Source of the DNA: Roseivirga thermotolerans
GTDB lineage: Bacteria > Bacteroidota > Bacteroidia > Cytophagales > Cyclobacteriaceae
Reading direction: 5' to 3'
Assembly: GCF_014653175.1 (NCBI RefSeq)
Contig: NZ_BNAG01000002.1
Location: 124,001 to 188,000 of the forward strand
DNA length: 64,000 nt
Below the pieces are notes generated by a model. It saw only the letters and a list, made by a program, of their open reading frames with translations. It was not told the origin of the DNA and searched no databases. Of the stretch, positions 1 to 64,000 are shown in pieces (the stretch's first letter is position 1; the number at the start of each line of letters is the position of its first letter). The position numbers and the translations under genes were made by a program.

Positions 1-369
1 GGCAGCGCAATAGCTTCTGGTAAGCAGGGGATGAGTTGGATTCACCAAAGGGACTTCAATCGAATTGTATTTCAGGCAATAGTCAACGATTATTACTCAG
101 GAGTCTACAATGTAACTTCACCTTATCCCTGTTCCAATGCCGAACTAATGAAACAACTTAGAAAAGTATTGGGATGGCCTATTGCCATTCCATTACCCAC
201 ATGGGCATTGCGCATCGGAGCTAGATGGATACTGAAAACTGATGAGGAACTGGCAATATATGGCCGCTACGTTATTCCCGAAAAATTATTAGTTCAAGGA
301 TTCAGGTTTCGGTTTACAAAAATACAGGATGCGCTTCTGGATATTGTAGCAACTACTTCTAAATCCTAA
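1..369 (+). CDS. TIGR01777-type NAD-dependent epimerase, C-terminal end (5' truncated by window)
   Basis: The reading frame is open from the first base, so only the last ~122 residues are present. They match the C-terminal part of the SDR39U1/TIGR01777 epimerase family. A G-x-G-K-Q-x-x-SWIH segment is followed by a D-F-N-R stretch. After a G-V-Y-N-V-T-S-P motif comes the DUF1731 tail, rich in hydrophobic residues with a P-L-P-T-W-A-L-R-I-G segment. The family is predicted to bind NAD(P) through an N-terminal Rossmann domain, which lies outside the window; its substrates are mostly unknown. The next gene starts 3 bases after the stop, so the two are probably co-transcribed. Family assignment is confident; function is not. 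Confidence 0.8.
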   Translation, partial: GSAIASGKQGMSWIHQRDFNRIVFQAIVNDYYSGVYNVTSPYPCSNAELMKQLRKVLGWPIAIPLPTWALRIGARWILKTDEELAIYGRYVIPEKLLVQGFRFRFTKIQDALLDIVATTSKS

Positions 370-372
370 ACA

Positions 373-1293
373 ATGGCACGATTAACTTTTAAAGATTTCT
401 GGAGGAATAAAAGCTTTAGAATAAGTATAGTTCAGACCCTCTTCTTTATGGGCTGGGGCATGGTTTTTTTGCACTACAACATAGTAGAGTATGCCTGGGT
501 AATGTTTCTTGTGTTTCCGATCATTTTAGGTTTAAGTCTGGGCGTATTGCCTAGTACATCATCGGTGGTTAAGGGTTTGCTTGTAGCCATGCTCATATTC
601 TTTGTGTTCTGCATTGTTTCTGGACTGGAAGGACTCATATGTACGGTCTTCCTAATACCTCTCATCTTGCCTCCGGTATTTTTGGGGTTTATTATTGCCC
701 ATCTTTTTAAACAGTATCGGTTGTTAAGTCGCAAATCCGAGTTATCTATTCGGCTATCTCCTTTACTGGTACTACTTCTATTGGGGCCACTAGAACATTT
801 CACTCTTCAAAATGATAAGACAGTTAACTCCGTTTCGACTCAGATAATTTTGCCTTACCCACCAACAGAAGTTTTTCATGCCATTAAGTCTATCGACACC
901 CTCTATGGCCCTAAACCCTTCTTAATGCAACTGGATTTACCGGTTCCTCACAAATGCATCCTCGAAAGAGAAGAGGTGGGTGCTTACAGGATTTGCTACT
1001 TTGAAGGAGGGAAGATTGTGGAGGAAATCACAATGTTTGAGCCCGGCAAACTGCTTGCAATGGATGTAATTGACTATGAGCTAACGGGTAGGCGTTGGTT
1101 AGGTTTTAAAGAAGCCATTTATACATTCGATAGCCTGACTACCGGACAAACAAGACTCACACGAACAACTACCTACACTTCTGAGTTATATCCACGAGCC
1201 TATTGGAAGCCTTTTGAAAAAGAGGGCATACAACAGGAACACCACTATGTGTTTGAGAATTTAAGAAGAAAGCTGGGCGACAGAGGACACTAA
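373..1293 (+). CDS. membrane protein with C-terminal SRPBCC (START-like) domain
   Basis: The 306-residue protein has two parts. Residues ~15-145 are very hydrophobic and hold about four membrane helices. Residues ~150-300 look like a polyketide cyclase/SRPBCC ligand-binding domain: a P-T-E-V-F-H-A-I-K segment near the start, a G-G-K-I-V-E-E-I-T strand pair in the middle, and a long amphipathic C-terminal helix with E-x-H-H-Y-V-F-E-N-L. This tail resembles soluble cyclase-like proteins of Bacteroidota. The ATG lies 3 bases after the preceding epimerase gene, so the two may form an operon. I do not recognise a specific function. Domain reading of the C-terminal half is moderate, and the membrane half is clear from composition. 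Confidence 0.7.
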   Translation: MARLTFKDFWRNKSFRISIVQTLFFMGWGMVFLHYNIVEYAWVMFLVFPIILGLSLGVLPSTSSVVKGLLVAMLIFFVFCIVSGLEGLICTVFLIPLILPPVFLGFIIAHLFKQYRLLSRKSELSIRLSPLLVLLLLGPLEHFTLQNDKTVNSVSTQIILPYPPTEVFHAIKSIDTLYGPKPFLMQLDLPVPHKCILEREEVGAYRICYFEGGKIVEEITMFEPGKLLAMDVIDYELTGRRWLGFKEAIYTFDSLTTGQTRLTRTTTYTSELYPRAYWKPFEKEGIQQEHHYVFENLRRKLGDRGH

Positions 1294-1362
1294 TGTCAAC
1301 TTCTACTTAAACCATACAGATATTTTTAAGATATTGAAAGTCCTCTACATCTCTCAGTACAT

Positions 1363-3255
1363 ATGTTAGAATTGTTCAGACACGTTTTTGATAGCAATTT
1401 CATGCCTCATGGGCATTGCTATTTTTGGGAAAAAGAAATACTCATCCCTATTGTTATTGGAGACGGCCTGACCTTCATATCCTATATGCTCATCCCTGTA
1501 GTATTGTGGAGGTATGTGAAGGCGCGGAATGACCTAAAGTTTTCTTTTGTATTCAAGGCCTTTGCAGCCTTTATATTCTTTTGCGGCATTGGCCACCTCG
1601 TAGACATAGTAAACATTTGGGAGCCTTACTATCGGGTAAGCGCCATCACAAAAATGTGCACGGGCCTGGTTTCACTCGGTACTATTGTTCTGCTCTTTAA
1701 GTTTTTTCCAAAAGCCCTTAAAATTGGTCTTCCGGGCCAGGTAGAACAGATTAACAAAGAGCTCAAGCGCCAAAACCATGAGTTAGAAGAACTCAATGAT
1801 TTCTACAACGACACCATGAAGACCGTTCGGTTAGGCTATTGGCATTTGGACCTTAGAAACAATGAATTGTTTTGGAGCCCTGTAGTGTATGAAATACACG
1901 AAATGGAGCCCGGTACTCCAGTTAGTGTAGAGAGTGCCATTAGCTACTATCATCCAGACCATATTCATTTAATCACAGGAGTTGTTCAGGAGGCTATTGA
2001 ATCGGGAAAACCCTTTGACCTTGACCTAAAGCTCATAACGGCCAAGAAGAATGTGATTTGGGTAAGGGCCATTGGCAAAACGGTATATGAGAAAGGAAAA
2101 GCTATCAGGCTCAAAGGACTTTTTCAAGACATTAACGAGAGCAAATTGCGCGAACAGCGACTTTTAGAAAGCGAGTCTGCACTTAATGAGGCCGAAACTA
2201 TAGCCAAAGTAGGTAGCTGGCGATGGTATGTAGATAAGGATGAGCACTATTGGTCCGATGAACGTTTCCGCATTTTGGGCTATCATCCCAATGAAATTGA
2301 ACCATCGCTAAAGGCATCTTTTCAGTTGATTCATTCAGATGATAGAGAGAGTGTGCAACAAATGGTTGAACAGGCCATTGCTGAGAGGGCTCCTTATGAG
2401 ATTCGGTATAGAATTAAGACAAAAGATGGTCAGCATAAGGTGCTCATCGACAAGGGAGTGCCTTCAGAAGACAAATACTCTGACGAAACCCTGTACCTCG
2501 GGGTGGTAAGAGACATCACCGAAGAACATACCCGAGAGAGAGAACTTCAGGAATCGCTACAAGCTCTGGAACGTTCTAATAGAGAGCTGCAAGACTTTGC
2601 CTATGTGGCTTCACACGATTTACAAGAACCTTTGCGGGTTATAACCAGTTATTTGCAATTACTGGAAATTGGGCATGCCGAAAAGCTGGACGATGAAGCC
2701 AGGCACTTTATACAAAGCATTATTAAGGCTTCTGCCCGCATGAAGAACCTCATCAACGATTTGCTCACCATTTCTAAACTAGATACATCTCCTAAAGAAA
2801 TCGAGCCCGTAGACCTCAACGAGGTTTTAAAAATTGTGTGCGATAACCTCGAGTTTTCTATCAATGAGTCCGATGCTCAAATAGTATACGACAACTTGCC
2901 TACTGTAGAAGGCGATAGGAGCAGGCTGGAGCAGTTGTTCCAAAACCTAATGAGCAACGCCATTAAGTTCCGCAGGCATGATGTACAACCCAGGGTAGAA
3001 ATCACAGCCACCGAAAAGGGACAAAAATTCAGGATTGCTGTAAGCGATAACGGCATTGGCATAGAGTCGAAGTATACGGAGCGAATTTTTACCATCTTTC
3101 AGCGACTTCACTCCAGAGACGAATACGATGGTACAGGCATTGGTCTGGCTATTTGCAAGAAAATTGTGGAAAGCCATGGCTCAACATTTACAGTAGAGAG
3201 TGAGGTAGGAAAAGGAACAAGTTTTATTTTTGATCTAAAGCCTGTAAATAAATGA
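1363..3255 (+). CDS. sensor histidine kinase with ethylene-receptor-like membrane domain and two PAS domains
   Basis: 630 residues. Residues ~25-117 hold three membrane helices that align with the plant ETR1 ethylene-binding domain. D34, Y41, P45, I71, C74 and H78 correspond to ETR1 D25, Y32, P36, I62, C65 and H69 with identical spacing. K97 corresponds to ETR1 K91 after a slightly shorter loop. The C-G-x-x-H-L motif is the Cu(I)/ethylene site in the family. A coiled-coil linker (~125-150), PAS (~152-260), PAS (~275-390), HisKA with the S-H-D-L-Q-E-P box (H418) and a HATPase domain (N532 box, D-N-G-I-G-I, G-T-G-I-G-L-A) follow. The stop overlaps the next regulator gene by 4 bases (ATGA), so that protein is the likely phosphoacceptor. 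The kinase call is certain; ethylene or copper sensing is inference. Confidence 0.9.
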   Translation: MLELFRHVFDSNFMPHGHCYFWEKEILIPIVIGDGLTFISYMLIPVVLWRYVKARNDLKFSFVFKAFAAFIFFCGIGHLVDIVNIWEPYYRVSAITKMCTGLVSLGTIVLLFKFFPKALKIGLPGQVEQINKELKRQNHELEELNDFYNDTMKTVRLGYWHLDLRNNELFWSPVVYEIHEMEPGTPVSVESAISYYHPDHIHLITGVVQEAIESGKPFDLDLKLITAKKNVIWVRAIGKTVYEKGKAIRLKGLFQDINESKLREQRLLESESALNEAETIAKVGSWRWYVDKDEHYWSDERFRILGYHPNEIEPSLKASFQLIHSDDRESVQQMVEQAIAERAPYEIRYRIKTKDGQHKVLIDKGVPSEDKYSDETLYLGVVRDITEEHTRERELQESLQALERSNRELQDFAYVASHDLQEPLRVITSYLQLLEIGHAEKLDDEARHFIQSIIKASARMKNLINDLLTISKLDTSPKEIEPVDLNEVLKIVCDNLEFSINESDAQIVYDNLPTVEGDRSRLEQLFQNLMSNAIKFRRHDVQPRVEITATEKGQKFRIAVSDNGIGIESKYTERIFTIFQRLHSRDEYDGTGIGLAICKKIVESHGSTFTVESEVGKGTSFIFDLKPVNK

Positions 3256-3683
3256 AAGAACTCCACATTTTGCTGGTAGAAGATAGCCCGGAAGATGTAA
3301 TGCTCACCAAGTTAGCCTTCGACCGGTCGAAGGTTCCAACCTCCATTACGGTAGCGGTGAACGGAGAGGAATGTTTGGCTTATCTAAGGCAGCAGGGTGA
3401 ATATGCCAAATCGCCCTTGCCCGATCTCATTTTGCTCGACCTTAACATGCCCAAAGTCAATGGTAAACAGGTATTAGAAGCCGTTAAATATGATGATAAG
3501 CTAAAGCACATACCCATTATTGTACTCACCACAAGCCTGGCCGAACGAGACATAGAAGATAGTTATAAGAGACACGCCAACAGCTACTTGGCCAAACCCA
3601 TGGACTTTAATGAATTTATTGCTCTGGTAGAGCACATAGAACAGTTTTGGTTCGATATGGTGAAGCTTCCTAAAAACGATTAA
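3252..3683 (+). CDS. single-domain response regulator, Rcp1-like
   Basis: A 143-residue stand-alone receiver domain with no output domain. The acidic pair is in V-E-D-S (residues 9-12), the phosphoacceptor is D63 in L-L-D-L-N-M-P, the switch threonine is in V-L-T-T-S, and the lysine is in L-A-K-P. Insertions around D-x-R-S-K-V and R-Q-Q-G-E-Y are typical of the Rcp1 family that pairs with PAS or phytochrome kinases. Its ATG overlaps the stop of the ETR1-like kinase by 4 bases, so it is translationally coupled and is almost certainly that kinase's partner. Without an output domain it should act by protein contact or by phosphotransfer. Confidence 0.93.
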   Translation: MKELHILLVEDSPEDVMLTKLAFDRSKVPTSITVAVNGEECLAYLRQQGEYAKSPLPDLILLDLNMPKVNGKQVLEAVKYDDKLKHIPIIVLTTSLAERDIEDSYKRHANSYLAKPMDFNEFIALVEHIEQFWFDMVKLPKND

Positions 3684-3765
3684 TAAGCTTTTCTTATATT
3701 GCCTCATGAACCAACGGCCTGAACACTAGGTTTTTAGGTGAACAGATTCAACCTTTGAGATTATT

Positions 3766-4410
3766 ATGGGCAAAGTAAGAGTACTCTTAGCCGATGATCA
3801 GACTGTAATACGCGATGCACTCAGTACCTATTTTCTCAATGATGATAGAATTAAAGTGGTTGCGGTAGCCGAAAACGGTCACGATGCACTACAAAAAACA
3901 GAGCAGTTTAGTCCCGATGTGGTATTAACAGATTTAAATATGCCGGTGCTTAGCGGGCAAGAGCTATCCGTTAGGCTCAGGCAATTGTATCCTTCCGTAA
4001 AGGTAATTGTACTCACCATGATCAACGAAGATCGGCACGTAAAGAAAGCCCTTTCTACCGGGGTAGATGGCTATGTGCTGAAAAACTCTGAGAAGAGCGA
4101 GCTTCGGGCGGCTATCTTACAAGTGATGAGCGGAGAGTGCTACTTTAGCCCGCAAATCTCTCATAAAATAATGAACAATCTGGCCAGTAGAATAAAGAAG
4201 GAACATGTGGTGGTAGAAATGCCACTTTCCTTGCGAGAAAAAGAGATTCTAAGGCTAATTGTTCAGGAATATAGCAATAGCGAAATTGCCAACGAACTGC
4301 TAATAAGCACAAAAACTGTAGATGCACACAAAAGAAACCTCATGGAAAAAACAGGTTCTAAAAACCTTATTGGGTTAGCCATATATGCGGTAGAAAAAGG
4401 GCTGGTCTGA
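3766..4410 (+). CDS. NarL/FixJ-family response regulator with LuxR-type DNA-binding domain
   Basis: 214 residues. Receiver domain 1-~120 with D-D (10-11), phosphoacceptor D56 in L-T-D-L-N-M-P, switch T in V-L-T-M, and K in V-L-K-N. A linker leads to a LuxR-type helix-turn-helix (~150-212) with the L-S-x-R-E-K-E-I-L-R-L-I start and the S-T-K-T-V-D-A-H-K-R-N recognition helix. It is a DNA-binding transcription factor. It ends 3 bases before the convergent end of a REC-histidine kinase whose HisKA_3-type dimerisation domain is the usual partner of NarL regulators, so the two are the likely pair. Target genes cannot be read from the sequence. Confidence 0.93.
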   Translation: MGKVRVLLADDQTVIRDALSTYFLNDDRIKVVAVAENGHDALQKTEQFSPDVVLTDLNMPVLSGQELSVRLRQLYPSVKVIVLTMINEDRHVKKALSTGVDGYVLKNSEKSELRAAILQVMSGECYFSPQISHKIMNNLASRIKKEHVVVEMPLSLREKEILRLIVQEYSNSEIANELLISTKTVDAHKRNLMEKTGSKNLIGLAIYAVEKGLV

Positions 4411-4413
4411 ACT

Positions 4414-5469
4414 CTAATTCTCTAAATTTTTAGGAAAAGACACAAATACGTTAGTGCCCTGCCCCGGTTTGGTATCTAGCTCTATGGTGCCTCCCAGCGA
4501 ATTGACACGGCTCTCAATACTATAAAGGCCAAAGCAGTTTTTACTTTCCAGTGTGTTGGTCTTGTCGAATCCTACACCATCATCTTCCACCATTAAAAGT
4601 AAGTATTCTGGATATTCAATGAGCTGAACAAAGAGGGTATTAGCCTCAGAGTGCTTAAGCGCGTTGTTTACTAGTTCCTGAACAATGCGGTAAAGAGTGA
4701 GCTTTAGTTTTTCTTCCGGTTCTTTTTCCAGGCTGGCCACAAACTCAAACTTTATATCGCAAGCCTTTTCAATATCTTCGATTAGCCCCTCCAGTGCATC
4801 AGTAAGTGGCATGTCGGCAATAGACCTTGGCATGAGCGAGTGCGATATATTTCTAATCTCATCGATGGTAGAAGCCAGGTTGGTCGTACACTTTTCATAG
4901 TGCTTTAGCGTATCCTCATCCGTTTTTTTAAGCCACTGCCGCAAAACACCCAGGTTTAACGAGACAGCCGTAAGGCTTTGTACCACACCATCGTGAAGTT
5001 CCTTGGCTATTCTCGATCGTTCTTTATCCTGTGCCTCCAGCACGGAGTCTAGCAAACGCTCTTTAGCCCGTTCGTTTTCCAGTTTTAACCGGTGCCGCTC
5101 TATACCATACTCAATTGATTTTTCCAGCAAGCGAGGGTCATATTCTCCTTTAACCAAATAGTCTTGAGCCCCCTGTTTAATCAGTTGCTTTGCTAAGCTA
5201 ACATCAGAAAAGCCTGTAAGTATAATTATGGGAGTGCTCGATACATTTCTTTTGATCAACTGAAAGCTATCTACCCCTTGTGAGTCTGGGAGCGACAGGT
5301 CTAGCAGAATAACATCTGGTTTTGCATTGTCTAATTTTTCCAGTGCAGTAGAAATGCGCGCAGCCTCTTCCACCTTCCAGTAATTGGTGGTACTGAACGA
5401 CAGAAATTCCTTTATCAGGAATCGGTCGTCTAGGTTATCTTCAATGAGTAATACTTTCCTTTGATTCAT
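4414..5469 (-). CDS. receiver-histidine kinase (REC-HisKA_3-HATPase)
   Basis: 351 residues, cytoplasmic. An N-terminal receiver (1-~120) has phosphoacceptor D57 in L-L-D-L-S-L-P. A coiled coil (~125-150) leads to a HisKA_3 (NarX/DegS-type) dimerisation domain with E-L-H-D at 157-160, H159 being the phosphorylated residue. It ends in a HATPase domain with N269 in the N-N-A-L-K-H box, D-D-G-V-G-F and G-L-Y-S-I. A receiver in front of a kinase makes this a relay node: it can take signal from a separate kinase and pass it on. HisKA_3 kinases pair with NarL regulators, and one is encoded head-on 3 bases away. The upstream single-domain regulator on the same strand is 9 bases away, forming a two-gene operon. 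Confidence 0.93.
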   Translation of the reverse strand: MNQRKVLLIEDNLDDRFLIKEFLSFSTTNYWKVEEAARISTALEKLDNAKPDVILLDLSLPDSQGVDSFQLIKRNVSSTPIIILTGFSDVSLAKQLIKQGAQDYLVKGEYDPRLLEKSIEYGIERHRLKLENERAKERLLDSVLEAQDKERSRIAKELHDGVVQSLTAVSLNLGVLRQWLKKTDEDTLKHYEKCTTNLASTIDEIRNISHSLMPRSIADMPLTDALEGLIEDIEKACDIKFEFVASLEKEPEEKLKLTLYRIVQELVNNALKHSEANTLFVQLIEYPEYLLLMVEDDGVGFDKTNTLESKNCFGLYSIESRVNSLGGTIELDTKPGQGTNVFVSFPKNLEN

Positions 5470-5478
5470 TGAAACGGG

Positions 5479-5931
5479 CTATTCTTGTTTAGGTAAAATG
5501 GCTACACTAGACCAGAAGTTGGTGATCCTATTCACCATAGAGGTTAGGTCGCTTAAGTTGTCTGGCTTATTAATAAAACAATTGGCGTATTTTGCATAGC
5601 TATCTCTGACAGCCGAATCGGCCTGCATAGAGGTTAGAACTATCACAGGAATGGTTCTAAAGCGGTCATCAGTTTTTACAAAATCTAAAAAACCAATACC
5701 ACTCTCTTTAGGAAGGGTCAAATCCAGCATTATTAGGTTAGGTTTGCTCACATGCTCATAGCCCCCTTCTTTCTCCAAGTAGTGCATGGCTTCCTGCACA
5801 CTGCCCACAACAGCAATGCTCGCCTTAGCGGAGTTATCTTCAATACTCCTTACAATTAATTCGGCATCTCGCGCGCTGTCTTCTAACAGAAGTATATCCA
5901 GTTCGCTATGTTTTGGTCTCAATAGGCTCAT
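5479..5931 (-). CDS. single-domain response regulator, Rcp1-like
   Basis: 150 residues, one receiver domain and no output domain. Acidic pocket in L-L-E-D-S, phosphoacceptor D70 in I-M-L-D-L-T-L-P, switch T in V-L-T-S, and K in I-N-K-P. The longer N-terminus and the insert before the phosphoacceptor resemble the Rcp1-like regulator at 3252. It is first in a minus-strand pair with the REC-kinase 9 bases downstream, and probably feeds or is fed by that kinase. It faces a gene-free region of about 470 bases that should hold its promoter. Confidence 0.92.
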   Translation of the reverse strand: MSLLRPKHSELDILLLEDSARDAELIVRSIEDNSAKASIAVVGSVQEAMHYLEKEGGYEHVSKPNLIMLDLTLPKESGIGFLDFVKTDDRFRTIPVIVLTSMQADSAVRDSYAKYANCFINKPDNLSDLTSMVNRITNFWSSVAILPKQE

Positions 5932-6401
5932 CGGTAAACTATTTTCCTGAATTAAGGCTCTTTTCCGTATCCAAGAGTGGTATTGAATGTGGGTAGTGAA
6001 GTATATTTTGGCGAAAAGCCGAAATTATTCTCTTAATCACTGAATATATAAATCTAAAATATGATTTTGATACACCCAAGTTGTATTAAAAATATTAATA
6101 AAGAAGAGTTGGTAGCAGGCACGGAAAAATAATCTTCTTATTCATGCGTGCCATCCTCAATTTGGTGAGTGTATATTGAGTTGAGACAGTAAATTAGTCA
6201 GCGAATTGGTAGAAAAGAAATGTTACTACATATAAATATATAACCTTGTAAATAATTCTATTTACAGGTAGGTGAAACCCTTAAAGTGTTATAAGCGAAT
6301 CGCGGAAATTCGATGTTTCTACCTCTAAAATCTAATCATTCCTAAAGAAATGCTCTCGCAAGTCAGTAGTTTCGAGTCTCTATTGGTAGAAGGTATTGAG
6401 G
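5932..6401. other. gene-free region of ~470 bases between divergent genes
   Basis: This AT-rich stretch separates the minus-strand regulator from the plus-strand unknown gene, so it must carry at least two promoters. I see no open reading frame of note and no RNA gene. The only strong structure is the palindrome at 6247-6266, listed separately. Confidence 0.6.
6247..6266. promoter_or_regulatory. perfect 8-bp inverted repeat, operator candidate
   Basis: TGTAAATA (6247-6254) and TATTTACA (6259-6266) are perfect reverse complements with a 4-base spacer. The 20-base palindrome lies ~135 bases before the start of the unknown gene at 6402 and is the size of a dimeric regulator's site. It has no G/C-rich stem and no T-run, so it is unlikely to be a terminator. 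The binding protein is unknown. Confidence 0.4.
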
Positions 6402-6875
6402 ATGAAAGGCAGTTATTTTACAGAAGGCAACGAGCAGCAGGCATATCATAAATCGGACAGCAAGCAGGCATTGGAGCGTCAAATTGCTAAAATGCATGAG
6501 CTGGGCGAAATTTTAAAACGATGGAACCCTGTATTGCTGACGGCTTCTGACCTACTGGAGGCTTTGAAAAGCAGGTTTTCTACCACTCTCGTGACAGCTC
6601 CTGCCAACGCCTATATAGTTACCGATGGCCTTAGACTGGGTATATGCCTCGAACAGATTTGCGAACTCATACAGCTTAGGGTGAGCCAACCATGCCAGCC
6701 CGTTATGTCTATGGACGATTATACGCTGCTAATGCGCTGGAAGACCCAGGAACCTAATGTGCTGGAAAACTCCATGACCGCCTCGTTCGTTTTCGATTTT
6801 CTTAAACAAAAAGGAGCTACAGTGTCTATAGCTCCCGAAGAAATCTCTGTGGCTTTTAAACTACAGCAAAAGTAG
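6402..6875 (+). CDS. unknown protein, possibly a degenerate HATPase-like or histidine-phosphotransfer fold
   Basis: 157 residues from the ATG at 6402; a TTG two codons upstream (6396) is also possible, but ATG is preferred. No signal peptide or membrane segment. The pattern is a helix-rich N-terminus, a D-L-L-E-A-L-K-S-R-F segment, a short strand pair (T-A-P-A-N-A-Y-I-V-T-D), a long hydrophobic helix (L-G-I-C-L-E-Q-I-C-E-L-I), and a C-terminal strand after F-L-K-Q-K-G-A-T-V. This order loosely recalls the end of a kinase dimerisation domain followed by the N-box helix of an ATPase domain, but no ATP-binding residues are visible. That reading is speculative. It lies near a two-component block. 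Confidence 0.6.
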   Translation: MKGSYFTEGNEQQAYHKSDSKQALERQIAKMHELGEILKRWNPVLLTASDLLEALKSRFSTTLVTAPANAYIVTDGLRLGICLEQICELIQLRVSQPCQPVMSMDDYTLLMRWKTQEPNVLENSMTASFVFDFLKQKGATVSIAPEEISVAFKLQQK

Positions 6876-6879
6876 TTTA

Positions 6880-7899
6880 CTATTGCAAAGAGCAGCTTCC
6901 ATTAAAATCAGAAGCATCGAAGAAAGTGCTGGCACGTCCTTTCAAGGCACCTCTTTTGGCCTCAATGGTTAGTTGATTGCTGCCGCTGCGTTTGGGAGAG
7001 CAATATTCCAATAAGTAATAACTGTTGGCTCTACCGTTTATCAGGTCTCCAATTTCCTTGAACTTATCGAGCAACTCTCCAATGTTTACGGCAGAAACAA
7101 AGCTGGTTTTTCCAATGGCTCTTAGCACGCTTTCGTCTATCTCTTGTCCTAGTCCTATGGTGTAAATGGCCATGTCCGCATCGGCCTTCTTAACTGCTTC
7201 CAGAGCCTGGCCTTTGGTAGCCCGATTGGCCTGGTCGGTTCCATCGGTAAAGATGACCACCGCGCTTGAGGCTATCTGATCCTGATTACGGGTTTGAGAG
7301 AGTTTTTGCGCGGCTACTTGAATGCCCTGAATCACCGCTCCGTATAAGTTGGTGGAGTTATCAGAACTCATTTGTGCATTTATTCTATCTATGGCAGCTT
7401 TAAGCGTGGCGCTATTATTAGAAGAAGCCTGCAGTTGCTTAATATTGGCGGCTCCATCGAACCACCAAATTTCCATTTTAATGGCCTGAGCAGATGGCGA
7501 TCCTTCAGCAGGAACCACTTCATCGATAAAGCTCTTAGCTGCCGACTTCAGGCCGCTTAAATTCTCTCCACCCAGCACACTACCACTAAGGTCTAGCAGC
7601 AGAGTAATATGGTAATCGAACACCTGTTCGTTGGGCTGAATTTTGCGCGTAGCTTCGAACTCAGAAATCTGCGCCCCATTTTCAAAAATGGTAAAGTCAC
7701 TCTCTTTTAAGCCCGCCACGCCATTACCGGCATTGTCTTGTACCCTAAAGAACACCGATACGTTGGAGGGGAGGTTGACAAACTGATCTTCAATAGTTAC
7801 CATCAGGCCCGTGTCAGTGTCGTCTTTGTTGCCACAGCCGAGCAATATCATGAACATACCAAGGGCTAGGATAGATATTTTAAGGATTGAGTTTTTCAT
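6880..7899 (-). CDS. von Willebrand factor A (VWA) domain lipoprotein
   Basis: 339 residues. The N-terminus is a lipoprotein signal with a hydrophobic core and an L-L-G-C box (C22), followed by an acidic linker. Residues ~40-95 form an Ig-like/CARDB-like segment that carries E-S-D-F-T-I-F-E-N-G. A VWA domain runs from ~95 to ~290 with an intact metal (MIDAS) motif D-L-S-G-S at 103-107, a T in the middle (S-T-N-L-Y-G-A) and F-T-D-G-T-D. The family binds protein partners or matrix through a metal ion at the cell surface. It ends 4 bases from the convergent unknown gene at 6402. The partner is not visible. Confidence 0.88.
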   Translation of the reverse strand: MKNSILKISILALGMFMILLGCGNKDDTDTGLMVTIEDQFVNLPSNVSVFFRVQDNAGNGVAGLKESDFTIFENGAQISEFEATRKIQPNEQVFDYHITLLLDLSGSVLGGENLSGLKSAAKSFIDEVVPAEGSPSAQAIKMEIWWFDGAANIKQLQASSNNSATLKAAIDRINAQMSSDNSTNLYGAVIQGIQVAAQKLSQTRNQDQIASSAVVIFTDGTDQANRATKGQALEAVKKADADMAIYTIGLGQEIDESVLRAIGKTSFVSAVNIGELLDKFKEIGDLINGRANSYYLLEYCSPKRSGSNQLTIEAKRGALKGRASTFFDASDFNGSCSLQ

Positions 7900-7948
7900 C
7901 TTCTTAGGTTAGTGGTTTATCGCAAGAACTGAGAAACTAATAGCCGTA

Positions 7949-7982
7949 TTGTGTCGTTGACGGCATAAATCATTTATTTTTG
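7949..7982 (+). promoter_or_regulatory. candidate Bacteroidota promoter for osmC
   Basis: A TTG at 7949-7951 and a TATTTTTG at 7975-7982 match the Bacteroidota TTG / TAnnTTTG elements with a 23-base spacer, the upper end of the reported range. Transcription would begin near 7988, leaving a leader of under 20 bases before the osmC ATG at 8005. Confidence 0.4.
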
Positions 7983-8004
7983 CGGGCAGATTAAAATCAG
8001 CAAT

Positions 8005-8409
8005 ATGAAGACAACTACCACGTTACTAGGAGATTATGAGTTTGAGTCGGTAAACCCCAACGGAAATAAAGTGCTGTTGGACATGCGACCTGCCGAAAAA
8101 AAGCAGGGACAATCACCCACCGAACTGTTATTATCGGCTCTATCGGGTTGTGCTTCAGTAGATTTGGTTCAGATGCTTAAGAAACGCAAACGGACTGTAA
8201 ATGGCCTTAAAGTAGAGGCGGAGGGAACCCGAAGAGAAGAGCATCCCAGAGCGTTTACTCATATTAAGCTTACCTTTATTCTCCAGTCGCCCGATGCTAC
8301 CCAGGAGGAATTTGAAAAACTGGGTCATATGGCAGCTACAAAGTACTGCTCCGTAGCAGGCACACTCAACTGTCAGGTAGACCACTTCTTTGAAATCGTA
8401 AGGGATTAA
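8005..8409 (+). CDS. OsmC-family peroxide-resistance protein
   Basis: 134 residues, the usual length for the OsmC/YhfA group. Both family cysteines are present: C49 in S-G-C-A-S-V-D and C115 in K-Y-C-S-V-A. The first lies in the S-A-L-S-G-C helix after the Q-S-P-T-E motif that leads into the long central helix. OsmC proteins reduce organic hydroperoxides through these two thiols as dimers in the cytoplasm; the short YhfA-like branch is less well characterised. It is a single gene, divergent from the VWA lipoprotein and convergent with DUF5916. The product should be a general thiol-peroxidase-like protective enzyme. Confidence 0.9.
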   Translation: MKTTTTLLGDYEFESVNPNGNKVLLDMRPAEKKQGQSPTELLLSALSGCASVDLVQMLKKRKRTVNGLKVEAEGTRREEHPRAFTHIKLTFILQSPDATQEEFEKLGHMAATKYCSVAGTLNCQVDHFFEIVRD

Positions 8410-8449
8410 GCCTTGGCTTTTTCTAAGCCGGGCTTTACCAAGCCGTACT

Positions 8450-10669
8450 CTATAAGTTGAGCCAATAGGTGACCTTAATAACCAATGCCCGGTTTTTATT
8501 TCTGAAATCGTCAGGGAAGTAATTATCGGTATAGGCTATAAACACGTCAGAAACCGGCTTAAAGCGCCATTGAATTCTGGAGTTTATGTTCAGGTTATCG
8601 ATCTGATTGTTGTATTGAATAAAGGTTGTCCAAAAAAGCTTTTTGGTAAAAGTAATATCGAACCTTGGGCCTATCAGAAACAGATCTGCACTACCGTAGG
8701 GTTCGGGTAGTCTAATACGGTTGTAGTTAAAATTCATGGTTACAAGCCCGTAAGGTAAAACCCGGTAATTAAGGTTTCCACCAAGCCCTAGCCTGTTTCC
8801 ATTATAGTAGCCTCCGGCATTGGCAAATACTGTCAGGTAAAATGGCTTTCGGGTATCTCCAGAAAAGAAGGCCTCCACATTGGTATACTCGTAGTCAGTA
8901 TCGGCCGGTAACCTTTCATTATTATTTCGGGTGGGGTCAAAAGCTCTAAAAAGATAAATGTAGCTTCGATTTACAGAAAGCCTGATGTTGCTGGTGTTCA
9001 ACATGGCCAGTTCCAGTCCTAATGAAACTTGCGAGTCTGTGGTGCCATTGGTGTCGTTGGTATAAACCTCCGTTTCAATACCGGGACTAATGCGTTGAAT
9101 AGCTCCTGAGTTGGGATAGAAATTCTTTCGGAGACTCAGAGCGCCACGCTCATAGTTGTTTCGTCTGGCAAAGCCGACTTCCGGATTGTATCCGTTGCCT
9201 ACCTTTTGAGCCAAACCTTCAATTTGCCAGTTAATGGTAGAATAGAGCAGGTTGGCCGAAGCTGCAAACGAGTTTTGTGAATCATCTTTTTCGAAAGTTC
9301 TGTGATAGAAGAATTTTCCGTTCAGTGAATTATCGGCCGATGCCAGATTGTAATCCAGGCCAACCACGCGATTGAACTGATTGAAGCTTGTGTTACTCTT
9401 ATTGGCAAGGTCTTGTTTGTTCACAAAAATGAGCCCTACGTTAGAGCGATTAAAAACCTTGCGCTGAAGGGCCGTAACCGTATAATTAATCTGAGGAAGG
9501 TCAATGTCGTTGATAGCAGCAGCTTGCATATTGAGCACCCCCAGCCTCCAGTTATTGTTGAGCTTGCCACTTAGACGCGCACCAAAGTTTATCTTGTTTT
9601 GCACATTTACCCCAGTATTTTCATCGCGGCTTACACCTATTCTTCTGGAGAAAAAAGGCCTGAGTCCATCGGCACCAAACTCTGAAAATAAGTCAGCGTT
9701 TTCCAGAAAAAACTGTCTTCGCTCCGGAAAAAATATTTCGAACCTGTCCAGGTTGGTCACTTGCCGATCTACCTCTACCTGAGAAAAATCGGGGTTTACC
9801 GTTATATCCAGATTAAGCGCAGGGCCCAGAGCCACTTTTGCGTCAAATCCGGCATCAAAACTCGATTCAGTACTTCGCGGTATTTGTTGCTGATCATCGC
9901 GGTTTAAATACCCTCCTTCCTTGATGGTGTTGCCCGATACATAAGGGATAACCGAAACATTGGCTCCCGGTTTTTTGGGGGCTTTATCCCAAACGAGTTT
10001 GCCTGTGTGAGCCAATGAATACAGGGCAAAATTACGCGGTACAGGGTTCCATATACTCCGCTCACCAGTGTGCGAGTCTATTCTGTATGAGTTGATGTTC
10101 CAAACCAGATTTCCTTCTTTGTACCGTATGCTTTTAAAGGGAATGGCCATCTCTACCATCCAATACCCCTCGTGTTGAGTAGCTTCACCATACCATTTGT
10201 TTTCCCAATCGAGCGAGAGGTTGCCCCGCTGGGCTCCACCATTCGAAACCAACCCTTCACGTCTAACTCCAAAGGGGTTAATGCCAAACTGAAAGGCATT
10301 GGTCAAATCATCGAACGTATCGAAAGCAATGGTGAACATATCATTGCCTGCTCCGCGAAAATCTCTTCTAAGCGAAGGGGTTACATAAGTGGCATCATCC
10401 GGAGCATACAGCTTGGCTCCTACATAAATAAAGCGGTCGTCATAGGTAAACATTAGCTCGGTTTGCGAAGAGGCCCGACTGGTATCGGTAGGGAAATTCA
10501 GCCAATAGTCACTACCTTTTTCGGCCTGAGTCCAGCTGTCTTCATTGAGCAAACCATCTATTTTTATGGGGTCTATAGCCTCTTTTATGTGAATGGTTTT
10601 AGGTTCCTGCCCCAAGAGTATTTTTGAGAAAATGAGCAGTATAAATGTGGTAATTGCTAGTTTAGACAT
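8450..10669 (-). CDS. DUF5916 outer-membrane protein with CBM9-like N-terminal domain
   Basis: 739 residues from the ATG at 10669. An upstream in-frame ATG at 10726 would put 19 extra residues before the signal peptide, so the internal start, which gives M-S-K-L-A-I-T-T-F-I and a cleavage near G-Q-E, is preferred. After the signal a CBM9-like domain (I-K-I-D-G-L-L-N-E-D-S-W start, Y-D-D-R-F-I-Y-V-G) occupies ~residues 25-210. The rest is DUF5916, a predicted outer-membrane beta-barrel with alternating strands and aromatic girdles, beginning at the D-I-T-V-N-P-D-F-S-Q-V-E segment. The family is widespread in Bacteroidota and often sits by TonB or permease genes; its substrate is unknown. Confidence 0.88.
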   Translation of the reverse strand: MSKLAITTFILLIFSKILLGQEPKTIHIKEAIDPIKIDGLLNEDSWTQAEKGSDYWLNFPTDTSRASSQTELMFTYDDRFIYVGAKLYAPDDATYVTPSLRRDFRGAGNDMFTIAFDTFDDLTNAFQFGINPFGVRREGLVSNGGAQRGNLSLDWENKWYGEATQHEGYWMVEMAIPFKSIRYKEGNLVWNINSYRIDSHTGERSIWNPVPRNFALYSLAHTGKLVWDKAPKKPGANVSVIPYVSGNTIKEGGYLNRDDQQQIPRSTESSFDAGFDAKVALGPALNLDITVNPDFSQVEVDRQVTNLDRFEIFFPERRQFFLENADLFSEFGADGLRPFFSRRIGVSRDENTGVNVQNKINFGARLSGKLNNNWRLGVLNMQAAAINDIDLPQINYTVTALQRKVFNRSNVGLIFVNKQDLANKSNTSFNQFNRVVGLDYNLASADNSLNGKFFYHRTFEKDDSQNSFAASANLLYSTINWQIEGLAQKVGNGYNPEVGFARRNNYERGALSLRKNFYPNSGAIQRISPGIETEVYTNDTNGTTDSQVSLGLELAMLNTSNIRLSVNRSYIYLFRAFDPTRNNNERLPADTDYEYTNVEAFFSGDTRKPFYLTVFANAGGYYNGNRLGLGGNLNYRVLPYGLVTMNFNYNRIRLPEPYGSADLFLIGPRFDITFTKKLFWTTFIQYNNQIDNLNINSRIQWRFKPVSDVFIAYTDNYFPDDFRNKNRALVIKVTYWLNL

Positions 10670-10786
10670 AGAAAAAATTAGCTCAACATTAAGACATGCC
10701 AACGAAAACTGAAAGTTAGTTTTCACGTTTCTGATGAGCGGCTTAACATTTTGTTTTTTGATTGTTTTACTTCGACCTTCACTTGC

Positions 10787-11020
10787 ATGAGAGTAGTAAG
10801 AGAATTTTTAGATAAACCATGTAAAGTGACCGTGTTTTCGTGGAATGGTAAGTATATCATTAAACTGGAGCATGGCCCATTTGAGCAGACCTTTAAAGTG
10901 AGTGAGTTTGATATGTTGGAAGAAGAGATTGAAGGCTTGTTGAATGATGATTTTTTTAACGATGCAATGAATCGGTTCGATGCAATGGGCCGTTCATTAA
11001 AAAATGCCTTGAATGCTTAA
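10787..11020 (+). CDS. small conserved hypothetical protein (77 aa)
   Basis: Starting at ATG 10787 gives a 77-residue soluble protein. An upstream in-frame ATG (10751) would add a Cys/Phe-rich leader that looks like intergenic translation. The sequence has a beta-rich first half (C-K-V-T-V-F-S-W-N-G-K-Y-I-I-K-L-E) and an acidic helical second half with D-D-F-F-N-D-A-M-N-R-F. The layout resembles small Bacteroidota proteins of unknown function, and I cannot name a family. It lies 36 bases upstream of the hybrid kinase on the same strand and may be co-transcribed with it. Confidence 0.7.
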   Translation: MRVVREFLDKPCKVTVFSWNGKYIIKLEHGPFEQTFKVSEFDMLEEEIEGLLNDDFFNDAMNRFDAMGRSLKNALNA

Positions 11021-11056
11021 TTTCGGCATCCATTGTAGTTTACACCTTAACCCAAT

Positions 11057-13114
11057 ATGATTTTTGCCCTAATCCTTTCAGGAGCAGTCATTATTGTTTT
11101 GGCCATACTTCTTTTTCGCCAAATCAGGGAGAAGAAGAAAATGATGATTGAGCGCAACCTGAATCAGAGACAAAAGGCTGCGCTTAAGCAATCGCTGGAG
11201 ATGCTTATGGAGCATTCTTCAGACTTTTATTTTCGTTACAATCGGCAGGGGTATGTCAACTACGCTTCCAGCAATGTGGAACGTCTGTTAGGTTATGCCA
11301 AAAGCGATGGCGATGTGCATTTCAAAGACCTGATCACCGATAATCCCATTAATCAAACTGTTTTCAGGCATATCGATGACTTATTCAAGCTCAACTTCGA
11401 CATTATAAAGCCCTACTTTCTGGAGATCTACGACAATTATGGAGATCGGCACATGCTTGAAATTTTTGAAACGCCTCATATCGATGATCATGGCAATGTA
11501 AGCTATGTAAACGCTATTGCGCGAGACCTCACGGGCATGTATAAGGCCGAAATGGAGCTTAAGGAAAGCGAAAGACAACAATCGCTAATTCTCGATGCCA
11601 TTCCCGATCCCATGTTCATGATTGACAGAGAGCTGCGCTACATGGATTATAAAATTGGCAATGAGGAAGATTTGTGGTACAGGCCCAGTGAGTTTTTGGG
11701 TAAACGCATTCGCGATGTAATTCCCAGTCCGCTCAATTATGCTTTTGAAGAAGCCTGCCAGAAAGCTTTTGACTCCGGGAAATTACAAACCCTTGAATAC
11801 GATTTTGGCGAAGGCGAATCGCAGCGTTTTTTCGAAGGTCGGGTCATTAAACTCAATGAGAGCCGTCTACTGGTTATTTCGCGCGATATATCTTCTAGCA
11901 AAAGGCTGGAGAAAGAGCTCCGAAAGGCTAAAGAGGCTGCAGAATCGGCCGCTCAGGCAAAGAGTAACTTTTTGGCTACCATGAGCCACGAAATCCGAAC
12001 CCCCATGAATGGGGTGGTAGGGATGATAAGCCTGCTTTCGGAAACTGAAATGAGCGAAGAGCAAAAAGAATATGTGGAAACCATACAGGCTAGCAGCGAT
12101 ACCCTGCTTAGAATTATCAACGATATTCTGGACTATTCCAGAATAGAATCGGGCAAGCTGGCTTTTGAAGAAAACCTGTTTTACCTCAAAAAAGTGATTG
12201 ATGATTCCATAGGGTTGGTAAGGTTCGAAGCCAGAAAAAAAGGGATAATTATCAACTCCATGGTCGATGAGAGCGTGCCTAATTTCATCAGAACAGACAG
12301 AGGCAGGTTGCGTCAGATTTTGCTAAACCTGCTATCCAATGCGGTAAAGTTCACAGAGCACGGTTCCATCATTCTTTCGGTTCAGGCACTGGAAACGACC
12401 GAGAGGCATGTAGAGCTTCTGTTTAAGGTGAAGGATACAGGTATTGGTATTCCGCAAAACAAATTGAACAACCTCTTCAAAGAGTTTACACAGGTCGATT
12501 CTTCGCATTCCCGCAAATTTGGAGGAACAGGCCTAGGTTTGGCCATAGTCAAGCGTTTGGTAAAAATGCTTCATGGTAAAGTTACTGTGGAGAGCGAAGT
12601 GGGAGTGGGTACTACCTTTTCTTTTTCCATCAGGGCCAAGTTGGCCGGTAAGGTTTCGGCCAAAGAGCAAATGGAAAACCCCGATGTGAAAATGGTTGAA
12701 TCTACCGAAGAGTATATTGCTGAAGATTACCCATTACAAATTCTGCTGGCCGAAGACAATGCCATAAACCGTAAGCTCTCCATGCTGTTTATGGAGCGTA
12801 TGGGCTATATACCCGATGTGGCTACCGATGGCCTGGAGGTAATCAAAAAAGTAAAGGAGAAAAAATACGACCTGATTCTTCTGGATATAGCCATGCCTAA
12901 AATGGATGGTTATCAGGTGGTTGAGATAATCAACAATCTGGACGAAGAGCAAAGACCTCTAATCATAGGAGTTTCGGCCAACGCTTTTAAAGGAGATATT
13001 GAGCGTGCTTTGGCAGCCGGTATGACCGCCTACCTGGTTAAACCCATTAAATTCAACGATCTCAGAGAAAAACTCATTGAAGGTTACAAGGTGATTCAAG
13101 AGGCAAAAGCTTAA
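11057..13114 (+). CDS. hybrid sensor histidine kinase (TM-PAS-PAS-HisKA-HATPase-REC)
   Basis: 685 residues. One N-terminal membrane helix (~3-22) is followed by a basic stretch. Two PAS domains occupy ~45-160 and ~172-280. A coiled coil leads to HisKA with the M-S-H-E-I-R-T-P-M-N-G box (H311), then a HATPase domain with N-A-V-K-F, D-T-G-I-G-I and G-G-T-G-L-G-L-A. A C-terminal receiver has acidic A-E-D-N, phosphoacceptor D610 in L-L-D-I-A-M-P, and K in L-V-K-P. This is a complete hybrid kinase; a separate HPt protein and regulator would be needed downstream and are not obvious nearby. The bioD gene begins 9 bases after its stop. Confidence 0.95.
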   Translation: MIFALILSGAVIIVLAILLFRQIREKKKMMIERNLNQRQKAALKQSLEMLMEHSSDFYFRYNRQGYVNYASSNVERLLGYAKSDGDVHFKDLITDNPINQTVFRHIDDLFKLNFDIIKPYFLEIYDNYGDRHMLEIFETPHIDDHGNVSYVNAIARDLTGMYKAEMELKESERQQSLILDAIPDPMFMIDRELRYMDYKIGNEEDLWYRPSEFLGKRIRDVIPSPLNYAFEEACQKAFDSGKLQTLEYDFGEGESQRFFEGRVIKLNESRLLVISRDISSSKRLEKELRKAKEAAESAAQAKSNFLATMSHEIRTPMNGVVGMISLLSETEMSEEQKEYVETIQASSDTLLRIINDILDYSRIESGKLAFEENLFYLKKVIDDSIGLVRFEARKKGIIINSMVDESVPNFIRTDRGRLRQILLNLLSNAVKFTEHGSIILSVQALETTERHVELLFKVKDTGIGIPQNKLNNLFKEFTQVDSSHSRKFGGTGLGLAIVKRLVKMLHGKVTVESEVGVGTTFSFSIRAKLAGKVSAKEQMENPDVKMVESTEEYIAEDYPLQILLAEDNAINRKLSMLFMERMGYIPDVATDGLEVIKKVKEKKYDLILLDIAMPKMDGYQVVEIINNLDEEQRPLIIGVSANAFKGDIERALAAGMTAYLVKPIKFNDLREKLIEGYKVIQEAKA

Positions 13115-13123
13115 TTTTGCCGC

Positions 13124-13735
13124 ATGAATTATTTCGTCACGGCCATTGGTACCGACAGTGGTAAGACATTGGTGTCGGCCATTCTGACCGAAGCCTTGAA
13201 AGCCGACTACTGGAAGCCTATACAGGCCGGATTACCTGCAGATACAGACCGGGTGAAGGAGTTAGTGAAGAATAACAAAAGCCGGTTTCATCAGGAGACC
13301 TTTCAATTAAAAACTCCGGCATCGCCTCATGCGGCAGCCCAGTTCGAACATTTGGAAATTGAACTGACGGACTTTATGCTACCAGGCGTAAATAACCGAC
13401 TGGTGGTGGAAGGAGCGGGAGGAGTATTGGTACCCATTAATCAGCAAAATTTTGTAATTGAGTTGGCCAGGCAGTTAGATCTGGAAATAATTTTGGTGGC
13501 CAATCTCTATCTAGGGAGCATCAACCATACCTTGCTTACGGCCGATTTTCTGAAAAGGAATAACTACAAAGTGAAGGGCTTAATTTTTAATGGAGAGAGC
13601 AACCCTGAAAGTGAGCAAATTATAGAAAAACACACCGGCTGGCCGGTGTTGCTTCGCCTGCCAAAGTTGGGCTTAATTAATGAAGAAACGGTAAGCTACT
13701 GGGCCGAACAACTGAAGATGAATTGGTATGAATGA
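13124..13735 (+). CDS. bioD: dethiobiotin synthetase
   Basis: 203 residues, the usual length. It closes the ureido ring of dethiobiotin from 7,8-diaminopelargonate, CO2 and ATP, the penultimate step of biotin synthesis. The P-loop G-T-D-S-G-K-T is at residues 9-15. W-K-P-I-Q-A-G follows at ~31-37, and V-E-G-A-G-G-V-L-V-P is the family's central motif. Its end overlaps the start of bioA by 8 bases, so the two are translationally coupled. A TAATTTTG element lies directly before the ATG (13112-13119), though no -33 box is visible. Confidence 0.95.
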   Translation: MNYFVTAIGTDSGKTLVSAILTEALKADYWKPIQAGLPADTDRVKELVKNNKSRFHQETFQLKTPASPHAAAQFEHLEIELTDFMLPGVNNRLVVEGAGGVLVPINQQNFVIELARQLDLEIILVANLYLGSINHTLLTADFLKRNNYKVKGLIFNGESNPESEQIIEKHTGWPVLLRLPKLGLINEETVSYWAEQLKMNWYE

Positions 13736-15023
13736 TTGGCTAAGCAGAGATAGAGAGAGCATATGGCACCCGTTTACACCCCTCAAGGGTATGACCCGCC
13801 CGGAGATGTTGGAAAAGGGCGAAGGTGTTTACTTATACACCCATGAGGGTAAAAAGATTATGGATGTGATATCGTCATGGTGGGTCAATTTGCATGGTCA
13901 TAGCCATCCATACCTGGCAAAAGCCATTGCCCGACAGGCAGAGCAGTTGGAGCATGTAATTTTTGCCGGGTTTACCCATGAACCTGCCATTCGGTTGGCT
14001 GAGCGTTTGTTGGATATACTGCCTCAAAATCAGTCTAAAATCTTCTTCTCAGACAATGGAAGCACAGCCACAGAGGTGGGCATTAAAATGGCCTTTCAGT
14101 TTTTCTACAATCAGGGAATTGAAAAGAAGAAAATAATAGCCATAGATGGTGCCTACCATGGCGATACCTTCGGGGCAATGTCAGTAGGAGACAGGGGCGC
14201 CTTTACAGCTCCTTTCGATCCATATTTGTTCGATGTGGAGTTTATTGACTTTCCGGACCAACACAGCGAAGACCAAGTGTTGCAACAGTTTGAATTGTTG
14301 GTAGCCGGGGGAGAGGTGGCTGCTTTTATCTTCGAACCTTTGGTACAGGGAGCTTCCGGCATGCGTTTCTACAGCGAGCGGTGGTTGAATAGCGCCATGG
14401 AAATAGCACAGCGCCATGGGGTGGTGTGTATTGCCGATGAGGTAATGACAGGATTCGGCCGATTGGGGAGCTTGTTTGCGGCCGATCGTTTGCAGCACAA
14501 GCCTGATATCATATGCCTGTCTAAAGGACTGACCGGTGGAGTATTGCCCATGGGAGTAACCTCTTGTACCCAGGCCATTCAGGAGGCCTACAAGAGCGAT
14601 GATCTCATGAAAACATTTTTTCATGGACACTCTTTTACGGGCAACCCAATAATTTGTGCGGTAGCCAACGCTTCGCTAGACTTGCTCTTAACTCCGGAGT
14701 GTGAAGCCAACCGCCAACGAATAGCCCAAAAGCATCAGGAGTTTATGCACCGAATTAAGGGGCACAGCATGGTAAGAAATGCCCGAACCATAGGCACCAT
14801 TCTGGCCTTCGACTTAAACACAGAAAGAGATAGCTCTTATTTTAATGAGGCGAGGCATCACCTTTATCCTTACTTTATAGAAAAGGGTTTACTCATCAGA
14901 CCGTTAGGCAATGTTATTTACCTTATTCCTCCATACATTATTACCAATGATGAGCTGGATAGGGTATATGAAACTATTGCTGAGTTTCTGGAGCTATACC
15001 CCACGTTGAAATCAAGGATTTGA
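13728..15023 (+). CDS. bioA: adenosylmethionine-8-amino-7-oxononanoate aminotransferase
   Basis: 431 residues, class-III PLP aminotransferase. It makes 7,8-diaminopelargonate, the substrate of the bioD product encoded immediately upstream, using S-adenosylmethionine as amino donor. Signatures: I-W-H-P-F-T near residue 12-17, S-S-W-W-V-N-L-H-G-H at ~49-58, D-N-G-S-T-A-T-E at ~109-116, Y-H-G-D-T-F-G-A, D-E-V-M-T-G-F-G-R and the PLP lysine K266 in C-L-S-K-G-L-T-G-G. W-W-V-N supports the biotin branch over other class-III enzymes. The 3' end overlaps the convergent lipoprotein gene by 12 bases. bioF and bioB are not in the window. Confidence 0.95.
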   Translation: MNDWLSRDRESIWHPFTPLKGMTRPEMLEKGEGVYLYTHEGKKIMDVISSWWVNLHGHSHPYLAKAIARQAEQLEHVIFAGFTHEPAIRLAERLLDILPQNQSKIFFSDNGSTATEVGIKMAFQFFYNQGIEKKKIIAIDGAYHGDTFGAMSVGDRGAFTAPFDPYLFDVEFIDFPDQHSEDQVLQQFELLVAGGEVAAFIFEPLVQGASGMRFYSERWLNSAMEIAQRHGVVCIADEVMTGFGRLGSLFAADRLQHKPDIICLSKGLTGGVLPMGVTSCTQAIQEAYKSDDLMKTFFHGHSFTGNPIICAVANASLDLLLTPECEANRQRIAQKHQEFMHRIKGHSMVRNARTIGTILAFDLNTERDSSYFNEARHHLYPYFIEKGLLIRPLGNVIYLIPPYIITNDELDRVYETIAEFLELYPTLKSRI

Positions 15024-15518
15024 GTTGTCTATAATTCCTTTTGCATAGATGCCGTCATCTTCCAAAAAGTATTCCTCTTCTGTATAGTTGCCGGAAACAG
15101 CGGTCATTTTAAAGGAAAGGTGCCAGCTTCCGTTGTTACGCTTTTTGCCCGTAACCTCTACCGAATTAAAACGGAAAGCTTCAAAACCACAGTAGCAGGA
15201 GCGAGTATAATAAACTTCAATGTCTGAGCCTTCGCTAATATCGTTGGTATCGAATTCAAACGCTGTTAAATTTTTTGGTACCTCAACCCAAAAAACTTCG
15301 GCCACCTCATCATCAGCAATATCCGGATCATCGGGGTGAACAATTACAAACCTGAAAACTATTTTGTTGCCGGGAGTCCAGTTTACATACATACCCACAT
15401 TTTCTTCAGGAGGGCTCACTTCCGATTGCTCATAAAAATAGCGAGTTACGCTTCCCGGATTTTCACTATTACAGGCTGCCAAAAGCAAAACAGAGAGTAG
15501 ACCAAACAGCTTCTTCAT
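15012..15518 (-). CDS. hypothetical lipoprotein
   Basis: 168 residues from ATG 15518. An upstream ATG at 15575 would place 19 residues before the signal peptide and is rejected. The N-terminus is a lipoprotein signal (K-K-L-F-G-L-L-S-V-L-L-L) ending in L-A-A-C. The mature part is an acidic beta-sandwich-like protein with a Y-T-R-S-C-Y-C-G-F-E-A-F motif of two nearby cysteines and a C-terminal Y-F-L-E-D-D-G-I-Y-A-K. I do not recognise a family. It is convergent with bioA, overlapping it by 12 bases, and lies 61 bases upstream of the dehydrogenase gene on the same strand. Confidence 0.72.
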   Translation of the reverse strand: MKKLFGLLSVLLLAACNSENPGSVTRYFYEQSEVSPPEENVGMYVNWTPGNKIVFRFVIVHPDDPDIADDEVAEVFWVEVPKNLTAFEFDTNDISEGSDIEVYYTRSCYCGFEAFRFNSVEVTGKKRNNGSWHLSFKMTAVSGNYTEEEYFLEDDGIYAKGIIDNSNP

Positions 15519-15579
15519 GGCTTTCTTTTTTGTTTGTTGACACCCTTTGAAGCTTTTGGGTTGTAAAGCAATCAAACAT

Positions 15580-16527
15580 TTAATGGCCGAAGTAGCTCGG
15601 CAGGTTGTCTAAAATGTCTTTAGACATTTCGTCTATGTTAAAGTCAGGTTGCCAGTTCCAGTCTGCTCTTGCCGCAGAGTCGTCAATACTATTGGGCCAT
15701 GAGTCGGCAATTTTCTGACGAAAATCAGGAGCATATTGAATGGCAAATTCAGGAATAAACTTGCGAATAGAGTCTGCCAATTGAGCAGGAGTAAATGAAA
15801 AGGCCGAAACATTATAGCTCGATCTTACTTTTACGTGCTCTGCCGGTGCTTCCATAAGGCCTATGGTAGCTTTAATGGCATCGGGCATATACATCATGGG
15901 CAATGCGGTGTTTTCAGACAAGAAACATTTGAATGTTTCGCCAGCCAACGCCTTATGGTAAATGTCTACCGCATAGTCGGTTGTACCACCACCGGGCAAA
16001 GACTTGTAGCCAATGAGTCCGGGGTATCGCAACGACCGAACATCTACTCCATATTTCTGAAAATAATACTCGCACCAACGCTCACCGGCCTGCTTGCTAA
16101 TTCCATACACCGTATTGGGATCCATTACGGTATGTTGGGGAGTCATGTCTACCGGGGTAGAAGGCCCAAAAACAGCAATTGAACTTGGCCAGTACACTTT
16201 CTTTAGGCCCTTCTCTTTGGCCAGATCAAGTACATTCAACAGGCCGGTCATATTCAGGTTCCAGGCCCACTGTGGGTTTTCTTCGCCTTTGGCACTGAGT
16301 ATGGCGGCCAGATGATACACCTGCGTAATCTGGTGTTTGTCAGTAATTTCGCCCAGTTGCTGGGCATTCATTACGTCTAGTTTTTCGAAAGGAAGATGTT
16401 TTATGGATGCGCTTGGAGAAGAAATGTCTGAAGCCACCACATTGTTTTCACCAAACATTTCGGCCAACGTCAACGTGAGTTCTGAACCTAATTGCCCGCT
16501 GGCACCTATCACCAATACTTTATCCAT
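15580..16527 (-). CDS. tdh: L-threonine 3-dehydrogenase, short-chain epimerase type
   Basis: 315 residues from ATG 16527; an upstream start 24 bases away would add only K/R-rich residues. It oxidises L-threonine with NAD+ to 2-amino-3-ketobutyrate. The Rossmann motif G-A-S-G-Q-L-G is at 8-14, and the catalytic pair is Y141 and K145 in V-Y-G-I-S-K, with S115/S116 ahead. R-Y-P-G-L-I-G and G-G-G-T-T-D-Y-A-V are hallmarks of the SDR-type threonine dehydrogenase found in Bacteroidota and animals, unlike the zinc type of E. coli. kbl, the next enzyme of the pathway, is divergently encoded within 400 bases, which strengthens the call over a generic epimerase. Confidence 0.93.
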   Translation of the reverse strand: MDKVLVIGASGQLGSELTLTLAEMFGENNVVASDISSPSASIKHLPFEKLDVMNAQQLGEITDKHQITQVYHLAAILSAKGEENPQWAWNLNMTGLLNVLDLAKEKGLKKVYWPSSIAVFGPSTPVDMTPQHTVMDPNTVYGISKQAGERWCEYYFQKYGVDVRSLRYPGLIGYKSLPGGGTTDYAVDIYHKALAGETFKCFLSENTALPMMYMPDAIKATIGLMEAPAEHVKVRSSYNVSAFSFTPAQLADSIRKFIPEFAIQYAPDFRQKIADSWPNSIDDSAARADWNWQPDFNIDEMSKDILDNLPSYFGH

Positions 16528-16615
16528 TTCTATTTTTCGTTTGCGCTGCAATATTAATTAATAGGTATAAGATGCAAAACGTTTGCATGACCAAAGGTGA
16601 TTGGAATCTGCTGTG

Positions 16616-16623
16616 TATATTTG
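16616..16623 (+). promoter_or_regulatory. candidate -7 element (TAnnTTTG) for the small-ORF/kbl operon
   Basis: TATATTTG at 16616-16623 matches the Bacteroidota -7 consensus, 8 bases before the ATG at 16631. No TTG stands 17-23 bases upstream, so it may need an activator or be a chance match. The leader would be only a few bases. Confidence 0.3.
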
Positions 16624-16630
16624 GCCAACC

Positions 16631-16885
16631 ATGGAACATCCGGATTTTAAAACCTACCTGAAACAGAAAAAGATAGACCCTAAATCTTTTGCTTCTGCCG
16701 AAATGGAAAGGTTTATGGAGCTCAAGAAAGTGTTCGATCTGGTACATCCTAATAGTTTCACGGCACAAAAATTATTTCTTATCAATGCCATAAGAAGAAA
16801 ATATCCTTTGCAGGAGGAGCAGGAGGTTGCCGTAGCCAGAAAGCCCATGGCCAAACCAAAGATTGTAAAACCTAAAACGAATTAA
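16631..16885 (+). CDS. small hypothetical protein upstream of kbl (84 aa)
   Basis: 84 residues from the ATG at 16631; an upstream in-frame TTG at 16601 is less likely. The protein is soluble, helical and basic. Residues ~1-65 hold a helix pair ([12 protein letters not shown] and [10 protein letters not shown]). The tail is a low-complexity K/P/V-rich extension ([11 protein letters not shown]). The stop is 1 base before the kbl ATG, so the two are almost certainly co-transcribed. No family is recognised. A link to threonine breakdown rests only on position. Confidence 0.65.
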
Positions 16886-16886
16886 T

Positions 16887-18080
16887 ATGTACAACACCCT
16901 CAAACCTAAGCTCGAGGCAGAGCTGGAATCGATAAAGGAAGCAGGACTGTTCAAGAAAGAAAGAATTATTGTTACTCCTCAGGCGGCCGACATAAAAACG
17001 GCCGATGGTCGGGAGGTGATTAACTTCTGTGCTAACAACTACCTGGGGCTTTCCTCTCACCCCAAAGTGGTTGAAGCCGCCAAAAAAGCCATCGACACCC
17101 ATGGGTTCGGAATGTCATCGGTGCGTTTTATCTGTGGTACTCAAGACATTCACAAGGAGTTGGAGAAAAAGATATCTGAGTTTTTGGGTACTGAGGATAC
17201 TATCCTTTACGCTGCCGCCTTCGATGCTAATGGTGGTGTGTTCGAGCCTCTGCTGGGGCCTGAAGATGCCATTATCTCGGATGCTCTAAACCATGCTTCG
17301 ATTATAGATGGTGTGAGGTTGTGTAAGGCAATGCGTTTCCGCTATCAGCACAACGATATGGCCGACCTGGAAAAGCAACTACAACAGGCCAAAGATCAGG
17401 GAGCCAAAGAAATGGTTATTGTAACCGATGGGGTGTTCTCTATGGACGGTACCATTGCGCAATTGGATAAAATTTGTGATTTGGCCGATAAATATGGGGC
17501 GTTGGTAATGACAGACGAGTGTCACTCTACCGGATTTATGGGAAAAACAGGTCGTGGAGTTCACGAATATAGAAACTGCATGGATCGGGTAGATATTATT
17601 ACCGGTACGTTAGGTAAAGCTCTTGGCGGTGCCAGTGGAGGTTTTACTTCCGGAAAGAAGGAGATCATTGAAATTCTAAGGCAGCGCTCGCGCCCTTATT
17701 TGTTTTCTAATACCTTGGCACCTTCTATAGTGGGGGCTTCAATAGCCGTATTCGATATGCTCTCAGAGACTACCGAGCTCAGAGACAAGCTGGAAGAAAA
17801 CACCAAGTATTTCAGAGAGAAAATGACGGCTGCCGGTTTCGATATAAAGCCGGGCGAACACGCCATTGTTCCGGTAATGCTCTACGATGCTCCCCTGGCT
17901 CAGAAAATGGCCGATGCACTGCTAGAAAAGGGTATTTATGTGATAGGCTTCTTCTATCCGGTTGTGCCTAAAGGACAAGCGCGTATTAGGGTTCAGGTTT
18001 CTGCAGGGCATGAACGACACCATTTGGACAAAGCCATAGCAGCCTTTACGGAGGTAGGAAAGGAGCTTGGAGTAATTTAA
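16887..18080 (+). CDS. kbl: glycine C-acetyltransferase (2-amino-3-ketobutyrate CoA ligase)
   Basis: 397 residues, alpha-oxoamine synthase family. It cleaves 2-amino-3-ketobutyrate with CoA into glycine and acetyl-CoA, completing the threonine route begun by the divergent tdh. [10 protein letters not shown] is at ~46-55, [11 protein letters not shown] at ~132-142, [10 protein letters not shown] at ~210-219, and the PLP lysine is K244 in T-L-G-K-A-L-G-G-A. The length and the position of K244 equal the well-studied E. coli enzyme. A strong hairpin terminator follows the stop codon. Confidence 0.95.
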
Positions 18081-18112
18081 GAGACTAAAACATTATAGTC
18101 TGGCAAAGCTTA

Positions 18113-18153
18113 ACTGCCCGGAGGTACCCAGTATCACCGGGCAGTCTTTTTTA
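18113..18153 (+). terminator. rho-independent terminator after kbl
   Basis: ACTGCCCGG (18113-18121) pairs perfectly with CCGGGCAGT (18137-18145) over a 15-base loop, followed by a run of six T (18147-18152). It lies 33 bases after the kbl stop. Confidence 0.85.
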
Positions 18154-18185
18154 AGGCGTTTCTGAAGAAATAGCTATTTTATGAA

Positions 18186-19316
18186 ATGATTCAGAACCCC
18201 CTCTACATACTCACCGTGCTGTGTGGTTTGATTTTTATCAGTGAATGGCTCACTAAAAATACCTTCTTAAAACACCTTAGCGGTCCGTTGCTGGTTATTA
18301 TTCTGGGAGCATTGCTGGCCAATCTGGGGCTTATCCCTTCGGCTTCTAATGCAAGTCCGGTGTACGATTCTATTTTTAATTATGTGGCTCCTGCCAGTAT
18401 TTTTTACCTGTTACTGGGGGTAAACCTAAAGGAACTAAAGAAAGCAGGCTTGCCCATGCTGTTGGCTTTTGTGCTGGGTGCGGCAGGAACTACCCTGGGA
18501 GTATTGGTTTCTCTCAACCTTATAGATTATCAGGAGGTTTTTGGGAAGAATTATGCCGCTATTGCGGGAATGATGACCGGGACATATACCGGAGGGAGTG
18601 CCAACTTCAATGCAGTAGCTCTGCACTATGATGTGGTAAGGGAAGGAGCTATATATACCGGTATTGTGGTAGCCGATAATATTGTAACCGCCCTCTGGAT
18701 GCTCGTAACCCTTAGTTTGCCGGCCCTAATGGCTCGGTGGAAACCACATAAATCCTTGCAAATGAATTTGAGGGGAGATATAGATCAGTATACTGAGCGA
18801 GAACACGTGGGGCCACTACGGCTCGGTTTAATGCTTTTTATTGGCTTAACGGCTATGTTGCTGTCCAACCAGTTGGCCGAGCTCTCCGGTGTGCCATCTG
18901 TGTTAGTACTTACTACAATAGCCCTCGTCTTGGCCCAACTAAAAGTCATTCAGCAGATTCCCGGAGCAAAGTTACTGGGAATGTTTGCCGTATATCTTTT
19001 TCTGGTTGTTGTAGGGGCTTTTTGCGAACTCACCGCATTGGTGCAAGTAGGAGAGCATGCTGTCAGTATTTTGTTGTTTACGGTGGTCATTGTTCTGGTG
19101 CATGGCCTCTTTCTAATACTCATGGGGTTAGTGCTTAGAACAGATTGGTGCGTAATAGCCATAGCTTCACAAGCCAATATTGGTGGTGCCAGTACGGCCC
19201 TGGCTCTGGCTAAGAGCTTTAAGCGAAACGATTTGCTGCTACCGGCTATCTTAGCGGGATCCCTGGGCACAGGGCTGGGCACTTATTTGGGCTTTTTAGT
19301 GGCAGGGCTGGTTTAA
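18186..19316 (+). CDS. DUF819-family integral membrane protein
   Basis: 376 residues with roughly ten membrane helices and short loops. An early S-E-W-L-T-K-N-T-F-L-K-H-L-S-G segment, G-M-M-T-G-T-Y-T-G-G-S-A-N-F-N-A-V-A in the middle and A-S-Q-A-N-I-G-G-A-S-T-A-L-A-L-A near the end are glycine/serine-rich stretches characteristic of DUF819 (YjcL-like). The two halves are pseudo-repeated, as in transporters of the ion-transporter superfamily. The substrate is unknown. The gene is flanked by the kbl terminator and a convergent SUMF1-like gene only 9 bases away. Confidence 0.88.
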   Translation: MIQNPLYILTVLCGLIFISEWLTKNTFLKHLSGPLLVIILGALLANLGLIPSASNASPVYDSIFNYVAPASIFYLLLGVNLKELKKAGLPMLLAFVLGAAGTTLGVLVSLNLIDYQEVFGKNYAAIAGMMTGTYTGGSANFNAVALHYDVVREGAIYTGIVVADNIVTALWMLVTLSLPALMARWKPHKSLQMNLRGDIDQYTEREHVGPLRLGLMLFIGLTAMLLSNQLAELSGVPSVLVLTTIALVLAQLKVIQQIPGAKLLGMFAVYLFLVVVGAFCELTALVQVGEHAVSILLFTVVIVLVHGLFLILMGLVLRTDWCVIAIASQANIGGASTALALAKSFKRNDLLLPAILAGSLGTGLGTYLGFLVAGLV

Positions 19317-19325
19317 AACCGGTGG

Positions 19326-20132
19326 TTACTCTATAATCTCAAATATCATTCGAATGCCAACAGCTGTGGAGGGACCTTCGTAGGTAAACGACCGGGTAAA
19401 GACTTTGCCGGTGTTGGGGTCGCTCCAGCTGCCTCCCATAGCTACTCCTTTTGTAGAAGTCATTTCAGCCACATTGCCAAACACATTGAAAAAACCAATG
19501 TCTTCGGCCGATTGGTGATACACCGGTTTCAGATGTTTGCTGGAATTCATTAGATCACTTTTAGAAAGCTTAAAAGAAGACTCATTGGTTTTGGCAATTT
19601 TGGCTAACTGTTTGAGCATTCGTTTGTCCTGAATTAGAAAGCGAATTCGTGCCCATTCATTTTCGGTGGGTAGCCTGAACTTAAACTTCTTTGGAAAAGC
19701 CTCTCGCTCATTTTTGCTCAGTTCATTCAGGTATTTTTCCATAGCCTCAGTACGCCATTCTGCAAAACTAACCGCTTGTTCAAAGCTAATGCCCATTATG
19801 GGCATTAGAGCCAGGTCGTCTGAACCAATGAATTTATTTTTGAGTTCTTCGGCCGAGGTACCTTCAAAAACCGTGGTCCAGAGTTCATAGTCGGGTTCTG
19901 CGGCCATAAACTCATCGCTGTCCCTACCATAGGTCTCGGCTATTGAGGCCATATAGTCTTTGTACACAAACGCGGGTACTTCAGAAATATCGATGCACAG
20001 TCTGGAATTAATAGGTAATGTGTTAGAAGCGCAGAGATATTCAGTGTCTTGCTTACCACAGTTATAGCAGCTGGTGTCGGGGGGCTTAAAAAATACCAGA
20101 AAAGGTAGTAGCCAAAGAATATAAGCTTTCAT
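19326..20132 (-). CDS. SUMF1/formylglycine-generating-enzyme-like secreted protein
   Basis: 268 residues with an N-terminal signal-like hydrophobic stretch (~4-16) and a C-Y-N-C-G-K-Q segment soon after. The FGE-sulfatase fold is visible: D-I-S-E-V-P near the start, G-I-S-F-E-Q-A-V-S-F-A-E-W-R, R-L-P-T-E-N-E-W-A-R-I, G-N-V-A-E-M-T and G-G-S-W-S-D-P with the closing V-G-I-R-M-I-F. The two active-site cysteines of true formylglycine enzymes near the C-terminus are not evident, so it is probably non-catalytic, like many Bacteroidota homologues including gliding-motility GldJ/GldK relatives. It is a single gene, convergent with the DUF819 gene. Confidence 0.85.
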   Translation of the reverse strand: MKAYILWLLPFLVFFKPPDTSCYNCGKQDTEYLCASNTLPINSRLCIDISEVPAFVYKDYMASIAETYGRDSDEFMAAEPDYELWTTVFEGTSAEELKNKFIGSDDLALMPIMGISFEQAVSFAEWRTEAMEKYLNELSKNEREAFPKKFKFRLPTENEWARIRFLIQDKRMLKQLAKIAKTNESSFKLSKSDLMNSSKHLKPVYHQSAEDIGFFNVFGNVAEMTSTKGVAMGGSWSDPNTGKVFTRSFTYEGPSTAVGIRMIFEIIE

Positions 20133-20185
20133 GAACAGGATTTAAACAACTGTTGAATTTATGCTATTCGGTTAATAATAGAAAA

Positions 20186-20563
20186 TCACTGTTCTTCATG
20201 CTCAAAAAGAGCGAAGACTGCCCCAGCCGGATCTTTAATGAAACAGTATTTACCGTATCCGGGCATATGCTTTACTTCTGTAAGCAATTGGCCACCATTA
20301 GAGGCAACCGCTTTAGTGCTTTCATCTATATTTTCTACATTGATGTAAAGCATCCATTGCGATGGAATATGCGCATTTGGGCCTTTTTTATGACATATGC
20401 CTGTTTTAGGTTCACCATCCAGCGTCATGTTATAATCGTTATAGTCGCCCATCGATACGGGCTGCGGCTCCCAACCTACTACCTTAGCATAAAAATCTTT
20501 TACTTCTTCGGCATTTTCTACTGTAAGGTCGAACCAGCCTATGTGTCCGGCTTTTTTATTCAT
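20186..20563 (-). CDS. VOC (glyoxalase/bleomycin-resistance) family protein
   Basis: 125 residues, one VOC unit pair. The start K-A-G-H-I-G-W-F-D-L-T-V, the V-K-D-F-Y-A-K-V-V-G-W-E-P-type middle segment, W-M-L-Y-I-N-V-E-N-I-D-E and the closing I-K-D-P-A-G-A-V-F-A-L-F-E are the family's signature beta-alpha-beta-beta-beta modules. This closing motif resembles the 27-kDa antigen/CFP32 group with predicted metal binding. Substrate cannot be read. Neighbouring minus-strand genes are separate transcription units or a loose operon. Confidence 0.88.
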   Translation of the reverse strand: MNKKAGHIGWFDLTVENAEEVKDFYAKVVGWEPQPVSMGDYNDYNMTLDGEPKTGICHKKGPNAHIPSQWMLYINVENIDESTKAVASNGGQLLTEVKHMPGYGKYCFIKDPAGAVFALFEHEEQ

Positions 20564-20650
20564 GGTTTTTTCTTTTCAAGTTAACCATCTTTAACCCGGT
20601 ACAGATCATACTTTGGTATGAATTTGTGAGTGAGGTGTCTGATCTAATGA

Positions 20651-21184
20651 CTACCAGCCCATTCTTTCTTTAAGTCGTAGTATGTGATGCAGGTGATGTT
20701 CGCTATGCCAGGCGTAGAGGCCTACAACTTCCTTTAATACATTGATTTTTCCTGTTTCCGGATGAACAAAGGTCTTTTCTAACTCTTCAGGGCTCAAAGC
20801 TCGCAGCAATATAGCCCACCGTTTGTGCAGGTTTTCCAGCAATTGCAGCGAGATACTTACTGGCACCTTTTTCTGATAGCTGAGTGCAGCCCAGCTTTTT
20901 TCGTCATAGGCCTTAATGGTAGGGTTAGGTTCGGTGAGGGCCCAGTGAAACCGGATGTACGAATTCATATGGCTGTCGGCCACATGGTGTACAACCTGGC
21001 GTACAGTCCAGCCATCCGCACGGTATGGTGTGTCGAGTTGAGTGTCTGTCATACCGGCTACCGCCTGCTCATACCTTTGAGGAGCCTCCTCAATGGTGGC
21101 TATCCAGGTGTTTATGATAGCCGTATCAATTCTGGTGGGTGGGCTAAATCGGCCAATAGGGTAGCTCAGCTGTTCGTTGTTCAT
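20651..21184 (-). CDS. YfiT/DinB-family putative metal-dependent hydrolase (bacillithiol-transferase-like)
   Basis: 177 residues, four-helix DinB fold. The three metal-binding histidines are present: H67 in V-V-H-H-V-A-D-S-H, and H160 and H164 in A-W-H-S-E-H-H. These equal the positions reported for the Bacillus YfiT family. The N-terminal Y-P-I-G-R-F-S-P-P and the N-S-Y-I-R-F-H-W-A-L motif also fit. Homologues in Firmicutes are bacillithiol S-transferases; Bacteroidota relatives may use bacillithiol too, but no thiol-biosynthesis gene is in the window. Probably involved in handling electrophiles. Confidence 0.9.
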   Translation of the reverse strand: MNNEQLSYPIGRFSPPTRIDTAIINTWIATIEEAPQRYEQAVAGMTDTQLDTPYRADGWTVRQVVHHVADSHMNSYIRFHWALTEPNPTIKAYDEKSWAALSYQKKVPVSISLQLLENLHKRWAILLRALSPEELEKTFVHPETGKINVLKEVVGLYAWHSEHHLHHILRLKERMGW

Positions 21185-21231
21185 GTGTAGGTTACTTTTT
21201 TAAGTGTAAAAGTAGATTGACGAAGCCCTGG

Positions 21232-22134
21232 TTAGGGTACATTTTCTCCCCGCGAGGCTACCCAAATTTCAAACCATTCTTGTCTGCTTAGTTTTATGTG
21301 TTGTGCCTCTGTAGCAGCCTTTATTCTATCGAGGTTGCCCGAGCCAATTACCGGTAATATACCTACCGGATGAGCCAGCAACCAGGCAAGCATGATACGG
21401 TCAATGGTAGTGTCGTGCCGATCGCTAATTTTATGCAATACGTTTTTTAACGTGAGCATTCGGTGTGTTTGAGCATTAAAGATACTGCCACCCCCAAGAG
21501 GCGACCAGGCCATTGGGTGCAGTCCAATTTCCTGGCAGAAATCGATGGTGCCGTTGTCGAATTCATGCAGCGAAACGCACGAAATTTCTATCTGATTGGT
21601 AACTAAAGGAAAGTCTAAGGCCGCTTGCAGGGCTTTGAATTGCTGTGGCAGAAAGTTACTTACCCCAAAAGCTTTTACCTTGCCTTCGGTCTTTAGCTTG
21701 TCAAAAGCTTTAGCTACTTCTTGCGGATTTATGAAGGGATCGGGTCTGTGAATAAGCAGTAGGTCTATGGCTTCTACACCTAACTGACGCAGTGAGTTTT
21801 CTGCAGACCCTACAATGTGCTCAAAGCTGGTGTCGTAATGTTTGATGTAATGTTCGGGTCGCTGCGCAGAGAGAAGCTTTATGCCGCACTTAGTTACTAT
21901 TTTTATTTTTTCCTTTAGGTCATTTCGGTTTTTCAAAGCATCGCCAAAAAGCTTTTCGCAGCCATAGTCGCCATAAATATCGGCATGGTCGAAGGTGTCG
22001 ATGCCCAATTCAAGGCAACCTTCAACCAACTGCTGTATTTGTTCATTGGTGTAGTTCCATTCGGCAAGCCGCCAGACACCATGAACAAACTTTGAAAGAC
22101 TTACTTCATCATTTAACTTGATTTGCTCCATCAA
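21232..22134 (-). CDS. aldo/keto reductase, YdhF-like
   Basis: 300 residues, TIM-barrel NADPH-dependent oxidoreductase. The catalytic tetrad is visible: D49/D52 region T-F-D-H-A-D-I-Y-G-D-Y with Y54, K in I-V-T-K-C-G-I, and H in L-L-I-H-R-P-D. The L-T-V-type cofactor segment S-N-F-L-P-Q-Q-F is followed by I-E-I-S-C-V-S-L and W-S-P-L-G-G-G. Overall it looks like the E. coli YdhF group. ATG at 22134 is adjacent to a second ATG at 22131. It is divergent from the ArsC-like gene, with ~50 bases between. Substrate unknown. Confidence 0.9.
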   Translation of the reverse strand: MMEQIKLNDEVSLSKFVHGVWRLAEWNYTNEQIQQLVEGCLELGIDTFDHADIYGDYGCEKLFGDALKNRNDLKEKIKIVTKCGIKLLSAQRPEHYIKHYDTSFEHIVGSAENSLRQLGVEAIDLLLIHRPDPFINPQEVAKAFDKLKTEGKVKAFGVSNFLPQQFKALQAALDFPLVTNQIEISCVSLHEFDNGTIDFCQEIGLHPMAWSPLGGGSIFNAQTHRMLTLKNVLHKISDRHDTTIDRIMLAWLLAHPVGILPVIGSGNLDRIKAATEAQHIKLSRQEWFEIWVASRGENVP

Positions 22135-22183
22135 TAATCTTTAGTTTTAGGCCATTGAACGCCAATATTAAACCAGAAAAGTC

Positions 22184-22525
22184 ATGTTAAAAATTTTCCA
22201 CAACCCAAGATGTACAAAAAGTAGAGAAACGCTAAAAATCATTGAAGAAAGTGGCGAAATGGTTGAGGTGGTGGAATACTTAAAAACAGTGCCTTCTGAA
22301 GAAGAGCTTACTGATTTAGTTAAGCTTTTGGGCATTTCGCCCGAAGAATTGGTGCGCAAAGGTGAGGCCATTTATAAAGAGGAGTTTAAAGGGAAATTGC
22401 TCTCTGATGAGGAGTGGATAAAGGCCATGGTAATGCACCCTAAGCTGATAGAGCGGCCAATTGTGGTTAAAGGCAACAAAGCGATTATTGGCCGCCCTCC
22501 GGAAAAGGTTAGAGAACTGATCTAA
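22184..22525 (+). CDS. ArsC-family (arsenate reductase/Spx-like) protein
   Basis: 113 residues with a thioredoxin-like fold. The catalytic cysteine is C10 in H-N-P-R-C-T-K-S-R-E-T, the family motif. The rest follows with L-G-I-S-P-E-E-L-V-R-K, E-E-W-I-K-A-M-V-M-H-P, L-I-E-R-P-I-V-V and the end motif I-I-G-R-P-P-E-K-V. Either arsenate reduction with a glutathione-type partner or a generic redox role is possible. No arsR, acr3 or arsB gene is nearby, so the arsenic role is not supported by context. The gene ends at a strong hairpin. Confidence 0.9.
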   Translation: MLKIFHNPRCTKSRETLKIIEESGEMVEVVEYLKTVPSEEELTDLVKLLGISPEELVRKGEAIYKEEFKGKLLSDEEWIKAMVMHPKLIERPIVVKGNKAIIGRPPEKVRELI

Positions 22526-22539
22526 CAAAAAATAACGGT

Positions 22540-22575
22540 CTTCAGCCGATAACTCCACAGAGTTACCGGCTGAAG
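22540..22575. terminator. hairpin terminator between convergent genes
   Basis: CTTCAGCCG (22540-22548) pairs perfectly with CGGCTGAAG (22567-22575), and the inner arms ATAACTC/GAGTTAC pair with one mismatch around a 4-base loop. It lies between the stop of the ArsC-like gene and the stop of the facing regulator, so it could serve both strands. There is no long T-run. Confidence 0.7.
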
Positions 22576-22594
22576 AAGTCTTGGTACTCGGTAC

Positions 22595-23005
22595 TTATTG
22601 TGCTGAGTTGCCGAAGTGCCTGTCTATTAGTTCAGCAAGCATTCCCTTGGTTAGTGGTTTGTTCATGAAATCATGAATAACTCCCATTTTAGTAGCCATC
22701 TCCCGGTCGTGCGGGTTGAGCGAGGTGGTGAGCATGACCACAACTATTCCACCTTTCTGGTCTTCATCGAGCTTTTCATATTCCTCTAAAAATTCCCATC
22801 CGTCCATTACCGGCATGTTGATGTCCAGAAAGATAAGTTCCGGTTGCGGTTGCTTTCCGGCCCTCTCCTTGAGGTAATCTATGGCTTCCTGACCATTGTG
22901 AGCCTCTACCACCTCTTTTGCACAATCTATCTGGCTAATAACCATTTTGTGCACAAAGTTGGTGGCTTCATCATCATCAATCAACATGATACAGTCTAGT
23001 TTCAT
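22595..23005 (-). CDS. single-domain response regulator
   Basis: 136 residues, receiver domain only. Acidic residues in L-I-D-D-D-E (9-13), phosphoacceptor D61 in I-F-L-D-I-N-M-P, switch T in M-L-T-T-S and K in M-N-K-P. It starts 6 bases after the stop of the membrane histidine kinase on the same strand, which identifies its partner. No output domain, so it should act by protein contact. Terminates at the shared hairpin. Confidence 0.93.
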   Translation of the reverse strand: MKLDCIMLIDDDEATNFVHKMVISQIDCAKEVVEAHNGQEAIDYLKERAGKQPQPELIFLDINMPVMDGWEFLEEYEKLDEDQKGGIVVVMLTTSLNPHDREMATKMGVIHDFMNKPLTKGMLAELIDRHFGNSAQ

Positions 23006-23011
23006 ACAGTC

Positions 23012-24613
23012 TTATTTTGGTATAGTAAAGTGAAAGGTACTCCCGGCATTTTCTGCGGATTCAACCCAAATCTCGCCTCCATGCTGGTCGATTATTTTTT
23101 TGCAGTGGGCCAGGCCAACTCCCGTGCCTTCATATTCTTTTTTATTATGAAGCCTCTGAAATATTCTGAATATTTTTTCCTGATGCTTTTCGGCAATACC
23201 AATACCATTGTCGGCTACGGAAAACAGCCATTTGCCTCGCTTTTCCTGATAGCTGATTAATATTTCAGGCTTTTGGTCTTTCTTTCTAAACTTAATGGCA
23301 TTGCTGATTAAGTTCTGGAAAAGAAGTCTTAATTCGGTTTCATGAGCTTGTACTTTAGGTAGTTCGGTTACCGTAATAGATGCCTTATGCTCCTTTATTT
23401 TGGAGTCCAGATCTTCCTGAACAGACTTCAGCAGCAGGTTACAATCTACCATGCTCAGGTCTTTGTTCTTGCCTATATAGTTATACACCATAAGGTCGCG
23501 AACCAAAGCACTCATGCGCTGGCTGGATTGCATAATGTATTTGAGTAGCTGCTGTGCTTCCGGGTCGAGCTTATCGCGGTATTGCTGATCGAAAATGTCG
23601 CACATGCTCATAAGTGTGCGCAAAGGCTCCTGCAAATCGTGAGAGGTCACGTAGGCTATTTGGCTAAGCTCACGGTTTTTATTTTCAAGAGAGTGGTGTG
23701 CCTTCTTTATTTCCAACAATTGCAGGCGCTGCTCCTTGTAGGTGGTAAAGTAGTCTATGGTTACCCCGATAAACGGTACTATGTAGGAAACGGTCTTCAA
23801 GAAGTGGCCCGCATTAAAGTGAGCATCGAACAGTTCGGACGAACCAAAAGCCATGTGCAACTGGGTGGCTATGGCCGGCACCATACTCCAGAGTAGCGCG
23901 TGGCTAAAAATACTTTTCTCTTTTTTTCGAAATGTAGGTATTGCCCAAGCGGCCAGTACCACAAACAGGGCCAGAGGAAAAACATCGTAAGGCCTGGTAA
24001 TAAGCTGATCGGGAAATTGAGTTTTCGGAAGGTTATTGCTTACCGCACAAATGCGAATGAGCAGGTATGATACCGCCAGAAAAATAAGGCTGGTAGAAAG
24101 CACAAAGCTGTCTTTTGTTCTCTTACTTTTCTGCTTGTCCAGTCCCAGAAGGAATATGCCAACTCCCGCAAAAAGAATGAGAGCTTTGAACACTCGAGAG
24201 AGTGCCCAGCTAAAGGGGATAAAGTTGGAATTATCGGCTACGGAATGGATGATTTTGGAGGCTGATAGGGCATGAAAGGCATCCATAAAACCTGCACAAA
24301 GCAGGGCAATGCCAATAATGGCTGTGGCCGAATTTCCCGTAATACGGTATTGTACAAAGGCCAGTATGGCTGTAGCCATGGCTATTACTACGGCAGACCA
24401 TTCCAGAATTAAGTGAAGAAAAGCTCCAATTAGAGAAGAGACCACGGAATCGAGCTGTTCAGCCCCAGACATTCTACCGAACTCATCGGCATTTAGAGGT
24501 GTGCGTTGCCAGCCAAAATCTACTCCTGCCAACATGAATAAATAGGGCAAAGCACTGATAATGACAGTGCTGTATATGATTCCCTTGGTGAGTTTGTTCT
24601 TGTTACTTTCCAT
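23012..24613 (-). CDS. sensor histidine kinase with MASE3-like membrane domain
   Basis: 533 residues. After an N-terminal helix (~10-30), residues ~55-300 contain about seven further membrane helices. Conserved positions recall the MASE3 sensor: G-F-M-D-A-F-H-A-L-S near the second helix and F-N-A-G-H-F-L-K-T-V-S-Y near the end. A short coiled coil leads to HisKA with S-H-D-L-Q-E-P (H325) and a HATPase domain with N-A-I-K-F, D-N-G-I-G-I and G-T-G-V-G-L-A. The kinase and downstream regulator form one operon. MASE3 assignment is by recall of motifs, hence moderate; the signal is unknown. Confidence 0.9.
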   Translation of the reverse strand: MESNKNKLTKGIIYSTVIISALPYLFMLAGVDFGWQRTPLNADEFGRMSGAEQLDSVVSSLIGAFLHLILEWSAVVIAMATAILAFVQYRITGNSATAIIGIALLCAGFMDAFHALSASKIIHSVADNSNFIPFSWALSRVFKALILFAGVGIFLLGLDKQKSKRTKDSFVLSTSLIFLAVSYLLIRICAVSNNLPKTQFPDQLITRPYDVFPLALFVVLAAWAIPTFRKKEKSIFSHALLWSMVPAIATQLHMAFGSSELFDAHFNAGHFLKTVSYIVPFIGVTIDYFTTYKEQRLQLLEIKKAHHSLENKNRELSQIAYVTSHDLQEPLRTLMSMCDIFDQQYRDKLDPEAQQLLKYIMQSSQRMSALVRDLMVYNYIGKNKDLSMVDCNLLLKSVQEDLDSKIKEHKASITVTELPKVQAHETELRLLFQNLISNAIKFRKKDQKPEILISYQEKRGKWLFSVADNGIGIAEKHQEKIFRIFQRLHNKKEYEGTGVGLAHCKKIIDQHGGEIWVESAENAGSTFHFTIPK

Positions 24614-24983
24614 GCCTTCCCTTTGAAAAATCTAAACTTAGATTGCTACCGCAACCTTCTTAAACCATAGCCAATAGGACTTTCCAAAGGCTACAACCAA
24701 TATTTTGACTAATCACACAAACGAACCGATGCTAATAGGTTGAGTATCTAAGGGATACGGTTCGAAACACTCAAAAACACTTGACTCTCGTAAGAGGTTT
24801 GTGAAATGAATATAAGAAATGAATCGGATTTTTTCTGTGGTGGGTGGTAAAGCACCGGGGTTAAGCGGGTGTTATGTAAGCTGTGAGGTGGCTGTGGAGG
24901 GCAACTTGTAGACTAAAAATGAATGAGTTGCCGGCTACCGGTTTGTGGCCCAACAACTCAAAAAAAAATAGGATTACCTATTT
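24614..24983. other. gene-free region upstream of the MASE3-like kinase
   Basis: About 370 bases with no credible ORF. GAGTTG and CAACTC arms with a CCGG/CCGG inner pair form a loose hairpin near 24925-24960, followed on the plus strand by nine A. I see no RNA gene. The region should hold the promoter of the kinase operon. Confidence 0.5.
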
Positions 24984-25189
24984 AACCTGAGTTCGATGTA
25001 AGTAAGTAGTAAAATATCCCCTCTTAGGACGTCATTGCGGAATTTTCCTCTGAAAACTTCACATACGCAAAGGAAAATATCCCCAATCTCATTTAGACTC
25101 TGTTGAGATACCGGATAAAACAGCCCTTTTTGAGAGTTTAAGGCCTGTTTTTCCGGCATGACGTTCTTTTCGTGCATCGAACTCAGGTT
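24984..25189. repeat. MITE-like dispersed repeat, copy 1 (terminal inverted repeats)
   Basis: A 206-bp element that begins AACCTGAGTTCGATGTA (24984-25000) and ends TGCATCGAACTCAGGTT (25173-25189): terminal inverted repeats of 17 bases with one mismatch. A second copy lies at 37889-38095 with about ten base differences. The minus-strand reading frame covering most of it is not treated as a gene: roughly six of those differences change the amino acid, which does not suggest purifying selection. No transposase is encoded, so it would need one supplied in trans. Confidence 0.75.
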
Positions 25190-25333
25190 ATTCAGGTCGC
25201 ATAGAAATAAATAGACCACCTGGGCAACAAGCGGTGTCTTCATAGTGCTTTATAGGAGCCATTTGTGAAGACACAAGTGGTGGCGAAATGTCGAAACATA
25301 CGCCCTGCGACTTAAGTAAGTAACCCTAAAAAA

Positions 25334-26719
25334 TTAGTATCCCAAGGTTTTAAGCATCGACTCCTCTTTTTGCTCTTCAGCAAACACACGAGTAACAATA
25401 TTGCCGTTTTCATCATGGTCTACCAACACGTGCTTGGGCGCAGGAATGAGGCAATGCTGAATGCCTCCATAGCCGCCCAGCGACTCTTGATACGCTCCCG
25501 TGTGGAAAAAGCCAACGTATAGGTTTTCATCTTCTTCAATAAGAGGCATAAATACCTCAGAGGTATGGGCTTCTGAATTGTAGTAGTCCATACTGTCGCA
25601 GGTCAGGCCGCCCATATTCACTTTGTGGAAGGGGTGATCCCATTTGTTGATCGCCAGTAAAATATACTTTTGATTGAGGCCCCAGGCATCGGGCAAATGA
25701 GTGATAAATGAGCCGTCAATCATGTACCAAAGCTCCTTATCGTTTTGTAGTTTTTGATCGAGTACGGAATAGATATGAGCACCACTTTCGCCCACCGTAA
25801 AGCTTCCGAATTCAGTGACTATATTTGGTACCGGCACATTGCTTTTGTTGCAGATCCACTGAATATTCTCTACAATCTGCTCGACCATATATTCGTAGTC
25901 ATACTCAAAGGCCAGAGAGGTTTTTATGGGGAATCCGCCACCAATATCTACCGTATCCAGCGTAGGGCAAATCTTCTTTAATTCGCAGTATTTGTACATA
26001 AACCGGCTTAGCTCACTCCAGTAGTAGGCCGTATCTTTAATGCCCGTATTAATAAAGAAATGGAGCATTTTTAGCGTGGCCTGCGAGCCTTCTATTTGTT
26101 CTCTGTACAAGTCTTTAATATCGCTGTACCGAATTCCCAAACGGGAGGTGTAAAACTCAAAGTTAGGTTCCTCATCGGCTGCCACCCGAATCCCCACTTT
26201 AAAGTCGCCCTTAATGTTCTCCTTGTAAAAATCTAGTTCATTGAGGTTGTCCAGAATAGGTACACAGTTTTTAAAGCCATCGTTAATGAGTTCGCTAATA
26301 TATTGGGTGTACAACGGACGCTTGAAACCATTGCAAATCACCAATATATCCTTATCGATTTTTCCCTTCTTGTGAAGGCTCCTGACAATGGGAATATCAA
26401 AGGCTGAGGAAGTTTCAATTTGGCAACCATTCTTAATGGTTTCGTCCAACACAAAGCTAAAGTGCGAAGATTTGGTACAGTAGCAGTACGTATAGGTACC
26501 TTGGTACTTATTTTTCTTTATAGCTTTTTCGAACCACTTTTTGGCCAGTTGAATGTTCTGAGAAATTTTAGGCAGATAGGTAATTCTCAGAGGAGTGCCA
26601 TGTTCTCTAATAATCTCTTTGAGAGGTATGTCATGAAACTCCAGATACTTGCCGTTTACTTTAAATTCTTTGGTAGGAAAATCAAAGGTCTGGTCAATTA
26701 GATCGTAGTAACTCTTCAT
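25334..26719 (-). CDS. speA: arginine decarboxylase (PLP, fold type III, biosynthetic-like)
   Basis: 461 residues from ATG 26719; an earlier in-frame start at 26776 adds Cys-rich residues and is rejected. It decarboxylates arginine to agmatine. PLP lysine is in Y-T-Y-C-Y-C-T-K-S-S-H-F near residue ~85, D-I-G-G-G-F-P binds the phosphate, and the D-A-W-G-L-N and C-D-S-M-D-Y motifs close the active site at the dimer interface. It is shorter than E. coli SpeA, without the inserted domain, as in other Bacteroidota. It diverges from a deoxyhypusine-synthase-like gene and an arginase-family gene, consistent with polyamine synthesis. Final tail is acidic (E-E-Q-K-E-E-S). Confidence 0.88.
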   Translation of the reverse strand: MKSYYDLIDQTFDFPTKEFKVNGKYLEFHDIPLKEIIREHGTPLRITYLPKISQNIQLAKKWFEKAIKKNKYQGTYTYCYCTKSSHFSFVLDETIKNGCQIETSSAFDIPIVRSLHKKGKIDKDILVICNGFKRPLYTQYISELINDGFKNCVPILDNLNELDFYKENIKGDFKVGIRVAADEEPNFEFYTSRLGIRYSDIKDLYREQIEGSQATLKMLHFFINTGIKDTAYYWSELSRFMYKYCELKKICPTLDTVDIGGGFPIKTSLAFEYDYEYMVEQIVENIQWICNKSNVPVPNIVTEFGSFTVGESGAHIYSVLDQKLQNDKELWYMIDGSFITHLPDAWGLNQKYILLAINKWDHPFHKVNMGGLTCDSMDYYNSEAHTSEVFMPLIEEDENLYVGFFHTGAYQESLGGYGGIQHCLIPAPKHVLVDHDENGNIVTRVFAEEQKEESMLKTLGY

Positions 26720-26892
26720 TGATAAAACTCTGTGTAAAGACGAAGCACAAATATTGCAACAAATTACGAGATGCAAAGATGTGCGAAATTAAAAAAGCAC
26801 TAAGATTTTCTCAGGCGTTAAAATACAAGGTCAAAGTTAACCGAAATGCACAGAAATTAGCATTTTTGCATAAAACTGAATACTATAGCATT
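26720..26892. promoter_or_regulatory. divergent promoter region, speA / DHS-like operon
   Basis: The 173 bases between the two ATGs must carry promoters in both directions. I see no clear TTG/TAnnTTTG pair and no strong palindrome. Confidence 0.4.
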
Positions 26893-27867
26893 ATGTCCAA
26901 TTCACCCATTTCAGCATTTATAGAAAAACACTACCGCCACTTCAATGCCGCAGCTCTGGTAGATGCCGCCAAAGGCTATCAACTGCACTTGGCCGAAGGA
27001 GGTAAAATGATGGTTACACTGGCAGGAGCCATGAGTACCGCTGAACTAGGGCTAAGTCTGGCTGAAATGATCAGGCAAGACAAAATAGATATTATATCCT
27101 GCACAGGGGCCAACCTGGAAGAAGATATTATGAACCTGGTGGCTCACTCGCACTACAAAAGAGTGCCCAATTACAGAGACTTGACCCCTCAGGAAGAATG
27201 GGATCTTTTAGAACAAGGTCTGAACCGGGTAACCGATACCTGCATACCGGAAGAAGAGGCCTTCAGAAGGCTTCAGAAGCATATTCACTACCAGTGGAAG
27301 AAAGCTGAAGATGCCGGAGAGCGCTACTTCCCACATGAATACATGTATAAAATGTTGTTGTCGGGCGATTTGGAGCAATACTATGAGATAGACCCAAAAA
27401 ACAGTTGGATGCTAGCCGCAGCCGAAAAAAACCTACCCATTGTTGTGCCCGGTTGGGAAGACTCTACAATGGGGAACATCTTTGCTTCTTACTGTATAAA
27501 AGGAGAACTAAAGGCTTCTACCATGAAATCAGGTATCGAATATATGGTGTGGTTGGCCGACTGGTATAAAAACAACTCAGAAGGTAAAGGAGTAGGCTTT
27601 TTCCAGATTGGTGGAGGAATTGCCGGTGACTTCCCCATATGTGTTGTGCCAATGATGTATCAAGATTTAGAGATGCACGATATACCTTTCTGGAGCTATT
27701 TCTGCCAAATTTCAGATTCAACCACCAGTTATGGTTCTTACTCCGGTGCCGTGCCTAACGAAAAAATCACCTGGGGTAAGCTCGATATCGATACCCCCAA
27801 GTTTGTGGTAGAGTCAGATGCCACCATTGTGGCTCCACTTATGTTTGCCTACATATTGGGTTGGTAA
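26893..27867 (+). CDS. speY: deoxyhypusine-synthase-family protein, probable homospermidine synthase
   Basis: 324 residues from ATG 26893. NAD-dependent deoxyhypusine synthase fold: the G-A-M-S-T-A-E-L-G motif near 42-50, S-C-T-G-A-N-L-E-E-D-I, and G-G-G-I-A-G-D-F-P for NAD. The catalytic lysine is conserved in I-T-W-G-K-L, matching S-W-G-K-I of human DHS (K329). Bacteria lack eIF5A, so hypusine formation is not expected. Such bacterial proteins transfer an aminobutyl group to putrescine, giving homospermidine. The locus (arginine decarboxylase, this gene, ureohydrolase) fits polyamine synthesis. The arginase-family gene follows after 13 bases. Confidence 0.85.
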   Translation: MSNSPISAFIEKHYRHFNAAALVDAAKGYQLHLAEGGKMMVTLAGAMSTAELGLSLAEMIRQDKIDIISCTGANLEEDIMNLVAHSHYKRVPNYRDLTPQEEWDLLEQGLNRVTDTCIPEEEAFRRLQKHIHYQWKKAEDAGERYFPHEYMYKMLLSGDLEQYYEIDPKNSWMLAAAEKNLPIVVPGWEDSTMGNIFASYCIKGELKASTMKSGIEYMVWLADWYKNNSEGKGVGFFQIGGGIAGDFPICVVPMMYQDLEMHDIPFWSYFCQISDSTTSYGSYSGAVPNEKITWGKLDIDTPKFVVESDATIVAPLMFAYILGW

Positions 27868-27880
27868 CTTTCATAAAACC

Positions 27881-28831
27881 ATGAGAAAGATAAGGCTAGT
27901 CGAAGTTCGTTCCGAAATTGCCGCAGGCACTCGCGGAGCGAGCATGGGCATTGATGCCATGAAAATCGCGAGTATCAAGCGGCACTCCGATTTTTTTATG
28001 CGCTTTGAACCGGTGAGCATACAAGATGAAAACCGTTTGCTTTTTCGCGAACCACAGTATGCTTTTGCCAAGTATGCCGAAGGAGTATATACCATGGTAA
28101 ACCGGGTATGCCAGAACATTGCCGACCTAAGAACAGAGGGGCTATTTCCTATTGTGTTGGCCGGAGACCACTCTACGGCAGCAGGCACTATTTGTGGCAT
28201 TAAAAAAGCACACCCCGAAAAGAGACTTGGAGTTATTTGGATAGACGCCCATGCCGATTTTCATTCGCCATATACCACACCATCGGGCAATATGCATGGC
28301 ATGCCCCTGGCAATGGTTACTGCTACCGACAATGAGGAGTGCGAGAGCAATGATGTGGAAGAAGAGACTGAAGCCATTTGGGAGCGGATAAAGCAAATAG
28401 GAGCCAACGGGCCCAAAATAAGCCCTTCTGATATTGTATATATAGGCGTACGAGATACGGAAAAAGCCGAAGACCACCTGATTGAAAAATTTGGCATAAA
28501 GAACTTTACGACCGAAGAGCTAAACGACAAAGGAGTGGTTACCGTGGCCAAAGAGGCTCTTCAACTCCTCAAAGATTGTGATCAAATCTACATTTCTTTC
28601 GATGTAGACAGTCTGGATACATCCGTTTCTACCGGCACAGGAACCCCCGTGCCCAATGGGCTCACCAAAGAGCAGGCTTTTGAGCTAAATCAGGAGTTGA
28701 TTAAAGATAAAAGGGTTTGTTGTTGGGAAATTGTAGAGGTGAACCCAACTTTGGACACTGAAAACAAAATGGCCGAAATAGCATTCGAGATTTTAGAGGC
28801 CACAACCGATTCGCTGATAGAGAATTTCTAA
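27881..28831 (+). CDS. arginase/agmatinase-family ureohydrolase
   Basis: 316 residues from ATG 27881. Binuclear manganese motifs are intact: A-G-D-H-S, D-A-H-A-D-F-H-S and S-F-D-V-D-S-L-D, followed by G-T-G-T-P-V-P-N-G-L-T. The enzyme hydrolyses a guanidino group to urea. With arginine decarboxylase encoded next door, agmatine to putrescine is the expected reaction, although the sequence resembles arginases, and arginine to ornithine cannot be excluded. argS follows after 3 bases, so it is in an operon with the DHS-like gene and argS. Confidence 0.88.
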   Translation: MRKIRLVEVRSEIAAGTRGASMGIDAMKIASIKRHSDFFMRFEPVSIQDENRLLFREPQYAFAKYAEGVYTMVNRVCQNIADLRTEGLFPIVLAGDHSTAAGTICGIKKAHPEKRLGVIWIDAHADFHSPYTTPSGNMHGMPLAMVTATDNEECESNDVEEETEAIWERIKQIGANGPKISPSDIVYIGVRDTEKAEDHLIEKFGIKNFTTEELNDKGVVTVAKEALQLLKDCDQIYISFDVDSLDTSVSTGTGTPVPNGLTKEQAFELNQELIKDKRVCCWEIVEVNPTLDTENKMAEIAFEILEATTDSLIENF

Positions 28832-28834
28832 CTA

Positions 28835-30637
28835 ATGGAGCAAGCAATTAAGCAGGGTATAGCTGAGGCACTCGAAACACTGTATTCACACCAACTGGCG
28901 ACTGAAGATATAGCTCTTCAGCCGACCCGTAAAGAGTTTGAAGGTACCTACACCTACATCACCTTTCCGCTGAGCAGAGTGTCTCGAAAAGGACCGGAAG
29001 AAACTGGAAATGAAATTGGAGAATACCTGGTAAAGCATTGCAAGGCAGTTTCTGCCTACAATACCGTTAAAGGGTTTCTGAATATATCTGTTTCTGAGAG
29101 CTCTCAGGTACAGCAATTTGCAGCCATGTTCAATGGCCAAAGCCCTACAGATTCGCCTGTCTTCCACATGGCTCCAACAGGTAAAACTGTGGTTGTAGAG
29201 TACTCTTCGCCTAATACCAACAAGCCTTTACACTTAGGGCATTTGCGCAATAATTTTTTGGGTAACTCGGTAGCGCGTATACTGGAAGCAGCCGGAAATA
29301 AGGTTGCTAAAGTACAGATTATTAACGATCGTGGAATCCACATCTGTAAGTCTATGCTCGCCTGGCAAAAGTTTGGCAATGGCGAGACCCCTGAATCTTC
29401 AGGTATAAAAGGTGATCACTTAGTGGGCAAATACTACGTGGAGTTCGATAAAGCCTATAAAGCTGAAGTGGCTGAGTTGGTAGCCGGTGGAATGGACAAA
29501 GAGCAGGCAGAGAAGGAAGCTCCTATATTGCTCGAGGCTCAGGAAATGCTTCGTAAGTGGGAAGAGAAAGACCCGGAGGTCTATGCCCTGTGGGAAACCA
29601 TGAACGGATGGGTGTATAGCGGGTTCAATGCCACTTATGAGCGAATGGGAGTAGATTTTGATAAACTCTACTACGAGAGCGATACCTACCTTATTGGCCG
29701 CGACAGAGTGATGGAAGGGCTGGAGAAGGGAGTCTTCTTTAAAAAAGAAGACGGCTCAGTGTGGGTAGACCTTACGGATGAAGGGCTTGATGAAAAGCTA
29801 TTGCTTAGAAAAGACGGTACTTCCGTGTACATGACCCAGGATATTGGTACCGCATTAATGCGATTTGACGATTTTCCGGGACTAAGCCAGCTCATATACA
29901 CAGTGGGCAATGAGCAAGAATATCACTTCAAAGTACTCTTCCTTATTCTCAAAAAACTTGGTTATGAATGGGCCGATGCCTGTTACCATTTGTCCTACGG
30001 TATGGTAGACTTACCAACCGGCAAAATGAAGTCGAGAGAAGGCACCGTTGTAGATGCCGATGACCTGATTCAGGAAATGGTAGATACGGCAAAGGCTCGT
30101 ACAGAAGAACTCGGTAAAATAGATGGCTTTACAGAAGAGCAAGCGGCCGAGCTGTATGAGAAACTAGGGCTTGGTGCCGTAAAATACTATCTAATGAAGG
30201 TAGACCCGCGCAAGCGCATGCTCTTTAACCCGGAAGAGTCCATTGAGTTTCAGGGCAATACCGGACCCTTCATCCAATACACTTATGCACGAATTAGTGC
30301 CATTCTGCGTAAGGCCTCTCAACTGGGGGTGTCCATGCAGAATATAGACTACGATGGGGTCAAAGAAATTCACCAAACAGAGAAAGACCTGATCTTTGCC
30401 ATAGGGCAGTTTAAGGAAAAATTGCAACAGGCGGCCGATGCATATTCTCCGGCCGTAATGGCTCAGTATGCCTATGATATGGCCAAAGACTATAACCGCT
30501 TCTATACCGAACTCTCCATTTTCAATGAAGACGATGAAACTCTAATGCAGTTTAGGGTAGCTCTTTCTGCACTTACCGCAGAAACAATAAAAAGAAGCAT
30601 GGGGTTATTGGGTATTGAAGTGCCTGAAAGAATGTAG
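28835..30637 (+). CDS. argS: arginyl-tRNA synthetase
   Basis: 600 residues, class-I synthetase charging tRNA-Arg. The Arg-tRNA synthetase N-terminal domain is at 1-~115. The HIGH box appears as H-L-G-H-L-R-N-N-F-L-G-N near ~132, after V-E-Y-S-S-P-N-T-N-K-P. The KMSKS equivalent is G-K-M-K-S-R-E-G at ~393-400, then G-A-V-K-Y-Y-L-M and the DALR anticodon-binding domain at the C-terminus with G-N-T-G-P-F-I-Q-Y. Its place 3 bases after the ureohydrolase links arginine use for protein with arginine breakdown in one transcript. Confidence 0.97.
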   Translation: MEQAIKQGIAEALETLYSHQLATEDIALQPTRKEFEGTYTYITFPLSRVSRKGPEETGNEIGEYLVKHCKAVSAYNTVKGFLNISVSESSQVQQFAAMFNGQSPTDSPVFHMAPTGKTVVVEYSSPNTNKPLHLGHLRNNFLGNSVARILEAAGNKVAKVQIINDRGIHICKSMLAWQKFGNGETPESSGIKGDHLVGKYYVEFDKAYKAEVAELVAGGMDKEQAEKEAPILLEAQEMLRKWEEKDPEVYALWETMNGWVYSGFNATYERMGVDFDKLYYESDTYLIGRDRVMEGLEKGVFFKKEDGSVWVDLTDEGLDEKLLLRKDGTSVYMTQDIGTALMRFDDFPGLSQLIYTVGNEQEYHFKVLFLILKKLGYEWADACYHLSYGMVDLPTGKMKSREGTVVDADDLIQEMVDTAKARTEELGKIDGFTEEQAAELYEKLGLGAVKYYLMKVDPRKRMLFNPEESIEFQGNTGPFIQYTYARISAILRKASQLGVSMQNIDYDGVKEIHQTEKDLIFAIGQFKEKLQQAADAYSPAVMAQYAYDMAKDYNRFYTELSIFNEDDETLMQFRVALSALTAETIKRSMGLLGIEVPERM

Positions 30638-30697
30638 TGTAGGAGGGAAGGTCCTGAGCTGCAAAGGATAGGCTTCAGTATCATAAAGACTACCACT

Positions 30698-31204
30698 ATG
30701 AAGTACCTGAGTATAATATGGATCGTTTTACTGCTCCTAAAACCAACTGATATGACGTTTTACGACTTTGAACTAAAAGGAATAGATGGTAAAAAGGTTG
30801 ACCTGAATGCATATAAGGGCAAGAAGGTTCTGGTGGTCAATGTAGCCTCGCGCTGTGGTTATACGCCCCAATACGAAGACCTGCAACAGTTGCATGAGCA
30901 ATTTGGAAATAAGTTGGTGGTACTGGGCTTTCCGGCCAATGATTTTGGCGGACAGGAACCGGGCAGCAACGAAGACATAGTGGAGTTTTGCCAGACCAAC
31001 TATGGGGTTAGCTTCCAACTATTTGAGAAGATTTCGGTAACCGGCAAAGACCGGCACCCACTCTATGAGTGGCTGGAAAAGCAAAGTGGTAAAGCACCCA
31101 ACTGGAATTTCTGCAAATACCTGATTAGTGAAAAAGGTGAAGTACTGGCCTTTTACCCATCGGCTGTAAACCCGCTTGACGAACAAATTACTTCTAAGCT
31201 GTAG
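30698..31204 (+). CDS. glutathione/thioredoxin peroxidase
   Basis: 168 residues with an N-terminal hydrophobic stretch (~3-16) that may be a signal, so it could act in the periplasm. Reduces hydroperoxides. The catalytic cysteine C53 is in V-A-S-R-C-G-Y, and Q86 (F-G-G-Q-E-P-G-S-N) and W136 (W-N-F) complete the tetrad. C98 in E-F-C-Q-T is a candidate resolving cysteine, so the enzyme is probably thioredoxin-dependent rather than glutathione-dependent, as usual for bacteria. menA begins 2 bases after its stop, so they are co-transcribed. Confidence 0.93.
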   Translation: MKYLSIIWIVLLLLKPTDMTFYDFELKGIDGKKVDLNAYKGKKVLVVNVASRCGYTPQYEDLQQLHEQFGNKLVVLGFPANDFGGQEPGSNEDIVEFCQTNYGVSFQLFEKISVTGKDRHPLYEWLEKQSGKAPNWNFCKYLISEKGEVLAFYPSAVNPLDEQITSKL

Positions 31205-31206
31205 GC

Positions 31207-32097
31207 ATGAAAAAATGGCTCCAGGCATTCAGGCTTAGAACACTTCCTTTGGCGCTGGCATCCATAGGTATGGGAGCATTTTTAGCAGCCGCCTCTGGGC
31301 ATTTCAATGCGTTAATATTTAGCCTTTGTGCGCTCACCACCATTCTGCTACAAATACTTTCTAATCTGGCTAACGACTATGGAGATACCGTACATGGTGC
31401 GGATGGAGCCGAAAGAACGGGGCCTAGTAGAGCGGTGCAAAGTGGCCTGATTAGTCAGAGGGCTATGCTACGGGCCATCATCGTTTTTTCTGTGTTGTCT
31501 TTGGCCAGTGGAGTGGCATTGGTCTATGTGGCTTTTGGAAGTTTCGGAGAGTTTTTCTGGTATTTTATGGGCCTTGGAGGCCTGTGTATTTTGGCGGCTA
31601 TCACCTATACGGCTGGTAAAAGGCCCTATGGCTACGCAGGTCTGGGCGACATTAGCGTACTCATATTCTTTGGCTTTGTAGCGGTACTTGGGAGTGCCTT
31701 TTTGTACGAACAGCGCATTAACTGGAACTATATTCTGCCCGCACTAAGCGTAGGATTCTTTTCCGTAGCTGTGCTCAACGTCAACAATATTCGCGATATT
31801 GATTCAGACCGAAAGGCCGGTAAAAAGTCTGTTGCGGTACGCCTGGGGCGCAAAGCAGCAGTAACTTATCATAAGCTACTGCTAGGGCTTGGCTTGGTGT
31901 TTTCTCTGGTTTATGTGGCCACATATTTTGCTGCACCGCAACAATTGTTGTTTGTGTTGGTGGCCCCTCTGTTACTTATGAATGCCAGAGCAGTAAGTAC
32001 CAAAACAGCATCCGAGCAACTAGATCCCTATCTGAAACAAATGGCTTTGAGTACTTTACTCTTTGTGCTACTCTTTGGCTTGGGGCAGCTGCTGTAA
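31207..32097 (+). CDS. menA: 1,4-dihydroxy-2-naphthoate polyprenyltransferase
   Basis: 296 residues, about nine membrane helices of the UbiA superfamily. It attaches the prenyl chain to dihydroxynaphthoate in menaquinone synthesis. The aspartate-rich motif N-L-A-N-D-Y-G-D-T-V-H-G-A-D is at ~53-66, followed by G-P-S-R-A-V-Q-S-G. The second site is N-N-I-R-D-I-D-S-D-R-K-A-G-K. Menaquinone is the quinone used by the cbb3 chain encoded just downstream. The other men genes are not in the window. Confidence 0.94.
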   Translation: MKKWLQAFRLRTLPLALASIGMGAFLAAASGHFNALIFSLCALTTILLQILSNLANDYGDTVHGADGAERTGPSRAVQSGLISQRAMLRAIIVFSVLSLASGVALVYVAFGSFGEFFWYFMGLGGLCILAAITYTAGKRPYGYAGLGDISVLIFFGFVAVLGSAFLYEQRINWNYILPALSVGFFSVAVLNVNNIRDIDSDRKAGKKSVAVRLGRKAAVTYHKLLLGLGLVFSLVYVATYFAAPQQLLFVLVAPLLLMNARAVSTKTASEQLDPYLKQMALSTLLFVLLFGLGQLL

Positions 32098-32114
32098 AGA
32101 CAGTTGGTTTAAGT

Positions 32115-32146
32115 TTTGGCAATCCGGCCTCTCCTCGTTAATTTTA
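32115..32146 (+). promoter_or_regulatory. candidate promoter of the Crp/Fnr gene
   Basis: TTTG at 32115-32118 and TAATTTTA at 32139-32146 are separated by 20 bases, close to the Bacteroidota TTTG / TAnnTTTG promoter, with one mismatch in the last base of the -7 box. The Crp/Fnr ATG is at 32165. Confidence 0.4.
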
Positions 32147-32164
32147 GGTGTTTCCACAGCGTAT

Positions 32165-32887
32165 ATGAGCACCAGAAAATCTTCCCAAATAGACCTTCAA
32201 TGCCAGTTTTGTCAATCAAGAGGAGAGTCTCATTTTTCTGAATTGCCCGAAGACGATCTGGAAGTACTCTCTTCTCACAAGTCTTGTGTGGCCTATAAGA
32301 AGGGCCAAACCCTGTTCTATGAAGGAACACGGCCTATGGGTATTTTCTGTATTAATCATGGCAAGGTGAAGGTGTTTAAAATGGGTTCGAATGGGAAAGA
32401 GCAAATTCTGTTTATTGCTAAACCCGGAGACTTTCTGGGCTACCGCTCCTTGTTGAGCGAGGAATTCTACGGAGCCAGTGCTACTGTATTGGAGCAGGCA
32501 GCTATTTGTTTTATTCCCAAGAGCGATTTCTTCACCATCTTAAACCGCAACCCCGCATTCTTTCAAAAGCTTATGAAAGCAGTGTGTAAGGAATTGGGAG
32601 TAATGGAAGAAAAAATGGCTCAGTTGGCTCAGAAATCCGTTCGAGAACGTCTGGCAGCGACCATCATTATGCTCAAAGAAACCTATGGAATGGAAGGAGA
32701 TGGAAGCGATGTGATAGACATTGCCCTTTCCAGAGAAGATTTGGCGAACATAGTGGGTACTGCCACAGAAACAGTAATTCGCTTACTTTCAGAATTTAAG
32801 TCCGATGGACTCATTGCTCTCAAGGGTAAGAAAATTGAAGTGATTGACGCACAACGCCTTATTCATGAGGCCGATTTTTATGCTTAA
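32165..32887 (+). CDS. Crp/Fnr-family transcriptional regulator, FNR-like
   Basis: 240 residues from ATG 32165; a longer in-frame start at 32063 overlaps menA and is rejected. Cyclic-nucleotide-type sensor domain (residues ~35-150) and a C-terminal winged helix with the recognition segment G-T-A-T-E-T-V-I-R-L-L (E and R as in FNR, Crp). The N-terminus has C13-x-x-C16, with C41 further on and C115 in A-A-I-C-F-I-P, which aligns with E. coli FNR C122. C29 of FNR has no direct match, but C41 could substitute. A [4Fe-4S] oxygen sensor is therefore plausible but not proven. It precedes the cbb3 genes, which carry FNR-like sites. Confidence 0.9.
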   Translation: MSTRKSSQIDLQCQFCQSRGESHFSELPEDDLEVLSSHKSCVAYKKGQTLFYEGTRPMGIFCINHGKVKVFKMGSNGKEQILFIAKPGDFLGYRSLLSEEFYGASATVLEQAAICFIPKSDFFTILNRNPAFFQKLMKAVCKELGVMEEKMAQLAQKSVRERLAATIIMLKETYGMEGDGSDVIDIALSREDLANIVGTATETVIRLLSEFKSDGLIALKGKKIEVIDAQRLIHEADFYA

Positions 32888-33005
32888 GGAGCCACTACTT
32901 TAAGCCCCCTTCATTGTTGCCTTTACAGCAGCCAATCGCTTTGCTCTACTTATAAAAGCTATTTTCGGTGGTTCCCGGTACCTTCCGGTGGCTTGACCCA
33001 TAAAC

Positions 33006-33019
33006 ATGACATTAATCAT
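33006..33019. promoter_or_regulatory. FNR-like operator upstream of usp-ccoI
   Basis: ATGACATTAATCAT has TGA and TCA half-sites separated by six bases, the spacing of FNR TTGAT-N4-ATCAA. Longer arms AACATGA/TCATGTT (33003-33022) are perfect. Its centre, 33012.5, is 51.5 bases upstream of the first base of a perfect TACCTTTG box at 33064. Confidence 0.6.
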
Positions 33020-33063
33020 GTTTTCATCTGATGGCCGTCAATCCCGATGCTTCACAGCCCATT

Positions 33064-33071
33064 TACCTTTG
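33064..33071 (+). promoter_or_regulatory. -7 element TACCTTTG, FNR-site-linked promoter
   Basis: Perfect TAnnTTTG. No TTG lies at the -33 position, as expected for an activator-dependent promoter. The predicted start of transcription (about 33077) is downstream of the ATG at 33047, which is evidence that the downstream GTG at 33095 is the true start codon. Confidence 0.55.
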
Positions 33072-33094
33072 ATTACCCATTGAATTTAAGGCTA

Positions 33095-33877
33095 GTGAAG
33101 CATACCATTCTCATAGTGACCCTTCATTCGAACCGATTAATCCCTCTTTTGGAGGTTATGGAGGATATGCTCCACAAGTCTTATAAGAAATATATAAAGG
33201 CATTTACTCTGGAATTTGCTCACAAACCGGGGCAATTGGTAACAAGCGGTAAACCGGAGGCTGAAGGTATTGACTGGCTGGTGAACAGGGTAGAAGAAGA
33301 CCTGAAGGTGGAAAAGTACGGAGCTCAATTGGGCCATGAGGTAGAGGTTTTTCATAGTGCGGCCAATGATTTTAGAATTGTTAGCCAAAGCACCGTAGCC
33401 GATTTGCTAGTGGTGGAGGTACAAGGGTATGCACAATATGCAAACGAATCGGGCCTTTGGCCACTGATTAAATCGGTGAGTTGTCCCGTGCTACTGTTGC
33501 CGCAATCAGTCAATGTGCAATGTCATGTGGCCGTACATGCCGCAGGCCAGTGTTCGGTACATATGATGAAGAGCTTTATAAAGCTATTCGGGACTCACTA
33601 TCGTGAGCTGCCGCTTTCTTTGTTAATGACCGAGCCAGACAGTACTCTTCAGATGGAAAGCGAGCGGGTATTTATCAACTACCTGCAAATGTATTTTCAG
33701 AACCTGGGTGCTCAGCATGTGTATGACGACATAGCCAATAGCCTTTTCGACTATGTAAGTCGCGAGTGCAACAGCCCCTTATTGCTGGTAGACCAACAGG
33801 TAGGCAAAGTACTGATTGACCAGCCGGAAGCTAATCGGGTACTGATTGATCATCCCATTTTTATTTACAAAGACTAA
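33095..33877 (+). CDS. universal-stress-protein-like protein
   Basis: 260 residues when started at GTG 33095. This start gives M-K-H-T-I-L-I-V-T, the form of a Usp N-terminus, has AAGG at a good ribosome-binding distance, and lies downstream of the inferred promoter; an in-frame ATG at 33047 exists but probably precedes the transcript. The first Usp-like half has A-D-L-L-V-V-E-V-Q-G and ends with C-P-V-L-L-L-P; the second half is more diverged. The ATP-binding G-x2-G-x9-G-S/T of active Usp proteins is not intact, so ATP binding is doubtful. ccoI follows after 3 bases, making usp-ccoI-ccoS-hemN an operon. Confidence 0.7.
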   Translation: MKHTILIVTLHSNRLIPLLEVMEDMLHKSYKKYIKAFTLEFAHKPGQLVTSGKPEAEGIDWLVNRVEEDLKVEKYGAQLGHEVEVFHSAANDFRIVSQSTVADLLVVEVQGYAQYANESGLWPLIKSVSCPVLLLPQSVNVQCHVAVHAAGQCSVHMMKSFIKLFGTHYRELPLSLLMTEPDSTLQMESERVFINYLQMYFQNLGAQHVYDDIANSLFDYVSRECNSPLLLVDQQVGKVLIDQPEANRVLIDHPIFIYKD

Positions 33878-33880
33878 CCC

Positions 33881-36277
33881 ATGGAAGCTATAGAAGTGAG
33901 GCAACAAACCAAGTGCTACCATTGTGGCGATGATTGCGGAGCAGAAACAATATCGGCCCAAGATAAAAACTTCTGTTGTACCGGGTGTAAGACCGTATTT
34001 GAAATTCTGTCTGAAAACGAGCTTTGCGACTATTACGCTTTGCAGGTCAGTCCGGGCATAAAGCAAAAGGATAAGACCACCTTATTTGATTTTCTGGATA
34101 ATGATGAGATTGTGCGTGGACTTCTGCAATATGCTGATGAAACTCATGCCAGGGTTAGTCTGGCCATACCCAATATTCATTGTAGTAGCTGTATATGGTT
34201 GTTGGAACACCTGAGTAGACTTAGTTCTGGTGTTGTCGATGCCAAGGTAAATTTTAGTGAAAGACGGCTTACGATCCATTTCCACCATCAGGAGTTGAGC
34301 CTCAGGCAACTGGCCGAACTGCTCGATCGCATTGGTTATACCCCGGTATTCAATCTGGAAAAACAAGAGGATCAACAGAACCTCTATCAAAAGTTCGACA
34401 AACAATTGCTCATAAAAATGGGCATAGCCGGCTTTTGTTTTGGAAACGTAATGCTTTTGAGTTTTCCCGATTACCTGGGGATTTCTGAACTGGAAAAAGA
34501 CTACCAGGTTTTCTTTCGCTGGCTCAATGTGCTGCTGTCATTACCTGTGATTTTTTATAGTGGATGGGACTATTTTACTTCTGCTGTTAAATCGCTCAGG
34601 CAACGATATGCCAATATTGACGTACCCATTGCACTGGGGCTGGCTGTGCTTTTTCTCAGAAGCTTTTATGAAGTAGCCTCCGCTACCGGGCCCGGCTATT
34701 TCGACTCGCTGGTGGGGCTTGTGTTTTTCCTGCTCATAGGCAAGTGGTTTCAAAACAGAACCTATCAGGCCCTTTCGTTCGACAGGGATTATAAAAGCTA
34801 TTTTCCGTTGGCCGTGTTAAAAAGAGAGGAGGAGGGCTACCGGCCTGTGGTGGTTAATTATCTAGTAAAAGGAGATGAGATGCTCATTAGAAATGGTGAA
34901 CTCATTCCGGCCGATTCAGTACTTATTGATGAGGAAGCTTTTATAGACTACAGTTTTGTAACCGGAGAGGCAGAGCCTATACAAAAAGGCAAGGGCCAAT
35001 ACATATATGCGGGAGGCCGAATTGTTGGTAAACAAGCACGTTTTATTATTCAGAAACCCGTTTCGCAAAGCTATTTAACCTCGCTTTGGAATGAAGAAGG
35101 CTACCTGCAACGGGAGCAGCGCGTTAAGCTGGTAGATCGGGTAAGTCAGTATTTTACTCTGGTCATAGTAGCCATAGCCCTTGTGGCGGCTGTTTTCTGG
35201 CAGTTCAATGATGCAACTAAAACCTGGTTGGTACTTACATCGGTGCTTATTATTGCATGCCCTTGTGCTTTGGCTCTTTCTACCCCCTTCACCCATGGTA
35301 GTTTGTTGCGCATGTTGGGCAAGCATCATTTGTTTTTAAAGAATGCCGATGTAATTGAAGACCTGCAGCAGGTAGATACCATCATCTTTGATAAGACCGG
35401 TACCATTACTGACCCGAAAGTAAAGCACATCACCTTTGAGGGAGAAGAGTTAAGTGATGCCGAACAGGCCCTTGTGGCCGCGGCAGTTTCTAGCAGTACT
35501 CACCCGCTTAGTCGTTACGTCAAGGATTTTCTGAGGGCTCAACCTTCTGTTTATCAGATTGAGTCATTTAAGGAAGAGACCGGTAAGGGGATTGTTGCCG
35601 TAGTTAGCGGAGTGGAGTTAAGGTTGGGTTCAGCCCATTTTGTTGGGCTGGCCCACCGCAATTTACCACAACATTCGGAGGTACACCTGAGCATTGGTGG
35701 CCGGTATAGGGGAGTGTTCAACGTTAAAAATACTTATCGCTCCGGGCTTCGGACCGTAGTAGAAGACTTATCTGCAAAGTATAGACTTTTGGTGCTTTCG
35801 GGCGACAACGATCAGGAGAAGAAGGCATTGGAAAAAGTATTTCCACCATCTGCTTCAATGTATTTCGAACAAAGACCGGACGAAAAGCTGCGTAAGGTAA
35901 AGCAGCTTCAGCAAGAAGGAGCCTTTGTAATGATGTTTGGCGATGGACTGAACGATGCAGGAGCCTTAAAGCAAAGTGAGGTGGGAGTGGCCATTACGGA
36001 AGACGTTTCTTCTTTTAATCCTGCATGCGATGCCATTATGGATGCCAATGCCTTTTCCAAACTTAGTAAACTTCTTGAGCTTGTTTTGGTGGGAAAACGG
36101 GTGGTAAAGGCTAGTATGGGCATTTCTCTTTTCTATAATTTGGGAGGAATAACCTTTGCCGTAACGGGTTTACTTACCCCACTGGTAGCGGCTATTCTAA
36201 TGCCTCTCAGTAGTATTTCGGTGGTAGTTTTTACCACCTCAATGATCAGAATGTACGCTAAACAAAAAAGATTATAA
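33881..36277 (+). CDS. ccoI: copper-translocating P-type ATPase for cbb3 assembly
   Basis: 798 residues, P1B-type ATPase (FixI/CcoI). It exports or loads copper for the cbb3 oxidase. An N-terminal cysteine-rich metal-binding stretch has C12-x2-C15-x3-C19 and C32-C33-x2-C36. An HMA-like site, C-S-S-C at 101-104, follows. Eight membrane helices include the transport motif C460-P461-C462. The phosphorylated aspartate is D504 in D-K-T-G-T-I-T. M-F-G-D-G-L-N-D-A closes the ATP-binding domain. The N-terminal domain and the neighbouring ccoS support CcoI over a generic CopA. Begins 3 bases after the Usp-like gene. Confidence 0.95.
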   Translation: MEAIEVRQQTKCYHCGDDCGAETISAQDKNFCCTGCKTVFEILSENELCDYYALQVSPGIKQKDKTTLFDFLDNDEIVRGLLQYADETHARVSLAIPNIHCSSCIWLLEHLSRLSSGVVDAKVNFSERRLTIHFHHQELSLRQLAELLDRIGYTPVFNLEKQEDQQNLYQKFDKQLLIKMGIAGFCFGNVMLLSFPDYLGISELEKDYQVFFRWLNVLLSLPVIFYSGWDYFTSAVKSLRQRYANIDVPIALGLAVLFLRSFYEVASATGPGYFDSLVGLVFFLLIGKWFQNRTYQALSFDRDYKSYFPLAVLKREEEGYRPVVVNYLVKGDEMLIRNGELIPADSVLIDEEAFIDYSFVTGEAEPIQKGKGQYIYAGGRIVGKQARFIIQKPVSQSYLTSLWNEEGYLQREQRVKLVDRVSQYFTLVIVAIALVAAVFWQFNDATKTWLVLTSVLIIACPCALALSTPFTHGSLLRMLGKHHLFLKNADVIEDLQQVDTIIFDKTGTITDPKVKHITFEGEELSDAEQALVAAAVSSSTHPLSRYVKDFLRAQPSVYQIESFKEETGKGIVAVVSGVELRLGSAHFVGLAHRNLPQHSEVHLSIGGRYRGVFNVKNTYRSGLRTVVEDLSAKYRLLVLSGDNDQEKKALEKVFPPSASMYFEQRPDEKLRKVKQLQQEGAFVMMFGDGLNDAGALKQSEVGVAITEDVSSFNPACDAIMDANAFSKLSKLLELVLVGKRVVKASMGISLFYNLGGITFAVTGLLTPLVAAILMPLSSISVVVFTTSMIRMYAKQKRL

Positions 36278-36278
36278 T

Positions 36279-36440
36279 ATGTCGGTCATTCTTATTCTCA
36301 TCATTACCTCTATAGTGGTAGCAACGGTCTTTCTCGGGGCATTTTTTTGGGCAGTAAAATCCGGGCAGTACGATGACACCTATTCGCCCTCCGTGAGAAT
36401 GTTGTTTGACGAAAAGAAAAAAAGTAAAGGCAATGAATGA
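36279..36440 (+). CDS. ccoS: cbb3-type oxidase assembly protein CcoS (53 aa)
   Basis: A 53-residue ORF from ATG 36279, one base after the ccoI stop. It has a single N-terminal membrane helix (V-I-L-I-L-I-I-T-S-I-V-V-A) followed by the CcoS family motif F-F-W-A-V-K-S-G-Q-Y-D-D, then a charged tail. CcoS is required for cofactor insertion into CcoN. Its last 8 bases overlap the start of hemN. Small and easily missed, but the motif and position make the call firm. Confidence 0.93.
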   Translation: MSVILILIITSIVVATVFLGAFFWAVKSGQYDDTYSPSVRMLFDEKKKSKGNE

Positions 36441-37776
36441 TTTGAGTCTGTTGAGAAAGTATGATGTGCCCGTGCCCCGCTACACGAGTTATCCTACCGT
36501 ACCCGATTGGAATACCGAACTATTTCAAATAGAAGACTACAGAGAACGGCTGTTACAGGCATTTGCTAGTTACAAGGAAGATGGGCTGTCGCTCTACGTT
36601 CATTTGCCCTTTTGCGAAAGCTTATGCACCTATTGCGGATGCAATACCCGCATTACTGTAAACCATGCTGTAGAAAAGCCTTATATAGAGGGGCTTCTTA
36701 TGGAGTGGAGTATGTATCTCCATATTCTGCCGGATCGGCCCATTCTTAAAGAGCTTCATTTGGGTGGAGGCACTCCCACCTTCTTTTCTCCAGAGCACCT
36801 AAAGCTACTTTTGGAGGCACTACTGAAAACAGTGGTGCTGCATCCCGATTTCGAGTTTAGTTTTGAAGGGCATCCGGCCAATACAACTTATGCCCATTTA
36901 AAAGTGCTTAGAGAACTTGGGTTTAGTAGGGTGAGTTTCGGAATTCAAGATTTTGACCCCAAGGTACAGTTGGCCATTAATCGCTTGCAGTCTTTTGAGC
37001 AGGTGTGTGATGTAACCCGTTGGTCCAGAGAGCTGGGCTATGGTTCGGTAAACTTCGACCTTATCTATGGTCTGCCCTTCCAGACCCGGAAAAGTATTGA
37101 ACATACTATAGAAAAGGTAGCTGAGCTAATGCCTGATAGAATTGCTTTCTACTCCTACGCCCATGTGCCCTGGAAGCGTCCGGGGCAACGAGCCTATTCT
37201 GAAAAGGATTTACCATCGGCTTATGAGAAACAACAACTCAACCAATTAGGACACAGGCAATTGTTGGCTCTGGGCTATGAGTTAGTAGGGATGGATCACT
37301 TTGCTTTGCCAGAAGATGAGTTGCTAAAAGCCATGAAGAATGGTAGGCTACATAGAAACTTTATGGGTTATACTACCAATCCCGGCAAACTACTTATGGG
37401 GTTGGGGGTGTCTTCTATTTCAGATATACATTTGGCCTATGCACAGAATGTAAAAAGCGTGGAGGGATACCTCAGCCAACTGAATGCGGGTAAACTTCCG
37501 TTGTTCAAAGGACATTTAATGACGAGCGATGATCTCAACACTAAATCGAAAATACTTCAGGTAGCTTGTCAGAAGAGTTTTAAAGAAGATGCCCTTCCGA
37601 AACAGTCTAAAAAATTGTTGGATGAGCTGATGGCAGATGGTTTACTGGTCAGTAAAGGGGAGGGTTATGAAATTAGCCAAAGCGGCAATCAGTTTTTGCG
37701 CAACGTGTGCGCACTTTTCGACCCACATTATCATTCAACTACCAAAAAAGAAAGGGTATTTAGCCAGTCTGTCTGA
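36433..37776 (+). CDS. hemN: oxygen-independent coproporphyrinogen III oxidase
   Basis: 447 residues from the ATG at 36433; an upstream in-frame non-ATG start at 36406 is not used. A radical-SAM enzyme that makes protoporphyrinogen without oxygen, supplying heme to the oxidase at low oxygen. The cluster motif is C-E-S-L-C-T-Y-C-G-C-N near residue ~57, with the HemN-type fourth cysteine (C-x3-C-x2-C-x-C), G-G-G-T-P-T-F follows, and F-G-I-Q-D-F and the HemN C-terminal domain are present. It overlaps ccoS by 8 bases and so is coupled to the oxidase assembly genes. A bulged hairpin (37834-37861) follows. Confidence 0.94.
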   Translation: MNDLSLLRKYDVPVPRYTSYPTVPDWNTELFQIEDYRERLLQAFASYKEDGLSLYVHLPFCESLCTYCGCNTRITVNHAVEKPYIEGLLMEWSMYLHILPDRPILKELHLGGGTPTFFSPEHLKLLLEALLKTVVLHPDFEFSFEGHPANTTYAHLKVLRELGFSRVSFGIQDFDPKVQLAINRLQSFEQVCDVTRWSRELGYGSVNFDLIYGLPFQTRKSIEHTIEKVAELMPDRIAFYSYAHVPWKRPGQRAYSEKDLPSAYEKQQLNQLGHRQLLALGYELVGMDHFALPEDELLKAMKNGRLHRNFMGYTTNPGKLLMGLGVSSISDIHLAYAQNVKSVEGYLSQLNAGKLPLFKGHLMTSDDLNTKSKILQVACQKSFKEDALPKQSKKLLDELMADGLLVSKGEGYEISQSGNQFLRNVCALFDPHYHSTTKKERVFSQSV

Positions 37777-37833
37777 CCAAACACCCCTAGTGTATTTATT
37801 CTAACTTTTAAATGCGGAAAATCCATGTAAACG

Positions 37834-37861
37834 CGGGCAAATGGATGGTTCATTTGGCCCG
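37834..37861 (+). terminator. weak hairpin after hemN
   Basis: CGGGCAAATG (37834-37843) pairs with CATTTGGCCCG (37851-37861) apart from one bulged G, around a 7-base loop, 58 bases after the hemN stop. No T-run follows, so its role as a terminator is uncertain. Confidence 0.4.
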
Positions 37862-37888
37862 TGCATCATGGGTACAAACAACCTATCT

Positions 37889-38095
37889 TAATCGGAGTTC
37901 GATGTAAGGAAGTAGTAAAATGTCCCCCCTTAGGACGTCATTGCGGAATTTTCCACCGAAAACTTCACATACGCAAAGGAAAATATCCGCAATCTCATTT
38001 AGGATCTGTTGAGATACCGGATAAAACAGCCCTTTTTGAGAGTTTAAGGCCTGTTTTTCCGGCATGATGTTCTTTTCGTACATCGAACTCAGGTT
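37889..38095. repeat. MITE-like dispersed repeat, copy 2
   Basis: Second copy of the element at 24984-25189, with about ten base differences over ~200 bases. The right terminal repeat TACATCGAACTCAGGTT (38079-38095) is intact. The left one begins with GAGTTCGATGTA (37895-37906) but its outermost five bases differ. Its right end overlaps the stop codon of the outer-membrane gene at 38094, suggesting insertion at that 3' end. Confidence 0.75.
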
Positions 38096-38636
38096 ATCTT
38101 AATAAAAGAGATATGCCAAAGGTTAGTGTATTCGGGTTCAGGTTAAAATTGAATCGGTCCGATTCGGAGTTTCCTACCTTTTGCGAGGTATAGGAGATGT
38201 CGCCAAAGGTACTTTCAAGGGCAACTTTCTCGCTAACAAAATATGAAAGCCCCGGCCTAAAACTTATAGCAAATGAGCTTTGATCTGTAGAGTTTCCCAG
38301 TTCACCGGTTCCCATATCTATCTGAGGCTGGTAAAAGAGGTAAAAATTGTCGGCCAGAGACTTATAGAATCGGGCATAAGCTCCGTAGGTAAACAAAGTG
38401 TTCTTGGTTCCATTATTCTTAGAACTACTATAACCAAGTACTAAACCCAAATTAGTTTTCTCCGATAGAAATAAACCACCTCGGGTACCGATAAGGAAGT
38501 TAGAAATTTCAGTACCTATGGCGTCAATTTTTGTGTACCCCAAATTTCCGTTTAAAAGCACATCGCCTTTTTGAATCTGAGCCTGTGCCGTGAACCCAAC
38601 GAATAGGAGTAACCCCATTAAAAATAATTTTTTCAT
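38094..38636 (-). CDS. outer-membrane beta-barrel protein (~8 strands)
   Basis: 180 residues with a signal peptide (K-K-L-F-L-M-G-L-L-L-F-V-G-F-T-A-Q-A) and cleavage before Q-I-Q-K-G. The mature protein alternates polar and hydrophobic residues in about eight strands: G-N-L-G-Y, G-G-L-F-L-S-E-K-T-N-L-G-L-V-L-G-Y, Y-G-A-Y-A-R-F-Y. It ends with S-L-L-L-R and no long tail. This fits small OmpW/OmpX-like barrels of Bacteroidota (PF13568 type). Function unknown. Its stop codon (TAA) is shared with the outer end of the dispersed repeat, and so the native 3' end may have been altered by that insertion. Confidence 0.82.
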   Translation of the reverse strand: MKKLFLMGLLLFVGFTAQAQIQKGDVLLNGNLGYTKIDAIGTEISNFLIGTRGGLFLSEKTNLGLVLGYSSSKNNGTKNTLFTYGAYARFYKSLADNFYLFYQPQIDMGTGELGNSTDQSSFAISFRPGLSYFVSEKVALESTFGDISYTSQKVGNSESDRFNFNLNPNTLTFGISLLLR

Positions 38637-38922
38637 AATTCTGAGTTTTTATATGTTGAAAAATGTAAAAATAAACATGTGTAGCAACGTAAGAACTAAG
38701 CCTTTGATTGTGTAGAACTATACGACAGGCAGTAAATTATTTTGAATGGTTACATGATGGGTGTTAGGCAGCTATTTGTTCACTAAAAGAGCTCCGGTGT
38801 TTCGCCATTCAGAACCAGGCACGAAAACAGTGTTCTCATGGCTTTTTCAGAGTCTACATTTAAGGTTGCTTAATTGCCTATGTGGTTAGATTACAGTCGG
38901 TTATTTCCTTTGCTTCAATAAC

Positions 38923-38936
38923 ATGATTTATATCAG
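38923..38936. promoter_or_regulatory. FNR-like operator upstream of ccoNO
   Basis: ATGATTTATATCAG holds TGA-N6-TCA with inner T/A, so it matches FNR TTGAT-N4-ATCAA in 8 of 10 core bases. Its centre (38929.5) is 51.5 bases upstream of the first base of TACCTTCG at 38981, the same distance as at the usp-ccoI promoter. Confidence 0.6.
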
Positions 38937-38980
38937 TTTTTCAGCTAATTACCGTCAGCTTGCAATCCTGTGCACACAGC

Positions 38981-38988
38981 TACCTTCG
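38981..38988 (+). promoter_or_regulatory. -7 element TACCTTCG of ccoNO
   Basis: One mismatch to TAnnTTTG. Transcription would begin near 38994, giving a 26-base leader before the ATG at 39020. No TTG is visible at -33. Confidence 0.45.
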
Positions 38989-39019
38989 AATCAAATATTG
39001 ATTAACCCAAGCTGTGACT

Positions 39020-41182
39020 ATGGAACTCGAACAATTCAGGTATGACAACAAAATCGTTAAGTACTTTGCTATTGCAACGGTAATCTTTGGAATTATCGGT
39101 ATGCTGGTAGGGCTGCTAATAGCCACCCAGCTCTTTTTACCACAATTAAACTTTGGAATCCAATACACAACCTTCGGCCGAATCAGGCCACTGCACACCA
39201 ATGCGGTCATTTTTGCTTTTGTAGGGAATGCTATGTTTGCCGGAGTGTACTACTCCATGCAACGCTTGCTCAAAGCAAGGATGTTTAGTGATTTACTAAG
39301 CTGGATTCATTTCTGGGGCTGGCAGCTTATTATTCTGGCAGCAGCCATTACCTTGCCTCTGGGTTATACCACCTCTAAAGAATATGCCGAGTTAGAATGG
39401 CCCATAGATATTGCCATCACCCTTATTTGGGTGGTGTTCGGTATCAATATGATTGGGACCATTCTTAAACGAAGAGAGCGACATATGTATGTGGCTATTT
39501 GGTTTTATATAGCCACCTTCGTCACAGTGGCCGTCCTCCATGTGGTCAACTCGTTTGAGATTCCGGTCACCTTTCTAAAAAGCTACTCGTGGTATGCGGG
39601 TGTACAAGACGCCCTGGTTCAGTGGTGGTATGGACATAATGCTGTGGCATTTTTTCTCACCACTCCCTTTCTGGGGCTTATGTACTACTATTTACCCAAG
39701 GCAGCCAATCGGCCTGTTTATTCATACAAGCTGTCTATTATTCACTTCTGGTCACTCATTTTTATATACATATGGGCAGGGCCGCACCACTTGCTTTATA
39801 CCTCTTTGCCCGATTGGGCCCAGTCGTTAGGCACTGTATTTTCAGTGATGCTCATTGCTCCCTCGTGGGGAGGAATGCTCAACGGACTGCTCACCCTGCG
39901 TGGTGCCTGGGACAGAGTGCGCGAAGACCCGGTACTCAAGTTTATGGTGGTGGCCGTAACGGCCTATGGTATGGCCACGCTTGAAGGACCCCTGCTTAGT
40001 ATTAAGAACATTAATGCCATAGCACACTTTACCGATTGGATTATTGCTCACGTGCACGTGGGAGGCTTAGGCTGGAATGGATTTATCATTTTCGGTATTC
40101 TATACTGGTTGGTGCCTAAAATGTGGGGTACTAAACTGTGGTCTACCAAAGCCGCTAATGTTCACTTTTGGTTGGGCACACTGGGCATTATTGTATATGC
40201 TTTGCCGCTATATACGGCCGGAGTTGTACAAAGCCTGATGTGGAAGAATTTTAATGCGGAAGGCTTTTTGGAGTATCCTAATTTTCTGGAAACGGTAACA
40301 CAGATAGTGCCCATGTACATGATGAGGGCCATAGGCGGACTACTGTACTTTACCGGTGTAATTATAATGGCTGTAAACCTGGTGAAAACGGCCCGTCAAG
40401 GTAGTTTTATTGCAAACGAGGCTGCAGAAGCCCCTGCACTGCAGAAGAAGAAGAAGGTAGTGGGTGGCTACTGGCACAATCGCCTTGAGCGCAAGCCCGT
40501 GTTCTTTACCGTTTTAGTGTTAGTGGCTATACTCATTGGCGGAGTGGTAGAAATGGTGCCTACTTTCCTTATTAAATCTAATATACCCACCATTGCCAGT
40601 GTTCAGCCTTACACTCCTTTGGAGCTTCATGGTCGGGATATATACATCAGAGAAGGTTGCAACAACTGCCACTCACAAATGGTAAGGCCATTCCGCTCAG
40701 AGACCGTAAGGTATAAAGGCGAATACTCTAAGGCCGGAGAGTTTGTCTACGATCACCCGTTCTTATGGGGGTCGAAGCGAACGGGTCCCGATTTGCACAG
40801 GGTAGGAGGTGCCTACAACAATACCTGGCATTTCAACCACATGGTAGACCCAACCTCTACCTCACCGGGCTCCATAATGCCCCCCTATCCGTGGTTATAT
40901 ACTCAAAGCATTGATCCGGAACTTACAGCCGGTAAGATTAAAGCCCTACGTACTGTGGGTGTGCCATATGAAGAAGGCTACGAGAAGGTGGCCAATGCAG
41001 AACTCAAAGAGCAGGCCACCCAAATATTAAAAGACCTTGAGGAGGACCCCAGCGGCTCGCTGCGGTCTTATGAAGCCCTGAACGAGGTTAAAATTAGCGA
41101 GTCTTCAGAAATAATAGCACTCATTGCTTACCTACAGAGACTCGGAACCGACATTAAAGCAGAATCAACCGAAAACAAATAA
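39020..41182 (+). CDS. ccoNO: cbb3-type cytochrome oxidase, fused CcoN-CcoO subunits
   Basis: 720 residues from ATG 39020; a GTG two codons upstream is less likely. Residues ~1-470 are CcoN, the heme-copper catalytic subunit with 12 or more membrane helices (R-P-L-H-T-N-A-V-I-F near ~57, and the W-W-Y-G-H-N-A-V-A-F-F-L segment at ~200 for the copper site). Residues ~485-720 are CcoO, a membrane-anchored cytochrome c with one heme motif C547-N-N-C550-H551. In most bacteria these are two genes; the fused form is common in Bacteroidota. CcoQ begins 3 bases after the stop. Expressed under low oxygen, given the FNR-like site upstream. Confidence 0.96.
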   Translation: MELEQFRYDNKIVKYFAIATVIFGIIGMLVGLLIATQLFLPQLNFGIQYTTFGRIRPLHTNAVIFAFVGNAMFAGVYYSMQRLLKARMFSDLLSWIHFWGWQLIILAAAITLPLGYTTSKEYAELEWPIDIAITLIWVVFGINMIGTILKRRERHMYVAIWFYIATFVTVAVLHVVNSFEIPVTFLKSYSWYAGVQDALVQWWYGHNAVAFFLTTPFLGLMYYYLPKAANRPVYSYKLSIIHFWSLIFIYIWAGPHHLLYTSLPDWAQSLGTVFSVMLIAPSWGGMLNGLLTLRGAWDRVREDPVLKFMVVAVTAYGMATLEGPLLSIKNINAIAHFTDWIIAHVHVGGLGWNGFIIFGILYWLVPKMWGTKLWSTKAANVHFWLGTLGIIVYALPLYTAGVVQSLMWKNFNAEGFLEYPNFLETVTQIVPMYMMRAIGGLLYFTGVIIMAVNLVKTARQGSFIANEAAEAPALQKKKKVVGGYWHNRLERKPVFFTVLVLVAILIGGVVEMVPTFLIKSNIPTIASVQPYTPLELHGRDIYIREGCNNCHSQMVRPFRSETVRYKGEYSKAGEFVYDHPFLWGSKRTGPDLHRVGGAYNNTWHFNHMVDPTSTSPGSIMPPYPWLYTQSIDPELTAGKIKALRTVGVPYEEGYEKVANAELKEQATQILKDLEEDPSGSLRSYEALNEVKISESSEIIALIAYLQRLGTDIKAESTENK

Positions 41183-41185
41183 GCC

Positions 41186-41389
41186 ATGTTCAAATATTAT
41201 TTCGAGCAAGTACACAACGTAGAGATATGGCCCATCATTTCGCTCATTATCTTCTTTGTATTCTTTCTTGGGCTAATCGCCTATGTATGGAAAATGCGCA
41301 AAGACTATGTAGAGCATATGCAAGAGTTGCCTCTGGCCGATGGTGCAGAAACAGAAATTGAGTCTCCGAAAAAAAGCCTACAACTATGA
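41186..41389 (+). CDS. ccoQ: cbb3 oxidase small subunit CcoQ
   Basis: 67 residues: one membrane helix (I-W-P-I-I-S-L-I-I-F-F-V-F-F-L-G-L-I) and a charged tail (K-M-R-K-D-Y-V-E-H-M). CcoQ is the small, poorly conserved stabilising subunit. Position between ccoNO (3 bases) and ccoP (4-base ATGA overlap) supports the call. Length and topology are typical. Confidence 0.88.
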   Translation: MFKYYFEQVHNVEIWPIISLIIFFVFFLGLIAYVWKMRKDYVEHMQELPLADGAETEIESPKKSLQL

Positions 41390-42249
41390 GCATAATCACC
41401 CATTTTAAACGAAAAACCGCTGTGCTTTTGGTAGCTGGTCTTATGCTACTCGGTACAAAAACCTATGCACAAAGCTCAAACTCTGCCTTGAGCCAGGAAA
41501 CGATGCTCTATATTACCCTCGGACTGGTATTCGTGGTTTCAATACTGGTTCTGCTGGTTGCCATTTATGTGCTCCAATTGCTCAAGATTTTCATTAAAAA
41601 GGAAATGACGGAAGAGCAGAAAACCCAGCCATCTTGGTGGGCTAAGTTATGGGCTAAATGGAACGCTTTTCAACCTATGGAAGAAGAGGAAGAGCTTTTG
41701 CTCGATCATGATTATGACGGTATTAAAGAGCTAGACAATCATTTACCGCCATGGTGGAAGGGTTTGTTCTATGTAACCATAGTCTACTCGGTAATATATC
41801 TCCTGGTGTTTCATGTATTTAAAACAGCGCCTCTGCAAGACGAAGAATACGAGTTAGAAATTGCCGCTGCTGAGGCACTCAAAGCCAATAAGGAAGCCGA
41901 TTTAGTCATTGACTTCGATGAAAATACAGTAACCGTAACCGATGATCCGGCCGAGCTGGCTGATGGACAGAAGTTCTTTGAGCAACAATGCAGCATTTGT
42001 CATAAGGCCGATGGTGGCGGACTGGCAGGACCCAACCTCACGGATAAATACTGGAGGAATGGAGGAAGCATAACCGATGTGTACAAAGTGATCAAAAACG
42101 GAGTTCCCAACACCGCCATGATTTCTTGGGAGGGACAGCTCAACCCTTTGCGCATGAGAAATGTAGCCTCGTATGTACTCTCCCTGCAAGGCACAAACCC
42201 TCCAGGAGCCTTGCCTCCGGATGGAGAACTGTATGAGCCGGAGAATTAA
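41386..42249 (+). CDS. ccoP: cbb3 oxidase cytochrome c subunit CcoP, single heme-binding motif
   Basis: 287 residues. Signal-like first helix (~12-28), a second membrane helix (~40-65) and a third (~127-150), the latter two flanking a P-P-W-W-K-G-type loop as in CcoP. The C-terminal cytochrome c domain has one CxxCH: C202-S-I-C205-H206, with M-I-S-W as a candidate methionine ligand region. Typical CcoP has two c-type hemes; only one CxxCH is seen here, as in other Bacteroidota. Overlaps ccoQ by 4 bases. Electrons enter the oxidase through this subunit, so heme number affects the transfer path. Confidence 0.92.
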   Translation: MSIITHFKRKTAVLLVAGLMLLGTKTYAQSSNSALSQETMLYITLGLVFVVSILVLLVAIYVLQLLKIFIKKEMTEEQKTQPSWWAKLWAKWNAFQPMEEEEELLLDHDYDGIKELDNHLPPWWKGLFYVTIVYSVIYLLVFHVFKTAPLQDEEYELEIAAAEALKANKEADLVIDFDENTVTVTDDPAELADGQKFFEQQCSICHKADGGGLAGPNLTDKYWRNGGSITDVYKVIKNGVPNTAMISWEGQLNPLRMRNVASYVLSLQGTNPPGALPPDGELYEPEN

Positions 42250-42284
42250 TTGATCGTGAGACAGTCACAAAATGTAATGGGCTG

Positions 42285-42363
42285 CGTCATTCCCGACTTG
42301 ATCGGGAATCTCACCAGGCTAGCACGGGCTTAAGGGAGGTTTCCCGGTTTCATGGGAATGACG
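42285..42363. repeat. REP-like palindromic element between ccoP and ccoG
   Basis: CGTCATTCCC (42285-42294) pairs perfectly with GGGAATGACG (42354-42363), enclosing a second palindrome TCCCGA/TCGGGA (42291-42296 and 42302-42307). The CGTCATTCCCG...CGGGAATGACG form is typical of intergenic REP-type repeats. It sits in the otherwise tight cco operon and may attenuate or stabilise the message. Confidence 0.6.
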
Positions 42364-42418
42364 AATGCGTTTTGAAGTGGCCAGCCGCAGTGTCTCAGGA
42401 GACTAAAAAATAATACCG

Positions 42419-43849
42419 ATGGAGCAAGATAAAATAAAGGACCTCTATACTTACGATGACCACTACCGGGACTCTATTGCCACGGTAGATGAAAAAGGTA
42501 AGCGTGTATGGGTTTACCCCAAAAAGCCCAAAGGTAGCTACCATAGTAAGAGAATGGTGGTGAGTGTAATTCTTCTCACCATACTCTTTGCCGGTCCCTT
42601 CATAAAAATAGGTGGGGAACCTTTCTTATTACTCAATGTTTTTGAGCGCAAGTTTTCAATTCTCGGAGCCGTCTTTTGGCCACAAGACTTCTTTATTCTA
42701 GCCTTAATAGCTATCAGCTTCTTTGTTTTCATCATCCTCTTTACCGTAGTTTTTGGTCGGGTATGGTGCGGCTGGGCCTGTCCGCAAACCCTGTTTATGG
42801 AAATGGTATTCAGAAAAATTGAATACTGGATAGATGGTGACGCGGCCCAGCAGCGAAAGCTGAAAAAAATGCCCTGGACAGGCTATAAAATTCGAAAGAG
42901 ATTGGCCAAACATCTCATTTTCTCACTCATTGCCATACTCATTGGCCACACCGCCATGGCCTATCTCATCGGCATTGAGCAGGTGAAGGAAATCGTAAGT
43001 CGGCCACCTTCAGAGCACTGGGCAGGGTTCGTAGGACTCATAGCTTTTAGTACCGTTTTCTATGCTGTTTTCGCCTTTTTGCGCGAACAGGCCTGCGTGG
43101 CTATTTGTCCTTATGGCCGTTTACAGGGAGTGCTTTTGGTCAAAGACTCCATGGCCGTGATGTACGATTGGTTGCGCGGAGAGCCCAGGGGTAAACTCAA
43201 ACGAAATGAACAACGAACCGAAAAAGGAGATTGCATTGACTGTAAGCTCTGTGTGCATGTGTGCCCCACAGGCATAGACATTCGCAACGGAACCCAACTG
43301 GAATGTGTGAACTGCACCGCATGCATAGATGCCTGCGATGATGTGATGACAAAATTGGGTAAACCCAGAGGACTTATTCGGCCTACTTCTTATACCGCTA
43401 TTGTAGAGGGTAGACAGCGCATGTTTACGCCCCGTGTGGCCGGGTATACAGGAGTGCTTCTACTTTTAGTTACCCTGCTGGTAGTGTTTGTGTCTGGCAG
43501 GTCGGAGGTAGAGGCTACTGTGCTGAGAATGCCCGGTATGATGTACCAAAAACTAGAAGATGGCCACATTCAGAACATCTACAACATACAATTGGTAAAT
43601 AAAACCGCTGAGGATATAGAGCTGTCTGTCCGGTTAAAAGATCAACCACGTGGGCTTGTTGAAGTGGTGGGAGAAGAAGCTTTGATTTTGCCTGCCAAGG
43701 CAAAGTTAGACCGTGTATTCATCATTAAGCTTCCACAAGAACAACTCAAAACCACTAAAACAGAACTCTCCATTCAGTTATGGATGGGTGAACAACTGAT
43801 TGATGAAGTAAATACTAATTTCTTAGGACCTGTAACACTAGAAAAATGA
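42419..43849 (+). CDS. ccoG: cbb3 assembly protein CcoG (4Fe-4S, copper-related)
   Basis: 476 residues, FixG/RdxA family. Membrane helices at ~42-60, 85-110, 160-180, 200-220 and ~345-365. W-C-G-W-A-C-P-Q-T and A-C-V-A-I-C-P-Y-G-R are cysteine motifs in the membrane part. Two 4Fe-4S motifs follow: C-I-D-C-K-L-C-V-H-V-C-P and C-V-N-C-T-A-C-I-D-A-C-D. The C-terminal Ig-like periplasmic domain completes the protein. It is thought to reduce Cu(II) to Cu(I) for oxidase assembly. It overlaps ccoH by 4 bases. Confidence 0.95.
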   Translation: MEQDKIKDLYTYDDHYRDSIATVDEKGKRVWVYPKKPKGSYHSKRMVVSVILLTILFAGPFIKIGGEPFLLLNVFERKFSILGAVFWPQDFFILALIAISFFVFIILFTVVFGRVWCGWACPQTLFMEMVFRKIEYWIDGDAAQQRKLKKMPWTGYKIRKRLAKHLIFSLIAILIGHTAMAYLIGIEQVKEIVSRPPSEHWAGFVGLIAFSTVFYAVFAFLREQACVAICPYGRLQGVLLVKDSMAVMYDWLRGEPRGKLKRNEQRTEKGDCIDCKLCVHVCPTGIDIRNGTQLECVNCTACIDACDDVMTKLGKPRGLIRPTSYTAIVEGRQRMFTPRVAGYTGVLLLLVTLLVVFVSGRSEVEATVLRMPGMMYQKLEDGHIQNIYNIQLVNKTAEDIELSVRLKDQPRGLVEVVGEEALILPAKAKLDRVFIIKLPQEQLKTTKTELSIQLWMGEQLIDEVNTNFLGPVTLEK

Positions 43850-44286
43850 ATTGGGGAAACAGAATCGTATTGGCCTTTGCGTGTTTTATAGCCGGAATAT
43901 TCTCCATGGCTTACATCAGCATGAATACTGAGTTTAGCTTGGTGGCCGATGATTACTACGAACAGGAATTGGCCTACGAAGATCAAATAGTTCGCATGCG
44001 AAATGCCAACCGTTTAGAAGCCGGGCCGGAATTTATTGTCGACCGTCAAAACCTTAAAGTGCAGTTGCGCTTTCCCGAGCAGTTGGCCAAACAGGTTACC
44101 GGTGGCAAAGTTAAATTCTACAGAGCCAGCAACGCCAGGCATGATAAAGAGATTGAGCTTAACCTAGGCAGTGAAAATACCTGGGAGGTCGATGTGGCAT
44201 CTTTTGTTAGCGGAGCCTGGAAACTGCAGTTGTTGTGGACCGATGGCCAAAAGGAATACTATCAGGAAATTGATTTTGTGATCTAA
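43846..44286 (+). CDS. ccoH: cbb3 assembly protein CcoH (FixH)
   Basis: 146 residues: one N-terminal membrane helix (~8-28), then a periplasmic beta-domain. The M-N-T-E-F-S-L-V-A-D-D-Y-Y-E-Q-E segment after the helix is the FixH family core, and F-V-S-G-A-W-K-L-Q-L closes it. It overlaps ccoG by 4 bases and shares its final base with the next gene's ATG. CcoH joins CcoN-containing intermediates during assembly. Confidence 0.92.
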   Translation: MNWGNRIVLAFACFIAGIFSMAYISMNTEFSLVADDYYEQELAYEDQIVRMRNANRLEAGPEFIVDRQNLKVQLRFPEQLAKQVTGGKVKFYRASNARHDKEIELNLGSENTWEVDVASFVSGAWKLQLLWTDGQKEYYQEIDFVI

Positions 44287-44993
44287 TGCTGATGCTGTGG
44301 ACAGGCTTTTTGTTTGGCTTATTTGGTAGCCTGCACTGTTTGGGCATGTGCGCGCCCATTGTTTGGGCAATGCCGGTTAGGGCCGGCAGTCGGTTCCACT
44401 GGTGGAAGCTCCGCCTCAGCTACAACTTTGGCCGAATTATTACCTATTCTTTGCTGGGTAGTTTGTTTGGCTTGGCAGGGCACTCGGTTAGGCTTATGGG
44501 GTTTCAGCAGCACCTTTCCATTATTACCGGAGTTTTCTTATTGTTCTTTTTGCTTATTAACAAAGGGCGAATTTCTGGTGGTTTTAGGCTAAAGCCATTG
44601 TCTCGCCTTTTATTGAGAGTTAAAGCATCATTGAGCCGGCTCATGAACGGAAATACCGCAAAGACCAATGCCCTTTTGGGCTTCTATAATGGCTTGCTGC
44701 CCTGCGGTTTGGTATACATGGCACTTATAGCCTCATTGTCTATGGGCTCAGTGCAAGGCGGAATGCTCTACATGATTTCTTTTGGACTGGGTACACTGCC
44801 AATGATGATTGCCGCGGCCTGGATGGGTCGTTCGCTCCGATCGTTAAACCAATCCATGGTCAGGCGTTGGATCCCCCGATTTATAGTTCTGGTGGCGCTA
44901 TTACTCATTGTGCGTGGTCTCAACTTGGGTATTCCTTACATCAGCCCCAAGCTGGTTAAAGGACAGGCCATTGAGCTTTGCGAACAGCCCTAG
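44286..44993 (+). CDS. sulfite exporter TauE/SafE-family (DsbD_2-like) membrane protein
   Basis: 235 residues, about six membrane helices of the DsbD transmembrane type. G-L-F-G-S-L-H-C-L-G-M-C-A-P-I near the start contains the paired cysteine motif C-L-G-M-C, and N-G-L-L-P-C-G-L-V-Y-M-A repeats it in the second half (L-P-C-G). Such proteins are regularly the last gene of Bacteroidota cco clusters and are presumed to handle copper or thiol redox during assembly. Starts on the last base of ccoH, so strongly coupled. Confidence 0.9.
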   Translation: MLMLWTGFLFGLFGSLHCLGMCAPIVWAMPVRAGSRFHWWKLRLSYNFGRIITYSLLGSLFGLAGHSVRLMGFQQHLSIITGVFLLFFLLINKGRISGGFRLKPLSRLLLRVKASLSRLMNGNTAKTNALLGFYNGLLPCGLVYMALIASLSMGSVQGGMLYMISFGLGTLPMMIAAAWMGRSLRSLNQSMVRRWIPRFIVLVALLLIVRGLNLGIPYISPKLVKGQAIELCEQP

Positions 44994-45006
44994 AATTCTT
45001 GGCTTT

Positions 45007-45020
45007 ATGATCAAAATCAT
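45007..45020. promoter_or_regulatory. FNR-like operator upstream of the second usp gene
   Basis: ATGATCAAAATCAT, a perfect ATGAT-N4-ATCAT palindrome with TGA-N6-TCA. It is 59 bases upstream of the usp ATG. No TAnnTTTG box lies at the spacing found at the other two promoters, so the mode of action may differ. Confidence 0.5.
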
Positions 45021-45042
45021 TATTTTCTAAGGAAATAATGAT
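45016..45042. promoter_or_regulatory. second palindrome overlapping the FNR-like site
   Basis: ATCATTATTT (45016-45025) and AAATAATGAT (45033-45042) are perfect reverse complements around a 7-base loop, and the left arm overlaps the FNR-like half-site. Could be a separate operator or an RNA hairpin in the leader. Confidence 0.35.
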
Positions 45043-45078
45043 CAACTTGATTCTAACAGAAAACGAAACAAATCAATC

Positions 45079-45927
45079 ATGAAAACTATACTAGTACCTA
45101 CAGATTTTTCGGAACAAGCTACCAATGCCACAAAGCTGGCAGCTGAGATAGCCCGACATTCGAAAGCCCGAATTGTCTTGCTCAATGTTATTGAGGGTAC
45201 CCGCAGCTTTGCCTTCAACACCATGGGAGAAGCCTCAGAGCCTGTTGGCGAAGAAGCATTCTTTATTAATAAGCTTATTGAAATACAGAAAAAACATTTA
45301 AAGGAAGCGGCCGCTCAAGAGGCACTCAAAGGACTTACGGTTGAAACCGTTTTAGAAATGGGAAGCCCCTACGAAAGTATTTCCAATCTGATAGCCGACT
45401 ATAAAGCCGATTTACTCATAATGGGAACCAAAGGCTCCAGTGGGTTAGACGAAATACTCATAGGCTCCAATACAGAAAAAGTAGTGCGCTATGCCAAGTG
45501 CCCTGTAATAACTGTAAAAAATGAGGTAAGCCTTAAAGACATCAAAAACATAGTGTATGCCACCAATCTGTCTACCGATCAGTCTGCATTTATTCCTCAT
45601 ATAAAAACTGTTCAGTCGTTCACAGGAGCCCGGTTGCACTTGCTCAAGGTAAATACACCCAATCACTTTTACACTCAGCGGCAGCTCAATAAGGAGTTCG
45701 CCCGGTTTAAAGAGCAGCATGGGCTTCTTAATTGCACTACCAACATTTATAATGAGGTGACAGAAGAAGATGGTATACTTTATTTTGCTGAAGACCTTGG
45801 AGAGTGTATGGTAGCCATAGCCACTCATGGCCGAACAGGGCTCTTGCACCTGCTCACCGGAAGTATTGCTGAAGACCTGGTAAACCATGCCACCATACCG
45901 GTAATGACCCTTTCTATGAAGAAATAG
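45079..45927 (+). CDS. universal stress protein, tandem UspA domains
   Basis: 282 residues holding two Usp domains. Domain 1 (1-~148) begins M-K-T-I-L-V-P-T-D-F-S and has D-L-L-I-M-G-T-K-G-S-S-G-L near ~118, with G-S-N-T-E-K-V-V-R-Y-A-K-C-P-V, which is an intact ATP-binding pattern. Domain 2 (~150-282) ends I-A-T-H-G-R-T-G-L-L-H-L-L-T-G-S-I-A-E-D-L-V-N-H, also intact. Unlike the usp-like gene at 33095, both ATP sites look complete. It follows the cco genes and is preceded by an FNR-like site, so it probably belongs to the low-oxygen regulon. Confidence 0.93.
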   Translation: MKTILVPTDFSEQATNATKLAAEIARHSKARIVLLNVIEGTRSFAFNTMGEASEPVGEEAFFINKLIEIQKKHLKEAAAQEALKGLTVETVLEMGSPYESISNLIADYKADLLIMGTKGSSGLDEILIGSNTEKVVRYAKCPVITVKNEVSLKDIKNIVYATNLSTDQSAFIPHIKTVQSFTGARLHLLKVNTPNHFYTQRQLNKEFARFKEQHGLLNCTTNIYNEVTEEDGILYFAEDLGECMVAIATHGRTGLLHLLTGSIAEDLVNHATIPVMTLSMKK

Positions 45928-45951
45928 GAACAGCTTTATGAAAGCATACTT

Positions 45952-46001
45952 CAGAAACCGGAGTAGGGCTCAAAAGTAGCTCGATTTCCGGTTTCTGTTT
46001 T
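45952..46001 (+). terminator. rho-independent terminator after usp
   Basis: CAGAAACCGG (45952-45961) pairs perfectly with CCGGTTTCTG (45988-45997), followed by TTTTC. It lies 24 bases after the usp stop. Confidence 0.75.
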
Positions 46002-46034
46002 CACTTTAAGGCAATGAATAACTAATTTCGAAGC

Positions 46035-46388
46035 ATGTCTAGGAAGAACAAAAGAGATAAGGGGAGAAGCGGAGTGGTTTATTCAACCAATCAGGACTTT
46101 GCCTATGAATATGAAGGAAGTTTTGAAGAAGAAACACTTGCTCCGGCTGAGCAAAACCTAAAAGTGATGCTCGACAAGAAAAGCCGAGGAGGTAAGCAGG
46201 TAACTCTGGTTGAAGGTTTTGTAGGTACAGATGAAGATTTGAAAGAGCTGGGCAAGATGCTGAAATCGAAGTGCGGTGTTGGAGGCACGGCCAAAGATGG
46301 TGAAATACTTATTCAGGGAGATTTTCGAGATAAGGTTTTGGAGCTTCTTCAGAGCAATGGATATAGAGCAAAAAGAGTAGGCGGCTAA
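46035..46388 (+). CDS. SUI1/YciH-family translation initiation factor-like protein
   Basis: 117 residues. A basic, Arg/Lys-rich start and an acidic linker precede a SUI1 domain (~40-115): G-G-K-Q-V-T-L-V-E-G-F, E-L-G-K-M-L-K-S-K-C-G-V-G-G-T-A and E-I-L-I-Q-G-D-F-R-D-K. The last pattern matches YciH. YciH binds the ribosome and affects start-codon fidelity in bacteria; a role here is by homology. The stop shares its last base with the ATG of the next gene (TAATG). Confidence 0.93.
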   Translation: MSRKNKRDKGRSGVVYSTNQDFAYEYEGSFEEETLAPAEQNLKVMLDKKSRGGKQVTLVEGFVGTDEDLKELGKMLKSKCGVGGTAKDGEILIQGDFRDKVLELLQSNGYRAKRVGG

Positions 46389-47311
46389 TGCTCAAAAGAA
46401 ATTACATAGTAAGCCTTCTGCTTCTATTCATGTTAATGGCTTGTGGGTCTTCCTCTTCAGAAATGAAGCAAGGTTACATGATTGTAAGTGGATCAGATGT
46501 CTACTATAAAACCATGGGTAGTGGCGACCCCTTGTTGGTTATTCACGGAGGACCCGTACTCGATCACTCTTATTTTTTACCCCATTTGGAAGAACTCGCT
46601 AAAGACTACCGGCTTATTTTTTATGACCAACGCGCCTGTGGTAAGTCTTCACTTTCGATCGACTCCGCCACTATGAACCTCAATGGTTTTGTGGATGATA
46701 TTGAGCAGATAAGAACCAAGCTGGGCCATGAAAAGCTGCACATTATGGGGCACTCCTGGGGAGGTCTGCTCGCTATGAAATATGCTATGGCCTATCCCGA
46801 TAAGGTAGAACGTCTTATATTGGCCAACTCGATGGCGCCTAGTTCTGCCGACTGGCAAAAAGAAAATCTTGCCGCAGCCAACAACATAGACCCTAAAGAC
46901 AAGCGGAGGCTAGATAATATTGTGAGCACAGGCTTGCTGCGCACACCCAACCCAGTGCCTTACATAAAAGAAATGATGCTTTTGTCATTTAAAGCACAGT
47001 TTTTCGATAAACTCAAGATAGACCAACTGAACCTCAATATCCCGGAAGATTTTCAAAAGAGGAGTGCTGTTTTTGGACTGTTAGGCCCCGATTTGGCACA
47101 ATACAACTTATATGCTGACCTAAAAAAGATTAAAGCTCCTGCACTGGTTATGTATGGCGATGCAGAAGCGGCCATTAACCTGCATGCTCGAAAAATGGTA
47201 GACTCTCTCAACAACGGACGCCTTAAGGTAATACCCACCTCCGGACACTTTCCTTTTATTGAAAATCCTATAGCTTTCAACCGAGCAGTTAGAGATTTTC
47301 TGGATGATTAA
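46388..47311 (+). CDS. alpha/beta-hydrolase lipoprotein (proline-iminopeptidase-like)
   Basis: 307 residues. Lipoprotein signal with M-L-M-A-C box, then an alpha/beta-hydrolase fold: V-I-H-G-G-P oxyanion motif, Y-D-Q-R-A-C-G-K-S-S, nucleophile S in G-H-S-W-G-G, D in M-Y-G-D-A-E-A and H in S-G-H-F-P-F-I. H-G-G-P and Y-D-Q-R-G-like motifs point to the prolyl aminopeptidase branch, but an A-C replaces the common G-x-G and activity is not certain. Being a lipoprotein it acts outside the cytoplasm. Overlaps the SUI1 gene by 1 base. Confidence 0.88.
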   Translation: MLKRNYIVSLLLLFMLMACGSSSSEMKQGYMIVSGSDVYYKTMGSGDPLLVIHGGPVLDHSYFLPHLEELAKDYRLIFYDQRACGKSSLSIDSATMNLNGFVDDIEQIRTKLGHEKLHIMGHSWGGLLAMKYAMAYPDKVERLILANSMAPSSADWQKENLAAANNIDPKDKRRLDNIVSTGLLRTPNPVPYIKEMMLLSFKAQFFDKLKIDQLNLNIPEDFQKRSAVFGLLGPDLAQYNLYADLKKIKAPALVMYGDAEAAINLHARKMVDSLNNGRLKVIPTSGHFPFIENPIAFNRAVRDFLDD

Positions 47312-47364
47312 CGGAGAGGTTAATTGCCCTTAGTTCAGTTCCTATCTCACGGTTATGGTACGTG

Positions 47365-48249
47365 TTACATCAAATGCTTTTTGAAAAAGGCAATGGTTCT
47401 TTGCCAGGCCAGAGTGGCAGCAGCCTCGTCATAGCGAGGGGTTGTATTGTTGTGAAAACCATGGTTTACATCAGGATACACAAAAGCCTCGTAGCTTACC
47501 CCATTGGCTTTTAGTGCCTGTTCGTAGTCCGGCCATCCGGCATTCACTCTGCTATCCAGCCCCGCATATTGCAACATTAGAGGGGCTTTTATTTTGGCGG
47601 CATCTTCATTTGAAGGCTGGCTTCCATAAAAGGGTACGGCTGCACCCAGGTCGGGCAAGCGCACGGCCATCATATTGGAAATCCACCCACCAAAGCAGAA
47701 ACCAACTACTCCCACTTTTCCGTTAGATTCAGGTCGGTTTTTAAGCCAATGATAAGCCGCTATAAAATCTTCAAGCATTTCATCCCTGTCTCGTTGCCGT
47801 TGCAGAGCCCGGCCCTCATCATCATTGCCGGGATAACCGCCCAACGGTGTTAGTGCATCCGGAGCAAGACTCATAAAGCCATCGACAGCGCATCTTCGAC
47901 CCACATCTTCTATGTATGGATTTAAACCTCTGTTTTCGTGTACTACAATTATGCCGGGTAGTTTGCCAGAAGCACCTTCCGGTTTCGAAAACAACCCTTT
48001 AATTTTTCCGCCCCCTTTTGGCGAATCGTAGGTAATATATTCACTACTCAAGCGGTCGTCATCAGCACTCACCAAAGCAGTGGTTTCATAATCGGGCATA
48101 ATGAAGCTTAGAAGAGAGCTTATAGTGATACCGCCAACGGCATAGACCGATAGTCGTTCAATGAATTTCCTGCGGTCAATCTTATTATGGGCATATTCAT
48201 CATATAGGTCGAACACTTCTTGGCTAATGTCTTCTTTTTTGAGCGGCAT
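47365..48249 (-). CDS. dienelactone hydrolase family protein, possibly Tat-exported
   Basis: 294 residues. The first ~25 residues are a soluble helix (Y-D-E-Y-A-H-N), then D-R-R-K-F-I-E-R-L and a hydrophobic stretch that resembles a twin-arginine signal-type segment. The DLH core has G-F-C-F-G-G with nucleophile Cys, D in G-L-D-S-R and H in V-N-H-G-F-H, the Cys-Asp-His triad. An E in V-V-H-E-N-R-G-L matches the family's active-site glutamate. Substrates of this subgroup are not well defined. Convergent with the alpha/beta-hydrolase gene. Confidence 0.9.
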
Positions 48250-48380
48250 AGTATAAGGGGTTGATTAACTGATAAATAAGTTAAGAAAATACCGGCTGTG
48301 TCTTATAAATCTTTTTACTGGCGGATTTGTGCTGGGCTTGAATGGCAACAGGAGGCCTGGTAATTTGTTTTTTAGGCCCG

Positions 48381-49037
48381 CTAGTTTCTCACAAACAACC
48401 ACTTAACTCCTGAATAAATGCCTTTGCCAATAGCTCCGATAATACCAGCCTTCTTTTTTTGTTTGAGTACTACATTAATGATAGAGTGATCGATACTCGA
48501 TTGGAGTCTCTTAAGCTCACTTTCGAGTATTTCTATTTCTCCACTTATTCTCTCCAACTCCTTCTCAATACTCAGCATGTCAGAAACGGAATTGGCTTGT
48601 TGTAAAAGGTTCAGGTACCTTTCTTTTACCTTTTTAAGGCTGCTAAGTCGGTCTTGTGAGTTGAATACCTGATTGGTTACGTCCCGGCTATTTATTAGTC
48701 TTTGTTTTACTTTCCCTATACCGGCTAAGTCCTCAAGAGTTTTTGAAAAGGAGGCGGAAGGTATTCGATAGCTAAACTGATAGTTGTTTCTCGATATCAA
48801 AAGCCCATTGTTTTGGCCGAAAATACGATTGATGGTTTTAAAGCTACTGTCTGGGTGCTCTACTAGTAGTTCCATCAATGCCTCATGAGAAATTAAAGGT
48901 TCGGAACTGCTTGGTTCCGTCAACGCTACATCTATGGCTGAGGTATGGTTGGAGAGGCTATGCTGAGGGGGATTAGCACCCCTGCAATTAATGAATAGCA
49001 GCAGGCTCAGTAGGGCTAAAATGTAAGTTTTCTTCAT
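48381..49037 (-). CDS. DUF4349-domain lipoprotein
   Basis: 218 residues from ATG 49037; an upstream start 36 bases away would delay the signal peptide. Signal with L-L-L-F-I-N-C lipobox. A DUF4349 region follows: Y-Q-F-S-Y-R-I-P, then S-R-D-V-T-N-Q, a long coiled coil (R-L-S-S-L-K-K-V-K-E-R-Y-L-N-L-L-Q and I-E-K-E-L-E-R-I-S-G-E-I-E-I-L-E-S-E-L), and a C-terminal hydrophobic helix (A-I-G-K-G-I-Y-S-G-V-K-W-L-F). The family is a membrane-linked coiled-coil protein of unknown role. Single gene. Confidence 0.85.
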   Translation of the reverse strand: MKKTYILALLSLLLFINCRGANPPQHSLSNHTSAIDVALTEPSSSEPLISHEALMELLVEHPDSSFKTINRIFGQNNGLLISRNNYQFSYRIPSASFSKTLEDLAGIGKVKQRLINSRDVTNQVFNSQDRLSSLKKVKERYLNLLQQANSVSDMLSIEKELERISGEIEILESELKRLQSSIDHSIINVVLKQKKKAGIIGAIGKGIYSGVKWLFVRN

Positions 49038-49208
49038 GATTGAGTGTTTATAGCGATAATAACGAGCTTCCACTTGATCTAGTACTACCGGTTGGTCTTG
49101 GTTAGGAGCGGTTAGGTAGGTGTCATGTTCAATTATTGACCCTGTTTTAAAATCAGCCGGAAAAGTCTTACTTTAGATTACTTTTTTAACACACTAAATA
49201 TCAGAACT

Positions 49209-50129
49209 ATGGGAAAAATGGACCCGACAGTACTCGGAGCGAGGTTGCTGTCCGCAAAAGAATCACAGGAAATCGATCTAGGTATTTTACAAGGCTTTCT
49301 GGGCACTTGGGAAAGCAAACCCGGATCGGGCACAGGTTGGAATGTTATTGCCGTACCAGGTAACTCACCCTTTACTCCTCCGGCCGATGGTTTTGTTCTG
49401 GAGGTAATTCCATATTATGAAACATGGTCGTTTTCTCCGGCTGTTATTGCCGGTAATCGTGGTATGGAAGATGACCAGACCATTGTGGGATTAATCTATG
49501 AACAGAAGGTCTTTAGCGATTGCGATACTGAATTTTGTAATGCCCGAGGCTTTAGTAAGGGCACCGAAATTCATGCCGAAACAGGAATGTTGCTGAACAT
49601 TACCAATTTCGATAGCGGCTTTAATGTGGCCAGACTCGGTAATATTCCGCATGGTAATTCAATCTTGTTAATGGGTAACTCCAGCGAATCTAACGGAAAG
49701 TTTGATTTTCCTGAGGCTAAAACAAGCCCAACTTTGGTTGATGGAGGAGGCGTGTTTGGTTATGGAGAAGAACAATATACCATGCATCCACGGTTTCCAG
49801 ATTTCCCTCAGGCCAATCCTAACCAGCAGCTGGCCAATGATGTAAAGGATCAGAAGTTTGGTCAGGTTATTACGCTCAATCTGTCTTCTGAGAACGCCAC
49901 AGGAGGTATCCTCAATACCCCATTCATAACCAAGAATACCGATGCTACAAAAATGAGCTGTATTTTTTGGCTAGAAGAGGTGTTGAACGCTAATGGTAGC
50001 AGTTCATGGCAGCTTCAATATTCACAGACGATCAACCTGGTGTTTCCTCCTTCTACAGCCCCTAACGGAAGGAAGTTTAATTGGCCTCATGTGGATATCA
50101 ATACCCTGCAGAAGGTGGCCGATGTATAA
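49209..50129 (+). CDS. heme-binding / nitrobindin-like beta-barrel protein (uncertain)
   Basis: 306 residues, no signal peptide, no membrane segment. L-Q-G-F-L-G-T-W-E-S-K-P-G near residue 25-37 resembles the first strand of nitrobindin and related fatty-acid-binding-like barrels, with G-W-N-V-I-A-V-P-G and E-V-I-P-Y-Y-E-T-W-S-F following. The rest is a long beta-rich protein with H-P-R-F-P-D-F and Q-L-Q-Y-S-Q-T-I-N. In other Bacteroidota such proteins are annotated as heme-binding, but I see no decisive heme ligand, so call is tentative. Convergent with the MNIO operon across a hairpin. Confidence 0.5.
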   Translation: MGKMDPTVLGARLLSAKESQEIDLGILQGFLGTWESKPGSGTGWNVIAVPGNSPFTPPADGFVLEVIPYYETWSFSPAVIAGNRGMEDDQTIVGLIYEQKVFSDCDTEFCNARGFSKGTEIHAETGMLLNITNFDSGFNVARLGNIPHGNSILLMGNSSESNGKFDFPEAKTSPTLVDGGGVFGYGEEQYTMHPRFPDFPQANPNQQLANDVKDQKFGQVITLNLSSENATGGILNTPFITKNTDATKMSCIFWLEEVLNANGSSSWQLQYSQTINLVFPPSTAPNGRKFNWPHVDINTLQKVADV

Positions 50130-50148
50130 GAAATTCTAATAGCCACCC

Positions 50149-50183
50149 CACCCGTCCGACCGATCCAAGCGGTCGGACGGGTG
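50149..50183. terminator. bidirectional hairpin between convergent genes
   Basis: CACCCGTCCGACC (50149-50161) and GGTCGGACGGGTG (50171-50183) are perfect 13-base inverted arms around a 9-base loop. It lies between a plus-strand stop (50129) and a minus-strand stop (50196), so it probably ends both transcripts, though T-runs are weak on both sides. Confidence 0.7.
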
Positions 50184-50195
50184 AATCGTATACAT

Positions 50196-51029
50196 TTAAG
50201 TGCTCAGGAGCAGGCTTTCAGTAAAATATTCTTTCCATTTTGGCCAGACTTCCTGAAATGCTTTTTGGTCTATTCCTGTCTGCTCAATAAATGCCTTTAA
50301 GGTTGGAGCAAATTGTCCATGCATTTTCCAAAGGTTGAGGAAGATGTATTGACCGCGATTCAGTTCGAACAGACCAATTCTAAAGTCTTTTGTCCTTGCC
50401 AGAGCCACGTAGGTTGGCAAAGGGGTTGGTATTGCAGGAGACTTGCCTTTAATAGCCTGCTGATAATATTGGCTAATTGGAAACTTAAAAGCGAACAACT
50501 CCAGGGCCTCCACCAAACGAAGTTGCTCACTTGGAGTTTTCAGTAAGGCATATTCAAAGGTAGTGGAGAAGTCGGCATCGAAAATGCGGGTGATTTTATA
50601 CTCAAACCTTACCAGCTCAATCATAAAATCGGGCCAGGTTTCGCGCTCTTCTGGAGCCAGCTCTTTGTCTGGTCTTGTTTCTTCAAGGTATTGAGCAAAC
50701 CGGTGACCCAGCTCGCTGAGTGTATAGCTTTGCGAAGGATACTTCTGCAGGTAGTCATCGACAAACGCCTGAAATAGCTCTTTTCCGAGAGCCATCTGAA
50801 GTACCGAAAATTGCTTTTCCATGCAGTCGCGTAATCTGGCCAGGTAGCCTGTTTGGTAAATTTGCAATCGCTCATTCGCAGAGAGTCTGCTGTTGGGTTT
50901 AATGAGCTTCTCTACATCGTTCTTAAATGAGTCCGGCAAATAACTGTTGGGGTCGGTTTCGAAAGCGAGTGGAGACACCAGTATTTGTTGCATCCATTTT
51001 TGAGTGGCTGAAAGGCTTGGCTTTGTCAT
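50196..51029 (-). CDS. DUF2063 family partner protein of the MNIO enzyme
   Basis: 277 residues. The DUF2063 (HvfC/BufC, also MbnC/TglI-like) fold: N-terminal helical half with E-R-L-Q-I-Y-Q-T-G-Y-L-A-R-L-R-D and F-V-D-D-Y-L-Q-K-Y-P-S, then a beta-rich half with L-P-T-Y-V-A-L-A-R-T-K-D-F-R-I-G-L-F. In known systems such proteins bind the substrate peptide and present it to the iron enzyme. It overlaps the MNIO gene by 4 bases (ATGA) and is the last gene of the operon. No signal or membrane segment: it acts in the cytoplasm. Confidence 0.9.
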   Translation of the reverse strand: MTKPSLSATQKWMQQILVSPLAFETDPNSYLPDSFKNDVEKLIKPNSRLSANERLQIYQTGYLARLRDCMEKQFSVLQMALGKELFQAFVDDYLQKYPSQSYTLSELGHRFAQYLEETRPDKELAPEERETWPDFMIELVRFEYKITRIFDADFSTTFEYALLKTPSEQLRLVEALELFAFKFPISQYYQQAIKGKSPAIPTPLPTYVALARTKDFRIGLFELNRGQYIFLNLWKMHGQFAPTLKAFIEQTGIDQKAFQEVWPKWKEYFTESLLLST

Positions 51030-51976
51030 TGTAGTTCCTGGCTAACTTCCGGTACTAAAAAACTCACCGGGTTAGAAACTTTAAGGTCTGTGGTTGATGG
51101 TGGGTTCATTTGAATGGGCCCCGGTTCACCCTCCATGTATTCCCTGGCTTTCAAAACTTCGGCATGGTACTCTTCAAAAGAGGGAATATGGTTATCCCAC
51201 TCCAGAAGCACTGAACAACCTCCGATTTTTTGCCAGGCAATTCTAAACAGCTCCCAGACGGAATCTATTACCGGGCTATCATGTGTGTCTATTATGTGTG
51301 TGCCGCAATGCATGTGGCCAGCCAGGTGCATTTGCACAATTCGTTCGTGTGGGAGTTCTTCAATGTATTTTATAGGATCCCACTCATTGTTAAAACAGGT
51401 CACGTATACGTTGTTAACATCGAGAAGCAGACCGCAGCCACTCTGCTCGGCCATTTCCTTCAAAAACAAAGGTTCATGAATATCGGAATGCTGAAAGCTC
51501 AGGTAAGTGCTTGGGTTTTCGAGAATAAGTGGGCGTTCCAGAAAATCTTGCACCTGTTTAATACGCTGTACTATATGATTCAGAGTTTCTTCATTGAGTG
51601 GCACAGGAAGAAGGTCGTGTGTATTTAAGCCCAATACGCCCGTCCAGCAAAGGTGGTCACTAATCCATTTGGGTTGAATTTCGGAAGCTAGTTTTTTGAG
51701 CCGCTTTAAGTAGTCCATGTTCAGCGGGTCGGTGCTTCCTATGGAAAGAGAGACCCCATGCATAACCAAAGGATATTCTTCGGCAATTTGCCTTAGAAAG
51801 TTCATGGGCCTTCCACCGGAGTCCATGAAGTTTTCGGAGATAACCTCAAACCAGTCTACTGGCGGATGATTTTCAGTAATGTATTTAAAGTGTTGGCTTC
51901 GGAGCCCCAGTCCTAAGCCTAATTGCGGCAGGTTTTGCAATTGGCGTTCAAAATGGTCTGTATTATGGGCATGCAT
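51026..51976 (-). CDS. DUF692 multinuclear non-heme iron oxidase (MNIO)
   Basis: 316 residues from ATG 51976; a GTG at 52027 would add 17 residues and is less likely. TIM-barrel enzyme of the MbnB/TglH/BufB family, which oxidises cysteine or other residues of a peptide using two or three irons and O2. Candidate metal residues: E48, H73, D107-H108, E153-N154, D186/N188, H217 and H221, D230-H232, E259-D261, each in a family motif (M-H-G-V-S-L-S, I-S-D-H-L-C, L-E-N-P-S, L-L-D-V-N-N, H-L-A-G-H, D-T-H-D). Downstream DUF2063 is its partner, and upstream is a Cys-rich candidate substrate. The actual product is unknown. Confidence 0.93.
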   Translation of the reverse strand: MHAHNTDHFERQLQNLPQLGLGLGLRSQHFKYITENHPPVDWFEVISENFMDSGGRPMNFLRQIAEEYPLVMHGVSLSIGSTDPLNMDYLKRLKKLASEIQPKWISDHLCWTGVLGLNTHDLLPVPLNEETLNHIVQRIKQVQDFLERPLILENPSTYLSFQHSDIHEPLFLKEMAEQSGCGLLLDVNNVYVTCFNNEWDPIKYIEELPHERIVQMHLAGHMHCGTHIIDTHDSPVIDSVWELFRIAWQKIGGCSVLLEWDNHIPSFEEYHAEVLKAREYMEGEPGPIQMNPPSTTDLKVSNPVSFLVPEVSQELQ

Positions 51977-52079
51977 ATTCAGTGGGGTTAAGCAGAAGCG
52001 GGAACTTAACAGCACTACATGCTTCACAGAATTCCCGCTCTGTCATTGATTGGTAATTTATACCGGAAGACCGTTTGCG

Positions 52080-52766
52080 CTACTGCTGAGCCTGGCTTTC
52101 CCTTTTTTCATCTTCTTCTACCTTTTTACATTCGGTACAAGTGTCTTTGAGGGCTTCTCTGCTGGCCTCAATCATTTCTTCAGCATTTTTTGCCGGGCTG
52201 TTGTAGCCGAAAGAGCAATATTTATCTCCGCTATTTCCGCAAGAGTCGTACTCACCGTTGGCGGCTACAGATTGCAACCATTTTTGCGGTGGTCCTGAAG
52301 GAAAAGGAGAGGGGCCAACTGTTCGGTTGGCTTTGGCCATTCTTTCTTCAAACAGCTTGCGGGCAAGTAGCCAGGTGCTTTTACCGGCATTTGGTCCCTG
52401 AGTGCTAAATCGTTCGGCTTGTATGGGGGTGGCGCAGCTGCCTTGCCAGGCGCAGTCGTTGGCTCCCGGTCGGCATTGTTCGGAGGCGTCACCATATAAA
52501 CCACAACCACCTTGTCCGCGGCAGTTGTTTAGTGTGTGACAAACGTGTGTTTGAGTGGCGCAAAAGCCTTGTCCAGCACAGGCGTTGGTTCCAAATCTAT
52601 CATGGCCTTTGCAGGCGTTCAGCCCCATGCAGGCGTGCAATTCAAGGGGAGTAGTAATGTCTTTTTCTCCCTTGCTGCTGGAGCCGCAACCGTTGGAGCT
52701 TCCACAGCTGCTTCCTCTGCCGCCACAGCTATCGTACAAAAAATGAGTGTTGTTAAAAATATACAT
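52080..52766 (-). CDS. Cys-rich repeat protein, candidate MNIO substrate
   Basis: 228 residues with 17 cysteines and no signal peptide. Residues 14-27 hold a G/S/C-rich start (C14, C21, C27). Residues 46-111 hold ten cysteines in a tandem pattern: N-x-C-x-x-Q-G-x-C appears three times (C63/C69, C82/C88, C105/C111), with linking units such as H-V-C-H and E-Q-C-R-P-G. A helical region (~120-165) and a second Cys pair region (C176, C184, C210, C213) end in an acidic tail. This resembles the cysteine-glycine-asparagine-rich proteins modified by MNIO enzymes (bufferin-like), but is longer and lacks a signal peptide. It starts 21 bases after the ferritin-like gene. Confidence 0.75.
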   Translation of the reverse strand: MYIFNNTHFLYDSCGGRGSSCGSSNGCGSSSKGEKDITTPLELHACMGLNACKGHDRFGTNACAGQGFCATQTHVCHTLNNCRGQGGCGLYGDASEQCRPGANDCAWQGSCATPIQAERFSTQGPNAGKSTWLLARKLFEERMAKANRTVGPSPFPSGPPQKWLQSVAANGEYDSCGNSGDKYCSFGYNSPAKNAEEMIEASREALKDTCTECKKVEEDEKRESQAQQ

Positions 52767-52787
52767 ACGTGTGAGTTTTATAAGTGA

Positions 52788-54320
52788 TTAACCTGCAAAT
52801 GAGAGCTTTCCTTTTTCTTTATCCAGATAAGGCTCCAATGGCACATCGGGTAAGTCATGAATTCTTTGTCCGAGATAGGCAATACCATCATAGGCACCTA
52901 CAGCGCTGTTGAATAGTTCTATTAACTGCGATTTAGGGCTGGAAGAGGTTGCAAAGTGGTAGTCTTCAAAGGTAGGGGCAGCATTATATGTTTTGCCATC
53001 TTTGGCCACATAGCTCATTCCTGTTAGTTCACCACAAAGTGAGTTAAGAATGAATATCATAGACTTATGAATGCCAAACATAAAGAGTTCATATTGGGTG
53101 TGTCCCTTTCTGCGATAGCAATCTTCGCTCATTAAAAAGATGTAGGTGTAAATGGCATTGGTAAGAGTGGCCACCTTTTGAACAGCAGGGCTGGTGTAAT
53201 CGGCTACGCTTGGGTTTTCCGGAACATTGAGCACGAAGTATTTGGTAAAGAACTCGTCATTTATCTCGTCTAGTTTGGCGGGATCAAAGTAGGTTTTTGC
53301 ACTGGCGTCCTGGTCGCCTACATCGCATACCTCTTTGCCCATAGCATGAGCAAACTTATGCAGGTATTTATGCAAGTCACAATACACCTGATTGAACTTA
53401 AAAAAGTGTGATTCTTCGTCTCCGCTAGGGTCGTCTGTGTCATCTATATTGCCCGGAGCACAATTCACCGTTCCGTTGGCATTAAGCCCCGTGGTTAAAC
53501 CACTTCCCGGCTCGGGGGTGTGTCCTTCCCCTTGTTCAACAATTTCCTGCATAGCCGCAATGGCACTTTCTGCATCGGTTACGTATATCAGGTCGCCACT
53601 ATCTTCTGCATTGGTAAATACCGGTTTGTGTTCGCGGTTATAATATATGGTATCAATGGTGTTGTTTGTGTAGTAGCCTTTGCCGGGAATGAGTTGGGGT
53701 CTTTCCGGATGGTACTCCACATCGGCACTACCCAGATACTTTTCAATTTGAGAGTAGAATTCGCCAATGGTGGTATATTCAATAGGTTTGGCAGCAAGCA
53801 ACATCTCGGTGCCGGGTTCTTTCAGTTTGTCCGGAGACTCAATTTGAAGAAAGGTATAAAGCGACCTGAAAGAAAGTTTCGATCGATTGATCGGAAACTC
53901 CGGTATGTGTCCGGGTAAATAGGCCGGCCAGCTGGTCGGGGTTTTGTAAAGTAACTCCGGCTGTCCAACGGTGGCTTGTTTAATGTTGGAAGAAAGGGCC
54001 ATGTGTAGCATTTCTTCTATTACCACGCTCATTATTAAGGCTCCTGCCCGGTTGGCATAAACCATAATATCAGCCGAAAGTTCCTGAGCCAGAGTGGAGG
54101 CTTCTTCTTTTGTTTTACCGGCAGCCAGGAGGTCAGCGGTTAGTTGCTCGATTAATTCATCCTGGTTGGGATTTCTGTTAATAGAGTAATATGTGTACAA
54201 ATAGACCGGTATAGTGGCTATTTCAATCTCTATGGCTTGTTGAATGGCCTGGGGAAAATTTTCCTTATTGACCACGGAGTCATTGCCCAGCAAGAGTGGG
54301 GCTTTAGATGGTGCGTTCAT
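52788..54320 (-). CDS. ferritin-like protein of the iminophenyl-pyruvate dimer synthase (VioB/RebD) type
   Basis: 510 residues from ATG 54320; an earlier in-frame start at 54383 is rejected. Residues ~18-110 form the PF12902-type ferritin-like domain: A-I-E-I-E-I-A-T-I-P-V-Y-L-Y-T-Y-Y-S, then V-I-E-E-M-L-H-M-A (E103, H106 as iron ligands). Later, E-E-S-H-F-F-K-F near ~320 and the Y-Q-K-type helices belong to the C-terminal helical half. In VioB and RebD the domain dimerises oxidised indolepyruvate imines, but many homologues have unknown roles. It is first in the operon with the Cys-rich and MNIO genes, so it may be a second oxidising enzyme or an iron-handling protein. Assignment of domain confident, role not. 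Confidence 0.8.
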   Translation of the reverse strand: MNAPSKAPLLLGNDSVVNKENFPQAIQQAIEIEIATIPVYLYTYYSINRNPNQDELIEQLTADLLAAGKTKEEASTLAQELSADIMVYANRAGALIMSVVIEEMLHMALSSNIKQATVGQPELLYKTPTSWPAYLPGHIPEFPINRSKLSFRSLYTFLQIESPDKLKEPGTEMLLAAKPIEYTTIGEFYSQIEKYLGSADVEYHPERPQLIPGKGYYTNNTIDTIYYNREHKPVFTNAEDSGDLIYVTDAESAIAAMQEIVEQGEGHTPEPGSGLTTGLNANGTVNCAPGNIDDTDDPSGDEESHFFKFNQVYCDLHKYLHKFAHAMGKEVCDVGDQDASAKTYFDPAKLDEINDEFFTKYFVLNVPENPSVADYTSPAVQKVATLTNAIYTYIFLMSEDCYRRKGHTQYELFMFGIHKSMIFILNSLCGELTGMSYVAKDGKTYNAAPTFEDYHFATSSSPKSQLIELFNSAVGAYDGIAYLGQRIHDLPDVPLEPYLDKEKGKLSFAG

Positions 54321-54426
54321 TGAAAAAATAGTTTGGTGTGAAATTACATGTCCCAATTTAAGGAATCTGCAATTAAAAGTCACCCCGGATTATTACCTGT
54401 TTTTTTTAAAAAGCCCATCTCGCACG

Positions 54427-57057
54427 CTACTCAGACCTGAGACTTCTAACCGGGTTGGCCATGGCTGCTTTTATGGACTGAATACTTACAGTGAGCAAAC
54501 TCACCAATAGAGCACCAAAACCGGCAATGGCAAACACCCACCAATATAGTTCTGTACGCACCGGGTAACTATTTAGCCAGTTGTCCAGCACGGCATAAGC
54601 CAGTGGTATGGCAATAAAGCAGGCAATTACTACCAACAGTGTAAAGTCTTTCGAGAGTAGCTTCCAGAGATTTAGAATGCTTGCTCCCAATACTTTTCTA
54701 ATGCCTATTTCTTTGGTTCGTTGTTCGGCAATGAACGATGAAAGGCCAAATAAACCTAAACAACTAATGAGTATAGCCAACAGGGTAAAGAACCTTGCAA
54801 GACTTGCTATGCGAAGTTCCGCCTCAAATTTTTGGTTGTATTGATCATCGGCAAAATGGAAGTCGAATGGAGCTTCCGGTAAAATTTGACGGTAAACTTC
54901 GCCAATGGTGGCAATAGATTCGCTCGTACTTACATTCGGATTCAGGCGGATATACATATAGCTGGTGTATTCCTGATCTAAGAACATGATCGACTGATCG
55001 GTTCGCTGAAAAGGATCACCTTTGATCATGTCCTTTACCACACCAATAATGGTGTAGTTTACCGCTTCTCGCCAGCCCGGATCGTATCGCACTACTGTAC
55101 CTACCGGATTTTCCAGTTGCATGGCTTTCATAGCCGATTCATTGATAATGATGGCGTTCTTGTCGGTTTCTCTGGTAGGGTCGAAGTCTCTGCCGGTAAT
55201 GAACTCCATACCTACGGCATCGGCATATCCATTGGAAATAGTGATGGTGTTGAACGATTGATCGAATCCCGGGTCCATGCCTTCCCATGAGAATCCGTGG
55301 TTCCAGCCTAAGGTGCTGGTTACCGGATAGTTGGAAAAACCAATTGCTTCGGCCATTCCTGTTTTCAGAATTTCTTGCTTCAATAATTCCTTTTGCTGAC
55401 CAAACCGGGGTGAGCCCGGAGCTATTGCGATCATTCCTTCTGGAGAGTAACCGATGGGGCGGTCTTTGGCCGCCTGAATCTGGTTGTTTACGGTAATGGT
55501 TCCGATAATCAGGGCAATGGAAATGGTAAATTGAAATACCACCAAAACCTTACGCGGAATAGAGGCGCTTTTGCCAAACTTGAGCCCGCCTTTTAAAGCC
55601 TTTAGCGGTTTAAAACTAGAAAGGTAAGCGGCAGGGTAAGAGCCTGAAATAAAGGATGTAAATAGAATGAACCCGGTGCCGGCCAGCCAGAACTCAGGCA
55701 TACCCCATGGTGCCAAAATGCCTTTACCTGAAGTTTCATTGAACCAAGGTAGTAAGGCCCAAAGTAGTATTAGTGACAGCCCAAAGGCAGAAAGGGTATA
55801 AAGGAATGACTCCATATAGAACTGAGTGATGAGCTGTTTTCTAAGTGAACCCAGTGTTTTGCGAATGCCAACTTCTTTGGCCCGTTTTTCAGACCTGGCG
55901 GTACTCAGATTCATAAAGTTTATGCAGGCCAGTAGCAGCACAAATACGCCAATTACGCCATAGAGCCTAACGAATTTCTTTTCCTGACTTGTCACAGACA
56001 TCCCATCTTTCCATTCAGAATTCAGGTGCCAGTCTTTCATAGGGTGAAGAATAAATGTCTGGCCTGACTCTCTTGCCCAATCATCATAATGCCCTTTGAT
56101 TTTTTCGGTAATGAGCTCGGCAAGTTGAACATGATTTACATTGTTGGCCAGTTTTACATAGATATCGATGTTGTAATTGTTCCAAACGTTCATGGACTCT
56201 TCATTCTCCCTAAAAAGCAAGAGAAGCCGTGAGAAAAACGCTGCGTCTGAAAACTTTGAGTTTTTGGGTAAATCTTTATATACCCCACCAACTAACAAGT
56301 CTATGTCTGCATTGAGCTTTACTGTTTTTCCAACGGGGTTTTCCTCTCCAAAAAGCTTTTTGGACAGTGTTTGGGAAAGTAGAACCGATCGTGTTTCTTT
56401 CAGCCCTTCAGTGCTGCCGTAAATCATATCTAATGTGAGCACACCAGGGCCATTTTCTTCCAGAAAAACACCTACTTCGCGAAATTTCTTGTCACCATTG
56501 GTAATTACCGGGGCTTGCTTTCTGGACCTTACCATAAATAGCTCCTCTATTTGGTCGGGGAAAGATTCACGCACCAGGTTGCCCATACCGGTGGCTAATG
56601 CGTTGTTCACGGCTATTCCGCCCTGACCATTGGATTCTACCCGCAGTATCTGCGCAATGCGGTCATAGTTTTTGTGATACTTATTGAAATTTAGCTCGTC
56701 CACAACCCATAGTCCGATGAGCATGGCCACCACCATGCCCATGGCCAAACCGCCCACATTGATAAAGGAATAGCCTTTGTTCTTGAGCATCTGTCGGTAG
56801 CTCACTTTAAAGTTATGATTGATCATAGTATTTGAGTTTTTGATTTTGAAAAAACGAAAGGCAAAGGGGCGCAGGTAATGAATGACCTGATACCAGTAGT
56901 TGCGCCTGGCCTTTCGTAGGGAATGGGTTTCTGCAGTTGAATAGAACTTCTCGTCCAGATCGCCCAATACCTCTTCGGCCAGTTCATCTTTCAAAAACCA
57001 GAGAAGTAGCTTTTCTGCCAGACGAGGAGGGGTAATATGGTTCCTGGGGTTTTTCAT
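54427..57057 (-). CDS. FtsX/MacB-type orphan ABC permease with N-terminal prefix domain
   Basis: 876 residues from ATG 57057. N-terminal prefix domain (~1-75, L-A-E-K-L-L-L-W-F-L-K-D-E and G-D-L-D-E-K-F-Y), then two MacB/FtsX modules, each with periplasmic MacB_PCD segments and membrane helices. A G-I-R-K-T-L-G-S motif is near the first FtsX end and I-G-I-R-K-V-L-G-A near the second. The architecture is of duplicated orphan permeases common in Bacteroidota; no ABC ATPase is in the window. Substrate unknown. The first ~37 codons closely match those of the next permease gene. Located downstream of PadR-controlled permease. Confidence 0.9.
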   Translation of the reverse strand: MKNPRNHITPPRLAEKLLLWFLKDELAEEVLGDLDEKFYSTAETHSLRKARRNYWYQVIHYLRPFAFRFFKIKNSNTMINHNFKVSYRQMLKNKGYSFINVGGLAMGMVVAMLIGLWVVDELNFNKYHKNYDRIAQILRVESNGQGGIAVNNALATGMGNLVRESFPDQIEELFMVRSRKQAPVITNGDKKFREVGVFLEENGPGVLTLDMIYGSTEGLKETRSVLLSQTLSKKLFGEENPVGKTVKLNADIDLLVGGVYKDLPKNSKFSDAAFFSRLLLLFRENEESMNVWNNYNIDIYVKLANNVNHVQLAELITEKIKGHYDDWARESGQTFILHPMKDWHLNSEWKDGMSVTSQEKKFVRLYGVIGVFVLLLACINFMNLSTARSEKRAKEVGIRKTLGSLRKQLITQFYMESFLYTLSAFGLSLILLWALLPWFNETSGKGILAPWGMPEFWLAGTGFILFTSFISGSYPAAYLSSFKPLKALKGGLKFGKSASIPRKVLVVFQFTISIALIIGTITVNNQIQAAKDRPIGYSPEGMIAIAPGSPRFGQQKELLKQEILKTGMAEAIGFSNYPVTSTLGWNHGFSWEGMDPGFDQSFNTITISNGYADAVGMEFITGRDFDPTRETDKNAIIINESAMKAMQLENPVGTVVRYDPGWREAVNYTIIGVVKDMIKGDPFQRTDQSIMFLDQEYTSYMYIRLNPNVSTSESIATIGEVYRQILPEAPFDFHFADDQYNQKFEAELRIASLARFFTLLAILISCLGLFGLSSFIAEQRTKEIGIRKVLGASILNLWKLLSKDFTLLVVIACFIAIPLAYAVLDNWLNSYPVRTELYWWVFAIAGFGALLVSLLTVSIQSIKAAMANPVRSLRSE

Positions 57058-57169
57058 AGTGCCCCACAAGTCTGAGTATGCCAGTCGGTAAACAGGTGAG
57101 GTAGGATTGTGGCAATCTTCCAGATTGATGAGAGAATTACTTGGCTAATCGTGTATGGGTGTTTCAACT

Positions 57170-59833
57170 TCATTCGGATCTTAACCTTTCTGCAGGGTTG
57201 ACGAGAGCCGCTTTAATGGCTTCAAAACTTATGGTGAACAGGGCAACGGCAAAGGCGATGATCGCAGCCAGACCGAATAGGGGCCACGAAAGTCGGATGG
57301 TGTTGGCCATATCTTGCAAAATGCCCTGAGCCAGGTACCAACCAATAGGAATGGCTATAACAATTGAGATAAGAACCAGCCGTATAAAATCGGTGGCTAG
57401 AAGCCTGAAAATGCGGCTTACACTAGCCCCCAGCACTTTCCTAACGCTTATTTCTTTGCCTCGCTGTTCTATGGTAAAGGCAGAAAGGGCAAACAAACCA
57501 AGGCAGGCTACAGTAACCGACAAAACACTGAAGATAATGAAGATAGTTTTGGCTCTCAGTAAGTCGTCATACATACGTTCGAACCTATCGTCCAGAAAAG
57601 TATATCGAATGGGTTGATGGGGTTTAAGACTTGCCCAAACCGAGCTGACTCCTGCAACGGCTTCGCTAAGTTGATCAGTGTTTACTTTTACCGAGAGTGT
57701 AGAACTACCTTTGCCCTGTAGCATTGCTAGTGGGCCTATGTTGCCGGTAAGCGACTCAAAATAAAAGTCTTCGACCACACCAATAACGGCATATTTGTTA
57801 TCGAACATGTCTATGAGTCTTGCCCCAATGGGTTGTTCCAATTGCAGGTATTTTTGCATGCTTTGATTAATAATAATGCTGGCACTATCGAGCGATTGGC
57901 CAGTGAGGTTTCTTCCTTCTACCAACCGCATGCTCATGGTTTGGAGGTAGTCTTCGTCTACAAGCCATGTGGCCGCCTCAAACCCGGGGTCAATACTTTT
58001 ACGGCCATCCAGCCAGTAGCCAGCATTCGAGGTTCGGCCTCCGGATACAGGTAGATAGTCGCCAAGTGTGGCGCTCTCTACGGTTGGAAGGCGGAGCAAT
58101 TCTTCTTTTAGTACATCGCGTTTTTGAGGCTCGAGTGATTCCAACCCAAGAATATTGATGACCTGTTCTTTGTCATAGCCCAACGATTGGTTCATGTAGT
58201 GGTTGAATTGCTGGTGCAAGACCAGTGTGCAGATAATCAGAATTACGGTTGCAGTAAACTGAAACACCACCATGCCGCCTCTCACAAAAGAGGCCTTTCT
58301 GCTCAACCGTGTTTTACCCTTTAGTGCCTCGGTTGGTGAAAATTTTGATAGATATAGGGCAGGGTAGATTCCTGAAATAAGCCCAACGACCAATACAGAA
58401 AGCAGCAATAGAGGTATGAACCAGGGGCTTGCCCAGGGAATAGTCAGCGACTTTTCGGCAATAAAGTTAAAGGTAGGTAGTGCCAGAGTGACAAATACTA
58501 GCCCGAGTAATACAGCCAAAAAGCAATAGAGCACAGATTCTACAAGGAATTGCCAAATAAGCCCAGATCTGAATGAGCCTACCACCTTTCTGAGTCCTAC
58601 CTCTTTGGAGCGGTTAATTAATTTGGCAGTTGACAGATTGATGAAGTTGAGGCAGGCCAGAAGTAGGATAACCAGGGCAATAGCACCAAAAATCCAGACC
58701 AGTTCAATGGAGCCGTGCTGTTGATAGTCTTCAATATCTTCAGGGTTCAAATATACATTGGCTATGGGTTGTAGATAATACGACCTGTATTTTTGCATAT
58801 CTTCCAGATCGGTTACCCCGGCTTCGCTCAGTTTATCCATTACGTAGGTGTCTCTCACCTTCACAAGTTTCTGTTCAATGGCTCTTTTTTGAGTTTCCGG
58901 TTTGGTTCTTATATAGAAGGTATAATTGGAGCAACACCAGCCGGTGGAACCGGGGCCAGATTCCCGGCCCTTTAGAGTGAGTATAAAATCACCTTGCAAA
59001 TGCATAGTGTTGGGTAAGTCTTCCATTACTCCCCCTATTGTATAGGGTTGAGTTGCTCTATCATTTAAAATAAGCTGCTGACCCACTGGATTTATTCCGG
59101 GAAAGAACTTGTCGGCCTTACTTTTGGAAATCACAATGCTGTTGGGTTCGGTGAGAGCTGTCTTTGCATTGCCATATACCATGGGTATTTCCAGAATTTC
59201 TAATAGTTCGGGGTCGGCATAGAAGAAACCACTTTCAAAAATGTTAGCGTTTGTGTCTGACCTTCTGATATGATTTTCGCCAACATCTCCCCACTTCCAA
59301 AATACAGTGCGGGCTACCAACTCTATTTCCGGAATGTAGTCTTCCAAAATGGGCTTAAAAGGCCCTTGCATGTTTGTCCACCTACCAAAGTCTCCGGTAC
59401 CGGCATATTGGTTTGCTATTCGGAAAATCTGATCCTGATTTTGGTAGTGCCTATCGTAGGTAAGTTCGTGCCCAATGAATAGTGAAATGAGTATGCAGGC
59501 AGCAATGCCAATGGCAAAACCGGTAATTTTTATAGATGAAAAAATTTTGTTGCGCTGAAGTGTTCTCCAGGAGAGTTTAAAGAAATGACCAATCATAAGA
59601 TTTGTTGTTATACGCTGAGTTTTTGTGGCTTTGAAAGCAAAAGGGCGCATATAGTTAATGACCTGAAACCAATAGTTGCGCTTTGCCTTTCGTGTTGAGT
59701 GTTTTTCTGCTGTTGAATAGAACTTCTCGTCCAGATCGCCCAACACCTCTTCCGCCAGTTCATCTTTCAAGAACCAGAGCAGTAGCTTTTCAGCTAATCG
59801 GGGAGGGGCAATATGTCTTTTAGAGTTCTTCAT
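57170..59833 (-). CDS. FtsX/MacB-type orphan ABC permease with prefix domain, PadR-linked
   Basis: 887 residues from ATG 59833; an upstream start at 59899 is less likely. Prefix domain (~1-75) almost identical to that of the 54427 gene, then MacB_PCD and FtsX modules in duplicate with L-R-K-V-V-G-S and V-R-K-V-L-G-A loops. It follows the PadR gene by ~100 bases on the same strand and so is probably regulated by it. No ATPase is adjacent. Likely transports or senses an extracellular or envelope compound, as in antibiotic-response permeases, but this is inference. Confidence 0.9.
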   Translation of the reverse strand: MKNSKRHIAPPRLAEKLLLWFLKDELAEEVLGDLDEKFYSTAEKHSTRKAKRNYWFQVINYMRPFAFKATKTQRITTNLMIGHFFKLSWRTLQRNKIFSSIKITGFAIGIAACILISLFIGHELTYDRHYQNQDQIFRIANQYAGTGDFGRWTNMQGPFKPILEDYIPEIELVARTVFWKWGDVGENHIRRSDTNANIFESGFFYADPELLEILEIPMVYGNAKTALTEPNSIVISKSKADKFFPGINPVGQQLILNDRATQPYTIGGVMEDLPNTMHLQGDFILTLKGRESGPGSTGWCCSNYTFYIRTKPETQKRAIEQKLVKVRDTYVMDKLSEAGVTDLEDMQKYRSYYLQPIANVYLNPEDIEDYQQHGSIELVWIFGAIALVILLLACLNFINLSTAKLINRSKEVGLRKVVGSFRSGLIWQFLVESVLYCFLAVLLGLVFVTLALPTFNFIAEKSLTIPWASPWFIPLLLLSVLVVGLISGIYPALYLSKFSPTEALKGKTRLSRKASFVRGGMVVFQFTATVILIICTLVLHQQFNHYMNQSLGYDKEQVINILGLESLEPQKRDVLKEELLRLPTVESATLGDYLPVSGGRTSNAGYWLDGRKSIDPGFEAATWLVDEDYLQTMSMRLVEGRNLTGQSLDSASIIINQSMQKYLQLEQPIGARLIDMFDNKYAVIGVVEDFYFESLTGNIGPLAMLQGKGSSTLSVKVNTDQLSEAVAGVSSVWASLKPHQPIRYTFLDDRFERMYDDLLRAKTIFIIFSVLSVTVACLGLFALSAFTIEQRGKEISVRKVLGASVSRIFRLLATDFIRLVLISIVIAIPIGWYLAQGILQDMANTIRLSWPLFGLAAIIAFAVALFTISFEAIKAALVNPAERLRSE

Positions 59834-59935
59834 TTTAATGAGGCGCCATTGCGGAGTAGTTATGACAGTGGTAGCTTCCTCTTTGTAGAGGGAAACCACC
59901 TTGTTGCCAGTCTACAGGACGGCTCGCAGTCACGT

Positions 59936-60277
59936 TTAAAATTTGAATTTCAAATTGCCGGCAAAAGCAGGGAACTGATTCCAAAGTGACATTTTAAAGT
60001 CTTTGGACTCTTCTAATGCCCGTTGTCCTGCGGCAGTGATTTGGTAAATCCGCTTTCTCCGACCGCCTCTCTCGGCAGTTGCGCCACCCATTGCTGAGGT
60101 TAAAAAACCTTTTTCGCCCAACCGGTTAAGGGTAGAGTGCACAGCGCCAATGGATACGGCCCTTTTCGTTTGCGATTCAAACTCTTCGGCAATTCTAAAG
60201 GCATAAGCCTCCTTGTCAAGAATGCCAACCAACAAAAGAATTACCTCCTCAAAATCGCCCAGTTTAGTTTCTTTCAT
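59936..60277 (-). CDS. PadR-family transcriptional regulator
   Basis: 113 residues. The winged-helix DNA-binding domain covers ~1-90: L-G-D-F-E-E-V-I-L-L-L-V-G-I-L, then A-Y-A-F-R-I-A-E-E-F-E, S-I-G-A-V-H-S-T-L-N-R-L-G-E-K-G-F and R-G-G-R-R-K-R-I-Y-Q-I-T-A-A-G. The R-G-G-R-R-K-R loop forms the wing. It lacks a long C-terminal coiled coil, so it belongs to the short PadR group. It precedes an orphan permease gene, a very common pair in Bacteroidota, and probably represses it or its own operon. Confidence 0.93.
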   Translation of the reverse strand: MKETKLGDFEEVILLLVGILDKEAYAFRIAEEFESQTKRAVSIGAVHSTLNRLGEKGFLTSAMGGATAERGGRRKRIYQITAAGQRALEESKDFKMSLWNQFPAFAGNLKFKF

Positions 60278-60381
60278 AACATACTAGATTGTAGAACAAA
60301 TGTACGGTATTAAAATTTATATGTTCTACTTTTTAGTAAGAAATATAGCCAAACCTCTATTTGGGTTCTTCTTTAAGTGGC

Positions 60382-62754
60382 TTAATCTTCCTTAAGGTAG
60401 CTTAAAGGAGTTTTGAGAATTATTTTGAAGGTTTGAATACTTACAGAAGCTAGGGTGATAAGAACAGCAGAGAGGCCTGCAACTACAAATAACCACCATG
60501 AAAGTTCAGTTCTAACCTCATAGCCTTGAAGCCAATTGTCCAAAACATTGTAGGCCAATGGAGAAGAAATAAGACAGGCTATAAGTATTAGAATACCGAA
60601 GTCTTTTGATAACAATACCCATAGCCCTTCAGTGCTGGCACCTAATACTTTTCTAATGCCAATTTCTTTGCTGCGTTTTTCTGCCATATAAGAGGCCATG
60701 CCGAAAAGCCCTAAACAGCTAATAAAAATGGCTAATGCACTAAAGAAACCGACTAGTTTGCCAAGTCGCTCCTCTGCTTGGAACTTTAATGAGTACACAT
60801 CTTCAGTAAGTTCGTAGCTTACCGGGGTGTTTGGAAGAATGCTCACAAACACTTTGTCTATTTTGTTAATAGCAGAGGCAGTTTTCTCGGCCGTGTTCAA
60901 TCGAATAAATAACCACTCCATGTCATTTTCTGAAGGAAAAATAATCGCTGGCATAGGTGGGTCGAAGGGAGATTCCTTAACCATATCCTCAATCACACCA
61001 ATTACTGTGAACTCTGTCTTTCCATCATAATCATATCTGGATCTTATTCTTTCTCCAACGGGGTTTTCAAGCCCCATCACTTTCACTGCAGATTCACTAA
61101 GTATAATTGAGTTTCTATTGGATGAGAATTCTCTTGAGAAGTCTCTTCCCTCGATAATATTCCATCCTACAGTTTTACCATATTCAGGGGAAACCATTAC
61201 GGTGTTGAACATTGGGTTCGATTCTTCAGGTCTACCGTTCCAATCAAAGCCATTATTGTTTCCTCGTATGGTAGTTAAAGGGTGGTCGGCCTCTGCTACT
61301 TCAGAAACAACCCCAGTAGATATGAGGTTACTTCTTAGCAATTCAAATTTACCCGCAAAGTCTGGCGATTTAGAATTAACTGTCAGAAGGCCTTGTTGAT
61401 TATAACCAAGCGACCTGTTCTTGGCAAACTCTATCTGTTTGCGAACTACTAAAGTTCCAATGATCAATGAAATGGAAATGGTATACTGAACTACTACCAA
61501 AACTTTTCTTAGGTTAAATACCCTTTTCTTAGAAGGCTTTCTTTTTAGTGTTTTAGTTGGGGCAAGTGAAGAAAGATAAATAGCAGGGTAACTTCCCGCT
61601 ATAAAAGAAGTGGCACCGATGAAGATGAGTGCATACAGCCAAAAGCTCAAGTTGGCCCAAGGGAATTTGATGCTTTTATAGGCCAGATCATTAAACCATG
61701 GCAGCAGGAGTATTGCTACTATAATAGATAAAAGAAAGGCCAGAAAGGTGTTGATAATGGATTCGCTTAGGAAATAGTAAACAAGCTGGGAGCGCTTTGA
61801 GCCCAATACTTTACGAACCCCAATTTCTTTAGCTCTATTTGTTGATTTGGCTGTGCTAAGGTTCATAAAGTTTATGCAGGCTAGCAGCAACACAAATGTG
61901 CCTATTAGTCCATAGAACCAAATGAATTTTAAAGACTCACTCATTACCCGGCTGCCGTTTTCAAAAGAAGAATACAAATGCCAATCACTCATTGGCTGAA
62001 AAAAAAGAGCACTTTCTGCTTTTTCAGAATGTTGATTCATCAGTTGTTCTATGGTCTCCGAAGCAACATCTATATCTACATTTGGTAACAATTCAGCATA
62101 AATATTCATGGAATAAACACGCCAGTTGTAAAGTCTTGGGCTGTCCTTGTAATATCGTTCTATAGGAGAGAAGAAGGATGCCTCTGCGAACGAAGAGTTT
62201 TTAGGTAAATCTTCATAAACCCCAGTAACCAGTAAGGTCCATTCGGCATTCACCTTAATGAATTGGTTAATCGGATCCTTGTCCCCAAATAGTTTAGTAG
62301 CCAATGACTCTGAAAGCATAATTGAATTCAAATCTTTCAGTCCATCCCAGCTTCCCTTTTTCATTTTTAGAGAGAGGAGCTCAGGTGCGCCATCCTGAAT
62401 AAAAATTCCGGTTTGAGTAAAGGTTTTCTCATTGGTTGATAAAACATGTTGCTTTGGGCTTGAAGCTAAAACAACATGTTTGAATAGGGATGGGTAATCC
62501 TCGTTCAATAATTCGCCAAGTTTGCCCACATGGGTGTCGCTAACTGAAATTTCTCCTTGGGTATTTTTTCTCAGTACTTTAACCACTCTATCGTAATTCT
62601 CATGGTACTTATTGAAAGAAAGCTCATCATTGATCCAAAGGGCAACCAGAAGGGCAATGGAAATCCCTGCTGCCAGACCTCCAATGTTTAGAAGGGAATA
62701 AATTTTATTTCTCTGAAGGTATCTGAAACTACTTAGAAAATGATGTCTTAGCAT
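60382..62754 (-). CDS. FtsX/MacB-type orphan ABC permease without prefix domain
   Basis: 790 residues. It lacks the N-terminal prefix domain and starts with the first membrane helix (L-N-I-G-G-L-A-A-G-I-S-I-A-L-L). Two MacB_PCD/FtsX modules follow, with G-V-R-K-V-L-G-S and I-G-I-R-K-V-L-G-A loops. The body resembles the 54427 permease more than the 57170 one. The end (L-A-S-V-S-I-Q) fits the normal C-terminus. It lies ~100 bases upstream of the PadR gene on the same strand. Confidence 0.9.
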   Translation of the reverse strand: MLRHHFLSSFRYLQRNKIYSLLNIGGLAAGISIALLVALWINDELSFNKYHENYDRVVKVLRKNTQGEISVSDTHVGKLGELLNEDYPSLFKHVVLASSPKQHVLSTNEKTFTQTGIFIQDGAPELLSLKMKKGSWDGLKDLNSIMLSESLATKLFGDKDPINQFIKVNAEWTLLVTGVYEDLPKNSSFAEASFFSPIERYYKDSPRLYNWRVYSMNIYAELLPNVDIDVASETIEQLMNQHSEKAESALFFQPMSDWHLYSSFENGSRVMSESLKFIWFYGLIGTFVLLLACINFMNLSTAKSTNRAKEIGVRKVLGSKRSQLVYYFLSESIINTFLAFLLSIIVAILLLPWFNDLAYKSIKFPWANLSFWLYALIFIGATSFIAGSYPAIYLSSLAPTKTLKRKPSKKRVFNLRKVLVVVQYTISISLIIGTLVVRKQIEFAKNRSLGYNQQGLLTVNSKSPDFAGKFELLRSNLISTGVVSEVAEADHPLTTIRGNNNGFDWNGRPEESNPMFNTVMVSPEYGKTVGWNIIEGRDFSREFSSNRNSIILSESAVKVMGLENPVGERIRSRYDYDGKTEFTVIGVIEDMVKESPFDPPMPAIIFPSENDMEWLFIRLNTAEKTASAINKIDKVFVSILPNTPVSYELTEDVYSLKFQAEERLGKLVGFFSALAIFISCLGLFGMASYMAEKRSKEIGIRKVLGASTEGLWVLLSKDFGILILIACLISSPLAYNVLDNWLQGYEVRTELSWWLFVVAGLSAVLITLASVSIQTFKIILKTPLSYLKED

Positions 62755-63159
62755 TGATGTGAAATTTGGTCAGCTGTTACTGAATTGGATAAAATACCTT
62801 TGAGCTCATCTATATCAGTTCCTGTCTTTTATTTGCGAGTTCAAACACTTCATAGATTTTATTAAACCCTGAAGGTTGCATAGCAGACCCCCCCCCTTTT
62901 TGGTTTGTTGAGTTTGAACATCCCTTATTTATCGGGATGTGGACTAAAAATGCATAACTAGGCCGATTTGGTCTAACTTGCTTAAAATGTCTGGCAAAAA
63001 TGTAAAGAGTGCTATGTGGATGTTTAGAAAGGCCTTGATTGAAATATGCAAGGCTGTTTTAGATCAGTTACGTTTTCTTATTCTACCAATAACCACTCAG
63101 ATAAACATATTTATAGGACTGTTTAGGATAAGCTATTTTTGAGCAAAACCATTTGCTCC
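62755..63159. other. gene-free region between divergent genes
   Basis: About 405 bases between a minus-strand permease and the plus-strand secreted protein. It contains a run of nine C followed by five T (62888-62901), a small hairpin (62918-62940) and a 51-codon ORF (62987-63142) I do not trust. It should hold two promoters. Confidence 0.5.
62918..62940. repeat. short hairpin, REP-like
   Basis: ACATCCC (62918-62924) pairs with GGGATGT (62934-62940) around a 9-base loop. Similar ATCCC/GGGAT palindromes occur in dispersed repeats of Bacteroidota. Confidence 0.35.
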
Positions 63160-64000
63160 ATGATTAAATCATCCAAAGCCCTACTCTTTCTATTAGTTGC
63201 TTTTACATATAGCAGCTTACAGGCTCAAACAGACCTCTCTTTATTCGAAACCATGAAGCCGAGGTCTATTGGCCCGGCAGGAATGTCCGGAAGAATTACG
63301 TCTATCGATGTAGTTCGGCACAACACTAACATTATCTATGCCGGAACAGCCTCCGGAGGTTTGTGGAAGTCTACTAGTGGAGGAACTACCTGGCAGCCTG
63401 TTTTTGACAATCAGGAAGTAGCTTCGGTAGGAGCGGTAAAGATAGATCCTTCCAACCCTAGCACTATATGGGTAGGTACCGGTGAGGGTAACCCAAGAAA
63501 CTCGCTCAATTCGGGTTATGGAATTTATAAAAGCCTGGATGCCGGAAGAACCTGGCAACATATGGGCTTAGAAAAGACAAAAAACATCCATCGCATAATT
63601 GTGCATCCGAACGATCCCAATACCGTTTGGGTGGGGGCTATTGGCTCTCCATGGGCCGAGCATCCGGAGAGAGGTGTTTTTAAAACAACTGATGGTGGAA
63701 AGACCTGGAAAAAGGTGCTTTATGATGTGCCCGGTGCAGGAATTGCTGACCTTGTGATAGATCCTACTAACCCCAATAAGCTCGTTGCGGCTATGTGGGA
63801 GCATAGAAGATGGCCCTGGTTTTTTAATTCGGGAGGGCCGGCCTCGGGTATCTATATTTCGCATGATGGTGGAGAAACCTGGAAGAGAAAGACGGCTGAA
63901 CATGGGTTACCTAAAGGGGATTTGGGACGAATAGGATTGGCCATAGCTCCCTCTATGCCCGATCGGATTTACGCCTATGTAGAGTCGAAAGAGAATGCCC
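63160..64000 (+). CDS. secreted sortilin/BNR-repeat protein (3' truncated by window)
   Basis: 280 residues visible, open at the right edge. Signal peptide (A-L-L-F-L-L-V-A-F-T) with a likely cleavage after L-Q-A near residue 22. The mature part begins S-L-F-E-T-M-K-P-R-S-I-G-P-A-G and holds BNR/VPS10-type beta-propeller repeats: G-T-A-S-G-G-L-W-K-S, G-Y-G-I-Y-K-S-L-D-A-G-R-T-W and G-V-F-K-T-T-D-G-G-K-T-W, then G-I-Y-I-S-H-D-G-G-E-T-W. The family is secreted, often with a C-terminal extension, and its members are called sortilin-related or glycosyl hydrolase-like; enzymatic activity is not shown. Full length should be ~1000 residues. Confidence 0.85.
   Translation, partial: MIKSSKALLFLLVAFTYSSLQAQTDLSLFETMKPRSIGPAGMSGRITSIDVVRHNTNIIYAGTASGGLWKSTSGGTTWQPVFDNQEVASVGAVKIDPSNPSTIWVGTGEGNPRNSLNSGYGIYKSLDAGRTWQHMGLEKTKNIHRIIVHPNDPNTVWVGAIGSPWAEHPERGVFKTTDGGKTWKKVLYDVPGAGIADLVIDPTNPNKLVAAMWEHRRWPWFFNSGGPASGIYISHDGGETWKRKTAEHGLPKGDLGRIGLAIAPSMPDRIYAYVESKENA

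Follow-up and report, generated by a model that had tools for sequence, protein, structure and literature searches.

The window, the whole stretch of 64,000 nucleotides of Roseivirga thermotolerans DNA that was analysed, carries four genes on the minus strand (50196-54320), in the 5' to 3' order FER, PRE, MNIO and DUF2063. FER (52788..54320, ATG at 54320) encodes a ferritin-like protein of 510 aa (PF12902); an alternative start, GTG, lies upstream at 54383. PRE (52080..52766) encodes a protein of 228 aa with 17 Cys, the presumed MNIO substrate. The third gene encodes an MNIO oxidase (PF05114/DUF692) of the BufB type (51026..51976, ATG at 51976, stop at 51026; alternative start GTG at 52027), and the fourth its presumed precursor-binding DUF2063 partner of PME-type 1 (PF09836, 50196..51029). 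FER and PRE are separated by 21 bases and PRE and MNIO by 103 bases (52 with the GTG start of MNIO), and the MNIO and DUF2063 genes share the 4-base ATGA at 51026-51029. The open reading frames, their order, strands, gaps (the second as about 100 bases) and overlap had all been described correctly in the sequence-only reading. A scan of the operon start for the Bacteroidetes promoter consensus found none. On the 3' side of the last operon gene, a perfect 14-bp inverted repeat (50149..50183, no strand assigned) is the presumed terminator between the operon and a convergent gene on the plus strand (49209..50129), encoding an FMP-type heme-binding protein of 306 aa. The predicted RNA fold of the repeat was -32.1 kcal/mol (z = -4.6) and none of 200 shuffles was equally stable.

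The sequence-only reading had staked its proposal beforehand on a conserved neighbourhood in related genomes, and all four families were present together in 62 of 62 related loci from four phyla. No further family was common to most of these loci. In addition, 297 Bacteroidota genomes were drawn without regard to gene context, and all five PRE-bearing genomes among them hold the four genes together; if genes were placed at random, about 0.01 pairs of a ferritin-like and an MNIO gene would be expected to lie within 3 kb. A local accident or annotation artefact is ruled out by the 62 loci and these five genomes, and phage or plasmid cargo by the lack of any relatives in IMG/VR or PLSDB. The divergence of the four families was correlated (Mantel rho 0.59-0.88). 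Locus L064 (Kitasatospora) is a decayed cassette, L066 is broken by frameshifts and L015 ends at a contig edge.

The survey of conserved neighbours of the cassette brought out no copper-resistance gene, no DoxX, no sigma factor and no metal-resistance family. The FMP gene, which the earlier reading had not mentioned, scored 256 bits against NF040572 (cut-off 150) in the window. In the Bacteroidota sample it was present in 5/5 cassette genomes and in 2/292 others (Fisher p = 1e-9). The enrichment is strong, yet across all cassette genomes FMP was present in just 18 of 50; it was therefore rejected as an obligatory fifth gene and is a facultative component. A VioA-like gene was found at about 4/65 loci, and this flavin oxidase together with indolepyruvate-decarboxylase-like genes at about 4-5 loci, too few for either to be counted as cassette core.

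The window MNIO matched PF05114 with 359.5 bits and NF050167 (MNIO_BufB) with 362 bits, exceeding the equivalog cut-off of 310, and NF050167 matched 29/29 cassette MNIO members. Residues were assigned by alignment to 3bww and from PMC12668002; the His, Asp and Glu residues are conserved, metal-site residues are kept and the catalytic Asp261 is invariant. In the tree, the cassette enzymes nest among BufA2-type MNIOs. Judged by sequence, the enzyme is a member of the bufferin-maturase (BufB) family. In contrast to bufferin 2, the specificity position Phe250/Asp251 varies among G, S, D and N. Because of this variability, an Asp at the FonB-250 site was rejected as a diagnostic signature of Cys-Lys specificity. 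The window DUF2063 protein scored 68.4 bits against PF09836 (cut-off 27.2), and the same signature, which defines PME-type 1, was found in 31/31 homologues. DUF2063 proteins in the strict sense accompany precursors of the bufferin and oxazolin types; the methanobactin and 3-thiaglutamate pathways, which the sequence-only reading had also named for this pairing, use other partner types.

The window PRE had no Pfam matches. It has a Buf2-like Cx5C core at residues 44-115, followed by a conserved C-terminal region (119-160). Eight core Cys are invariant in 62/62 and the Cx5C pairs are conserved, with 8-9 core Cys and insertions between the units, in members that span 155-277 aa and 8-22 Cys. The BufA2 model NF050166 matched 26 of 34 PRE members at E <= 0.01 (best 2.4e-7); the window PRE (P0002) scored 19.7 bits, far below the curated cut-off of 60 bits. 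By these profile matches the core is related to bufferin-2 (BufA2), though divergent from it. A crude hydropathy test revealed no strongly hydrophobic N-terminal segment that could be a Sec signal peptide (window PRE -0.01, BufA2 control 2.2), in agreement with the cytoplasmic location proposed earlier. The highest values, 1.95 and 1.67, belonged to two Chitinimonas open reading frames whose called starts look over-extended. No solved structural relatives of PRE were found, and its predicted model was weak (pLDDT 65). PRE is the only conserved Cys-rich open reading frame of the cassette. Other conserved small open reading frames were considered as the true precursor; there were none, neighbour clusters 4-9 being antisense shadows of core genes. 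Since it combines a Buf2-like core of invariant Cys with this position as the sole conserved Cys-rich gene, PRE is likely the MNIO substrate, as had been proposed from the letters.

Bufferin 2 (BufA2-BufB2-BufC2) belongs to the captophorin class (PMC12452194, PMC12668002), 5-thiooxazole metallophores characterised by a mass decrease of 4 Da for each modified Cys, absorbance at about 305 nm and Cu binding. The cassette resembles it in the order precursor-MNIO-DUF2063, in its Cx5C core, in its BufB-type MNIO and in its PME-type 1 partner. However, BufA2 has a core of six (or twelve) Cys and PRE one of 8-9; the cassette PRE is also longer, has the conserved C-terminal region and lacks a visible Sec signal peptide, and the cassette has an obligate ferritin-like partner and no DoxX among its conserved neighbours. 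A second comparison is with the adjamnio-I precursors, an uncharacterised group in Table 2 of a 2025 survey (PMC12452194). These precursors are 122-293 aa long with 8-21 Cys, lack a signal peptide and share the order precursor-MNIO-partner. By that table description, PRE may belong to adjamnio-I, but the adjamnio-I partner is of PME-type 2 (PMC12452194), whereas the cassette partners carry the DUF2063 signature. A ferritin-like gene is absent from the main text of the survey, and no paper on an MNIO combined with a ferritin-like partner was found in the literature searched on the MNIO family. Within the literature searched, the view of the locus as an undescribed system is thus upheld for the ferritin-like pairing; it is not as isolated as was thought, being a relative of BufA2/BufB with a precursor that is probably listed as adjamnio-I.

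The window FER scored 127.5 bits against PF12902 (cut-off 22.3). Its putative diiron ligands, E33, E103xxH106, E265 and E302xxH305, form a complete set of 4 Glu and 2 His, each kept in 59-60 of 60 homologues, and the AF2 model (pLDDT 84, pTM 0.88) is a confident ferritin-like fold with 3hl1 as nearest solved fold. FER is on this basis a putative diiron enzyme, which agrees with the second iron enzyme suggested previously. The fold and ligand motifs are shared with VioB/RebD and PDB 3hl1 (CC_0557), and 3hl1 was also the best structural template for VioB, which contains heme b and has catalase activity (PMC9705886). VioB and RebD are imine-dimer synthases, large heme proteins whose substrate, indolepyruvate imine, they share with VioA/RebO. 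Further likenesses are the heme proteins and flavin oxidases in the gene surroundings and, in some cassettes, VioA-like and indolepyruvate-decarboxylase-like genes. In contrast, the cassette FERs (about 420-530 aa) form a single clade apart from other PF12902 proteins and are linked to a Cys-rich protein and an MNIO. FER is not a VioB/RebD member: at 510 aa it had no heme-domain match, and VioA-like genes are as rare as stated above. No sign of indole chemistry was seen. Iron handling, suggested earlier, is one of several possible roles; by analogy, the VioB-type relatives point more to an oxidoreductase.

In Pleionea, FER and PRE form one polypeptide: the reading frame crosses the junction without a stop, and its PRE part lacks a start codon. 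The fusion, also missed by the earlier reading, was seen in this species only, and no second one was present in 40 genomes of the family. It suggests that FER and PRE act at one place.

Our preferred reading, to which we give a probability of about 0.4, is that the cassette produces a bufferin-2-like metalloprotein in the cytosol and couples it to a diiron oxidoreductase. Very probably, the DUF2063 protein would dock PRE and MNIO would oxidise several Cys of the Cx5C core; by the example of bufferins and captophorins, 5-thiooxazoles are the most likely product. The modified core would then bind a soft metal, most likely copper, in the cytosol, where PRE should stay since it has no signal peptide. 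More tentatively, mature PRE might remain with FER as a functional partner or subunit, and the diiron site and the thiooxazole metal site might cooperate in redox chemistry that depends on O2 or peroxide. Some species may enlist the FMP heme protein as well and, rarely, the products of the VioA-like (flavin oxidase) and indolepyruvate-decarboxylase-like genes. The flavin oxidase and decarboxylase genes occur at only about five loci and FMP in about a third of the genomes, so they single out no particular reaction.

Enzyme-substrate fusions occur in other RiPP pathways (borosins), so the Pleionea fusion also fits a tailoring enzyme. FER could then oxidatively change PRE before or after MNIO/DUF2063, giving a doubly modified, metallophore-like product. 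The obligate linkage of FER and its intact ligand set agree with this, and other MNIO clusters are described as recruiting further metalloenzymes, P450s and HEXXH enzymes among them (PMC13192836, PMC12636437). But PF12902 relatives elsewhere adjoin flavin oxidases and heme proteins at loci that lack a Cys-rich protein, the known chemistry of this type (VioB) targets small molecules and the enrichment of FMP is left unexplained; we consider such tailoring somewhat unlikely. It is doubtful that PRE serves as the subunit that carries the cofactor in a hybrid metalloenzyme, its own metal site, built on thiooxazoles from the MNIO pair, working with the diiron site of FER, in cis in Pleionea and in trans in the other species. 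Protection against metal and peroxide appears quite improbable. Mature PRE would here buffer copper in the cytosol, while FER, alone or alongside FMP, would serve the same stress response independently, as a ferroxidase, peroxidase or catalase-like protein that does not touch PRE directly. Bufferins do protect against copper (PMC12452194) and the ferritin-like and heme peroxidase-like neighbours would suit this role, but known bufferins act in the periplasm, direct contact is suggested both by the fusion and by the tight co-evolution of FER and PRE, and DoxX, sigma-factor or metal-resistance families did not emerge among the conserved neighbours. The core could also be read as a Cys-rich metal-binding protein; that PRE stays unmodified, as a Cys-rich metal or iron-sulfur protein, and MNIO has another substrate is very improbable given the BufA2 homology of PRE, the BufB type of the MNIO and an invariant gene set with PRE as sole candidate substrate.

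So far, MNIO-modified proteins have mostly been regarded as copper buffers that are exported or as small natural products. The cassette has a bufferin-like protein without a signal peptide, permanently paired with a putative diiron enzyme in four phyla and once part of the same polypeptide. If the preferred reading is true, the cassette would be an exception to the proposed rule that links DUF2063 partners to signal-peptide precursors, and MNIO chemistry would extend to the cytosol and might also contribute to the building of cofactors.

Re-reading of the window bore out the four minus-strand ORFs of the sequence-only reading (50196-54320), with their order, gaps and Cys count. The operon encodes a ferritin-like protein (FER; PF12902, 127.5 bits), a 228-residue Cys-rich protein without Pfam family (PRE), an MNIO oxidase (PF05114, 359.5 bits) and a DUF2063 partner (PF09836, 68.4 bits), and a strong hairpin follows its last gene. 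An FMP-type heme-binding protein (49209-50129; NF040572, 256 bits) is convergent to it. The upstream same-strand neighbour encodes an unrelated FtsX/MacB-like permease; its end at 54427 places the operon start in a gap of approximately 107 bases. Two tandem genes for such permeases and a PadR-like regulator, seemingly unrelated, lie upstream (54427-60277). Elsewhere in the window (26719-28831), a deoxyhypusine-synthase-like gene was seen by eye between arginine-decarboxylase-like and agmatinase-like genes.

A contig scan with PRE gave 56 loci (37 Bacteroidota, 9 Pseudomonadota, 8 Actinomycetota and 2 Acidobacteriota); with five loci from same-genus or same-family genomes and the window this made a set of 62. 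The neighbourhood proved conserved in related genomes, a point the sequence-only reading had left to be checked: recognisable PRE, MNIO, DUF2063 and FER lay on one strand in 62/62. The order FER-PRE-MNIO-DUF2063 was kept in 54; the other 8, all actinobacterial, read PRE-MNIO-DUF2063-FER, although over-extended or fused ORFs led the ORF caller to put MNIO at the front in two of these (L064 and L067). At L064, in Kitasatospora, the cassette has decayed: deletions have joined PRE with MNIO, and DUF2063 with pieces of FER. In a Saprospirales MAG (L066), frameshifts split MNIO and DUF2063. No further family was common to most loci, the next largest clusters being antisense shadows. Pairwise distances correlated among the four families (Mantel rho 0.59-0.88 vs permuted maxima of 0.20-0.27).

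Since this set had been found through PRE, a context-blind sample of 297 Bacteroidota genomes was drawn. It contained five PRE genes and, in G247, one true BufA2 (bufferin 2 precursor) whose N-terminus is hydrophobic; PF12902 genes above cut-off numbered 10, and 21 of the 22 MNIO matches exceeded theirs. All five PRE genes stood in a full cassette, and five PF12902 genes and most MNIOs were located elsewhere; the linkage is therefore specific. The cassette occurs in about 2% of Bacteroidota. Its patchy distribution suggests spread by horizontal transfer, as does the finding that one of the proteins nearest to that of the window is from Marinomonas (73% identity in the matched segment).

FMP was above cut-off in seven of the 297 genomes: all five with the cassette, one with a PF12902 gene adjoining FMP, and one other (Fisher p = 1.1e-9 for enrichment in cassette genomes). 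Among the 50 genomes to which PRE had led, 18 carried FMP, in some cases well away from the cassette; FMP is thus a facultative associate.

The PRE core (ELHxCMGLNACKG...CAGxGxCAT..HxCHTxNxCRGQGGCG...CxxxGSCATPI) has eight Cys invariant in 62/62 sequences, mostly spaced Cx5C. The BufA2 of G247 has the same HACKGMNECKGKGGC logic, and the BufA2 model matched 26 of 34 PRE members (best 2.4e-7), the window PRE scoring 19.7 bits, below the 60-bit cut-off. PRE differs from BufA2 in a conserved C-terminal region (R119, W132, A135-R136, F139, M143, P154, P159) and in the signal peptide, of which, as read earlier, a crude hydropathy test saw none. AlphaFold2 modelled the C-terminal region with moderate to good confidence and the core poorly. 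The length of the N-terminal extension ranges between about 10 and 90 residues, making a classical conserved leader unlikely; PRE may instead be recognised through its core or C-terminal region.

The bufferin-maturase model (cut-off 310) gave 362 bits for the window MNIO and matched 29/29 MNIO homologues. With the register set by 3bww, D261 corresponds to Asp249, the proposed catalytic base of FonB (PMC12668002), and is invariant in 62/62. The adjacent residue, a specificity position occupied by Phe in Lys-Cys enzymes and by Asp in Cys-Lys enzymes, is G, S, D or N in cassette MNIOs in the same register. The DUF2063 signature, which marks PME-type 1, was present in 31/31 partners tested; this type together with a precursor lacking a signal peptide is opposite to the correlation reported in PMC12452194. 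At L108 (G339, 6071-8582), a BufB-like MNIO and DUF2063 are preceded by an ORF of about 200 aa, and no Cys-rich precursor is recognisable upstream. In the cassette, MNIO and DUF2063 probably oxidise Cys residues of PRE.

Among FER sequences, 59-60 of 60 retain E33, E103-x-x-H106, E265 and E302-x-x-H305; these putative ligands are the standard 4-Glu/2-His diiron set, and the predicted model is confident (pLDDT 84, pTM 0.88). Compared with other PF12902 proteins, the FERs of cassettes group in a single clade (93/83). The sole solved relative, 3hl1, is an uncharacterised Caulobacter protein; it is also the best template reported for the heme enzyme VioB, which has catalase activity (PMC9705886). 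Other PF12902 genes adjoin GMC flavin oxidoreductases and FMP heme proteins (L107, L116), and fungal ones lie near lodA/lodB quinoprotein genes (PMC4417212). At L107 (G000:C4:3000-16000, 5564-9151), a second PF12902 protein of the same genome (404 aa, 206 bits) adjoins a GMC oxidoreductase and a small FAD-SLDH-like subunit; L116 has a similar set plus an FMP peroxidase. An indolepyruvate-decarboxylase-like TPP enzyme is encoded with five cassettes. In four of them it is accompanied by a related flavin oxidase (VioA-like at 82 bits in L018), in the fifth by an unrelated FAD-linked oxidase. Genes for flavin oxidases and the TPP enzyme stand ahead of some cassettes (L114, L115, L111, L018, L015), an arrangement reminiscent of the entry into violacein synthesis.

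A single ORF of 675 aa in Pleionea sediminis (L058) comprises both FER and PRE, joined at ...RLNELPDIATIRQFDGKLEPVEVKHACMGLNACKG... Up to the core Cys, the PRE frame lacks stop codons as well as ATG, GTG and TTG, so that the fusion is unlikely to stem from one misread base; no second fusion was found among 40 genomes drawn around this species. In our preferred reading, PRE may mature into a cytosolic protein that carries 5-thiooxazoles, binds copper and forms a redox unit together with FER. The main rival makes FER a second tailoring enzyme; it is almost as likely, and the fusion fits both.

Full-text searches of open-licence papers found none that links MNIO or DUF692 to a ferritin-like gene. 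The survey PMC12452194 describes an uncharacterised precursor group, adjamnio-I (100 sequences, 122-293 aa, 8-21 Cys, no signal peptide), with the gene order adjamnio-I - MNIO - PME-type 2. This group probably includes the PRE family; the word 'ferritin' is absent from the survey's main text. For these reasons the cassette is best filed with the bufferin kind, its novelty being an unreported obligate partner.
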